A stretch of DNA of 41,338 bases from Ferrimicrobium sp. (GTDB lineage: Bacteria; Actinomycetota; Acidimicrobiia; Acidimicrobiales; Acidimicrobiaceae), in the NCBI RefSeq assembly GCF_027364955.1, contig NZ_DAHXOI010000021.1, positions 1 through 41,338 of the forward strand, read 5' to 3'. The notes beneath the pieces are model-generated. The model had not been told where the DNA came from. It was given only the letters and a program-made list of their open reading frames with translations, and did not search any database. The position numbers were made by a program, and so were the translations under genes. Below are positions 1 through 41,338 of the stretch, piece by piece; within the stretch, counting starts at the first letter, position 1; every line of letters starts with the position of its first letter.

Positions 1-107
1 TCTACTATGCTCGAAGGCAGTCAGGAAATTACCTGATTGACAACTAACCGAGTCTCTGTAAAACCCGGGGCGGTTCAGACGACCTCGCAACAGCTATCAC
101 CATTGCG

Positions 108-452
108 TTGGAACGATATGGTTGGCCCGAAGCGGTTCGGGGTGTCAAGGAGTTCTGCATCGAGTTTGAAGCAGCTGATGATGAGTACAGAAAGCAGATG
201 ATCGCCCCTGAACCACACAGCACGGGCAATAAGGCATTTGACGCGATGCTGGCAGGCTTAGCCGAACATCTTGCTTTCCACCATGAGTTACGTATTCCCA
301 CATGGGCGCTGGACTCAAAGCGATCAGTAGAGGACGAGTGGTGGTTTGCCACCGACTCTCCCGGCTTGCGCCCGCTGTGTTTCATGGATACGCCAGCGGC
401 ATTTGCAAGCCGGGGAGTGTTTCTTCCCCGATCGGCGCTAGCGCATGTATGA
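108..452 (+). CDS. Putative antitoxin partner of an AbiE-like nucleotidyltransferase
   Basis: A 114-residue protein read from a TTG codon. The region with D-x-M-L-A-G-L-A-E-H-L-A, followed by a W-W-F motif and the ending R-G-V-F-L-P, resembles the C-terminal domain of actinobacterial HTH proteins encoded just before AbiEii/DUF6036 nucleotidyltransferases. No HTH is encoded here. The frame is open upstream only to a stop at 45-47, and no ATG or GTG and no ribosome site precede the TTG, so the 5' end may be lost or the protein may be an HTH-less variant. Its stop overlaps the start of the next gene (shared ATGTATGA), which implies translational coupling. A role as antitoxin is inferred from the pairing, not shown. 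Confidence 0.55.
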   Translation: MERYGWPEAVRGVKEFCIEFEAADDEYRKQMIAPEPHSTGNKAFDAMLAGLAEHLAFHHELRIPTWALDSKRSVEDEWWFATDSPGLRPLCFMDTPAAFASRGVFLPRSALAHV

Positions 453-951
453 AGAAATATATTTCGATCCAGAGGAAGTTTTAGAACTTCTTCACGCACT
501 ATCTGACGGACTTCAATCACGTGGCACTAAGGCCGAACTATTCTTCGTTGGCGGCTCCGCAATGAGTTTGTGTTATTCACCACGGCGTCTAACCCGTGAC
601 CTCGATGCTATTTTCGAACCAAAAACAGTCGTCTACGAGGTGGCGAGGGATATCGCCATAGCCAGAGGTATTCCAGAGTCATGGTTGAATGATGGCGTCA
701 AAGGATTCCTGCCGGGCAATGATCAAGATGCTAAAGTGCTGTTTGAAACTGAATGGTTAACCGTTCGTGTTGCATCGCCTAGGTACATGTTTCTCCTGAA
801 GGCGTTCGCCAGCAGGCTGGGAGCGGACGAGGATGACTTAAGGGTTCTATGGCCACTTACCGGATTTAAGGACGTTCCGGAGGCTCTCGAAGCACTTGAG
901 AAGGCGTACCCCCATGTAGAGCTACCGCCACGTGCAAAGCTCCTACTATAG
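445..951 (+). CDS. AbiEii/DUF6036-like nucleotidyltransferase, putative toxin
   Basis: A 168-residue protein with a minimal nucleotidyltransferase core. A G-G-S-A motif at about residues 36-39 is followed by R-D-L-D-A-I-F near residues 52-58, matching the hG[GS]...Dh[DE]h signature that binds metal and NTP in pol-beta-type enzymes. The family includes AbiEii-type toxins that modify tRNA acceptor ends. The start ATG overlaps the upstream stop codon, so the two genes form one unit. The length is typical for DUF6036-type proteins. Toxin activity is a family inference; some members may be domesticated enzymes. Confidence 0.7.
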   Translation: MYEEIYFDPEEVLELLHALSDGLQSRGTKAELFFVGGSAMSLCYSPRRLTRDLDAIFEPKTVVYEVARDIAIARGIPESWLNDGVKGFLPGNDQDAKVLFETEWLTVRVASPRYMFLLKAFASRLGADEDDLRVLWPLTGFKDVPEALEALEKAYPHVELPPRAKLLL

Positions 952-1075
952 GAGTTATTCAGTCCTCCAAATCCTCGCTTCCCAGCACCATGATTGGTTT
1001 CCTGTCACTAGCACACTGAAAGTGCACTTCGTTCTAGTTTCATAGAGCACAGTGTTATAAGGGGCACTTTGCGGT
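952..1075. other. Convergent intergenic spacer
   Basis: A short spacer between the plus-strand nucleotidyltransferase and the minus-strand oxidoreductase. It contains a 10-bp perfect palindrome AAGTGCACTT at 1020-1029 and a copy of GGGCACTTT at about 1062-1070. A weak transcription-end structure is possible, but I see no run of T typical of an intrinsic terminator. Confidence 0.3.
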
Positions 1076-2326
1076 TCAAAGCCCGATCGTAGCACCACCC
1101 TGTGCAGCCGCAGCGACGGCATAATAATTCTCGTAGACCCGCTGCGCTTGGAGTTGTGCCTCATCCGGATCGATCGGCCCCTCCGTGAAGCGTCCTGGCG
1201 ACAGAGAGATTACATACGGGGAAGGATCCTCGCTCAGACTCTCCAGCACAAGATCAGCGATACCTGCTGAACCAGACACCCCATGCGCATTACACCCCGC
1301 AGCCATCACATAACCGTGTAGCCCTGGAACTCGACCGATCACAAAACGTCCGTCTGGCGTGAAGGCCGGAAAGCCACCGACCGTACTGCGTACACCGGCC
1401 TCACTCACCCCAGCAAACAGAGTCGTGAGTGAGCTAGCGAATTCACCCATCACCTCCCAATCCGCCTCGGGGTTCATCCGAGATCCCCCATCTACCCCGT
1501 TGGGGCTCATACTCAAAGCCTGGGCCTCCCAACCGCCACAGAGCAGCCCATCGAGTTCCGGACGAATATAGATCCGCTCGTCAGGAACCCTGAGAACCGG
1601 AACGCCAGCTTCATAACCTGTGGTCGAGCCGGTGATGAAGTACTCATGTCGTACAGGAACGATCGGCAGCTCGAGTCCGACCATACGCGCCACCCAACCC
1701 GCCCATGGGCCTGCCGCGTTGATGACCAGCTCAGTCGCGAACTCGCCATCCGGAGTGATGACTGAGCACACAGCTCCGTCACGCACGCCAAAACCCATGA
1801 CCTCACAGTTGGTCACGAACCGGACACCGAGTTGGCGTGCACCCGCCACATAGCTCATCGCCAATGAATTCGGTTGCAGGTAGCCATCCGTTGGACACCA
1901 CAGCGCGGCCAACACCACCTCGGGTTTTGCCAAGGGTATCATCTCCGAGACCTCGCCAACGCTTAGTCGGTGTACCTCTAAGCCAGCAACACTGGCCACC
2001 CGAGCCATCTGATCGAACTCTACGACCCTCTCGGGCGTCAGGGCGAGCCGTAGGCTGCCACTCTGCACCCAGTCCGGGGTCACTCCAGTCTTCTCCTCAA
2101 GACTCTGGAACATCGCCACCGACGCCATCGCGATCTTGGTACGTTCGACATTGGTTCTCACCTGTCCCACCAGGCCTGCAGCTCGACTCGAGGTCTCACC
2201 GCAGATCTGCGAACGCTCTAGCACCTGGATATCCCGGTATCCGGCTTGAGCAAAGGCGTAAGCAACGGCGCATCCGATGATCCCGCCACCGACAATAGTG
2301 AGGGCGCTATCCCTGGCCAGTTCCAA
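1076..2326 (-). CDS. FAD-dependent amine/amino-acid oxidoreductase (DAO family, PuuB/sarcosine-oxidase-like)
   Basis: A 416-residue single-domain DAO-family flavoprotein. The Rossmann dinucleotide motif G-G-G-I-I-G lies at residues 13-18 and the acidic ribose-binding E37 follows. The family motif around residues 47-57 reads S-R-A-A-G-L-V-G-Q-V-R, with Arg where the neighbouring large dehydrogenase has a flavin-linking His, so FAD is probably not bound covalently at this point. Length and fold match PuuB (gamma-glutamylputrescine oxidase) and monomeric sarcosine or glycine oxidases. It follows the APC permease by about 75 bp on the same strand. The start is a TTG with G-rich ribosome-binding sequence just upstream. 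A likely job is oxidising a secondary amine or a gamma-glutamyl amine, but the substrate is unknown. Confidence 0.85.
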   Translation of the reverse strand: MELARDSALTIVGGGIIGCAVAYAFAQAGYRDIQVLERSQICGETSSRAAGLVGQVRTNVERTKIAMASVAMFQSLEEKTGVTPDWVQSGSLRLALTPERVVEFDQMARVASVAGLEVHRLSVGEVSEMIPLAKPEVVLAALWCPTDGYLQPNSLAMSYVAGARQLGVRFVTNCEVMGFGVRDGAVCSVITPDGEFATELVINAAGPWAGWVARMVGLELPIVPVRHEYFITGSTTGYEAGVPVLRVPDERIYIRPELDGLLCGGWEAQALSMSPNGVDGGSRMNPEADWEVMGEFASSLTTLFAGVSEAGVRSTVGGFPAFTPDGRFVIGRVPGLHGYVMAAGCNAHGVSGSAGIADLVLESLSEDPSPYVISLSPGRFTEGPIDPDEAQLQAQRVYENYYAVAAAAQGGATIGL

Positions 2327-2401
2327 CTCCTATTCCCCTTCTCCAAGAGATTCGACCGAGGAGGAAGTGATAGCCACACTCGCCGTCATCAACAGACCCG
2401 C

Positions 2402-3922
2402 CTAGTCAACCATCTCGCTGCTCGATTCGGCACGGTGATCGGCAACGATTCCATGGGCCTCGTACTTACGCTTTTGCACGGTCTGATAGTAGAGATAACC
2501 CAGGACCACGACGACACCGATGACGATGACTCCACCCCATGCATCGACACCAGGGCCGTAGATGGCGGTACGGGGCCAGATAAGGTTGATGCTCATCAGC
2601 ACTCCATAGAAGAACGCTACCCCATTGACGACCGGGCCCCACTTACCCATCGAGAAGAGACCGTCCTTGTCCTTCTGGTTCATTCCGCGCTTGCCCCGTT
2701 TGAACAACAGTGAGCCGGTGACCATGAAGTAGGCGACGTAGACAAAGATAATAGCGACGCTCGTCACGATCGTAAAGATCTGTGGCTTGCCAATATTGAC
2801 TATCAGAATCAGTGCTGCCACCACACCGGAAATAATGGAAGGCACGATTGGCGAGTTCACCTTCTTCGAGACCCTCGAGAGTACGTTGCCAAAGGGGAGA
2901 TTATTGTCTCTGGCCATCGAGAAGGTGAGGCGGATGGTGGCCGTTTGGATAGCGAGGGTACAGACAAAGATCGCCACCGCCACGTCTGCCAGCATGATCT
3001 TGCCAAGGGTGGTGCCGAGAGCGGCCTCGATGATGTAGGGGAGGCCACCGATACCCAACTTGGCTGGGTTCAGCGTTGGAGAAGCCATGATTGCGAACAG
3101 AAGGAGAAGCGCTCCGCCCAGCCCCGAGGCGGCCAGGGCCGTCAGAATCGCCTTTGGACCCTTGCGACGAGGATCCTTTGTCTCCTCGGCTAACGTGCAG
3201 GCGGTATCAAATCCATACATGACATAGGCCGGCATGATCACCGCAAGCAGGAGGGCAACACTGCCTCCAAAGATTGAGTAGCCAGGGATGCCGGGGCCAG
3301 TCCCTTCTGCATGCAAGACGACGGCTGGGCCTCTCTGAAAGTGGAAAGCCAGAAGCACCACAAAGACCGCTACACCAACCAGTTCGGCGACGACGCCGAT
3401 GTTGTTGACGATCGACATAATCTGGACACCGGACATATTCAACAGTGTGGTGATCACCAGAACGACAACCCCAAGAAACACGGCGTTCTGGGTCGTGTTC
3501 TTGAAGACCTCGAAGCCTGACCAGATCGATGGGAGGACGATCTGCTCGGCGATCGCCACCGCAGCGACCGTCACCACGTCGCCAACGAGCATCACCCAAC
3601 CGGTCATCCAGGAGGCGATCGCCCCGTTGAGCTGCTTTGACCATTGATAGACCGAACCCGCGATGGGATAACGCGAGGCGAGTTCAGCAAAACAGAAGGC
3701 CACCGCCATCTGGCCCACCCAGACGAGCAGCCACATCCAGAACATCCTCGGACCACCGAACGCGTAGCCAAACCCGAACAGCTCGAACATACCGGTGAGA
3801 ACGGAGATGTAGCTGTACCCTGCCGCAAAGGACGAGAACGTTCCCAGACTCCGGTGTAGATGCTGTTTATAGCCAAAGGACGCCAAATCGTGAGAATCGG
3901 CGATGTGTTGTTGATCGGTCAT
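2402..3922 (-). CDS. APC-superfamily amino acid/amine permease
   Basis: A 506-residue integral membrane protein with about 12 hydrophobic segments. The N-terminal region has S-L-G-T-F-S-S-F-A-A-G-Y-S-Y-I-S and the stretch F-A-E-L-A-S-R-Y-P-I-A-G-S-V-Y-Q-W follows. Both are hallmarks of the amino acid/GABA-type APC transporters (BAT1/GabP-like). I chose the ATG at 3922 because GGGGGA sits 8 nt upstream; the frame stays open to a GTG at 3988, but that adds 22 polar residues before the family start. It lies between the FAD-GcvT dehydrogenase and the single-domain oxidoreductase. A DasR-like operator lies about 135 bp upstream. It probably imports the amine degraded by this locus. Confidence 0.88.
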   Translation of the reverse strand: MTDQQHIADSHDLASFGYKQHLHRSLGTFSSFAAGYSYISVLTGMFELFGFGYAFGGPRMFWMWLLVWVGQMAVAFCFAELASRYPIAGSVYQWSKQLNGAIASWMTGWVMLVGDVVTVAAVAIAEQIVLPSIWSGFEVFKNTTQNAVFLGVVVLVITTLLNMSGVQIMSIVNNIGVVAELVGVAVFVVLLAFHFQRGPAVVLHAEGTGPGIPGYSIFGGSVALLLAVIMPAYVMYGFDTACTLAEETKDPRRKGPKAILTALAASGLGGALLLLFAIMASPTLNPAKLGIGGLPYIIEAALGTTLGKIMLADVAVAIFVCTLAIQTATIRLTFSMARDNNLPFGNVLSRVSKKVNSPIVPSIISGVVAALILIVNIGKPQIFTIVTSVAIIFVYVAYFMVTGSLLFKRGKRGMNQKDKDGLFSMGKWGPVVNGVAFFYGVLMSINLIWPRTAIYGPGVDAWGGVIVIGVVVVLGYLYYQTVQKRKYEAHGIVADHRAESSSEMVD

Positions 3923-4056
3923 ACGGATTATCCCCCTACTCCTACGAACACCTCTGAAGGACCAAGAAGGAAAGGTACCCCCGTTCACCTCACGCTGATC
4001 CCCTAGGTGTTGCTCGCTCCATACGCGATGCCACCGATCGTAGCACGAAAACTTAT

Positions 4057-4070
4057 ATGGTAAAGACCAT
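4057..4070 (-). promoter_or_regulatory. GntR/HutC-type operator upstream of the permease
   Basis: On the minus strand the site reads ATGGTCTTTACCAT, with perfect outer arms ATGGT/ACCAT around a non-palindromic centre. The outer arms match those of the two other operators of this locus (7301-7313 and 12774-12787). AT-rich hexamers just upstream (TAACAT or CATAAA) could be the -10, but I see no convincing -35. The transcript would carry about 130 nt of leader before the permease ATG. Confidence 0.6.
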
Positions 4071-4120
4071 TTATGTTAAATCTTTCTCACTTCAGGCTTC
4101 ATTGTGTAAGTACTCCGACA

Positions 4121-6568
4121 CTAGCTGCGAATTCTCTTCATCTGAGGGTCGACGAGAGGCGCCTCGACGATAAGCGCACCGATCCACTCGCCGAAGATGA
4201 AGACCTCGCAGGCCTTCCCTGGCTCCGCCAACTCGACTGGGACATAACCATAGGCGATCGACTTGCCGACGCTATAGCCTACTCCACCTGAGGTCACCCT
4301 CCCGATGATAGCTCCCGACATTCGAATCGGTTCATTGCCCAGTGCAACCGACCTCGAGTCCTCGAGCACCAGGCAGACAAGGCGCCGAGAGGACTCCCTC
4401 TTGGCGAGTCCCTCGGACCCAAAAAATCCCCCAGGTTTGTCGAGACGGAGGCAAAACTCGAGTCCAGCCTCGATTGGGTCATCATCAGGAGTCACGTCAG
4501 AGCCCCATACACGGTAGGCCTTTTCGAGGCGCAGCGAATCGATGGCGCGATAACCCCCCACCATCATTGCATGAGGCTCGCCCGCTTCGACAAGCGTCTC
4601 GAAGAGGCTCATCCCATACTCGCTAGTGCAGTACAGCTCCCAGCCCAGCTCACCAACGAAGGTAACCCGTAACGCAAGGACCGGCACATGACCAACGGTG
4701 ATCTCCTGTGCTCGTAGGTAGGGAAATCCGGCATTCGAAAGGTCAGCATCAGTCAACGGTGCGAGGATCTCCCGCGACTTCGGACCCCAGAGCGCGTAAC
4801 AGGCGTAGCTACCGGTGACGTCGGTGAGCCTGACACTGCCATCGTCTGGCAGATGGCTTCGCAACCAACTAAAGTCGTGATTCCCGAACGCCGTACCCGT
4901 GATCAGGAGAAAGCTTTCACTGGTGAGTTGGGTGATGGTCAGATCCGCCTCAATGCCTCCGTGGGAGTTGAGCAGCTGGGTGTAGGTGATGCGACCAGGC
5001 CCCCTGGCCACATCGTTATCGGCGAGGTAATTGAGATACCGCGCAGCACCAGGTCCATCGATGCGTAACTTCGAGAAGGAGGACTCGTCAAAGAGGGTCG
5101 CGCTCTCCCTCGTTCCAAGGTGTTCACGAGAGATCGCCGTCGACCAGTTCATGCCAGCCCAACCCTTCGGACGAAGATGCTCAAGGGCGGGATCCTCGTT
5201 CGTGGAGTAGTAGTTCACCCGCTCCCAACCAGACTTCTCGCCAAAGACCGCTCCATGCTCTCGATGCCATGAGTAGGCAGGCGAGCGCTTCAGACCCCTC
5301 GCTGAGGTGCGCTCGTGGTTGGGATAACGGATGTCATAGTAGGTTTCGTAGTTCTCCCTCGTTCTTGCCAGCGTGTAGTCATAGGATCGCCAGTGACGAC
5401 CAAACCGTCGAATGTCCATCTCCCATAGGTCAAGACTCGGTTCGCCATCGACGATCCATTCCGCCATCACCTTCCCGATGCCTCCCGCACCGGCGATTCC
5501 ATGGGCACAGAAGCCCGCCGCAACGAAGAATCCACCGACCTCGGTCTCGCCAAGACAGAACTCATTATCAGGGGTAAAGCCCTCTGGGCCGTTGATGAGC
5601 TTTCGAATCTGGAGCTCGGACATGATCGGGACACGCTTAGCTGAATTGGTGGTGATCTCCTCGAATCGATCCCAATCCTCGTCCAAGAGGCGGCCATTGA
5701 AGTCACCCGGGATCGAATCGCGCAGGTGCTCATCCAAGAAGGCGGCCCTGGAGTGGCGTTCGTAACCGCCCATGACCAGTCCTCTTGCATCCTCACGGAA
5801 ATAGACCAGAAGATCGGGGTCTCGCAACGTGGGTAGTCTCACTCGATCATCCTCGGACCGGAATCCGGTCGTCACGAGATACTGGTGCGAGAACGGAATC
5901 ACGGGTATCCTCACCCCCGCCATCCGCCCTATCTCCGCGGCATACATCCCCGCCGCGTTGACCACCTTGTCCGCCCGGATCACCCCACGATCCGTCTCGA
6001 CCCCTCGCACCCTTCCCTCCTCGACCAACAGACCTGTTACTCGGGTCTTGGTGTGGATCTGGACTCCGTTCCCTCGTGCAACCCGTGCGAGGGACTGCGT
6101 CAACTGCGAAGGGTCAAGGTATCCATCCGTGGGAAGAAAGGTGGCTCCAATCACTCCGTCGCTCGACATGAGGGGAAAGAGCCGGTTCGCCTCAGCGACC
6201 GAGATCTCCTCGAGGGGGAGTCCAAAGGTCTGTGCCCAGCCCACCTGACGCTGGAGCTCCTCCTGTCGCTCCTTGGTACAGGCGAGTCGAATACCACCAC
6301 TCTCGACCCAGCCGGGATCCGTCTCCGGGTCCTTGGCCAGTTCACGGTAGAGCTGGGCCGAGTACATCATCATTTTGGTCAATGTCACCGAGCCTCGTAG
6401 CTGACCTACCAACCCTGCCGAGTGAAAGGTCGACCCATTGGTCAGCTCATCACGATCGACGAGCACCACATCTGTCATGCCTAGCTGCGCAAGATGATAG
6501 GCGATGCTAGCACCACCAACACCGCCACCGATGATCACAACCCTCGCCGACTCAGGCAAATCCTGCAT
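4121..6568 (-). CDS. Dimethylglycine/sarcosine dehydrogenase-like FAD-GcvT protein
   Basis: An 815-residue two-part enzyme. Residues 1 to about 365 are a DAO-type FAD domain with G-G-G-V-G-G at 14-19. The motif F-H-S-A-G-L-V-G-Q-L-R includes H49, at the place of the His that binds FAD covalently in dimethylglycine and sarcosine dehydrogenases. A FAO_M-like linker follows, then an aminomethyltransferase (GcvT) domain from about residue 430, with H-G-G-I-E-A-D-L, and a GcvT C-terminal barrel to the end. Such enzymes oxidise N-methyl groups and pass the one-carbon unit to tetrahydrofolate. The ATG has AAGGGAAGAG immediately upstream. It lies 21 bp after the HAD phosphatase gene in one operon. 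The actual N-methyl substrate is not determinable; dimethylglycine, sarcosine or an N-methylated amino alcohol are all possible. Confidence 0.88.
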   Translation of the reverse strand: MQDLPESARVVIIGGGVGGASIAYHLAQLGMTDVVLVDRDELTNGSTFHSAGLVGQLRGSVTLTKMMMYSAQLYRELAKDPETDPGWVESGGIRLACTKERQEELQRQVGWAQTFGLPLEEISVAEANRLFPLMSSDGVIGATFLPTDGYLDPSQLTQSLARVARGNGVQIHTKTRVTGLLVEEGRVRGVETDRGVIRADKVVNAAGMYAAEIGRMAGVRIPVIPFSHQYLVTTGFRSEDDRVRLPTLRDPDLLVYFREDARGLVMGGYERHSRAAFLDEHLRDSIPGDFNGRLLDEDWDRFEEITTNSAKRVPIMSELQIRKLINGPEGFTPDNEFCLGETEVGGFFVAAGFCAHGIAGAGGIGKVMAEWIVDGEPSLDLWEMDIRRFGRHWRSYDYTLARTRENYETYYDIRYPNHERTSARGLKRSPAYSWHREHGAVFGEKSGWERVNYYSTNEDPALEHLRPKGWAGMNWSTAISREHLGTRESATLFDESSFSKLRIDGPGAARYLNYLADNDVARGPGRITYTQLLNSHGGIEADLTITQLTSESFLLITGTAFGNHDFSWLRSHLPDDGSVRLTDVTGSYACYALWGPKSREILAPLTDADLSNAGFPYLRAQEITVGHVPVLALRVTFVGELGWELYCTSEYGMSLFETLVEAGEPHAMMVGGYRAIDSLRLEKAYRVWGSDVTPDDDPIEAGLEFCLRLDKPGGFFGSEGLAKRESSRRLVCLVLEDSRSVALGNEPIRMSGAIIGRVTSGGVGYSVGKSIAYGYVPVELAEPGKACEVFIFGEWIGALIVEAPLVDPQMKRIRS

Positions 6569-6589
6569 CTCTCTTCCCTTCTGACTCAG

Positions 6590-7282
6590 TCAAACACACT
6601 TCTCAAGATCATCGATGAGCCATCCTCCCGCCACGAGCGAGAGTTGGTCCATCGAGTGTTGGTAAAGGCCCCTTGCGGCCTCGACCTGATTCAGACCCAC
6701 TTTGACGGTCCACATTCCGAGGGCCTGCGCAGCCGTGAGCCCCGCCACCGAGTCCTCAAAAACCACCACCCGGCTCGGATCGTCAACCCCGAGGGCGACC
6801 AAGGCGATCTCGAACCCCTCGGGATCAGGCTTGCCACGTACGACGTCGTCACCACAGACGACGGTGTGGAAAAGGTGTTCCAATCCCGCACCCATGAGGG
6901 CAGCATCAACCTCCTCGTGGACGGCCCCGCTGACAAGAACTATCGGCACCAACTCCCCGATTCGCTTGACAAAAGCGATCGCATCGGGAGTAATGCGAGG
7001 GGAGCGGCGAACCTCTTGGCAGTAGCGCTCTACCTTCGCCGCCAGAAGTGATTCGAAGGTCGCTTCCCTGTCGTCGATCACATTCGCCCGTTGCATCAAT
7101 CGCTCGACAATCTCGGGGTCTGAGAGTCCAACAAGCTCCTCGAAGTACCAGTCTCGCGTGATCGACAGGCAAAGTTGCTCCTCGGCTAGAGCTACAAACA
7201 GATCTGCAAGGAGCGGTTCATCCTCTGAGAGTGTCCCGTTGAAATCAAAGACCACCGCCTCCACTGGAGCGCCTAGCAGCAC
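6590..7282 (-). CDS. HAD-superfamily phosphatase (beta-PGM/phosphonatase-like)
   Basis: A 230-residue HAD hydrolase with a helical cap after motif I. Motif I reads F-D-F-N-G-T-L: the nucleophile D13 is present, but the usual second Asp (general acid/base) is N15. Motif II is V-L-V-S-G-A near residues 116-121, and motif III/IV includes K-P-D-P-E-G-F and V-F-E-D-S-V-A-G-L. The GTG start has GGGGGG a few bases upstream. It is the first gene of an operon with the FAD-GcvT dehydrogenase, and its promoter carries the shared operator. Beside a choline-kinase-like gene it could act on a phospho-amino-alcohol or serve as a housekeeping phosphatase. The Asn variant may lower or alter activity. Confidence 0.82.
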   Translation of the reverse strand: MLLGAPVEAVVFDFNGTLSEDEPLLADLFVALAEEQLCLSITRDWYFEELVGLSDPEIVERLMQRANVIDDREATFESLLAAKVERYCQEVRRSPRITPDAIAFVKRIGELVPIVLVSGAVHEEVDAALMGAGLEHLFHTVVCGDDVVRGKPDPEGFEIALVALGVDDPSRVVVFEDSVAGLTAAQALGMWTVKVGLNQVEAARGLYQHSMDQLSLVAGGWLIDDLEKCV

Positions 7283-7300
7283 CGAACCCCCCTTGGCATA

Positions 7301-7340
7301 ATGTCTAGACCATTCTAGGCGATCTCTTGGAGGTTGTCAA
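7301..7340 (-). promoter_or_regulatory. Promoter and GntR operator of the HAD / FAD-GcvT operon
   Basis: On the minus strand TTGACA (7335-7340) is followed after 17 bp by TAGAAT (7312-7317). The palindrome ATGGTCTAGACAT (7301-7313) overlaps the last bases of the -10 and so covers the expected start of transcription. Its GTCTAGAC core is exactly the GT-N-TA-N-AC pattern of HutC-subfamily GntR operators and is nearly identical to DasR sites. Occupancy would block RNA polymerase. The HAD GTG lies about 20 bp further on. Confidence 0.75.
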
Positions 7341-7371
7341 TCAACCTGCGCACCCGGGAGTCTCAACTGGT

Positions 7372-8307
7372 TCATGCGCGAGACACCCATTGGAGAAGTT
7401 TCGAGAACTCCTCCGATTCGAACTCCTCCACCACTCGCTCGTACTTCTCCAGGCCCCACTCGATGAAATCAAACTCTAGCTCCCCCGCACCGTCCTGGAT
7501 GGAGGCCCAAAGCGTCCATCCATACTTGGCCGCCATTGCCCAGAGACGGGCACGGGCAACCTTGACCTCGTCCTCGACCATCCAGTAGGAGGAGCAGAGC
7601 TGAGCGAGCTGCGCCTCGGTGAGATCGGATTCGCTCGCGATATTACCCAGCTCAAAGCTCGCCTCGTTATTGCCGGAGTACTCGTAGTCGATGATACGGA
7701 TTATCCCCCCTGACTCAATAAAGTTCTCCGCTAAAAGATCGTTGTTACACGGCACCAACGGCTCCGGTGCCACCAATAATGCCTCTTGCAACTTGGTAAA
7801 GGCGGGGGCATAACGCAGATAGCCCTTTGGCAACCAGTAGTGATGCTCTTTGACGATATGGAGATATCGGGCCTGGATATCGAACATGTTAAACCTCGAC
7901 ACAAAGGGTCGCGTGCAATGAAGACGGCGTAAACTCTGCGCGATACCCTCCAGGTAGACCCCGCTCTGGATGTCTGCTTTAGAGAGCGTCTTTCCCTCAA
8001 GATAGCCAATCACGAGGATGGAGGGCTCTTCACGATGGGCGAGGACTGGAGCACCAACACCAGCTTCAGCTGCGCAGATCGAGTTCGCTCGCTCATTCGC
8101 TCGATCGATGGCAAGCAATCCAGCGTTCTTGGCTCCAACGCGCACGACCACCTTGCCCTGCGTTCCGGCGACTAGATAGTTGACATTGGTGAGCCCACCG
8201 GAGAGAATCTCCAAACTCATGAACTGACCGACTGAGGCCTGGACCTCAGTCATGTCGAGAACTCGGCGAATCTCATCTGGTACTTCGTTGTTGCAATCTC
8301 GATCCAT
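7372..8307 (-). CDS. Choline/ethanolamine-kinase-like phosphotransferase (APH fold)
   Basis: A 311-residue protein kinase-like small-molecule kinase. L-S-G-G-L-T-N-V-N-Y near residues 35-44 is the nucleotide-loop pattern of choline kinases. The catalytic loop reads C-N-N-D-L-L-A-E-N (the usual form is C-H-N-D-L-x-x-x-N; the His is Asn here, Asp kept). The metal site I-I-D-Y-E-Y-S-G-N-N-E-A-S-F-E-L-G-N is typical of the choline/ethanolamine kinase family. The ATG follows GGGGGAAA. It is divergent from the GntR gene, with only about 30 bp between the two starts, so their promoters must overlap. A role in phosphorylating an amino alcohol of this pathway is likely but the substrate is unknown. 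Confidence 0.82.
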   Translation of the reverse strand: MDRDCNNEVPDEIRRVLDMTEVQASVGQFMSLEILSGGLTNVNYLVAGTQGKVVVRVGAKNAGLLAIDRANERANSICAAEAGVGAPVLAHREEPSILVIGYLEGKTLSKADIQSGVYLEGIAQSLRRLHCTRPFVSRFNMFDIQARYLHIVKEHHYWLPKGYLRYAPAFTKLQEALLVAPEPLVPCNNDLLAENFIESGGIIRIIDYEYSGNNEASFELGNIASESDLTEAQLAQLCSSYWMVEDEVKVARARLWAMAAKYGWTLWASIQDGAGELEFDFIEWGLEKYERVVEEFESEEFSKLLQWVSRA

Positions 8308-8339
8308 TTTCCCCCGAAATTTTGATAAGATGGATGCAC

Positions 8340-9107
8340 ATGGGAACGAACCTAACCGACTTTCCGACGCTCAAACAGGAGTCATCGGTTCCTCCCTACC
8401 AACAGATCGAACTCCTGCTCCTTGAGGCTATCTCGAGCGGACAGCTTAAGGGCGGCGACCGTCTGCCAGCCGAGCGAGAGCTCGCCCTGCACTTTGGTGT
8501 CTCTCGCATGACGCTCAGGCATGCTCTGGTTCGCCTTGAGAACAGAGGCCTGGTTGTCAAGGTAATCGGCAGGAGCGGAGGAACTTTTGTTCAGGGTCCA
8601 AAGATCGCCTGCGATCTGAGTAGAATCGCTGGCTTCACCGAGCAGCTGAAAAACAATGGCCTGCGCCCTGGAGCTCGGGTGCTCGCTGCGGTGGAGCAGC
8701 CAGCCGACGACGAACTTGCGAAAACCCTTGAGATCGCCCCTAATACGGGCTGCTACCGCATCGATCGACTCCGCCTTGCGGATGAAAAGCCGGTGGCGAT
8801 CGAGCAGTCCTGGTTTCCAGCCGAGCGATTTCCGGGCCTTATCGAACACGACCTTCGCGGCTCGCTCTACCTTATTCTTGAAGAGACCTACGGTGAGCGG
8901 CCCACCCGTGCTCTCGAGACTCTTGAGTCGGTCCGCCTGAGCAGAGCCCAAGCGGAGCTGCTTGGACTGAGAGGTGCACAACCCGGGCTCCAGATCGAAC
9001 GGATCGCCTATTCGCTCGGTGGACGGGTTGTCGAGTATGCGCGTGATATCTTTCGAGGAGATCGTACGAAGGTCACACTCTGGAGTGGCTTGGACTCCAA
9101 CCTCTAA
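8340..9107 (+). CDS. GntR-family (HutC/UTRA) transcriptional regulator
   Basis: About 255 residues. The N-terminal winged helix includes P-P-Y-Q-Q-I-E, D-R-L-P-A-E-R-E-L-A and F-G-V-S-R-M-T-L-R-H-A-L, the classic GntR DNA-binding segment. A linker with G-G-T-F-V-Q-G leads to a UTRA effector domain, with I-A-G-F-T-E-Q-L and a late Y-A-R-D-I-F-R-G-D-R. The frame is open from a TTG at 8322. ATGs at 8334 and 8340 are both possible; a GATAAG/TAAGAT -10-like element immediately upstream suggests a leaderless message starting at 8340. It sits inside the amine locus whose three promoters bear HutC-type palindromes, so it is the probable local repressor responding to a pathway metabolite. Confidence 0.9.
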   Translation: MGTNLTDFPTLKQESSVPPYQQIELLLLEAISSGQLKGGDRLPAERELALHFGVSRMTLRHALVRLENRGLVVKVIGRSGGTFVQGPKIACDLSRIAGFTEQLKNNGLRPGARVLAAVEQPADDELAKTLEIAPNTGCYRIDRLRLADEKPVAIEQSWFPAERFPGLIEHDLRGSLYLILEETYGERPTRALETLESVRLSRAQAELLGLRGAQPGLQIERIAYSLGGRVVEYARDIFRGDRTKVTLWSGLDSNL

Positions 9108-9129
9108 GCAAGTGACTGGCTCATCCAGA

Positions 9130-9159
9130 ACTGGCTCTCTAGAGACTGGCTCTCTAGAG
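9130..9159. repeat. Two perfect 15-bp tandem repeats
   Basis: The unit ACTGGCTCTCTAGAG occurs twice in a row (9130-9144, 9145-9159), with a partial third copy ACTGGCTC near 9115. Each unit contains a TCTAGA palindrome. The repeat lies at the convergent 3' ends of the GntR and SDR genes and reaches into the last SDR codons. It could be an end-of-transcript structure or a slippage product. Confidence 0.7.
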
Positions 9160-9918
9160 AGGAGTGACGTAGGCTGCATGGACTCCACCATCCACAATAA
9201 AGGCCGTAGCGGTGATAAAGGATGCCTCGTCTGAGGCGAGGAAACAGACGGCGTTGGCGATCTCCTCGGGTTCGGCGAAGCGACCTGTGGGAACGTGAAT
9301 GAGACGACGAGCGGCGCGCTCTGGGTCTTTGGCAAAGAGTTCCTGGAGCAACGGTGTATTCACCGGTCCAGGACACAGCGAATTGACTCTGACTCCACTG
9401 CGAGCAAACTGTACACCCAGTTCTCTCGACATCGTGAGAACTCCACCCTTTGAGGCGGTATAGGAGATCTGGGAGGTCGCCGCACCGACAAGGGCCACGA
9501 AGGAGGCAGTGTTGATAACCGATCCTCCTCCATGCGCAAGCAGGGTCTCGATGCCATACTTCGAGCACAGGTAGACACTGGTGAGATTGACGTCCTGGAC
9601 ACGACGCCACGCTTGCAGATCCGTCTCAAGGATCGAGTCGTCCTCAGGAGGCGAGATCCCGGCGTTGTTAAAACATACATCCAACGTGCCAAAATGGGCG
9701 ACCGTTGTCTCGTACATCGCCTTCACCTCCTCCTCAGAGGTAACGTCGGCGCGAATGAAGAGACCGCCGATCTCCGACGCGATCGCGGCGCCCTTTTCCT
9801 CATCCAAGTCAACCACCACGACTTTGGCACCCTCAACAGCAAACTTTCGAGCGCTCGCCGCTCCAATTCCACTCGCCGCTCCGGTGATCACCGCGACCTT
9901 GTTCTCCAAACGTAACAT
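9154..9918 (-). CDS. Short-chain dehydrogenase/reductase (classical SDR)
   Basis: A 254-residue classical SDR. It has the cofactor motif T-G-A-A-S-G-I-G (residues 12-19), an acidic residue after beta-2 (V-V-D-L-D) suggesting NAD(H) preference, N-N-A-G near residue 87, catalytic Y-T-A-S-K near residues 152-156, and the C-terminal F-I-V-D-G-G. The ATG follows a strong purine-rich site (GAGAGGGGATAGGGAGAGA). It begins 7 bp after the aldehyde dehydrogenase stop, so the ligase, aldehyde dehydrogenase and SDR form one operon. It could oxidise the alcohol group of an amino-alcohol adduct to the aldehyde used by its neighbour; this is inferred from context. Confidence 0.9.
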   Translation of the reverse strand: MLRLENKVAVITGAASGIGAASARKFAVEGAKVVVVDLDEEKGAAIASEIGGLFIRADVTSEEEVKAMYETTVAHFGTLDVCFNNAGISPPEDDSILETDLQAWRRVQDVNLTSVYLCSKYGIETLLAHGGGSVINTASFVALVGAATSQISYTASKGGVLTMSRELGVQFARSGVRVNSLCPGPVNTPLLQELFAKDPERAARRLIHVPTGRFAEPEEIANAVCFLASDEASFITATAFIVDGGVHAAYVTPL

Positions 9919-9925
9919 TCTCTCC

Positions 9926-11299
9926 CTATCCCCTCTCTTCCTCGATAGCTATGAAGACATTTTTTAGCTCAGTGAAGGCATCCAGTGCATCTGGACCGAG
10001 CTCCCTTCCGATCCCTGATCCCTTAAACCCACCAAAGGGCGTCGAGTACCGTACTGACGAATTGGAGTTCACGGAGAGGTTCCCGCTGTCGAGCTGGCGA
10101 ACGACCCGAAACGCCCTTGACAGATCTCTCGTCCAGACGGATCCGGAGAGTCCATAGATCGAGTCGTTCGCGATTTGGAGCGCCTCAGCCTCACTGTCGA
10201 AGGGGACGATGGAGACGACCGGTCCAAAGATCTCCTCGCGACAAGAGGGTGCGGTGGTGTCAGCTCCCGAGAGAACGGTTGGAGCAAAGTAATAACCCTT
10301 CGCAGGGACGTTCGGCATCTGGTAAATAACCTCAGCATCGGCGACATACCCCTGCACGCGGGCGAGTTGCTCCGCCGAGATCAGCGGCCCCATCTGTGTG
10401 CGATCATCGAGCGGATCACCAACGACGATCGACGCGGTCGCCTCAAGAAAGATGGGCAGAAAATCGTCATAGATCGCTCGATCAACGAGCAATCTCGATC
10501 GCGCACAGCAATCCTGTCCGGCGTTGTCAAAGACGGCGAAGGGAGCCGCCTGGGCCGCAGCCTCCACGTCGGCGTCACCGAAGATGATATTGGCGCTTTT
10601 GCCGCCCAGTTCAAGCGTCACTCGCTTCATCTGATCGGCACAACCCGCCATGATCTGCTTGCCCACTCGCGTCGACCCCGTGAAGCAGACCTTCTTCACG
10701 AGCTCGTTGGTCACCAGCCGCCAACCTGCGCGATCCCCACGTCCCGGCGCTACCTGAAAAACACCTTCGGGGAATCCAACGGCTAGGGCCAGGCGCTCCA
10801 GGATGAGCGCGCTCAATGGAGTAGCCTCGGCCGGTTTGAGAACTACGGTATTGCCGGCGGCGAGTGCCGGGGCGAATCCCCACGAAGCGATCAGCATCGG
10901 GAAATTCCATGGCACGATCACGCCAACCACACCCAACGGCTCGCGAAACGTGACATCGATTCCTCCAGCGACCGGAATCTGGCGGCCAAAGTGTCGCTCT
11001 GGAAACCCAGCAAAATACTCGATCACATCCGCGACGCCGAGCGCCTCACCTCTGGCCGAGGTGATCGGGTGGCCAGCTGATCGCATCTCAGCCTCAGCCA
11101 GCTCCTCGCTGTGATCGCGAACCTCGCTCGCAAAAGCGAGCAGAAGCTGTCTCCGATCATGTGGTGTGATCGCCCGCCAGCTTGAATAACTATGGTGGGC
11201 TCGGTGGATGAGTTCATCAACCTCTTCGATATCAAGGAACTGCACCGTCGCGCAGACGCTCAAGTCGGCTGGGTTGATGATGTCCTGCGTGGTGCTCAT
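9926..11299 (-). CDS. NAD(P)+-dependent aldehyde dehydrogenase
   Basis: A 457-residue ALDH-superfamily enzyme, slightly shorter than the usual 480-500 because the N-terminus is trimmed. P-W-N-F-P is the cofactor-side motif, F-T-G-S-T-R-V-G the Rossmann turn, L-E-L-G-G-K-S carries the general-base Glu, and G-Q-D-C-C-A holds the catalytic Cys. F-G-G-F-K-G-S-G-I-G-R-E near the end completes the family pattern. The start ATG overlaps the ligase stop (ATGA), so translation is coupled. In gamma-glutamyl pathways such as Puu the ALDH (PuuC) oxidises the gamma-glutamyl aminoaldehyde; an equivalent role fits here. Confidence 0.92.
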   Translation of the reverse strand: MSTTQDIINPADLSVCATVQFLDIEEVDELIHRAHHSYSSWRAITPHDRRQLLLAFASEVRDHSEELAEAEMRSAGHPITSARGEALGVADVIEYFAGFPERHFGRQIPVAGGIDVTFREPLGVVGVIVPWNFPMLIASWGFAPALAAGNTVVLKPAEATPLSALILERLALAVGFPEGVFQVAPGRGDRAGWRLVTNELVKKVCFTGSTRVGKQIMAGCADQMKRVTLELGGKSANIIFGDADVEAAAQAAPFAVFDNAGQDCCARSRLLVDRAIYDDFLPIFLEATASIVVGDPLDDRTQMGPLISAEQLARVQGYVADAEVIYQMPNVPAKGYYFAPTVLSGADTTAPSCREEIFGPVVSIVPFDSEAEALQIANDSIYGLSGSVWTRDLSRAFRVVRQLDSGNLSVNSNSSVRYSTPFGGFKGSGIGRELGPDALDAFTELKNVFIAIEEERG

Positions 11300-12648
11300 A
11301 ATCTCTCAAAACTCCTCTGTAACTCCCAATCGGTCACCGCACGCCCGAATGCGTCGAGTTCGACCTGGGCCATGTTGGTGTAGTGCTCAACAACCGCATC
11401 GGAGAACGCCGAACGAGCAATGGTTGATCGTGCAAAGAGCTCCATCGCCTCACCAAGACTGGTGGGCATTCGCTCCACATCCGCCACATAGGCGTTCCCT
11501 TGCATCGGCGGATCGAGTTCAAGCTCGTTGTCGATTCCATAGAGTACTCCCGCCACCATCGCGCCGATAGCCAGATACGAGTTGACGTCCCCACCTGGCA
11601 CTCGATTCTCGACCCGCAGCGATTGACCATGACCAACGACACGGAGGGCGCAGGTCCGATTGTCCATTCCCCACGCGATCGCCGTTGGGGCGAAGGATCC
11701 CTCGACATAGCGCTTGTAGCTATTGATATTTGGTGCATAGAGCAGTGCAAAATCGCGCATCGTCGCCGACAAACCAGCGATGGCGTGTTCAAACAGAGCC
11801 GATGCCCCATGGATTCGTTTGCCATCATCACCTGCGAAGAGTGAACGACCCTCATCATCGGTGGCCGACAGATGGATGTGACACGAGTTGCCCTCACGCT
11901 CATTGAACTTGGCCATGAACGACAGACTCATCCCCTCCTGGGCAGCGATCTCCTTCGCACCCAACTTGTAGAGAGCATGTTCATCGGCTTTGGCAAGCGC
12001 CTCCGAATAACGGAAAGCGATCTCATGCTGGCCATAGTTGCACTCGCCCTTGACGGACTCCACCACCATGCCAGCAGCCTTCATCTGCCTCCGTATTCGA
12101 CCAAGAATCGGTTCGACTCGTGATGTCCCGAGTATCGAGTAGTCCACGTTGTATTGGTTTGCCGGGGTAAGACCATGATAGGACTGCGAACGGGCATCCT
12201 CAAAACTCTCCTGAAACAGGAGAAACTCAAGCTCGGTACCCACCTGCAGCAACAGACCATGTTCCTGCGCACGAGCCAACTGGGCTTTTAGGATGTTACG
12301 AGGACCCTCAACAACGCTCGACCCATCGATCCAGGATAGATCTGCATGACAGAACACCGTCTTGTCGATCCAATGAGTGGGAACGAGTGTGGAGAGATCA
12401 GGAGTGAGGACAAAGTCGCCGTACCCCTTTTCCCAGGAGGTGATCTGGTAACCAGGTACGGTATTCATATCCACATCGACACCCAGCAAATAGCTACACC
12501 CTTCGGTACCAGCCCGTATGGTCTCATCGAGAAAGAAGTCTGCGTCCAAACGTTTCCCCTGGAGGCGACCCTGCATGTCGGTGATAGCGACGACTACCGT
12601 ATCGATCTCGCCCAAATCGACGAGGCGTTTGAGATCCTCTAGGTGCAT
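11296..12648 (-). CDS. Glutamine-synthetase-like gamma-glutamyl-amine ligase
   Basis: A 450-residue glutamine synthetase fold protein. A short beta-grasp N-terminal part (to about residue 105) is followed by the catalytic barrel. Metal and substrate motifs include G-T-E-L-E-F, E-C-N-Y-G-Q-H-E-I, S-C-H-I-H-L-S, N-S-Y-K-R-Y-V-E-G-S-F-A-P and E-N-R-V-P-G-G-D. The sequence resembles the GlnA3/GlnA4/PuuA group that glutamylates polyamines or ethanolamine rather than ammonia, and the Tyr adenylylation loop of GlnA is not evident. The ATG has AAGGGAGAGGAC upstream. It leads an operon with ALDH and SDR and is preceded by a promoter with the shared operator. Ethanolamine, another amino alcohol or a primary amine is the likely acceptor. 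Confidence 0.87.
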   Translation of the reverse strand: MHLEDLKRLVDLGEIDTVVVAITDMQGRLQGKRLDADFFLDETIRAGTEGCSYLLGVDVDMNTVPGYQITSWEKGYGDFVLTPDLSTLVPTHWIDKTVFCHADLSWIDGSSVVEGPRNILKAQLARAQEHGLLLQVGTELEFLLFQESFEDARSQSYHGLTPANQYNVDYSILGTSRVEPILGRIRRQMKAAGMVVESVKGECNYGQHEIAFRYSEALAKADEHALYKLGAKEIAAQEGMSLSFMAKFNEREGNSCHIHLSATDDEGRSLFAGDDGKRIHGASALFEHAIAGLSATMRDFALLYAPNINSYKRYVEGSFAPTAIAWGMDNRTCALRVVGHGQSLRVENRVPGGDVNSYLAIGAMVAGVLYGIDNELELDPPMQGNAYVADVERMPTSLGEAMELFARSTIARSAFSDAVVEHYTNMAQVELDAFGRAVTDWELQRSFERL

Positions 12649-12773
12649 GTCCTCTCCCTTGTCACCATGACCACCTACTCGTTGGGTAGGGCGAAAGCGC
12701 TTGGAAGGAGCGAAACCCCCTTTTGTCCGTGAACGATGTACGCTTCGATGCTCACCGCCACCACCCCCTCTAA

Positions 12774-12817
12774 ATGATCTAGACCATAGATTACCCTGTC
12801 ACGCCTCTACTCGTCAA
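12774..12817 (-). promoter_or_regulatory. Promoter and GntR operator of the ligase operon
   Basis: On the minus strand TTGACG (12812-12817), an 18-bp spacer and TAATCT (12788-12793) form a sigma-70-type promoter. The palindrome ATGGTCTAGATCAT (12774-12787) follows directly and covers the predicted start site. It differs by one base from a perfect TGGTCTAGACCA. The arrangement repeats that at 7301-7340. About 125 nt of leader separate it from the ATG; I could not match the leader to a known riboswitch. Confidence 0.75.
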
Positions 12818-13603
12818 GCTGCAATATGAAATCATTGATACATTTGGGACCTGGATCATCACTTACTCAAGGCTCACCGTCAACCAGGGTCAAAAGAACG
12901 ATCCTGACTCGATCGACCAACATTGCGGCAGCGTCAAACCAAATGATCGTTCGGCCAGACGGTACTGCGGTTCGCGCCCACCTTCAATAGCGAACGACTC
13001 GACGTGTCAACGCAACTTCTCCGTCGAGGAGGCGTTCTCCACCTTCGTCAGGGTCCAGCGAACCCACAGCTCCAGCGCAGCACGATCCCTCGTATCATTC
13101 GGACTCCTTTACTGCTCTTGTTACCATTTCCCAACAAAGACGGCTCAGCAGAGGAGCCTCAGCAAAGGGGAGCTGTTTTGGCTACCTGAAGGACGCAGAT
13201 GGGAGTCGATGTCGATCACCATGGTAGGAACTCGTTCCTCGCTTGAGCATTGATGACGTTGACGAGCGGCCAACCCACCAAGACCGCTCTCCTTTCTCAC
13301 CCAGCTTTGACGCTGCGCGCTGACTATATCGCCTCGTTGCATCCACCACCATCGGTGGGTCGACACGACCACACCAAACCCATACAGCTTCGAGCAGCCC
13401 GTGACGCCAAATGGTTAGCGCTCTAACCAGTGGGCAGCACCCGACGACTGACGAACAGAGAGTCCTGTGACTCCACAGCACCTTGCAAGAGTCCCGAGCG
13501 GGCGGCTTCGTGATCGCCACAATTTTTCAGAGATAGCGCGAACTCGAAACATTGAGACCCCTAGGAGTTTGACGACACAGCATAGAGTCATCGACTCGTG
13601 CGG
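12818..13603. other. Long non-coding stretch before the scar zone
   Basis: I find no credible gene here. Minus-strand open frames at 13145-13372 and 13182-13520 lack recognisable domains and ribosome sites. The stretch probably consists of upstream DNA of the ligase operon and decayed sequence belonging to the disrupted toxin locus. Confidence 0.4.
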
Positions 13604-13794
13604 TTAGCGCAAGCGAAGTCGGTCCCTTTCAGGACATCGACGCTACGATCTGGCTGCGCTACGCACAGCAGTGATTGATCTTGAAGTGCTCTATCAGCAG
13701 ATTGACATCGTGGAAGTCTCCGACAGTTTGGTCAGGCGTGCCGGGGCCTTGGCCGAGATCCATTCCCTACGGGGTTGCGATGCTGTGCACTTAG
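13604..13794 (+). pseudogene. 5' part of a decayed vapC-like PIN-domain gene
   Basis: From 13632 the plus strand translates as G-H-R-R-Y-D-L-A-A-L-R-T-A-V, then V-E-V-S-D-S-L-V-R-R-A-G, then S-L-R-G-C-D-A-V-H-L. This is the middle and C-terminal half of a PIN/VapC ribonuclease, where (R-G-Y-D-A-V-H) carries a conserved acidic residue. A short L-A-Q-A-K piece in another frame at 13604-13618 suggests an upstream frameshift. The reading is cut at 13794 by the IS element. The partner half resumes at 15731. Confidence 0.7.
13790..13794. repeat. Left target-site duplication (CTTAG)
   Basis: CTTAG here is repeated at 15731-15735. Removing the DNA from 13795 to 15735 restores a PIN-domain reading D-A-V-H-L-A-A-G-E-M-L-G-G-Q-D-T across the junction. 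Confidence 0.75.
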
Positions 13795-13833
13795 GGCTGA
13801 CGCAAAAACAACTTCCCGTTTTTGGGGATCTGG

Positions 13834-15570
13834 TCACCTGGGGCTAATGGTGTAGTTGCGGTTGGGCTGAGTGTCGTGAGGACGGAGCGATAGATCCTTC
13901 ATCTCCTTGTCGCTGACCTTGACACCTGTTGGGTAGTTGATCTGGACAAGATGGGCGTCGACCCGGAGCCCGGTCTTGGTTCGGGTGGTGCTGATGTAGT
14001 TAAGGACGGTCTCGTAGTCGGTTAGCGGCCTACCCGCCCAGTTCTTGCTTATCTCACTGAATGCCCTATGTTCAATGGGGTTCCACCGCGAGGCGCCGCT
14101 CGGGTAGTGGCTAACAGTGACGGTGAGGCTATAGGGGTCGCAGACGCGGTGTTGAAGGCCATATTTCCAGGCTCTACATCGTGCACCGTTGCTGTGCCCC
14201 GGAGTCGGCCAATACGAGCAGCTCAGTGGCCTCCGGATAGCGACGGCGACCGTGGCAGACCCACCACCTGGCCAGGTTGTCGACAGCGAAGTCAGGAGTG
14301 TCGTGGGTTGCGCCAACCGAGACGCAGGCTTCATTCGCGTCGATGTCGTAGACACCGTAGGGCAGTGCGACGCCTGTGGCGTCAGAGAGAAAGTCGTGGT
14401 CGAGCACTGCTACGGGTTCCCTTACCCAGGTAGTCCCGGCGTTCTTGAACTCACCAACCAGTTCTCGGTGCTTGGCATCTATGCTCACAACTGGCAGTCC
14501 AGCTTGGCTAAAGTTCTCGCGCATGGCTGCGATGTAGGCGAACTGGACGTCGCGGCCAGGGTCCTTTTGGCGGTTGAGCTTCTTTGCGTTCACTCTGAGC
14601 CTATAGCCGAGTTCCTTCAAGAGCTTGGCGACGGTGTTGGGGCAGACCTCGATGCCACCAGAGGCGAGCTCGTCTGCGACCTTCTCGGTGGTACGCCTGG
14701 TCCACAAGATGCCACTCACCGGGTCGCCGGCGGTGTCATGTTTCATCAAAGTGTGGATCGCCTCGATTATCTCGGGGATGCTTTTTTTGCCGAAGGCCGC
14801 CCTCCACCGGCCCGTCGCACCCGCCCCGGAGAGATGTCACCAGAGAGCAGCTCTTGGCGACCCCGAGCTACGGCACCTGGGTCGATGCCCAGGAGTTCTG
14901 CGACCTGGGTGTCTCCACCATGTCCGACTTTCATAGCCTCAAGGCCAGCGTAAAGGCGCCGCTGTTGTTCGTCTAAGAGGCTAGAAAACCCTACGATCGC
15001 AGCTTTTAGCTCGTCTGGCACGACACGCAAGCCTGCACCGAGCCCAAGGGCTCCCGCCTTGGCATCGTAGATGGCCCGAGCCTGGAGCTGGGCCCTACGT
15101 GTGGGGACATCTGTGGATAGGTAGATAAAGCGCCCGGCGACCTTCTCCCGTGTGAGGCGTCCCTCTCGCACCAACAATACCAGGGCGTCCTTGGTGCCCA
15201 CCTGCAGTACAGCCTCGGCCTCTGTGACGTCATAGCCGGCCTCTGCGGCCCCCACGAGCTCTTCGAGTGTAGCGACGAGCGTGCCGAAACGGCTAAAGAA
15301 GACCTGACGGAATGACCACAGTCCAAGTGCGTCGAAGTGAGCGAGCTCGTCCAGGGTGTAGTAGCGCCCGCGGTGCGAATAACTCGTATGGTATCCGAGT
15401 CCAGCCAGTTTTCGGAACACCGTGACATCGGCAGCTGACCCGAGAGCCTCCTTCAACTCGTCCATGGTGGCGATCTTGCGTTGTTGCAAAAGGCGTCTCA
15501 GGTCGTCGGCGTGGTACCGCTCTGGCCTCATTCTGATAGAGTTCCGCTTCGCATAGCTGAACCCTTTCAT
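13834..15570 (-). pseudogene. ISAzo13-family DDE transposase with extra N-terminal DNA-binding domain, frame-disrupted
   Basis: Three frames together encode about 578 residues. The first (15570-14767) has an N-terminal helix-turn-helix-like domain of about 180 residues, then the ISAzo13 start: L-L-D-E-Q-Q-R-R-L-Y-A-G-L-E-A and R-R-A-G-G-G-R. At a run of seven A (14782-14788) the homology moves to the -1 frame (14766-14174), with W-T-R-R-T-T-E-K, V-V-S-I-D-A-K and V-L-A-D-S-G. At a GGGG run (14197-14200) it returns to the first frame, with S-H-Y-P-S-G-A-S-R-W-N-P-I-E-H-R. The DDE residues are the Asp of S-I-D-A-K, the Asp of L-A-D-S-G and the Glu of P-I-E-H-R. The A7 site could be a programmed -1 slip; the G run looks like a one-base insertion, so the gene is probably inactive unless that is a sequencing error. 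Confidence 0.8.
14782..14788 (-). promoter_or_regulatory. Candidate -1 ribosomal frameshift site (A7)
   Basis: In the first transposase frame the codons are GCA AAA AAA GCA, giving the classical heptamer A-AAA-AAA. A -1 slip continues as AGC ATC CCC GAG ATA, encoding S-I-P-E-I, exactly where the family sequence goes on. The zero frame stops five codons later (TAA at 14767-14769). Confidence 0.5.
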
Positions 15571-15730
15571 AACCTAACCATACTTGTCAATAACCACTCC
15601 AACATTACCCGCAAGAAACTCCCTGGTATACTGGGATTTCAATCATTTGCCGAGTTCAGCACCACTCCCAACGTTTCGATAATGATGATAGACATGCACT
15701 CAGTACCTGGAAGTTATTCTTGCGTCGACC

Positions 15731-15841
15731 CTTAGCTGCTGGGGAGATGCTCGGCGGACAAGACACGTTGTGTTCGTAGCTGGTGACGGGCAGTTGTACG
15801 AGGCAGCCAAGAGCCTCGGATTAGCCGCCGCCCGCACGTAA
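15731..15841 (+). pseudogene. 3' part of the vapC-like gene interrupted by the IS element
   Basis: After the right CTTAG copy, the plus strand continues L-A-A-G-E-M-L-G-G-Q-D-T. After a one-base frame change near 15768-15771 it reads V-F-V-A-G-D-G-Q-L-Y-E-A-A-K-S-L-G-L and ends in a TAA at 15839-15841. The F-V-A-G-D motif holds the last conserved Asp of PIN ribonucleases. The frame change shows that this toxin was inactive even apart from the insertion, or decayed after it. Confidence 0.7.
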
Positions 15842-16078
15842 AGTCAACAACTACTCGAAGCGATATGGCCTGGTTCATGATACTCCATCCGTCGTAAGAG
15901 TGAGAGTCTCCAGTTAACCCGGAGTGATCCGGTCTTGTGACTCAGCATTCGCTTTACCAGGCAAAGTTTTCTGGTGCCTCGCGAGTTGTTCGTGCTTGCT
16001 GGCTTACAAACTAGAACCTCAGGACGGTTTGGGGTGTTAGGCATGTCTTAGATAGTCAACCTCAAACTCATGTAACAA
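15842..16078. other. Non-coding spacer after the vapC remnant
   Basis: No supported gene. A minus-strand 66-codon frame at 15844-16044 has no recognisable motif. Confidence 0.35.
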
Positions 16079-16100
16079 TTTGGCGGACCTTTTCGCCAAA
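16079..16100 (-). terminator. Putative terminator of the antitoxin-PIN operon
   Basis: TTTGGCG (16079-16085) and CGCCAAA (16094-16100) form a perfect 7-bp stem with an 8-nt loop, about 40 bp after the toxin stop. On the minus strand it is followed by TTGTTA, a weak U-rich tail. Confidence 0.55.
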
Positions 16101-16140
16101 AGCGCTGGCAGTGATGGGTGGCGCAGAATGCATACCTGGG

Positions 16141-16575
16141 TCACAGGTTCTCAAGCTCCAGACGCAGGGTCTCTACCGTCCACGTCGGAAGTCCGCATCC
16201 GAGAAAGTCACCGTTGCGAGTAAGGATGCCAGCATCCATGGTCATGGCTAGCGCCACAGGTGCCCAATCCTTTGGATCTTGTGGCACTCGCCGAAGTGCA
16301 AGTTCCTTTTTCTCCTCGTAGGCAGAAGAAGGAATGATTTCAATGGTGCGGCTGGTGAAGAGTTCATCAACGTCGCTTAACAGCAGGTCGACTTGTGCTT
16401 GGCTCAAATGACCATGCTCCACAATCTTCTTGGCCCGTTTCGGTAGTTCGTGTTGAGTCTCTTCCCATTGGTCTTGAGCGATGACGCTGCGTAACTCCGG
16501 ATGGCGGAACAAATCGCGTCCTCGTTTGCGGAGCAGCTCCGCAGCGAGCACGCTCGTATCGACCACCACAATCAT
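16141..16575 (-). CDS. PIN-domain toxin, putative VapC-like ribonuclease
   Basis: A 144-residue PIN-domain protein. It starts M-I-V-V-V-D-T-S-V-L-A-A-E-L-L with the first acidic residue D6. Q-W-E-E-T supplies the second, and D-P-K-D-W-A-P-V-A-L-A followed by I-L-T-R-N-G-D-F gives the last acidic positions. These residues bind the metal in PIN nucleases that cleave tRNA or mRNA. Its ATG overlaps the antitoxin stop (ATGA). The pair is intact, unlike the vapC remnant about 300 bp away. Target and toxicity are inferred from the family. Confidence 0.83.
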   Translation of the reverse strand: MIVVVDTSVLAAELLRKRGRDLFRHPELRSVIAQDQWEETQHELPKRAKKIVEHGHLSQAQVDLLLSDVDELFTSRTIEIIPSSAYEEKKELALRRVPQDPKDWAPVALAMTMDAGILTRNGDFLGCGLPTWTVETLRLELENL

Positions 16576-16829
16576 TCAGGCAACTGTCGCCGGAGGTCGA
16601 ACAGCTGCGCCAGCTCCTCTTCGGACATACCCGTGTCTTCGAGGACCTTCTCTACTGTGACGCCCAACTTGGCAATAGCACGACGCACTTCGTCTTGATC
16701 ACGTTCGAGCGGGATATAAAACCCAATCACCTGACCGTGCTTGTTCACGGCAACCGGATCGGAGCCGGAAAGGTAGGTGCTTGCATTGTTGCGAAATTCA
16801 CGAACGCCGACGCTTTTGAGTTTGCCCAT
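16572..16829 (-). CDS. Antitoxin, Phd/YefM-like
   Basis: An 85-residue protein beginning M-G-K-L-K-S-V-G-V-R-E-F-R-N-N-A-S-T-Y-L, the usual start of Phd/YefM antitoxins (V-x-E-F-R-x-N), followed by V-A-V-N-K-H-G-Q-V-I-G-F-Y-I-P. The acidic, helical C-terminal half would wrap the PIN toxin. The ATG has AAGGAG seven bases upstream. A promoter with the palindrome TGTGTACACA lies directly in front, matching autoregulation by this family. Translation is coupled to the toxin. Confidence 0.83.
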   Translation of the reverse strand: MGKLKSVGVREFRNNASTYLSGSDPVAVNKHGQVIGFYIPLERDQDEVRRAIAKLGVTVEKVLEDTGMSEEELAQLFDLRRQLPE

Positions 16830-16840
16830 TGTGTCTCCTT

Positions 16841-16878
16841 TGTGTACACAGTATAGCGCTTTATGGGCTGACCGTCAA
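16841..16878 (-). promoter_or_regulatory. Promoter and autoregulatory operator of the antitoxin-PIN operon
   Basis: On the minus strand TTGACG (16873-16878), 17 bp and TATACT (16850-16855) form a near-consensus promoter. The perfect palindrome TGTGTACACA (16841-16850) follows at once and contains TGTACA-like symmetry, the core recognised by YefM-type antitoxins. The ribosome-binding site starts directly after it. Confidence 0.72.
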
Positions 16879-17340
16879 TGGCCCGGTCTGATTCGATGTG
16901 CTGATGCCCAACTAAGTGGGATGGTACCGCATGACCGGCGCCGCCAAAGCTCTATCCCATAACGTTGGCCCGGCCGACATTGCCAGCCTCAGGCAGCTGT
17001 GGGGCTACTTTGGGAAGCGGTAGCCGGCTGTCGGTTCGAGGGCCGGCCGTTGGCGGCGGCGTGGTCGAGAGTGCCCCGCCTTGATAACCCGGTGGCGTCG
17101 GGCTAGCTGGCGACGACGGTGTTGCGTGAGCACCGCGGTGACGTTCATGTCCTAGCCGCGGTGGCCCCCGGGCTGTGAGGGCTCGATGCCACGCTCACCC
17201 TTGTGGCTACCGGGACCATCACCCGGGAGATCATACAGCCGAGGCACGGGTGGCGCGACGACGTTTGAGAACAATCGCGGCGCCGACTCCAGGCCAGAGG
17301 CATCCTCGATAGGCACGGTCGGCTCACCAAAGCGGGCGGC
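16879..17340. other. Non-coding, more GC-rich stretch
   Basis: No supported gene. A 31-codon plus-strand frame runs from ATG 16931 to TAG 17022-17024, and a minus-strand frame covers 17152-17352; neither shows a domain I recognise. The local composition is richer in G+C than the flanks, which would fit acquired DNA next to the IS remnant. Confidence 0.35.
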
Positions 17341-17790
17341 ATGCTGCGCCATGAGATCGAGGACCTCACCGATCGTCTGGCGGCCGCACCAGTCGAAAGC
17401 CTCGGGGAGACCGGCGTGGAGCGCGCGATCGCCCTGTCCGAGAGCCTAAATGGCCTGTACAGGGCCGAGCTCATCAAGGCAGTAGGGGTTCAAGACGACG
17501 AGATCGCCGTCGAATGGGAGACCTATAAATGTGTGGAGTGGTACAACACCATCACACGGGCCTTGGGCTCATGACGCCCACTGATGTTCACGAAGGCTAC
17601 GCCGAGGTGATCACCGAACGAAGAGCCGAGGTGTTACGTGACGCCTATGAAACCCACCCCGAGCGCTTTGTGAGAAAGATTCCAACCCCACCCACCCTCA
17701 ATACCGAGGTCTGGATCAACCGGCCAACTCCAGGAGGAGATGAAAGAGGGTCCCTAGGCGGCCGGAAGTTAACGTTTTGCCTACTGAACT
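17341..17790 (+). pseudogene. IS3-family transposase (OrfB) remnant
   Basis: Frame one (17341-17574) holds A-L-S-E-S-L-N-G-L-Y-R-A-E-L-I and C-V-E-W-Y-N, the C-terminal end of an integrase-core transposase. Frame two continues near 17547 with H-H-H-T-G-L-G-L-M-T-P-T-D-V-H, then A-Y-E-T-H-P-E-R-F-V-R and E-V-W-I-N-R-P. This second piece is the C-terminus of another IS3 subgroup. Either a frameshift within one copy or a junction of two copies explains it. The catalytic N-terminal part is absent, so it is dead. Confidence 0.72.
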
Positions 17791-18692
17791 GATGAGTACC
17801 TCGTACATTTCTTAGAGACTTTCCGCAACTGGACAGGTTCTGGGAGTAAATCGGATTTTGCCAGATCTCGCCGCTCATCAAGGTCTCCTAACTCTGACCA
17901 GTCTTTGCTTATATGCGCTCGAATCGTTGAGAGGTCGGAAAGCTGACCGAGCTTGGACAGCGTCTGCTTGGTCTCAACCCTTGGAAATCGATACATCGGA
18001 AGGATTTGGGCAAAATCCGAATACCGCCGAAACCTATGAATGGTAACGAAACTTGGATCAGATAGATCTGTTGCTAGGAGCGCGCTCGTTAGCTGTGCTC
18101 GGCTGCAGGTCGCCCATGAATCGAGGGTCAGGTCCATTCCGAGCTGGTCTATTCTGGCACTCTTCAGGAAGTGTCGATGGGTACGTAGCGGATATTTTGC
18201 GCGAAAAGCCCTGAACTTGGTTGTCCGCCATGCGAGAGCCTGGTCAATTCGGGATTGCTCTACTGAGTTCTCCGCCATCCATCCCGTCACAATATCCAGA
18301 TTACGCATATCCCCAAGAGCATGAACAACCTGCGAGACCCTCTTTATGTCTGGTCTTGTAGCACTCAGCCGAACGATGAGCGATAACCGTCGAAGCGATG
18401 CTCTCGCTTGGTGAACCGACTCAGGCCCGTCTCCTCTGTAGAGAGCGCTGATCTCATCCAGATAACTCTCCTTCAAAGCAGCCACAACTAGGCCGAGAGG
18501 CTGGGCGGCCGGCGAAGTTGTCATTGAGGCGTCGATCACCGCTGGTCCTTGAGTTCTTAGCCCACAACTAGCCAACAACGACTCGGCGAGCCCAGGTTTC
18601 GGCGCAACTACCACAAAGGAACTCGACGACATGGAATGTGTATGATCCTGACTAACCAATGAGTAGTCGTACCCATGTTGTCCAAAACTCAT
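17781..18692 (-). CDS. CHAD-domain protein
   Basis: A 303-residue protein. After about 70 residues lies a CHAD domain: S-V-H-Q-A-R-A-S-L-R-R-L-S is the first histidine-and-arginine helix, followed by L-G-D-M-R-N-L-D-I and, later, further basic helices. CHAD domains bind polyphosphate through basic and His residues. The usual partner, a CYTH triphosphatase domain, is not present here. The second half matches the family weakly. The start ATG at 18692 is uncertain; M21 is an alternative. Its 3' end overlaps the converging IS3 remnant by 10 bp. Function, perhaps polyphosphate binding, is inferred only from the domain. Confidence 0.7.
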   Translation of the reverse strand: MSFGQHGYDYSLVSQDHTHSMSSSSFVVVAPKPGLAESLLASCGLRTQGPAVIDASMTTSPAAQPLGLVVAALKESYLDEISALYRGDGPESVHQARASLRRLSLIVRLSATRPDIKRVSQVVHALGDMRNLDIVTGWMAENSVEQSRIDQALAWRTTKFRAFRAKYPLRTHRHFLKSARIDQLGMDLTLDSWATCSRAQLTSALLATDLSDPSFVTIHRFRRYSDFAQILPMYRFPRVETKQTLSKLGQLSDLSTIRAHISKDWSELGDLDERRDLAKSDLLPEPVQLRKVSKKCTRYSSVQ

Positions 18693-18877
18693 GTTTGTTA
18701 GCCACGACCCGTCTTATCCATGAGTCACCATCACGGTGGCTCCACGGGCTACAAAACGGAGAGGAAGGCGGCCCTGCAAAGCTTTGGTCAGGCGATCCTG
18801 ACTCTACCTCCTAAGAGCTCTAAAGAGTACACCTGGCGAGAACCCGCCTTGGAGCTACATGGAACCGCATAGACCCG
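18693..18877. other. Intergenic spacer with a hairpin
   Basis: GAGTCACC and GGTGGCTC near 18721-18741 can pair as a short stem, without a T-run. It may mark the 3' end of the dprA/comF-like operon. I see no gene. Confidence 0.3.
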
Positions 18878-19646
18878 CTATTGGTACCAGCAGTGATCAA
18901 GACAACAGCGGTTCCACAACCAGCCGAGACGCTTGGCCTTTCGCAGATATTCCTGATAAACAGGCCTGAATTTTCCGTCCCGCGGGACAGCAAAATGACG
19001 ACCAATCGACACGATCCCGACCTTCGAGGCACCGATCTTTTTCAGTCGTGCTGCCATACTCTGTGCATTTGCACCGGTCGTCCAGGTGTCATCGAGAACA
19101 AGGATCGATTCACCGCTCAGCCGGTGCCCCAGACTCCGAAAACGATCTATCCTCGGCATCCGACCCTGATTTGCAGTTGGGTCCATCTCTAGTAGGAGCA
19201 TGAACCGGTCCCGTGTCAGTCCAATAAGCTCTTCAGCTAAATGTTGCCAAGGATGAATGCCAAGCCGCTCTCTCGTTGTTGGCACAATGGTCACAAGATC
19301 GAACCGTTCGACGCCTGCCTCCTCGGCAACGCAGCGCTCGTGTATCGTTAGCCAACGCCACATGAGTGCGGCCAGCCCAAGTGTCATACGCTCTCGCGAA
19401 CGTGCCAAATTGGTTTTTATAGCCCGCAAGTTCATAAGCCAACTGCTCTCCCTTGACTGCCAACGCAATCGAAGCTACCACATTTGCACGCTCAGGTAGG
19501 TGTGCCTCTGCTTGGCGACATTGGAAACACTTTGAATAGTTCATTGCTACCGCGGTGTGACAGACCTCACAAACGCCAGATCCTCTCGGCAAGATCTGCA
19601 CCAAAAAATTCTCGTACGGCCCACTCAGTTCGCGAACGGTAGCCAT
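18878..19646 (-). pseudogene. ComF-like phosphoribosyltransferase gene broken by one frameshift
   Basis: The first frame (from 19646) starts M-A-T-V-R-E-L-S-G-P-Y-E-N-F and carries a C-E-V-C...C-F-Q-C zinc-knuckle, as in ComF-like proteins. Near 19413-19420, at a run of five A on the coding strand, homology moves to the frame ending at 18878. That frame carries R-S-R-E-R-M-T-L-G-L-A-A-L-M-W and then I-L-V-L-D-D-T-W-T-T-G-A, the PRPP-binding loop of type I phosphoribosyltransferases. Dropping one A restores the reading A-Y-E-L-A-G-Y-K-T-N-L-A-R-S. The gene starts 3 bp after the dprA-like stop. It is either a recent pseudogene or carries a homopolymer sequencing error. Confidence 0.78.
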
Positions 19647-19649
19647 TAC

Positions 19650-20591
19650 TCAGTCCCAGACAAGCTCATCATGGTCGGTACTCAGCTTTTCCAGTTCGGG
19701 CAAGAGGTCATCGATTCCAGCCACCACCGTCACCCCCGACCTTGTCGCATACTCCTGTGCCCAATCATGAACCAACAAACTGCGCAGAAGAAAAACAGGG
19801 CGACCGTGCTCAAGCGCCAGCCGCGCCTGCATGCGTGCACCACTCTTCCATGCCGCCTCGACAACCACCGTGGCCGCTGCGTAGCCACTCATGACCGCGT
19901 TGCGCATGGGAAAGGAGTACTTCGCAGGAGGTGCATCTGGTAGGAACTGAGAAAGAAGCAATCCTTCCCGAGCAATCCTCTCTTGCAACCCCGCGTTCTG
20001 GGCCGGATACGATCGGCACAAACCCGTCCCGATGACAGCGACCGTCCTGCCTGCGACGTCCAGCGAGCCCGTGAGTGCTTCGGTATCGATTCCAGCGGCG
20101 AGCCCGCTGATCACCGGGACTCCACAGCGAGCAAGTTCTCTACCAAGTTCGAATGCCCGCGCAGCCCCTTCACGCGAGGGATGGCGGGTTCCAACAACAG
20201 CAACCCCACGGGCATCATCAACGGAGAACACTCCGCGATACATCAACAACGGAGGTCGCTGGTGGATTTCGCGCAGTTGTTCAGGATAGTCTGCGTCGAG
20301 CAACGACACCAAGGAGAGTCCTTCACGGTCCCACTCCTCAACGGTCGCCAACGCCTCGTGCAATCTCTGCTCGTGCACTGTTTCGGAGGCAAACAGCGAT
20401 GGTTGCTCAACTGAAGTACGCAGGACTTCGATAGCGCTCTGGGTAGCCTCAATGGCATCAGCGATGGCTCTCCAGTCGGCACGTGCGCTCGTCAACAGCG
20501 CCACCAGTGCCGCATGCTCCTGCATGAGTAATGATGGCATCACAGCATCGTCTACTAGCTCCGTCATGAACTGATCGCCATGACTCGTCAT
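19650..20591 (-). CDS. DprA/Smf-like DNA-processing protein
   Basis: About 313 residues from the ATG at 20591; the start is uncertain because AGG is too close to it, and the frame is open to 20771. The Rossmann-like DprA core is complete: V-V-G-T-R-H-P-S, I-S-G-L-A-A-G-I-D-T-E-A-L, V-I-G-T-G-L and M-R-N-A-V-M-S-G-Y-A-A-A-T-V-V-V-E-A-A. The known DprA role is loading RecA on incoming single strands. It differs from housekeeping DprA in having a long, divergent N-terminal part and in being paired with a ComF-like phosphoribosyltransferase. Such pairs recur in actinobacteria, where a defence or DNA-uptake role is possible but not established here. Confidence 0.85.
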   Translation of the reverse strand: MTSHGDQFMTELVDDAVMPSLLMQEHAALVALLTSARADWRAIADAIEATQSAIEVLRTSVEQPSLFASETVHEQRLHEALATVEEWDREGLSLVSLLDADYPEQLREIHQRPPLLMYRGVFSVDDARGVAVVGTRHPSREGAARAFELGRELARCGVPVISGLAAGIDTEALTGSLDVAGRTVAVIGTGLCRSYPAQNAGLQERIAREGLLLSQFLPDAPPAKYSFPMRNAVMSGYAAATVVVEAAWKSGARMQARLALEHGRPVFLLRSLLVHDWAQEYATRSGVTVVAGIDDLLPELEKLSTDHDELVWD

Positions 20592-21103
20592 CCTACGCGC
20601 TCGCTCCGACAACACTAGACCTACAGCAGCGATCACTAGCCCCACCCATAGCGCATGGCGTCCTTTGCTTCCGGCTTCGAAGACTAACTCCACGCGAATG
20701 AGGGTGTGGCCCGCAATTAGGGGCATTGCAATGACGAGTATTGCGCAGTTACGAGGCCCTCGTGAAACCAAGTGACAGGACCATAACCCGAGATCTCACG
20801 TGGCAACCGACACCTCCGATGTGGAGAGACTAGGTCGTATCTGGCAACGAAAGTTCGATGAGCGCCCAAACCGCGCCACCTTCAGGCTTTCTCGCTTTGG
20901 GCCGCCTTGCCCGCAGCGGCGAACTGGGACTTGGAGATTATCCGAGGACTGCCTTGAACAAGCTGGTCGTATAGCTCTCCTCACGGATACCTGACCCAAC
21001 CTAGCTAAAGCCAGTAGCGACTACAGCTCCCGCGCGCCATCCATAGTCGACACAAATCCTGGAGATCTAAGCGAGATCGACCAACGAGTTCTAAGCTCGA
21101 CCC
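20592..21103. other. Divergent intergenic region
   Basis: This lies between the dprA-like gene and the plus-strand acetyltransferase. The frame of dprA stays open to 20771 and would add 60 residues with one hydrophobic stretch, which I consider untranslated. I recognise no other gene or RNA here. Confidence 0.35.
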
Positions 21104-21706
21104 ATGCACCTTGAACAGATCCGACCATTCTCGACCGACCGGCTGCGCCTTCGCGGTCTGACTCCCCAAGACCAGGAGGCGCTTTATGCGTATCGCTTGC
21201 TCGCCTCGGTCTGCCTCTTCGTCCCCTTCGAGCCGATGACCAGGGCTGAGATCGCTGAACGCCTCGTCACACGATGGGCTAACCAATCCCTCAAACACGA
21301 TGGCGATGGCGTCTTGATCGGCATTGAAGAGATCGCCTCGGGAGCACTCATCGGTGATATCAGCTTGCAGATCACCAGCCTTCACGACGGCAACGGCGAG
21401 ATCGGTTGGGTCCTCAATCCAGCGTTTGGAGGCAAAGGTCTCGCCACCGAGGCCGCCCATTCCGTTCTCCATCTCGCCTTTGGCGAGATGGGTATCCGCC
21501 GGGTGATCGCCAGAGTCGATACGAGAAACACGGCTTCCATCCGTCTCTGCGAGACGCTCGGGATGCGCCAGGAGGCTCATCTCGTCGAGAACGAACTCTT
21601 CAAGGGCGTCTACACCGATGAACTCAACTTCGCGATCCTCGACCGTGAGTTCGCTAGAACCCACGAACCTAATCCTATCAACAGTTGTGGCTCCCACTCG
21701 GGGTGA
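21104..21706 (+). CDS. GNAT N-acetyltransferase, RimJ/RimL type
   Basis: A 200-residue GNAT protein. It starts with T-D-R-L-R-L-R-G-L, the RimJ/RimL N-terminal pattern. Motif A is G-W-V-L-N-P-A-F-G-G-K-G-L-A-T-E-A, the acetyl-CoA pyrophosphate loop, and motif B is N-T-A-S-I-R-L-C-E-T-L-G-M-R. The family acetylates protein N-termini, amino acids or drugs; the acceptor is unknown. It stands alone on the plus strand. No clear ribosome site precedes the ATG, which fits leaderless reading. Confidence 0.85.
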   Translation: MHLEQIRPFSTDRLRLRGLTPQDQEALYAYRLLASVCLFVPFEPMTRAEIAERLVTRWANQSLKHDGDGVLIGIEEIASGALIGDISLQITSLHDGNGEIGWVLNPAFGGKGLATEAAHSVLHLAFGEMGIRRVIARVDTRNTASIRLCETLGMRQEAHLVENELFKGVYTDELNFAILDREFARTHEPNPINSCGSHSG

Positions 21707-21828
21707 TCCCATGGCTCATAATGGGCAACCAAGCCATCGCTCATTAAGAGCACGGGCCCCCTTACGCAGCCAAGCTGAGGCACAGTACCGTTGTCGTACG
21801 GAGGAGACTTCCTAAGACGCGAGGTCGC

Positions 21829-22761
21829 TTAGCCCTCTTCGTCAGCACCGATTCCGATAACCAGACCATCAGCCTTCATCGCCGGAGAGGAGGTCAAAAA
21901 GACCGCCACACCCTCGACTGGGCTCTGGATCTCCTCGACGACCTCACCGAAGAGATCGCTGACCGTACCAATCACCTGGCCCGCATGGAGATCCTCCCCG
22001 ACAGCGACTGTCGGCGCCCACCATCCCTCGTGCTTGGATCGCAGCCAGACAAACCGGTGAAAATGACGAACCTCGAGGTCTGGTTCGATCGCCTCGGTGG
22101 GCTCGTACATGCCAAGGTAGGCGACGGTGCGCGCCAAACCCCGCAGGTGATGCTCGATCGCCTCGCTCTCGACCAGACCTCGCCCACCGGATTCGGCGAT
22201 GATCGAGGGGATTCCGAGACCGCCAGCGATCTGTGAAGTCGCTCCAGTCACCGCTGGGTCGAGCATCGGCTGATGAATAGAGAAGGGAAACCCATAGGCC
22301 TCTGCGAGGAGTCGGGATGCATCTTGTACCGGCGAGTCATCGTAGATGGTGAAGCGAAAGAGATCCTCGACCATATCCCCCGCGTGGAGATCGATGAAGA
22401 AATCCGATCCCTTGATCAGCTCCTCCGTCACGAAGTAGGCCAACGCATCCGAATAGGTGCCCTCAGGATCACCAGGGAAGCAACGATTCAGGTTCTTCTG
22501 ATCCCGCGGTGAGACAAAGGGACTCCGGTCATAGAAGGCATCGAGGTTCAGGGTTGGTACCGCTCGAATCCGACCGCCAAGACGGGATGGCTCAAGCGTA
22601 CGCAGGAAGGTCCGAACCGCCTGTTGGGAGGTGTACTCACAGCCATGGACACCAGCCACCAGCGTCAACGTCGGTCCATCGTTGGCACCATGAATCTCAA
22701 AATAGGGGATCTGCAGATGAGAGATCGGGGCGAGATCGCTATGGAGAAAGCGCTGTTGCAC
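21829..22761 (-). CDS. AstE/aspartoacylase-family zinc deacylase
   Basis: A 310-residue zinc carboxypeptidase-like enzyme. V-H-G-C-E-Y-T supplies the His and Glu metal ligands (near residues 39-42). F-I-D-L-H-A-G-D gives the third ligand, and I-A-E-S-G-G contains the likely general-base Glu. Family members remove acyl groups from N-acyl amino acids (succinylglutamate, N-acetylaspartate, N-acetyl-diaminobutyrate). The GTG start follows AGGGAAG and lies 3 bp beyond the M55 stop, so it is the last gene of a four-gene operon. The C-terminal beta domain (about residue 220 onward) is complete. Confidence 0.86.
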   Translation of the reverse strand: MQQRFLHSDLAPISHLQIPYFEIHGANDGPTLTLVAGVHGCEYTSQQAVRTFLRTLEPSRLGGRIRAVPTLNLDAFYDRSPFVSPRDQKNLNRCFPGDPEGTYSDALAYFVTEELIKGSDFFIDLHAGDMVEDLFRFTIYDDSPVQDASRLLAEAYGFPFSIHQPMLDPAVTGATSQIAGGLGIPSIIAESGGRGLVESEAIEHHLRGLARTVAYLGMYEPTEAIEPDLEVRHFHRFVWLRSKHEGWWAPTVAVGEDLHAGQVIGTVSDLFGEVVEEIQSPVEGVAVFLTSSPAMKADGLVIGIGADEEG

Positions 22762-22764
22762 GCG

Positions 22765-23592
22765 CTATCTTCCCTGTGCCTGACGGGTGAGATAACACAC
22801 ACCGACAAAGGAACGGTAGAGCGCGAGTGGATCGGAACCGGTGATCGTGCAGGATCGCAGATCAGCCCGCTCAACGCCGGTGATCCAACTAGCTAACTCC
22901 GCCTGGTCAGAGGTCTGGAAGGACATCGTGATCGTCGCGGGGAGGTCAATCGCGGGAAGGTCAATCGACTTGGCGGCCTCCACCGCTCGCTCTGCGGCCT
23001 CACTGAGGCGCTTGTGCGCAAGATGGGGATGCAGATTCGATGCAGCATACCTGGTGATCGACTCCTTCACCTGCACCATGATCGCCTGTTTCATGAGTGG
23101 CTCGGCCTGGAGGGCAGTCGCTCGATCACCGCTGATCAGGCCGATGGGAACACGTTGGCCGAGTGCGACGAGCGCGTTGACGCCACTCTCACCGACCTCG
23201 ATATCGTTGACCCGAAGCTCCGTAAAGACTGACGGGCTATAGCTATGGGACATGACCGAAGGAACACCGGAGATGCTGCCGTGGTAGCCGATGAAGAAAA
23301 TGACGTCGAACTCACTGGTGAGACCCTCCATCATGTACCCCGGCTTGTGGGCTCCCGAGATGTAGGTCGCATCGCCATGGAGCAACCTGGGGTCGAGATT
23401 TTGCATCCGGTAATGGGCGTCGTTGACGACAAACTCCGTTGCTCCCGCCATGAGCGCTCCGTCGATCGCCGCATTGATCTCGGCAAGGGTGAGCTCTTGA
23501 CCCATCGCAACGGCGGGGCCATTGCCAGTGCACTGATCCCAATCGACGATCCCCGAGATCCCCTCCATGTCAAAGCTGATATAGACCTTCAT
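22765..23592 (-). CDS. M55-family D-aminopeptidase (DppA-like)
   Basis: A 275-residue protein starting M-K-V-Y-I-S-F-D-M-E-G-I-S-G. The D-x-E pair here, H in N-D-A-H-Y, H in I-G-Y-H-G, and S-H-S-Y and V-G-E-S-G-V-N-A downstream supply the zinc ligands and pocket of M55 peptidases, which form self-compartmentalising decamers in DppA. I chose the ATG at 23592, which has AAGGAG nine bases upstream, over the 20-residue longer frame. It lies between the asparaginase-like and deacylase genes. The family cleaves D-Ala-rich or other small peptides; the substrate in this operon is open. Confidence 0.88.
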   Translation of the reverse strand: MKVYISFDMEGISGIVDWDQCTGNGPAVAMGQELTLAEINAAIDGALMAGATEFVVNDAHYRMQNLDPRLLHGDATYISGAHKPGYMMEGLTSEFDVIFFIGYHGSISGVPSVMSHSYSPSVFTELRVNDIEVGESGVNALVALGQRVPIGLISGDRATALQAEPLMKQAIMVQVKESITRYAASNLHPHLAHKRLSEAAERAVEAAKSIDLPAIDLPATITMSFQTSDQAELASWITGVERADLRSCTITGSDPLALYRSFVGVCYLTRQAQGR

Positions 23593-23714
23593 CGTTGGTG
23601 CTCCTTTGTTACTCTCTTGCTTGGCTTCTCTCTCATTCGAACGGGCCCCCATTGGTCACAAGATGGCGACGTGCTGGGTTCGTAATCGGCGGTTAACGCC
23701 AGCGTACGGCGCAC

Positions 23715-24626
23715 CTATCCCTCCATGGGAACATAGGTGCGCGGCACAAGTTTGGTACTATCCCAATCAGCCTCTCGAATCGCATACATCGCCTCCGCCT
23801 TGGTCGAGACCGCAGCGTGACGTCCATCCGCAGCGAGGATAACGATGTGCATGATGAAATTGTTCGACGAGTCGACGAGGCTGTCGAGGTCACGGATAGC
23901 CGTGATCCCTGCCTCCTCAGGGCTCATGCCCTCCCCAAGATAGCGAACGACCATGCGGGCAGTCGACGCTCGAAGTGAGAGTTCCCCAAATCCGGTACAG
24001 GCGGCTGCCCCGTAGCGCGAATCACAGTAGTTACCTGCTCCGATCACTGGGGAATCCCCAGCCCGACCAGGCCACTTCCACGCCCAACCACTGGTCGAGA
24101 CGGCCGAGGCCATCGAACCATCATCGGCGAGGTACAGAAAGTTCACCGTGCCAGCTGCCTTCTCCGGATCGGTGGTCAGTGCCATCACCCGCGTCAGCGG
24201 ATCCGCTGCTTGGCCAGGATCCAGTTGATCGACCGCATGCTGCCAGGTCGCGCGTGCCGAGTCGGTGAGCAGTTGGGCACCCTCAGCACCGACCTCGTGG
24301 GCAAACTTCGCCGCACCCTCCCCGACCAGCAGGACATGGGGGGAACGCTCCATCACCGCTCGGGCGACGGAGATGGGATGTCGATATCCCATCAACCCTG
24401 CGACACAGCCAGCTCGCCGAGTGTTGCCGTCCATGATCGAAGCATCGAGCTCGACGACCCCTTCTAGGTTAGGGAGTCCGCCGGTGCCAACGCTATGGTC
24501 ATCGAGGTTGTCCTCCACGAACCATGCCGCTCGCTCCACCGCAGTGACCGGGTCGAGTCCACCCTCAAGGTCAGCCCAAACGCCATCAATCCCGATAGCG
24601 CCGTTGGCGCTCGCAATCATCAACAC
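23715..24626 (-). CDS. Ntn-hydrolase asparaginase/glycosylasparaginase-like protein
   Basis: A 303-residue asparaginase_2-family enzyme. V-G-T-G-G-L-P-N and E-L-D-A-S-I-M-D-G near residues 46-68 are family signatures. Autocleavage is expected just before the Thr of A-A-G-T-V-N-F-L, freeing the catalytic Thr. C-D-S-R-Y-G and C-T-G-F-G-E line the substrate site. Known activities are release of aspartate from N4-GlcNAc-asparagine or beta-aspartyl peptides. The start is GTG at 24626, or the nearby ATG at 24620. It follows the solute-binding protein after a hairpin and precedes the M55 gene, consistent with breakdown of an imported amide or peptide. Confidence 0.86.
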   Translation of the reverse strand: MLMIASANGAIGIDGVWADLEGGLDPVTAVERAAWFVEDNLDDHSVGTGGLPNLEGVVELDASIMDGNTRRAGCVAGLMGYRHPISVARAVMERSPHVLLVGEGAAKFAHEVGAEGAQLLTDSARATWQHAVDQLDPGQAADPLTRVMALTTDPEKAAGTVNFLYLADDGSMASAVSTSGWAWKWPGRAGDSPVIGAGNYCDSRYGAAACTGFGELSLRASTARMVVRYLGEGMSPEEAGITAIRDLDSLVDSSNNFIMHIVILAADGRHAAVSTKAEAMYAIREADWDSTKLVPRTYVPMEG

Positions 24627-24654
24627 TGATTCTTCGATCCTTTCGCTACAACCA

Positions 24655-24687
24655 GACGCCTCTAGGCCACGATGACCCAGAGGCGTC
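24655..24687 (-). terminator. Intercistronic hairpin after the solute-binding protein gene
   Basis: GACGCCTCT (24655-24663) and AGAGGCGTC (24679-24687) form a perfect 9-bp stem with a 15-nt loop, 34 bp after the stop codon. It lacks a T-run, so partial termination or protection of the upstream mRNA is more likely than full termination. Such structures raise binding-protein levels over enzyme levels in ABC operons. Confidence 0.6.
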
Positions 24688-24720
24688 GAGTCACTTACTC
24701 ACCTCAAACTTTACCCAACC

Positions 24721-26565
24721 CTACTTCGTAAAGTACCAATCCTCTGGAGTGATGTACTCGTAGGGGCTCTGGGGTGTCGCACCGTGGAGGTTTGATGCGA
24801 TCTCCGAGAGTTGGACGTCAGTATCTGGCTGGTAGATCACCGGCAACTGCTTGGCCATGTAGTTCTGATAGGCATCAAGGGCCGCCTGGGCCTGGGTCCC
24901 GGAGGAGGTCAGTGTGGCCGCAATCAGGGTGTTCGCTTCGTTAGAGCTATAACTCCCATCGTTGGAACTCGCCCCGGCAGCAAACAGCGTCTCGCCCGAT
25001 GGGTAATAGTCAGGTGAATAGCTCCAACCACCTCCCCAGTTGGCCATCTCCCACGAACATGCCGCTTGGCTCGGGGTACAGGCCGCCGAGTAACTGATCA
25101 CACCGGCAAAGGGAGCCTCGCTGAGGTTGATCTTGACTCCGGCTTGTAGCGCTGCAGACTGGAAGGCGGTCATCTCCTCGGTGGCTGAATTCAGGCCCGA
25201 GATGTACTTGAGGTTAAAGTTCATCGTCTGTCCACTCTTGATGCCGGTGCCGCACTCGTTCGCTCCACTCCCTGAGGTGACGCACGTCATGACGCCGTTC
25301 ACCATCTTCCAGCCGTGCGAAGTCAACAGCTTCTTCGCATTGGTCGGAGAGTAAGGATACTGGACCGTCGTTGAGACAGCGTCATCAAAGGGATTCGGTG
25401 GTACCGTTGGCACTGGCGAGTAGGACGGTGTCCCATAACCCTTCAAGAAGGTCGTCACCCACTGTGATTGATCGACAAGTTCCTGGAGCGCCTGGCGCAC
25501 GTAGAGCTGTTTGAAGATCGGTCCAACCGTGGGGTTGTTGTAGTTGATCGGCATGTAGTTGAAGCCAAAGATCTGCCATGGGGCAAAGCTATAGCCCTCG
25601 CTAGCAACTCGCGACTTCTGCGGAAGGTCAGACACCGGCAGGTAGCCGTAGCTGATGCTTTTACCCGAGCTCAACACGTTAAACTCCGACGAGTCAGAGG
25701 TGAAGGGCAACTCAACAAACTCCGACAGGGTCGGCTTCGGTGATCCCGAATACTTCGTGTTAGGGACAAAGACTGCCTTGCCCTCAGTCGTAAAACTCGT
25801 CAACCTCCACGGACCATCGACCACTTGCCAAAGCGGATTGGTCGCATACGTCGACAAAGAAGTCGACGCTGTGTTTAAGAACTTGTAGACCGCCTGTGCC
25901 CCAGCGGTGGTCAAGTCTGGTGCATTGGGGTCGGTGGCACTTGGTGTTGGTGCCGAGGCCGAGGTCTTGTCCCAGGCCAGCGGTAACGGGACGAGCTGGG
26001 AGAGTTCATTGTAGGTAAACCAGCTCGGGCTGTAGGCCTTGTTGAGCTGCATGACAAAGGTGAGCGGTCCGGTCGCCTTATACGAGACGACGTTATCTGG
26101 AAAATAGCCAGGGACGTAGTCGAACCATTGGGTCTTGTTGGCCTCCAACAAGTTCATCCAAAACACGAGGTCGCGCGCGTCGACAGTCTCTCCGTTGGAC
26201 CACTTCCAGCCCTTCAGTTGAATAGTGACCGTCTTATCGCCGTTCGAGTAGACCGGTGCATCGGCAAGCGACTGCGAGTAGTTGATCTCAGCTTTGCCGT
26301 TCTTACCGAAGAAGTACAAGTTCCTAAACATCAGATTATCGAACTCATAGAGGTTCACGTTCGACTCATTCGCCCCATTCATGAGCGGAAAGATATACGT
26401 CGGTGGTGACAGCGGCTGTTCAGCGAAGTAGGCGACCCCACCTTGAACCTTGGTGGTCGATGACGAGGTCGATGACGACGAAGACGATGCGGTCGAGCCA
26501 CAGGCAGCGAGCAGCATGACGCTCGCTGCAGAGATTGCCGCAAACTTGATCCAACTAGAACGCAT
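24721..26565 (-). CDS. ABC transporter family-5 solute-binding lipoprotein
   Basis: 614 residues from the ATG at 26565, which has AGGGGG nine bases upstream. A lipoprotein signal is clear: K7, a hydrophobic stretch and the lipobox L-L-A-A-C with C22. A Ser/Thr-rich linker follows, then the SBP_bac_5 fold, with L-K-G-W-K-W-S-N-G-E-T-V-D-A-R-D-L-V-F near residues 115-135. This class binds oligopeptides, nickel or opines. It heads the operon with three amide/peptide hydrolases. No ABC permease or ATPase gene is found in this window, so it must use a transporter encoded elsewhere or serve as a sensor. Confidence 0.9.
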   Translation of the reverse strand: MRSSWIKFAAISAASVMLLAACGSTASSSSSSTSSSTTKVQGGVAYFAEQPLSPPTYIFPLMNGANESNVNLYEFDNLMFRNLYFFGKNGKAEINYSQSLADAPVYSNGDKTVTIQLKGWKWSNGETVDARDLVFWMNLLEANKTQWFDYVPGYFPDNVVSYKATGPLTFVMQLNKAYSPSWFTYNELSQLVPLPLAWDKTSASAPTPSATDPNAPDLTTAGAQAVYKFLNTASTSLSTYATNPLWQVVDGPWRLTSFTTEGKAVFVPNTKYSGSPKPTLSEFVELPFTSDSSEFNVLSSGKSISYGYLPVSDLPQKSRVASEGYSFAPWQIFGFNYMPINYNNPTVGPIFKQLYVRQALQELVDQSQWVTTFLKGYGTPSYSPVPTVPPNPFDDAVSTTVQYPYSPTNAKKLLTSHGWKMVNGVMTCVTSGSGANECGTGIKSGQTMNFNLKYISGLNSATEEMTAFQSAALQAGVKINLSEAPFAGVISYSAACTPSQAACSWEMANWGGGWSYSPDYYPSGETLFAAGASSNDGSYSSNEANTLIAATLTSSGTQAQAALDAYQNYMAKQLPVIYQPDTDVQLSEIASNLHGATPQSPYEYITPEDWYFTK

Positions 26566-26609
26566 TACCCGGTTCCCCCTTTTGCTAGGCACCCCGCCCA
26601 GTGTTTCCA

Positions 26610-26638
26610 ATACTAGCGGCATCTGGGCGATGTTGTAA
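26610..26638 (-). promoter_or_regulatory. Promoter of the solute-binding protein operon
   Basis: Minus strand: TTACAA (26633-26638), a 17-bp spacer and TAGTAT (26610-26615). Transcription would start near 26603, leaving about 38 nt before the ATG at 26565. Confidence 0.6.
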
Positions 26639-26656
26639 TCATCTTTACATTTTGAA

Positions 26657-26685
26657 TTGACAAATTTACTTTCCTTTCATAAACT
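26657..26685 (+). promoter_or_regulatory. Promoter of the reductase-amidase fusion gene
   Basis: TTGACA (26657-26662), 17 bp and TAAACT (26680-26685) form a strong promoter. Transcription would start near 26692, so the leader to the ATG at 26879 is close to 190 nt. The upstream in-frame TTG at 26657 lies inside the -35 box and cannot be a translation start. Confidence 0.7.
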
Positions 26686-26878
26686 GGAAACAGGAATCTC
26701 ACACCTTTGGGAGTCAAGACCGTTCAGTAAAGACCGGTCGAAGAATCGACATGACAAGTTAACGCTTGCCGCCAGGTACCTGTGTCTACCCGCCAAGGAA
26801 GCACTCGTGCCTTTGTGCAGCTGTTTGCGGGTAAGCGATGGCTACCCAAAAGTCCAGAATCCAGAGAGGAGCAGGTCC

Positions 26879-28996
26879 ATGCAGATGACGATTGTGGGAG
26901 CTGGAGCCATCGGAGGAATGATCGGGGCACATATGGCCGCCGCCGGTCATGACATCACCCTGTGCGATGTTGATCATGCGCACATCGATGCCATCCGATC
27001 GCACGGACTCACCATCGAGGGTCCCATCGCGAGCTTCACCGTCCATCCCAAGGCGATCTATGCCGAAGAGCTCGATGGTCTCCATGACTGCATCGCCCTG
27101 GCCGTCAAGAGCCACCACACCGCAACCGCTAGCGCACTCGTCGCCGAGCACCTCAGCCCAGATGGAGTCCTCCTGACCGTGCAGAATGGTCTGACCCTCG
27201 ATACGGTTGCCCAATGTGTCGACCGCTCACAGATCGTCACCGCCTTCATCAACATTGGTGCAGATGTCATGGAACCAGGGCTCATCCGACAGGGCAACAT
27301 CGCCGCCTTCTACGTCGGAGAGCCCTTTACCAACGAGGTGACCGATCGTGTACGTCGTCTCGTCGAGGCACTCCCGTATGCAAAAAGTACCGACAACATC
27401 ATGGGTTACCTCTGGGGGAAAGAGGCCTATGGGGCGATGCTCTGGGCGGGTGCCGTCTCCGATCTCTCCATCGCCCAGTCGCTCTCCGATCCTCGTTACC
27501 ACGACCTCATGATCGCCATCGCGCGTGAGGTGCTTGATCAGGCACCGGTCAAGCCAGAGGGTTTTGATGGCTTTGAACCCATGGATCTCGAGGGTTCCCT
27601 CGTACGGCTCGCCGCATTCAACGCCAAGAGCGCCAAGTCACACAGCGGCATCTATCGCGATCTCATGGTGCGTCGACGACCAACCGAGGTAACCGAGTTG
27701 CTGAACGACCTTACGGGACCACTCACCACCCACGTCGGCCGAATCATCCAGGCCATCGAGCGTGGCGAGCGAACGTGCGAGGTGGCCAACCTCGACCTCG
27801 TCAACGCCTACTATCGAGCTCATCGTTTCGCCGAACCTCTCCACGCGATTGTCCACTACCTTGATGCCCCACGACGGGCGGAGTCAGGACCTCTCCACGG
27901 CTACCAGATCGGCGTCAAGGATCTCATCGCTGTCGCTGGCACTCCTCTTGGCAATGGAAATCCTATCGATATGAGCGGCCCCCCCTCCAAGGTGGAGGCA
28001 CCGGTGATCACCAAGCTTCGCGAGGCCGGTGCCGATATCTTCGCTACCACCTCCCTCCTCGAATATGCCTTAGGCTCTCCCCATCCGGATCTGCCAGACG
28101 CTCGCAATCCGGTTGCCCCCGCGCTCACCGCTGGAGGTTCAAGCGGCGGCTCCGCGGTCATCGTCGCGGTCGGAGCTGCCCAAATCGCGCTCGGTACCGA
28201 TAGCGGTGGCTCGGTACGGATTCCCGCCCATTACTGCGGCGTGGTCGGCTTCAAGCCAACCTATCAGCGTCTCTCGCTACGTGGCGTTACTCCGCTGTCA
28301 CCGACCCTTGACCACCTTGGCATCCTCACCCGAGACGTCGCCACCGCCAGCCGGTGTTATCAGATCCTCACCGACGCCAACGAGGCAACGTCAGCATACC
28401 CACGACCTCGTCTTGGCTTTGTCGCTGGACAGCTCGATGACGATCTTCTCGATGAAACCGTGGCGAACGCATTACATCGCGTACTCGCTCTGCTGGGTGA
28501 GGCCGGGTACGAGCTCGACGAAGTGAACCCTGAGCCCTTCGAAGAACTCGATCGCTGTTTCGAGACCATCATCTCCTACGAGGCGTATCAGATTCATGCC
28601 CCCCAGCTCCTGGCCGATCACGCACACTTTGGGAAAGAGACCGCGAGGGTACTCGCCCTCGGAGGTGACATCACACCAGCACACTACGAGCATGCGCTTC
28701 AAGAGCGAACAGCGGGAATCGAAGCACTCATTGCCGCCTCGAACGGTATCGACATGCTGATCGGCCCGACCGCCCCAATGGTGGCCCCAGGCCAGAACCC
28801 GTCGATCGACACTCCAGAGGGATACCTTGAGGGAGTGATGACCCGTGCGTATAACCTGACTGGGCAACCAGCCATCTCGATCCCGATACCAGGTTCACGC
28901 CTTCCTGTCGGCCTACAACTCGGTACTGCCTTCGGGGAGGATCTTGCACTGCTTCACTGGGCAGCCGAAATCGAAGAACTCCTCCAACGAGCGTAA
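26879..28996 (+). CDS. Fusion of ketopantoate-reductase-like protein with amidase
   Basis: One uninterrupted 705-residue frame from the ATG at 26879 (AGGAG eight bases upstream). Residues 1 to about 310 are an ApbA/PanE-type NADP-dependent reductase, with G-A-G-A-I-G-G at 7-13, V-Q-N-G-L in the centre and a Lys in W-G-K-E-A-Y at about residue 183. From about residue 340 an amidase-signature domain begins: P-L-H-G-Y-Q-I-G-V-K-D-L holds the catalytic Lys, T-A-G-G-S-S-G-G-S-A the cis-Ser, and G-T-D-S-G-G-S-V-R-I-P-A the nucleophilic Ser. The amidase lacks the usual N-terminal helical segment, so the reductase replaces it. It is divergent from the peptide/amide operon. Reaction and substrate are unknown; cleavage of an amide coupled to reduction of a 2-keto acid is imaginable. 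Confidence 0.85.
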   Translation: MQMTIVGAGAIGGMIGAHMAAAGHDITLCDVDHAHIDAIRSHGLTIEGPIASFTVHPKAIYAEELDGLHDCIALAVKSHHTATASALVAEHLSPDGVLLTVQNGLTLDTVAQCVDRSQIVTAFINIGADVMEPGLIRQGNIAAFYVGEPFTNEVTDRVRRLVEALPYAKSTDNIMGYLWGKEAYGAMLWAGAVSDLSIAQSLSDPRYHDLMIAIAREVLDQAPVKPEGFDGFEPMDLEGSLVRLAAFNAKSAKSHSGIYRDLMVRRRPTEVTELLNDLTGPLTTHVGRIIQAIERGERTCEVANLDLVNAYYRAHRFAEPLHAIVHYLDAPRRAESGPLHGYQIGVKDLIAVAGTPLGNGNPIDMSGPPSKVEAPVITKLREAGADIFATTSLLEYALGSPHPDLPDARNPVAPALTAGGSSGGSAVIVAVGAAQIALGTDSGGSVRIPAHYCGVVGFKPTYQRLSLRGVTPLSPTLDHLGILTRDVATASRCYQILTDANEATSAYPRPRLGFVAGQLDDDLLDETVANALHRVLALLGEAGYELDEVNPEPFEELDRCFETIISYEAYQIHAPQLLADHAHFGKETARVLALGGDITPAHYEHALQERTAGIEALIAASNGIDMLIGPTAPMVAPGQNPSIDTPEGYLEGVMTRAYNLTGQPAISIPIPGSRLPVGLQLGTAFGEDLALLHWAAEIEELLQRA

Positions 28997-29069
28997 CCGA
29001 GAGCCTCTTGCACGGCTTTGCCCGCAAAGAGTGCAACAGCTCTTCACCTGCAACGAGAGGCAGGCGTCA

Positions 29070-29113
29070 TCTGCGACGCTGTATCTCATGGTCTGCGACG
29101 CTGGGTCTCATGG
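29070..29113. repeat. Two tandem 22-bp repeats at the 3' end of the DUF885 gene
   Basis: 29070-29091 and 29092-29113 differ at two of 22 positions; a third copy starts TCTACGA and fades. The second unit includes the DUF885 stop codon region at 29108-29113. The convergent gene ends 80 bp away. Confidence 0.65.
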
Positions 29114-30832
29114 TCTACGAAGGTCTGAGGTGCTGTGCACCCATGCTTCTACCACTGAGGCTGCCACACCGAGTGGAATCGCTCCTTGGCCGAGTATCAC
29201 ACCGTGGAAGTCCCGAATATCAAAGTCACTACGCAACCGTCGCTCGGCCTCCTTTCGAAGGCGTCCGATCTCTCGACGTCCCACCAAGTACGCGGTGGCC
29301 TGCCCTGGCCAGCCGATATAGCGATCGATCTCATTGGTGATGTTGGCCATATTGGTGGCGCTATTTTCCCACATGAACTCGATAGCTCGTTGCCTGGACC
29401 ATCCATAATAGTGCATACCGGTGTCGACGACACACCGACTGGCACGCAACGCCTCAAAAGACAACATGCCAAGACGGGCGAGATCACCACTGTAGAGCCC
29501 CATCTCGTCGGCGAGGCGCTCGGCGTAGAGCCCCCATCCTTCGACAAAGGCGCTCACCTCTGCGTCAAGGTAACGCCGAAACGCCGGCAACTCAGTGAGC
29601 GTCTGCGCGGTAGCGATCTGGAGATGATGCCCCGGCACACTCTCATGGAAGGCCAAGGCTTCGTACTCATAACGGAAACGTTCAGTAGGAACCGTCGTCA
29701 AGACACAGTGAGCGCCGGGGCGAGTACCGTCGTCTGAGGGACCTCGATAATACGCAAGGGCGGCGTTCTCTGCCTCGGCCGTCGAGATCTCTTCCACGAC
29801 GCAGCGAGCAATCGGCCGGTCTGGGAACCATTGCGACTGCGCTTGTTCGGCCGTCGCCAAGGCCCTCGTCACCACCTCGATGATCTGGGAACTATTCTCA
29901 AACCGTAGGCTCTGGTCTCCTCGCAACCGATCGAAAAGACTTCGTCGATCGCTGATGCCAAAGACACGGTTGCCCACCTCGGCCCACTCCTCATCAAGTC
30001 GGGCAAGCGTCTCAAGCCCCAAACGATGAATCTCTTCGGGGGTCATTGCCGTCGTGGTATGGCGAAGGAGCGCCCGGGTATAGAGTTCCTGCCCGTCACC
30101 GAGCACACAAAGACCTACCTCCTCATCGCCGCGGGCATGCGCCGTCGGATCGCCAGCAAGATAGTCACGAACCGCAGCAATCGCCGGCCGGATTTCTCGA
30201 TGGACGAGGTCGCGAATCCGTTCGCGTTCACCCTCAAAGCCAGCGGGTAGCGCTACATTGATGAACAAGTCATGGGCATCATCGAGCCCAAGATGGCCGT
30301 CGAGCTGGGCTATCGCTTGGTGGACACCGGCTGCAGTGGAGAAGTGTCGTTGCCTATCCGCCTCCTGGTAGCGGTCACGGATCGTCAAAAAAAGTGCCGG
30401 CAGTTGGCGCAGTCGCTCGAGATAGCTTTCGACCCCCGATGCGTCAGCGAGCACAGCAGTTGGGACGGTCTGAAAGATCCTCGCCTGTGGGGATACGTAC
30501 CCGCCAGCCGAGATATTCCGGGCCCAGAGCTCGTCTTCGAGTTCCGTGACGGCGCCATAAGCAAGAGCGTCCATCACCTCGAGGTTGATTCGTTCTGTGA
30601 AGGCCAGCCCTTCGCCGCTGGTCTCGGCGTCACCGAGGAGTGTCTCGATGCGGCTCTGGATGGCACGATATCCTTGAGCCGTCGCGTGCTCACCCTCGGG
30701 TGTCAGATCGGGTAGCTCACCATCGAAGGCATGGAGGCCGAGTTCCGTCGCCGTTAGCGGGTCACGGCTGTGCTTGTGCGCAAAGAAGTCATCGTTCAAG
30801 CTGACGAGCTCTTGGTGGATGTTGTCGGTCAT
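29108..30832 (-). CDS. DUF885-family zinc peptidase-like protein
   Basis: 574 residues spanning the full DUF885 fold, which is all-helical. The signature A-L-A-F-H-E-S-V-P-G-H-H-L-Q lies at about residues 391-404 and gives an H-E-x-x-P-G-H-H zinc motif. Later family blocks are T-G-M-H-Y-Y-G-W-S and G-W-P-G-Q-A-T-A-Y. The ATG has GAGGAGG directly upstream. Proteins of this family are thought to be metallopeptidases, and it stands convergent to the amidase fusion gene, so a role in the same peptide breakdown is possible. No signal peptide is seen, hence it is probably cytoplasmic. Confidence 0.87.
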   Translation of the reverse strand: MTDNIHQELVSLNDDFFAHKHSRDPLTATELGLHAFDGELPDLTPEGEHATAQGYRAIQSRIETLLGDAETSGEGLAFTERINLEVMDALAYGAVTELEDELWARNISAGGYVSPQARIFQTVPTAVLADASGVESYLERLRQLPALFLTIRDRYQEADRQRHFSTAAGVHQAIAQLDGHLGLDDAHDLFINVALPAGFEGERERIRDLVHREIRPAIAAVRDYLAGDPTAHARGDEEVGLCVLGDGQELYTRALLRHTTTAMTPEEIHRLGLETLARLDEEWAEVGNRVFGISDRRSLFDRLRGDQSLRFENSSQIIEVVTRALATAEQAQSQWFPDRPIARCVVEEISTAEAENAALAYYRGPSDDGTRPGAHCVLTTVPTERFRYEYEALAFHESVPGHHLQIATAQTLTELPAFRRYLDAEVSAFVEGWGLYAERLADEMGLYSGDLARLGMLSFEALRASRCVVDTGMHYYGWSRQRAIEFMWENSATNMANITNEIDRYIGWPGQATAYLVGRREIGRLRKEAERRLRSDFDIRDFHGVILGQGAIPLGVAASVVEAWVHSTSDLRRP

Positions 30833-31086
30833 GGATCCTCCTCGATGCTCACCCTAGGCGACAAATGAAGATCAACCACCAGGAAACATCATTTCTGTAT
30901 TATTACGTTCAACAAACAACCGCTCTCGCAAGTCAATCGGTTGCACCCTTGCCCAGGTACGTTGCCATCTACCGTAGCACCAGCCGTGCCAGCGACCTCC
31001 ACACCGGTAATGCACAAGGGCCCGGAGGCATCAGCGACGACTCCCAAGCTAGCCATGGCATCGCAAGATCCCAGGTAAGCCGTCCT

Positions 31087-31785
31087 TCAAAACAGTGCAC
31101 TCCCACCATCGATCGAAAGGGTTTGACCCGTGATCCAGCTGGCGTGTTCAGACACGAAGAAGGAGACGCCATGGGCGATATCCGTTGCTTGACCCAATCG
31201 TCGGAGCGCAATACCCTCGACCAATCGCCGCTGACCCTCCTCCCCGTAGGACTCCCACTGCGCGATCGTGGTGGGGTTGGAGAGGACAAAACCCGGTGCA
31301 ATAGCGTTGACCGTGATGGAGTAGGGACCGAGTTCATGGGCCATCTGCCGGGTGAAGCTGATCTGGGCGGCCTTGGAACTAGCGTAGGCTTGAATTCCCG
31401 TCAGCGAGACACTCCTCCCTGCCCCCGAGGAGATCGTGACGATCCTTCCCCAGCCGCGATGCTTCATTCCCCCAACGACCGCACGTACACAGTGGAAGGT
31501 GCCAGTCAAGTTGACGTCGATGATCGCCTGCCAATCGGCGTCAGTCACCGCCTCAAGCGGCTGGTGGACCTGACCAAGTACACCGCCGGCACTGTTGACC
31601 AGGATGTCGATGGGAGGAGCGGCGGCGACAAATCGCTCGACAGACGCTGCGTCCGTGACATCCATCTCATCACGATCCGTTCTCAGCACCTCAAGTCCAT
31701 CTGCCTCCAGTTGGTCCGCAATCGCACGCCCGATTCCCTGGGCGGTGCCGGTCACTAGAGCGACCGGCTTTGCTGGTCGAGACAT
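31087..31785 (-). CDS. Short-chain dehydrogenase/reductase (classical SDR)
   Basis: A 232-residue classical SDR. T-G-T-A-Q-G-I-G (12-19) is the cofactor loop. R-T-D-R after beta-2 leaves the cofactor choice open. N-S-A-G replaces the common N-N-A-G, and catalytic S and Y-A-S-S-K follow. It ends with L-S-I-D-G-G-S-A. A strong GAAGGAGGAGT precedes the ATG. It resembles FabG-like reductases but stands alone, so no pathway can be assigned. Confidence 0.87.
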   Translation of the reverse strand: MSRPAKPVALVTGTAQGIGRAIADQLEADGLEVLRTDRDEMDVTDAASVERFVAAAPPIDILVNSAGGVLGQVHQPLEAVTDADWQAIIDVNLTGTFHCVRAVVGGMKHRGWGRIVTISSGAGRSVSLTGIQAYASSKAAQISFTRQMAHELGPYSITVNAIAPGFVLSNPTTIAQWESYGEEGQRRLVEGIALRRLGQATDIAHGVSFFVSEHASWITGQTLSIDGGSALF

Positions 31786-31816
31786 CTACTCCTCCTTCAC
31801 TTCCATCAATTAACCC

Positions 31817-31840
31817 CCGTAGCTAGCACCCTAGCCACGG
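31817..31840 (-). terminator. Hairpin between the two-component operon and the SDR gene
   Basis: CCGTAGCTAG and CTAGCCACGG pair with one mismatch around a 4-nt loop. On the minus strand it follows the response regulator stop by about 220 bp and precedes the SDR start by about 30 bp, so it could end the operon transcript or lie in the SDR leader. The downstream T content is low. Confidence 0.4.
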
Positions 31841-32062
31841 TTTGGATGGCCGACAGTCGTCTCGGCCGGTTGCGATCGCCCCCAGCGCCAGCGGCGAGAA
31901 CAGTAGGTACCTCGAGGGGGTGCGCGATGACCCCACACATGCGTGCTACTCGACCGTCTTCGCTGCACCTTATCCTGCCGTCGGAGGCCCCACGAGCACC
32001 CTTTGCCTGCCACGCGTCCGGTACGAGGTATCGCCGAGGCGTTCGAGCACCTACGACGTCAA

Positions 32063-32695
32063 CTACGCGCGGTAGACCGCACTTCGATCAAGGTACCCAC
32101 GGTCGATAGCGACGACGACCGCCTGCGTCCTTGTGCTCACACCGAGTTTTGTAAAGATACGGGAAAAATAGGTCTTCACCGTTGGCTCGCCGATACCCAA
32201 CGCACCCCCGATGACGGTGTTGGTGGCGCCGGAGGCAGCCAGTCGAAGTACCTCCAACTCGCGCTGGGTCAGGAGTGCGTCATGGTGTAAGTCACGAGAG
32301 ATTCGCATGCTGAGCGCAGTGGCATAGTAGGTCTGTCCGCGTGCGACGCGACGGATAGCGTCAAAGAGGATCGACTCCTCCACGTCCTTCAAGAGATAGC
32401 CCTTGGCACCCGCCGCCAACGCCGAACGGACAAGTGCTGGCTCATCATAGGTAGTCAGCACCAGCGCGTTCGCTTGGGTCCGATCACGCACCCAAGCGAC
32501 AAGGCTCGAACCGTCTCCGTCCTGGAGTTTGAGATCACAACACACGACATCGGGTTGCGTTGCAGTGACCACCTGTTTGGCCTGGCTCACGCCTGAGGCT
32601 TCGCCGACGATCGAGCAGTCTGGCGCCTTGGCCAAGATACCGAGCAATCCACGGCGAACGATCGTGTGGTCATCCACGATGACGACTTTGATCAT
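32063..32695 (-). CDS. NarL/FixJ-type response regulator
   Basis: 210 residues. A receiver domain starts V-V-I-V-D-D-H; the phosphoacceptor is D54 (V-C-C-D-L-K-L), with T in V-L-T-T-Y and K in L-L-K-D completing the switch. A LuxR-type HTH follows from about residue 140: L-T-Q-R-E-L-E-V-L-R-L-A-A-S-G and G-I-G-E-P-T-V-K-T-Y-F-S-R-I. The ATG overlaps the kinase stop (ATGA). The pair has no obvious target next door, and the signal is unknown. Confidence 0.95.
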   Translation of the reverse strand: MIKVVIVDDHTIVRRGLLGILAKAPDCSIVGEASGVSQAKQVVTATQPDVVCCDLKLQDGDGSSLVAWVRDRTQANALVLTTYDEPALVRSALAAGAKGYLLKDVEESILFDAIRRVARGQTYYATALSMRISRDLHHDALLTQRELEVLRLAASGATNTVIGGALGIGEPTVKTYFSRIFTKLGVSTRTQAVVVAIDRGYLDRSAVYRA

Positions 32696-33867
32696 CGTGG
32701 CAACCTGACCTTAATACGGGTCCCCGCCTCGGGGCGACTCTCGAGAGAGAAGTCACCAAAGACTTGCTCCACTCTGCGACGCATCAGCTCTAGTCCAAAG
32801 TGCTCATCACAGTCGGTACGCGCGGTATCGAAACCAACCCCATCATCCTCGACCACCACGATCAGCGAACCCTCCTCCTCAATAAAATCGAGATGCGCAG
32901 TCCGTGCTCGCGAATGACGAATGATGTTGTTGCCCACTTCACGAAGGATCAGTGTCATGCATTCGGTCGTCGTCGAGTCAAGCAAGAACTCAGTCGACGG
33001 AAAGTGCTCAACGATCAAGGTCACCCCGCTGGACTGGAGCTTGTCCTTCAAGAGCTCGACCTCGTCAGCGACCGAGGCGAGGGTGGTCGCCGGCAGCTGC
33101 CCCTCACGAATCACCGCACGCGCTGCTTCGAGCGCGGTTTGTGCCGCCTCCGCAATGAGTTCAGCGTCGATGGCACCATCCTTGGCCCCTCGCGCGAGCA
33201 ACAGAATGCCAATGAGTTGTTGGGCAATCGTCTCATGGATGCGTGCCGCCAACCGCTCACGCTCATTGTTCTCGCCGATCTGGCGGTAGAGCTCGGAGAG
33301 CCTACTCTGAGTGATCCGCAACTCGTCCAGACTTTGCGATAGATTGGCCTGTTGGTCCAATAGTCGAGAGATGAAGACGGCGACGAAGGAGCCAGCAAGG
33401 AAGGTCGGCACGAACCAGTCGGCGATCACCACATAGGGGACCGAAGGTTGGGCCAAGAAGTGAGAGAGGACGCCCACCATCGCCTCGATCGCCGCAACGC
33501 TCGGTAGCGAGAGCTGCAGAGGTAGCGCAGCATAGACAAGTGCCGAGACCGGCATCAGCAGATAGCCAGCGTTGGGATTGAGCGACGAGCCAATGGCGAG
33601 CAGAAGAACCTGTGAACCAATGAGGACACCGAGCCGACCCTTTGAACGGTGCAGCTGATCAAACACGGGTCGACCGATCGCAAACCAGCCAACGGCCGTC
33701 ACCAACTCCACGATCACCGCACCAACCTCGCGGAGTGAAGAGGCCGAGGGGTAGACCAAAGTCATGGCAACTGCTGCGAGCAACGAGCCCAAGAACAACA
33801 GGCTCCAAACCTGTAAACCGCCGCCGAGAATCGTGCGTCGCTGTTCATTGCGATCGAAGCGTGCCAT
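32692..33867 (-). CDS. Sensor histidine kinase (HisKA_3 type)
   Basis: About 391 residues from the ATG at 33867; the open frame reaches 33993 but the extra 42 residues are polar and atypical. About six membrane segments occupy residues 15-165, with no large outside loop, suggesting that the signal is sensed in or at the membrane. The H-box R-L-A-A-R-I-H-E-T-I-A-Q has its phosphorylated His near residue 210. N-box R-E-V-G-N-N-I-I-R-H and G-box V-E-D-D-G-V-G-F form the ATPase part. It is translationally coupled to the NarL-type regulator. Confidence 0.92.
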   Translation of the reverse strand: MARFDRNEQRRTILGGGLQVWSLLFLGSLLAAVAMTLVYPSASSLREVGAVIVELVTAVGWFAIGRPVFDQLHRSKGRLGVLIGSQVLLLAIGSSLNPNAGYLLMPVSALVYAALPLQLSLPSVAAIEAMVGVLSHFLAQPSVPYVVIADWFVPTFLAGSFVAVFISRLLDQQANLSQSLDELRITQSRLSELYRQIGENNERERLAARIHETIAQQLIGILLLARGAKDGAIDAELIAEAAQTALEAARAVIREGQLPATTLASVADEVELLKDKLQSSGVTLIVEHFPSTEFLLDSTTTECMTLILREVGNNIIRHSRARTAHLDFIEEEGSLIVVVEDDGVGFDTARTDCDEHFGLELMRRRVEQVFGDFSLESRPEAGTRIKVRLPR

Positions 33868-34079
33868 ACCTGACTTGATGCTAGTTGTTTTCGACAGATT
33901 AACTACAGTCGGCGATAGAGCGCAACGACAACACCGCCCGGGCTCGAGCTCATCCCTGCACGAGAACGCGATTTTCAGAACGCAACGGCGCACCTTTTAC
34001 CGACAGCATACTCACCGACAGCGTACGTCGAGGCAGTCCATCAGATGGCCCGCATCGCATCCACTCCCTCGACCAATGA

Positions 34080-35018
34080 TTATCCGTTGGGTAGCGCTCC
34101 CGTCGACAGGAGCTTAGCAAAGCTCTGGAAAAGATCGGTGGTGGCCTCGCGGACCGCTGGGACAATATCGCCAAGGGAGAGAAAACCATGGACGAGCGTC
34201 TCGTAGTCGCGCACGCTGACCCGAACACCTCCCGCGCGAAGATGCTCGCCATACTGGACACCAAAGTCCCGAAGTGGATCGAATCCTGCGAGTGCAATGA
34301 TGGCAGGTCCAACACCAGTGGGGTCTTCAAGGACCGGTCGAGCACGCCAGTCCTCGAGCGCATGCGCATCCTGATAGTACTGTTCGCCGAACCAGATGAC
34401 CTCCTGTCGCTCCAGAAAGTAACCCGTCGCAAACCTATGCATCGACGGCGTCTCCGCGTTGATATCAGTGGCAGGATAGGCAAGCAACTGTCCCGCAAGG
34501 TCGATCTTGCGGTTCCGCGCCTCAAGCGCGACGACCGCCGCCAGATTACCTCCGGCCGAATCACCGGCGACAGCCAGGCGGTGAACATCCAAATCGAGGC
34601 CGTCGCTCAGCACCTCTTGCGCCCACGCCAACGCGTTCAACGCGTCCTCAGCTGCGGCCGGGAACGGGTGTTCTGGGGCGAGGCGATAACCAACTGAGGC
34701 AACGACGCTTTTGGTCAATGTGGCAAATCGTCGCACAAGCCGATCGTAGGAGGCAATACTTCCAAGAACGAACCCCCCTCCATGGAAGAACAACGTCAGC
34801 ACCTCCCCAGCCTCAGGAGGGACATAGATGCGGATCGGCAGCTGACCAACCGTGACATCGCGAACGCTCTTCATCTCGTCGGCGATCGTGAAGGCCAAGG
34901 GGGCCATCGCCTCTCCGAGCGCCCGAGCCTCTCCGAGCTCCATCTCGTAGGTCGGTTTCGAGCCACCGTCACGCAGACTCTGCAGTAGTTGTCCCAGTAT
35001 TGGATCTAGCGCCATCAT
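34080..35018 (-). CDS. Alpha/beta hydrolase, HSL-family esterase
   Basis: A 312-residue hormone-sensitive-lipase-like esterase. F-H-G-G-G-F-V near residues 73-79 is the oxyanion loop, G-D-S-A-G-G-N carries the nucleophilic Ser, D in G-F-D-P-L-R-D and H in L-V-H-G-F-L complete the triad. There is no signal peptide, so it acts in the cytoplasm, probably on short acyl esters. The ATG has GAGGAA upstream. It follows an unusual 10-bp-phased repeat cluster about 200 bp upstream. It converges on nothing, and its substrate is unknown. Confidence 0.92.
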   Translation of the reverse strand: MMALDPILGQLLQSLRDGGSKPTYEMELGEARALGEAMAPLAFTIADEMKSVRDVTVGQLPIRIYVPPEAGEVLTLFFHGGGFVLGSIASYDRLVRRFATLTKSVVASVGYRLAPEHPFPAAAEDALNALAWAQEVLSDGLDLDVHRLAVAGDSAGGNLAAVVALEARNRKIDLAGQLLAYPATDINAETPSMHRFATGYFLERQEVIWFGEQYYQDAHALEDWRARPVLEDPTGVGPAIIALAGFDPLRDFGVQYGEHLRAGGVRVSVRDYETLVHGFLSLGDIVPAVREATTDLFQSFAKLLSTGALPNG

Positions 35019-35378
35019 CTATTCCTCACTGTGTGTTCAGGGTTGCTGGTATCTGTTCTTCGATGCTCTACTTCTCAAAGCAGAACCGGCCTCGACTGGG
35101 AGCGGAACCCAGCGGGGCCACTCCACGCCACCGTGTCCCACATCGTGGGTAGTTGCAAACTATCTCTCTTATCGTTATTATCGAGCTGGCTCATCATCAC
35201 ATGGGACTCGGTAGTGCCATCTTGTCAAGGTTTACCAAGGCTTGTCAAGGCTTGCCGCGGTATAGACAACCTGCCGGGGTTGGGTAACGGTCTCGACAGA
35301 GGCTCACGTACACCCCGATACATTAACGTGCTCGGCCAGTGCATCACGAGTAGAACCGGTGGTAGGCCCCCGACCCGA
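35019..35378. other. Intergenic region upstream of the esterase
   Basis: Non-coding between the esterase start and the YbjQ-like gene stop. A plus-strand open frame (35031-35504) runs antisense into the YbjQ-like gene and lacks any known motif. The notable content is the phased repeat at 35221-35260. Confidence 0.5.
35221..35260. repeat. 10-bp-phased CTTGTCAAGG repeats
   Basis: Four consecutive 10-bp units: CTTGTCAAGG, TTTACCAAGG, CTTGTCAAGG and CTTGCCGCGG. The first and third are identical and each contains the inverted half-sites CTTG and CAAG. On the minus strand the repeat shows two TTGACA hexamers 20 bp apart. The one-turn spacing suggests side-by-side protein binding, maybe controlling the esterase. 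Confidence 0.55.
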
Positions 35379-36206
35379 CTAGAAGTCAGTGAGCGGCAAC
35401 ACCATCTGGGGCTTTGCGATGATATGATCCTCCCTCAATGGGCGAACGGCGGTCCCGATCGAGAAGAACTCGGTCGTATGCCCACCCCACTGATGCGGGA
35501 GTGAGAGCAACTTAACCCCGACGATGCCCTCAGCGTGCACCGCCTCCGCCTCCGCCTGCATACGGCTCATCGCGAGCTCGCGGGCGTCGTAGAGCGCTTC
35601 GGTATAGACCGGAATCTCTGTGTTCTGACCAAAATTACCCATCGACTTCAGCATGCCTTGATGCGCGATGTGATAGACACAGGTACCCATGACCATGCCC
35701 AGCGGTGCATATCCAGACTGGAGCAGCGTCCAGAAATCCTGACCGCTCAGATCAGAGGTGAAGGGACGACCATTACTCTGCCAATTGATGGAGGTGTCAT
35801 CGGCCTTCACCGCGGTACCAACTGCAATGAATTCAGCGATGTCGTTGCCGAACTCTTTGAACTCGACGTCCAATCGCACACCGACGATGCCATCGGCACC
35901 CAGAACTTCGGCCTCGGACTGCATGCGCTCCATGGCAAGCTCGCGAGCATGGTACATCGCTGAGGTCAGCTTGTCGAGCTCTTGATTGCTGCTCCAACGA
36001 CCCACCTGGATACCCACATGGTAAATGGATGAACCAAAGACCAGGCCCAAGGGTCGAAACCCAGCTTCACGCACGAGCAGGAACTCGTTCACGGACAGAT
36101 CTGAGGTAAACAGAGAAGTAGCCTGACCCGGCCTCATCTCCTGCAAACGTCGAATTGCGTCCTCTGGTACGCCTAGCTGTTGTGGATCGAGGGTCTCTTC
36201 AGCCAT
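35379..36206 (-). CDS. Tandem YbjQ-like (DUF74) domain protein, second of pair
   Basis: A 275-residue protein made of two copies of a YbjQ/heavy-metal-binding-like domain. Copy one (about 33-130) has G-F-R-P-L-G-L-V-F-G-S, A-R-E-L-A-M-E-R-M and G-A-D-G-I-V-G-V-R-L; copy two (about 150-255) has G-Y-A-P-L-G-M-V-M-G-T, A-R-E-L-A-M-S-R-M and A-E-G-I-V-G-V-K-L. The known YbjQ domain is about 105 residues and makes pentamers. The ATG has GGAG ten bases upstream, 4 bp after the preceding stop. The metal-binding claim for the family is weak, and no Cys or His cluster stands out here. Confidence 0.78.
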   Translation of the reverse strand: MAEETLDPQQLGVPEDAIRRLQEMRPGQATSLFTSDLSVNEFLLVREAGFRPLGLVFGSSIYHVGIQVGRWSSNQELDKLTSAMYHARELAMERMQSEAEVLGADGIVGVRLDVEFKEFGNDIAEFIAVGTAVKADDTSINWQSNGRPFTSDLSGQDFWTLLQSGYAPLGMVMGTCVYHIAHQGMLKSMGNFGQNTEIPVYTEALYDARELAMSRMQAEAEAVHAEGIVGVKLLSLPHQWGGHTTEFFSIGTAVRPLREDHIIAKPQMVLPLTDF

Positions 36207-36210
36207 GTCG

Positions 36211-37119
36211 TTATGCTCCTGTCTTTCTTGACTTCAGATAGATAATAGGAAGTGGCTCCATGCGCGTCTCTGATCTCCCCGATTGTGCAATCGTGGTTCC
36301 CACGACCCGCACCTCGCTGAGATGGTCCGAGTGTCCCTGACCGAGTTCGTTGCGGAAAATATTCGAGTCGAGTGAGTCGATGATCACACCAACCTCAGCG
36401 TTTGGTTTGAGGTGGCGCCGAAGACTTTGTCGTGCAGAGGAGCGAGCCGAGTTCGCCAAGTCGCTAAAACCAGTCAACTCCGCATTGGGCGCGAACATCG
36501 AACCTTGGTTCAAGGTGTTGTAATCGTCGTGACGCACCGCCACCGTGACCTCAACGATCAGCCGGACCGGCATCCAACCATGATGGAGCAACTTGGAGAC
36601 ATCCTGGCCATCGAGATGGGTCGTAAAGATGTCGCGACCATGATGATCTTTGACCACCGTCGACCGGACCGCAGTACCCATCGCCATAAATTCGATCGCA
36701 CCACCCTCGAAGCGCCGCTGGGTCAGTTGCACTCCGACAACACCGTGCGCGTGCACCGCGCTGGATTCGGTGAGCATCCGGTTCATCGCGACCGTCCATC
36801 CACGGTTTATCACATCGACATAGGGCTCATAGCCCCCGTAGAACTGTTGACCTCCACCCATGCGGACACCCGACATGCCGGAGTTCATCCCGAACGGTGC
36901 TCCATATCCTTGGTTATAGACCCCACATGATGGCATCACCGCTCCGTAGGTGCTCAAAACCACGCTACCCATGACCTCACTCACCGGGCGATAACCAACG
37001 GATTCGATTCCGGTGTTTGACGTTATCGACAGGAGCGAGGATCGCAGTGATGAGGCAGCCGCTGACTCGACACGGCGCTGCGCGGCTGGCGGTAAACCCT
37101 TGCCATCCCAATCTGCCAC
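36211..37119 (-). CDS. Tandem YbjQ-like (DUF74) domain protein, first of pair
   Basis: A 302-residue relative of its neighbour, more divergent. The first half carries G-Y-R-P-V-S-E-V-M-G-S-V-V-L, a Gly/Met/Tyr-rich insertion (Y-G-A-P-F-G-M-N-S-G-M and Y-G-G-Y) and H-G-V-V-G-V-Q-L; the second half has H-G-W-M-P-V-R-L-I-V-E and ends in E-V-R-V-V-G-T-T. The GTG start has GGGGAGG ten bases upstream. The two genes form an operon, so they may build a mixed ring. Function unknown. Confidence 0.7.
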   Translation of the reverse strand: MADWDGKGLPPAAQRRVESAAASSLRSSLLSITSNTGIESVGYRPVSEVMGSVVLSTYGAVMPSCGVYNQGYGAPFGMNSGMSGVRMGGGQQFYGGYEPYVDVINRGWTVAMNRMLTESSAVHAHGVVGVQLTQRRFEGGAIEFMAMGTAVRSTVVKDHHGRDIFTTHLDGQDVSKLLHHGWMPVRLIVEVTVAVRHDDYNTLNQGSMFAPNAELTGFSDLANSARSSARQSLRRHLKPNAEVGVIIDSLDSNIFRNELGQGHSDHLSEVRVVGTTIAQSGRSETRMEPLPIIYLKSRKTGA

Positions 37120-37209
37120 GTTGTTCGGACCTCCCCTACTCTAGGGTTACCTTATCACACAACGCAGGCGTAGAACCAACGATGTTTCAGCAAACGGTCA
37201 GGTTCACCA

Positions 37210-37719
37210 TCACCCGCTGCCGTCACCCCCCGTTGACCCGGAGTCTCTGAGCAGATAGGTTGCGATCGAGTAGCCTCGACTCGCGAGCGGACCGTGCGTC
37301 GCAAGCCGGGTGGAGTGGAGGCGCCAACCAAGACGCTCATACCAAGAGGCCACGTCTCGGGACTCTGGCAGCAGCACCCGTAGCATTGGGAGTAGTCCAT
37401 GCGCATGTGACCGTGCGACCCCTAGAGCCAACAACGAGCGCCCAATGCCCGTTCCTTGCGCATCCGGAACGACAAAGAGACGAAAGATCTCACCGACTGA
37501 GCTACCGTCATCGAGCAGCGAGCGCTTGAGTCCGATGTGGCCTTGCACCACTGTCTCGTCGGTGGCCACCCAAGCTCCGAGGAAACCCTCTCCCGTCAGC
37601 CACTCCGAGGGATCGGTTGGCCAGACGACAGGATAACCAACGGCCGCGTGCACCACCGACAGCGCCTCGACGCACTGCGGTAGGTGATCTTGGCTACGAG
37701 GAACGATCAGGCGTGTCAT
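37210..37719 (-). CDS. GNAT-family N-acetyltransferase
   Basis: About 169 residues from the ATG at 37719; TTG codons just upstream extend the frame. Motif A reads L-F-V-V-P-D-A-Q-G-T-G-I-G-R-S-L-L, the acetyl-CoA loop, followed by a late L-P-E-S-R-D-V-A-S-W-Y-E-R-L-G-W. No ribosome site is visible, while TAACAT lies eight bases upstream of the ATG, suggesting a leaderless message. Substrate unknown. Confidence 0.82.
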   Translation of the reverse strand: MTRLIVPRSQDHLPQCVEALSVVHAAVGYPVVWPTDPSEWLTGEGFLGAWVATDETVVQGHIGLKRSLLDDGSSVGEIFRLFVVPDAQGTGIGRSLLALGVARSHAHGLLPMLRVLLPESRDVASWYERLGWRLHSTRLATHGPLASRGYSIATYLLRDSGSTGGDGSG

Positions 37720-37915
37720 CAACAATCATGTTAACCGCACATCGTGCCGGCTCCAGAGAGCTTCGATGGCCCGACGTCCCATCGAGGTCTACCCACGGCA
37801 CGGCGAGGGCGCCGGAGCCAGAATCTTCCCCCTCCGTTGTGCCACAGAGTCAGGCCCCAGAGGAACGACAGCAGCGACATCGGGCTATCGACCCGAGCCA
37901 CTAGCTTGCGCCATC

Positions 37916-37953
37916 ATCGATCGCCTAACCCAGCATCGATCTCCTAACCCAGC
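37916..37953. repeat. Two tandem 19-bp repeats between divergent genes
   Basis: 37916-37934 and 37935-37953 match at 18 of 19 positions; each starts ATCGATC and ends CCTAACCCAGC. They sit about 40 bp upstream of the TAGAAT promoter element of the GT87-like gene, where a regulator could bind. Confidence 0.6.
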
Positions 37954-37993
37954 GACCTCGTCACTCATGGACCTTTAGCGTCCCCTGGCACAC

Positions 37994-37999
37994 TAGAAT
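37994..37999 (+). promoter_or_regulatory. -10 element of a leaderless message
   Basis: TAGAAT lies six bases before the GTG start at 38006, leaving no room for a ribosome site. This spacing is typical of leaderless actinobacterial transcripts. No good -35 is seen. Confidence 0.55.
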
Positions 38000-38005
38000 A
38001 TCGGC

Positions 38006-39331
38006 GTGCTATCCTCGCCTCAAACGGGCAAAAGACTCTGGCGCTTCTTCGCCCAACTCACCCCCCTCGAACAGGACTCGTTGCTCTATCTGGCCTCTGC
38101 AATTTTTGCCGTCGGTCAACTCCTCATCTCTACGCATGCTGATTATCGACAGTGGGCGGCGTTAGCCGTCATTCCCTATGCCCTCGTCGGACTCATCGCG
38201 CTTCTCTTATCCCGCCACAAGAGAGCACAAGAGAGTCGGTTCACTCGTCGCGGTCTCGTCGTCTCACTCTTTCTCCTCTGTCTCGTAGTGCCGTTGAGTA
38301 TCTCGATCGCGCAACGCGTCAACAATGTGCCAGGGATTCACGCACAGGACGAGGTGGCGGTCATCGAACGCTGCGGCGACCGCGTTGTCCACAACCAGAA
38401 CTGCTACCTGAACGCGCCAAACACGGTCGGCACCGGCGCACAAAACCTCTCCAAGAAGACCGACGCTACCGCCTTTGTACCGTATTTGCCTGGGATGATT
38501 ATCTTTGGTGTTCCCAATGGACTCACGATTCCCAAAGCCTTGCGCGATGCCAGGGTGAGCCTTACACTCTTTACCTTGGTGATTACCGTCGTCGCACTCG
38601 CGCTGAGCCGGCTCTCAGCTGATGATCGCGTTCGCCTCTTCCAGTTCGTCATCATCCTCCCGACGGGTGCACTGCCACTTGTCACCGGCGGTGACGATCT
38701 ACCGATTGTCGCTCTCTTGCTCCTCGCCCTCGTTCTGAGCTACCGCCGACAACCGGTACTCGCAGGCATAGCCAGCGCGGTCGCAGCTGCGATCAAACTC
38801 ACGGCATGGCCGCTCGCTTTCGCTTTGATCTTCGTCCAACCGCCCAACAGCAATCGACACGTGCGCTTTCGTTACGGGGGGGCACTGGTCGCGATTCTGG
38901 CACCCATCATCGCCATCGCAAGCCTCATCAACCCAAGGGCCTTTTTCGTCAACGAGATTCTCTTCCCGCTTGGACTGACCAAGATCAAATCACCAGCAGA
39001 GTCGCCGCTCATCGGCCAGAAACTGGTCGGTATCTTCGGCAGTCAGCTCCACACTCTCGTCATCCTCGCCCTCGTCCTGGTCGGCGGCGAACTGGCGCTT
39101 TTACTGTATCGACGTCTTCGTCCACGATCACCCTCGGCGATGACCGCCTACGTCGCACTCGTCTTCTTTATCGCCATCATGCTCGCACCTGCTACCCGTT
39201 TTGGTTATCTCCTCTACCCCGCCAATATGGTGGTGTGGGCGATCATCTTCCACAAGTTCGATCTCCGTCTCAGGGCCCGTAACTCGCAGGTCGAGACGCT
39301 CGACGCGGGCCTCGCCAGCCCCACAACTTAA
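38006..39331 (+). CDS. Polytopic membrane protein, GT87-like glycosyltransferase candidate
   Basis: A 441-residue protein with about 10-11 membrane segments. A loop after the third segment (about residues 105-145) contains I-E-R-C-G-D and N-C-Y-L-N, two Cys that could pair outside the membrane. The segment with G-G-D-D-L-P-I-V-A-L-L-L-L-A and A-A-I-K-L-T-A-W-P-L resembles the GT87/DUF2029 mannosyltransferases that use polyprenyl-phosphate sugars. GTG is the only reasonable start. It converges on the phosphatase gene with a 4-bp overlap. The enzymatic assignment is tentative; the membrane topology is firm. Confidence 0.68.
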   Translation: MLSSPQTGKRLWRFFAQLTPLEQDSLLYLASAIFAVGQLLISTHADYRQWAALAVIPYALVGLIALLLSRHKRAQESRFTRRGLVVSLFLLCLVVPLSISIAQRVNNVPGIHAQDEVAVIERCGDRVVHNQNCYLNAPNTVGTGAQNLSKKTDATAFVPYLPGMIIFGVPNGLTIPKALRDARVSLTLFTLVITVVALALSRLSADDRVRLFQFVIILPTGALPLVTGGDDLPIVALLLLALVLSYRRQPVLAGIASAVAAAIKLTAWPLAFALIFVQPPNSNRHVRFRYGGALVAILAPIIAIASLINPRAFFVNEILFPLGLTKIKSPAESPLIGQKLVGIFGSQLHTLVILALVLVGGELALLLYRRLRPRSPSAMTAYVALVFFIAIMLAPATRFGYLLYPANMVVWAIIFHKFDLRLRARNSQVETLDAGLASPTT

Positions 39332-40119
39332 CAGAATTTCGGTTGATAGACCGGCTCGAGTAATCCACTACGCAAACTCATGACCTCCGAGGCGGTCAGC
39401 CCATGCGAACGTAACAGTTCTTCAACCGAACCGTAATACTCTCGGATTCCGGCCAAGAGCTGCAGCATGGTATCAACTTGGCTACGGCGCTCGGCTGATA
39501 CCTCCACCTCGCGCATCGCCGCTCCCACGTGATGAAGAAAGTTGGTGAATGCCTCTTGGGTCAACGCATAGTCACTCGCGATCCACGCATCCGGAACCCC
39601 AAGTAACGAGAGTAGGAGAGCGATCACCACACCGGTGCGATCCTTACCTGCATGGCAATGAATGAAGACCGGATGATGTCTTGGGTCAGCGACGAAGGAG
39701 ATGACCTCAACCAGCTCCTCCGTGTTGTAGCTCACATAGTGACGATAGAGCGCGACCAGATCATCGGTGTCAAGAGGGTCCATTAAACGCGAGGCTTGTC
39801 GCAACGGTACGTGCAGGATCACCTGCACTAAATCAGCCAACGGGCCAGATCCAAAGTGTGCGACCTCTTCCGGTCGACGAAGGTCAACGATGCTGTGAAT
39901 ATTGAGTGGAGCGAGTATCGCCAGATCGTCAGCGGTTAAACGGTGCGGAGAGTCCCCGCGTAGCAGCACGCCGCTTCGCAGCACGCTCCCGAGTTTCGAG
40001 GGATACCCACCGAGATCGCGAACATTCCACGCTCCCTCCAGTGGTAGCCACCGAACTCGCGCGATCAAGGGAGCGTCACCAGGTACGCTCTCGTCTGGGT
40101 GACTCTCTTCCACCACCAC
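39328..40119 (-). CDS. Tyrosine/serine protein phosphatase (Y_phosphatase3 type)
   Basis: About 263 residues from a GTG at 40119; the frame is open to 40260, but the added 47 residues show no family match and the start is uncertain. E-G-A-W-N-V-R-D-L-G-G-Y is the N-terminal signature. The active site H-C-H-A-G-K-D-R-T-G carries the C-x5-R loop, with the extra K and D of lipid/serine-tolerant family members such as MptpB. D in S-D-Y-A-L-T is a likely partner. It may act on phosphoproteins or phosphoinositides. Confidence 0.85.
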   Translation of the reverse strand: MVVEESHPDESVPGDAPLIARVRWLPLEGAWNVRDLGGYPSKLGSVLRSGVLLRGDSPHRLTADDLAILAPLNIHSIVDLRRPEEVAHFGSGPLADLVQVILHVPLRQASRLMDPLDTDDLVALYRHYVSYNTEELVEVISFVADPRHHPVFIHCHAGKDRTGVVIALLLSLLGVPDAWIASDYALTQEAFTNFLHHVGAAMREVEVSAERRSQVDTMLQLLAGIREYYGSVEELLRSHGLTASEVMSLRSGLLEPVYQPKFC

Positions 40120-40260
40120 AGCATGCCGGGGTTGGGTGAACACCAGTGAAACCCCACACAGCCACCCGGTTAATTCTTCGGATATGGATCGCCCTGATAC
40201 CGATGCGCTAGCGATCCCTACCGCTGTCTCCAGTACGTTTCGGGCGCACCCTCGTGTCAC

Positions 40261-40708
40261 ACAGCGTAGGAGAAGTGCATACTCGTGGTCGCTTTCGAAT
40301 CATCCAAGGTCCAGCCATTCCCTTGGAGTGGTCTGCCTCAGGTGTCTGGTGCCGTGCGCTCCTACGGCACTACTGTCATATTTGTACTACCGCCATCCAT
40401 TTGCGATGGGCAAAGAGAGGAGTTTTGTGACAGTCCAGCGTCGAGGGATCATCACACATTGGGGCGCTACCGTTTCGTTCCACCTAGAGCGCCGACGAGA
40501 TCGTCACTTCGCTGCGCAACCACTTAGAACCGATTGTTCTAGAAAGCAATGCTGACCCGGGTCACTGGCACTGGATAGTCGAGTTGATGCTTGATCGGTA
40601 CGGTCGGAACCTGCGGAATGCAACGGCCCATCCATTGCTAGGATCTCGAACTGGTGCACCAGTCACGACAACCGTTGCCGCTGTCTACCAAGATCCAAGG
40701 AGAAAATC
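40261..40708. other. Intergenic region with no clear gene
   Basis: Plus-strand frames at 40136-40555 and 40285-40527 have no recognisable domain or ribosome site. Around 40545-40620 a short in-frame stretch reads S-N-A-D-P-G-H-W-H-W-I-V-E-L-M-L-D-R-Y-G, which looks protein-like and might be a remnant, but I cannot name it. Confidence 0.35.
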
Positions 40709-40711
40709 GTG

Positions 40712-41236
40712 ATGTCAACCACATCAACTGCCAGGTTCCATCGAATGACCATCGAGTCACCGCTCGGACCCATCACCCTTGTTGGAGATGAGGAGCACCT
40801 CCACGCCATCCATCTCATCGAACCAACCTCCTTAGAGGCCCTCTCGGCAAGCCCTTCGCGACCACTTTCACAGGCTGTTGAGCAGCTCGGTGCCTACTTC
40901 TCCGGGGCCTCAACAGACTTTGATCTCGACCTCCTGGCTCGAGGCACGAGCTTCCAACACCAAGTGTGGGATGCGTTAGGCACGATCCCCTTTGGGACAA
41001 CGACAAACTATGGATCGATCGCAGCCACGATCGGTCGTCCGCGTGCGGTTCGGGCGGTTGGGCTCGCCATCGGTGCGAATCCCTTACCGATCGTGGTGCC
41101 GTGCCATCGCGTGATCGGAGCCGACGGATCGCTCACCGGTTATGCCAGTGGGCTGGCGCACAAACGCTTTCTGCTCGACCATGAACAGCGGGTCCTGCAC
41201 GACCACCGATCACCCCTTGAGCGACCAGCACACTGA
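40712..41236 (+). CDS. ogt: Methylated-DNA--protein-cysteine methyltransferase (Ogt-like)
   Basis: About 174 residues from the ATG at 40712 (GTG at 40709 is an alternative); AAGGAGAAAA lies just upstream. The C-terminal DNA-binding part begins G-T-S-F-Q-H-Q-V-W-D-A-L, then G-T-T-T-N-Y-G-S-I-A. The active site V-V-P-C-H-R-V-I contains the alkyl-accepting Cys. R-A-V-G-L-A-I-G-A-N-P includes the helix residues that flip the base. The protein removes O6-alkyl groups from guanine in a suicide reaction. It stands alone. Confidence 0.95.
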   Translation: MSTTSTARFHRMTIESPLGPITLVGDEEHLHAIHLIEPTSLEALSASPSRPLSQAVEQLGAYFSGASTDFDLDLLARGTSFQHQVWDALGTIPFGTTTNYGSIAATIGRPRAVRAVGLAIGANPLPIVVPCHRVIGADGSLTGYASGLAHKRFLLDHEQRVLHDHRSPLERPAH

Positions 41237-41338
41237 CAGTTAGCGATTTCATGGTAGTCCGTTCCATCGCCTCGCAAGACCACTAAGCGGCTTGCTCCGG
41301 GGCACCTGCAATGCCCGGAACCGCTCCGTCTATCGGCA

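Follow-up and report, generated by a model that had tools for sequence, protein, structure and literature searches.

A single open reading frame in a 41,338-nucleotide stretch of DNA from Ferrimicrobium sp. (hereafter the window) encodes a ketopantoate reductase (KPR)-like oxidoreductase joined to an amidase. The fused protein has intact catalytic residues and is encoded among peptide-uptake and peptidase-type genes. We propose that its two domains catalyze successive reactions on a single dipeptide-like amide taken up by the cell, in either order, and we put the probability of this reading at roughly two in three. Both enzyme families are known, and it is their combination in one protein that is new. 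A KPR–amidase fusion was not reported among the matches listed in a full-text literature search, mostly of journals outside subscription, and the terms amidase, ketopantoate and dehydropantoate do not occur in the available main text of a survey of gene fusions (PMC4921024).

Architecture and conservation of the fused protein

The frame 26657..28996 (+) is open throughout and comprises 779 amino acids when counted from a TTG. An ATG at 26879 gives 705 amino acids with zero internal stops, ending at 28996 (+), and the column of this ATG is Met in 11 of 12 aligned fused proteins, the exception being L016. The likely ribosome-binding site, GAGAGGAG (26864..26871, +), lies 7 nt before the ATG. Further upstream is a sigma-70-like promoter, TTGACA-17-TAAACT (26657..26685, +), identified by consensus match only, with two such matches found versus 0.8 expected by shuffling. 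The 705-residue coding sequence (26879..28996, +) is delimited by the open reading frame, Pfam and the fused homologues. It contains the Pfam domains ApbA (PF02558, residues 4-148, E 2.9e-24, 85.8 bits against a cut-off of 22.2) and Amidase (PF01425, residues 323-692, E 2.4e-65, 221.8 bits against a cut-off of 27), and the frame is thus open across both domains, as the original prediction stated.

With a 16-row alignment as input, AlphaFold2 gave a model of the full-length protein with a mean pLDDT of 90.2 and a pTM of 0.88; for residues 1-321 the values were 92.5 and 0.88, respectively. Residues 1-299 of the model superpose on the archaeal KPR 5ayv (Z 31.9; rmsd 2.1 over 282 residues). Residues 299-704 superpose on malonamidase E2 (Z 50.4; rmsd 2.6 over 392 residues), and the model from residue 296 matches amidase 2dc0 (Z 49.3). 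The KPR fold match ends and the amidase match begins at about residue 299, so one fold directly succeeds the other, and in the model the two abut near this residue with no linker. On the basis of Pfam, these structural matches and conserved residues, we assign residues 1-299 (26879..27775, +) to the KPR-like domain, with K77, N103, K181 and E270, and residues 300-705 (27776..28993, +) to the amidase domain, with Lys347, cis-Ser422 and Ser445.

The junction consists of a helix at residues 302-321 (27782..27841, +), delimited by DSSP, the alignments and the structural range. It corresponds to the first helix of the amidase in the structural match to malonamidase E2; in the model, the amidase fold begins at residue 298-301 and pairs with malonamidase E2 from residue 13-16 of the latter. 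Compared by eye, the helix is similar in its first half to the C-terminal tail of unfused KPR orthologues (...VANLDLVNAY in the window, ...AANLDELATF in the standalone KPR of genome G586) and in its second half to an amidase N-terminus. The standalone amidase of G586 also starts within this helix in the alignment. The original prediction described the amidase as having lost its usual N-terminal helices and read this as a sign of fusion. The loss was overstated, since the first helix is present and the domain is compact like malonamidase E2, which is longer by about 13 residues; helix loss thus lends no support to a fusion.

The same fusion is found in 15 genomes including the source genome, several of them metagenome bins that may be contaminated, with 53-88% identity. 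Thirteen of the 15 genes are uninterrupted (the window gene and L009, L010, L012, L013, L014, L015, L016, L017, G280, G148, G953 and G991), one is cut by contig ends and one by a run of N. The L009 homologue is 78% identical to the window protein, and the fused genes of G280 and G148 (loci L025 and L026) come from the same genus as the window. In G579 the fusion lies in two pieces, L011 and L019, at contig ends. The apparent split in G981 was considered as a genuine two-gene version and rejected, because the interruption is a run of 10 N. Uninterrupted fused frames in 13 different genomes rule out an assembly slip, as the original prediction had anticipated in proposing a real fusion that should recur in several genomes, and we found no point in support of an assembly or frameshift artefact, the chance of which we regard as negligible. 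Separate genes with an intervening stop codon, the arrangement named in advance as contrary evidence, were seen in none of the 15 fusion-carrying genomes; in a further genome, G586, the cluster contains the reductase and the amidase as two genes some 10 kb from each other.

An alignment of 12 fused proteins runs across the junction almost without gaps. Measured against five close homologues, residues 1-285 have a dN/dS of 0.046-0.084 and residues 336-705 one of 0.107-0.147; these values are rough, with many dS near saturation. Roughly judged from these low ratios, both halves appear to be under selection.

The KPR-like/amidase fusion is not common and is conserved in part of the Actinomycetota. 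In a comparison restricted to best matches, 297 of 298 genomes of the order match the protein, nearly all listed rows falling in the amidase half, and the full-length matches among those listed are three, all from the window's genus. The reductase half has a match at E 1e-20 in 12 of 395 genomes of the class, two of which (from the window's genus) show 84-100% identity and the rest 30-37%. At E 1e-30, 3/396 genomes of the phylum match, namely the window's own and two at 40-41%. Among relatives of genome G582, six of 119 match at 1e-60 and all six have the fused layout, one across a run of N. The order, class, phylum and G582-relative samples overlap. The source genome contains seven other matches to the fused protein, all confined to the amidase half. 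A plasmid search with the whole protein matched 1380 records, none of which covered 80% of the query at a single location, and a comparison with PHROGs yielded nothing useful.

Active sites of the two halves

Both catalytic sets are present, as originally predicted. In the amidase half, K347, S422 and S445 are identical in all 12 amidase-bearing rows of the 16-row alignment A1. The PF01425 score over cut-off, together with this intact Ser-cisSer-Lys triad, places the domain in the amidase signature family; it is of the compact type, and amide hydrolysis is its predicted activity. It shares the compact fold and the triad with malonamidase E2 (1o9q/1ocl) and amidase 2dc0. Both of these enzymes are stand-alone, unlike the window protein, and are 27-28% and 36% identical, respectively, to the window half.

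In the reductase half, K77, N103, K181 and E270 are identical in 16/16 rows of alignment A2. Two further columns, set by alignment to 5hws, hold Asn in that structure; here the first is Gly in 15 of 16 rows and the second is an aromatic residue (W/Y/F) in all 16. We take the two Asn of 5hws to be Asn180 and Asn184 of E. coli KPR, and K181, E270 and N103, matched by motif, are presumably its Lys176, Glu256 and Asn98. For E. coli KPR with a 2-oxo acid, one paper describes Asn184 and the Ser244 backbone as bonding the carboxylate and Asn98 and Lys176 as bonding the 2-oxo group (PMC10127515). Another names Lys176 as the general acid, gives both Asn98 and Ser244 as contacts of the carboxylate, has Asn180 bonding the alpha-hydroxyl, and lists Glu256 and Lys72 as participants (PMC3478992).

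The designation PanE/ApbA-like in the original prediction is apt with respect to the ApbA domain, the KPR fold and the catalytic Lys, Glu and Asn, but the domain is probably not PanE. On the predicted model, membership of the KPR fold superfamily extends over the whole domain. Its C-terminal part is still KPR-like by fold, despite the absence of the corresponding Pfam domain: PF08546 was not detected in the fused protein (threshold E 0.01) or in G586's standalone KPR (threshold E 0.001), and is present in the unfused relative L021. The archaeal/bacterial KPRs (5ayv/5hws) and E. coli PanE (2ofp, Z 24.5) share the fold over residues 1-299 and have the catalytic Lys, Glu and Asn that the window protein keeps. 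They differ from it in that the window protein has Gly and an aromatic residue at the two Asn positions, lacks a PF08546 match, is fused to an amidase and comes from a genome with no detected PanB. The D-mandelate dehydrogenases of the KPR family (5x20, 3wfi and 8wl1; Z 29.7 to 5x20) also have this fold, are stand-alone and are 18-22% identical to the window half, which indicates that the KPR fold serves substrates besides ketopantoate.

An ordinary pantoate-making PanE fused by accident to an amidase would be in keeping with the placement of the reductase half near ketopantoate reductase by Pfam and NCBIfam, with the unfused relative L066, which passes the NCBIfam TIGR00745 (apbA_panE) cut-off at 182 bits, and with PanB over cut-off in 8/15 genomes checked. 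We consider it highly improbable because the fused protein itself, at 101.7, stays below the TIGR00745 cut-off of 141.35, the Asn180/Asn184 positions are replaced, and PanB (PF02548) had no match in the source genome (97.55% complete) but did in 11 of 14 controls. PanB was also below cut-off or absent in five clade relatives (G148, G280, G577, G578 and G579), and missing from G583 and G585. These points make a role of the reductase half in pantothenate synthesis unlikely.

As a separate observation, no PanB over cut-off was found in the six genomes comprising the source genome, G148, G280, G577, G578 and G579, suggesting that the usual route to pantothenate is not available to this clade. The source genome keeps a ketol-acid reductoisomerase.

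The fold comparison also bears on an opine-dehydrogenase style of reaction, in which the KPR-like domain would condense an amino acid or amine released by the amidase with a 2-oxo acid, a variant of the channelling suggested in the original prediction. The fold is shared with N-(1-D-carboxylethyl)-L-norvaline dehydrogenase (Z 21.9) and pseudopaline dehydrogenase (Z 19.9), but true KPRs are a far better match (Z 31.9) and the gene setting looks catabolic, making this reaction very unlikely.

Genomic context and origin of the fusion

The fused gene lies next to a divergent gene for a peptide-type substrate-binding protein (SBP_bac_5; 24721..26622, -), and a substrate-binding protein is found in 8 of the 15 fused loci. 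Beyond it, on the same strand, are genes for an isoaspartyl-peptidase-like Asparaginase_2 protein (23715..24626, -; 12/15 fused loci), a DppA-like member of the M55 D-aminopeptidase family (22765..23652, -; 11/15) and an AstE/AspA-family protein (21829..22761, -; 7/15). Downstream are a DUF885 protein (29108..30832, -; 10/15) and an SDR oxidoreductase (31087..31785, -; 11/15) related to the SDR of the clusters with unfused KPRs; all six were assigned by Pfam. Less frequent in the 15 fused loci are an ATPase (6), creatininase (4), M20 (4) and permease (2). Genome G953 has the fused gene and none of the other reference genes within 19 kb. These counts used E 1e-15 over half the query, with at least 45% identity for the SDR (a threshold that excludes the 32-33% SDRs of L021 and L023), in loci of 3.8 to 41 kb; the reference proteins were drawn from the counted loci, and self-matches are included.

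The one creatininase-family gene of the source genome (C9) was considered as a cluster creatininase and rejected, its 20-kb region having no reference match at E 1e-8. Elsewhere in the window is a second catabolic-looking block (1076-12648, -) that encodes a DAO oxidoreductase, an amino-acid permease, a dimethylglycine/sarcosine-dehydrogenase-like protein with GCV_T domains, a HAD protein, a choline/ethanolamine-kinase-like protein, an SDR, an aldehyde dehydrogenase and a glutamine-synthetase-like protein. An ISAZ013-type transposase remnant, matched by its profile in the C-terminal part only, is found at 13834-14355 (-).

Unfused members of the same KPR subfamily occur in clusters in Deinococcus, Sagittula, Sulfitobacter, Alsobacter and others, likewise beside SDR and peptide-importer genes, where they are annotated as 2-dehydropantoate 2-reductase or ketopantoate reductase family protein. 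Eight such KPR rows are 36-43% identical to the window's reductase half; the standalone KPRs of G585 and G586 are 57-58% identical. We counted neighbors in 16 unfused loci, four from the homologue search and 12 hand-picked from 81 plasmid records. Most frequent were the substrate-binding protein (14), SDR (13), permease (12), creatininase (12), ATPase (11) and GntR (10), followed by M20 (8), M32 (7), isoaspartyl peptidase (4), polysaccharide deacetylase (4), RraA (3), AstE (2) and amidase (2). The RraA-family gene may encode a 2-oxo-acid aldolase. Creatininase, GntR and M20 are found in the unfused clusters but not in that of the window. Unfused loci L047, L085 and L086 are outside this count, the last two having little besides the KPR, and two of the first five loci examined, from Neorhizobium and Roseomonas, contain little of the cluster. 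A cluster of importer, GntR, creatininase, KPR and SDR genes was not reported among the matches listed in the literature search, again mostly of journals outside subscription.

On plasmids of Deinococcus and Roseobacteraceae we observed a recurrent cluster (L066, L067, L069 and L100-L106) with genes for a dipeptide-type ABC importer, a GntR regulator (MarR in L106), creatininase, a KPR-like protein, an SDR and peptidase-type proteins.

The two unfused loci with an amidase, those of Deinococcus peraridilitoris and D. deserti, have KPR and amidase in one cluster. Their amidases are not close to the fused one: the two amidase trees, which contain 13 fused rows (L011 excluded) and 14 fused rows, disagree on their placement, in another branch or weakly nearby (74/72). 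Amidases are so frequent (297/298 order genomes match) that a nearby amidase can be due to chance.

In the tree of the reductase domain, all 12 fused rows cluster together (93/93), and this cluster adjoins the two standalone KPRs from G586 and G585; the latter genome also has a fused gene. The amidase tree puts the unfused amidase of G586 within the fused group, beside the fused amidase of G585 (93/95); constraining the fused amidases to a group of their own comes at a cost of 10.7 log units (p-AU 0.061). Between the KPR and amidase genes of G586, which share a contig, are permease, ATPase, M55, isoaspartyl-peptidase, SDR and DUF885 genes. The trees are suggestive of one fusion, possibly followed by loss of the reductase half in the G586 line, where a second, standalone KPR existed. 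In G585, the standalone KPR is about 13 kb from the fused gene, and its presence there implies that tethering is not essential. In this genome, loci L076-L077 make up a single cluster, where two creatininase-family genes accompany the fused gene and the standalone KPR.

Fusion could also serve co-expression or complex assembly only, with the two domains acting on different pathway intermediates and no hand-off between them. The separate KPR and amidase genes of G586 and the two Deinococcus, the 14 of 16 unfused loci in which no amidase was seen and the extra KPR of G585 are consistent with such an arrangement. Against it are the retention of the fused form in 15 genomes and the low dN/dS of both halves, and we regard it as rather improbable.

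Possible order of the two proposed steps and wider meaning

The reading that the two domains act consecutively on one substrate draws on the fusion itself, the low dN/dS of both halves, the neighboring genes, and the clusters of G586 and Deinococcus in which KPR and amidase occur together. We counted against it the amidase found by the search in only two of 16 unfused loci, and the absence of cluster genes around the fused gene of G953. Fusion would fix the two activities at a 1:1 ratio and keep the intermediate near, for which a physical tunnel would not be needed. In the order to which we lean, the KPR-like domain would first use NAD(P)(H) to convert a 2-oxo group to a 2-hydroxy group or the reverse, on an acyl still linked as an amide. 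The amidase, through Ser445, cis-Ser422 and Lys347, would then hydrolyze that amide, giving an acid plus either an amine or an amino acid, and the isoaspartyl-peptidase-like, M55 and AstE-like neighbors may act on the surrounding peptide.

A commitment to this particular order, with the oxidoreductase acting on an amide-bound acyl before the amidase, is tentative and falls short of even odds. It agrees with one suggestion of the original prediction, that a 2-keto amide may be reduced ahead of its hydrolysis. We lean slightly to it because the Asn that contacts a free carboxylate (the Asn184 position) is replaced here. The argument for an amide-bound substrate is a weak one, since Ser244 and Asn98 are also carboxylate contacts in the papers cited above, and Asn98 is kept.

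In the opposite order, the amidase would first release the acid from its 2-hydroxyacyl or 2-oxoacyl amide, and the freed acid would then be oxidized or reduced by the KPR-like domain; we see this as possible, if on the doubtful side. Among solved structures, the nearest are KPRs and D-mandelate dehydrogenases, enzymes that act on free 2-oxo acids, and RraA-family genes occur in 3/16 unfused loci. PMC3478992 places a 2-ketoisovalerate reductase in the KPR family and gives Asn98, kept here, as a carboxylate contact, both of which are in line with action on a freed acid. Replacement of the E. coli PanE Asn180 and Asn184 positions in the subfamily speaks against it. As candidate substrates, we considered 2-oxosuccinamate and pantothenate and found nothing in support of either.

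More broadly, the clusters could encode a catabolic pathway, widespread and so far undescribed, that breaks down a peptide-like compound of the N-(2-oxo- or 2-hydroxyacyl) type and is composed of a dipeptide-type importer, a GntR regulator, a creatininase-family hydrolase, KPR-like and SDR oxidoreductases, and peptidases. The actinobacterial fusion would then be a 2-oxoamide reductase-amidase that changes the 2-position before the amide is cut. We consider this extended proposal unlikely as it stands.

The fusion provides a 'Rosetta stone' link, suggesting that a KPR-like enzyme annotated as part of pantothenate biosynthesis belongs to the same pathway as an amidase. If true, this would correct the misannotation of the subfamily in clusters of Deinococcus, Alphaproteobacteria and Actinomycetota. 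It points to a pathway for a peptide-like nutrient, the substrate of which is open to direct search by growth and metabolite tests.
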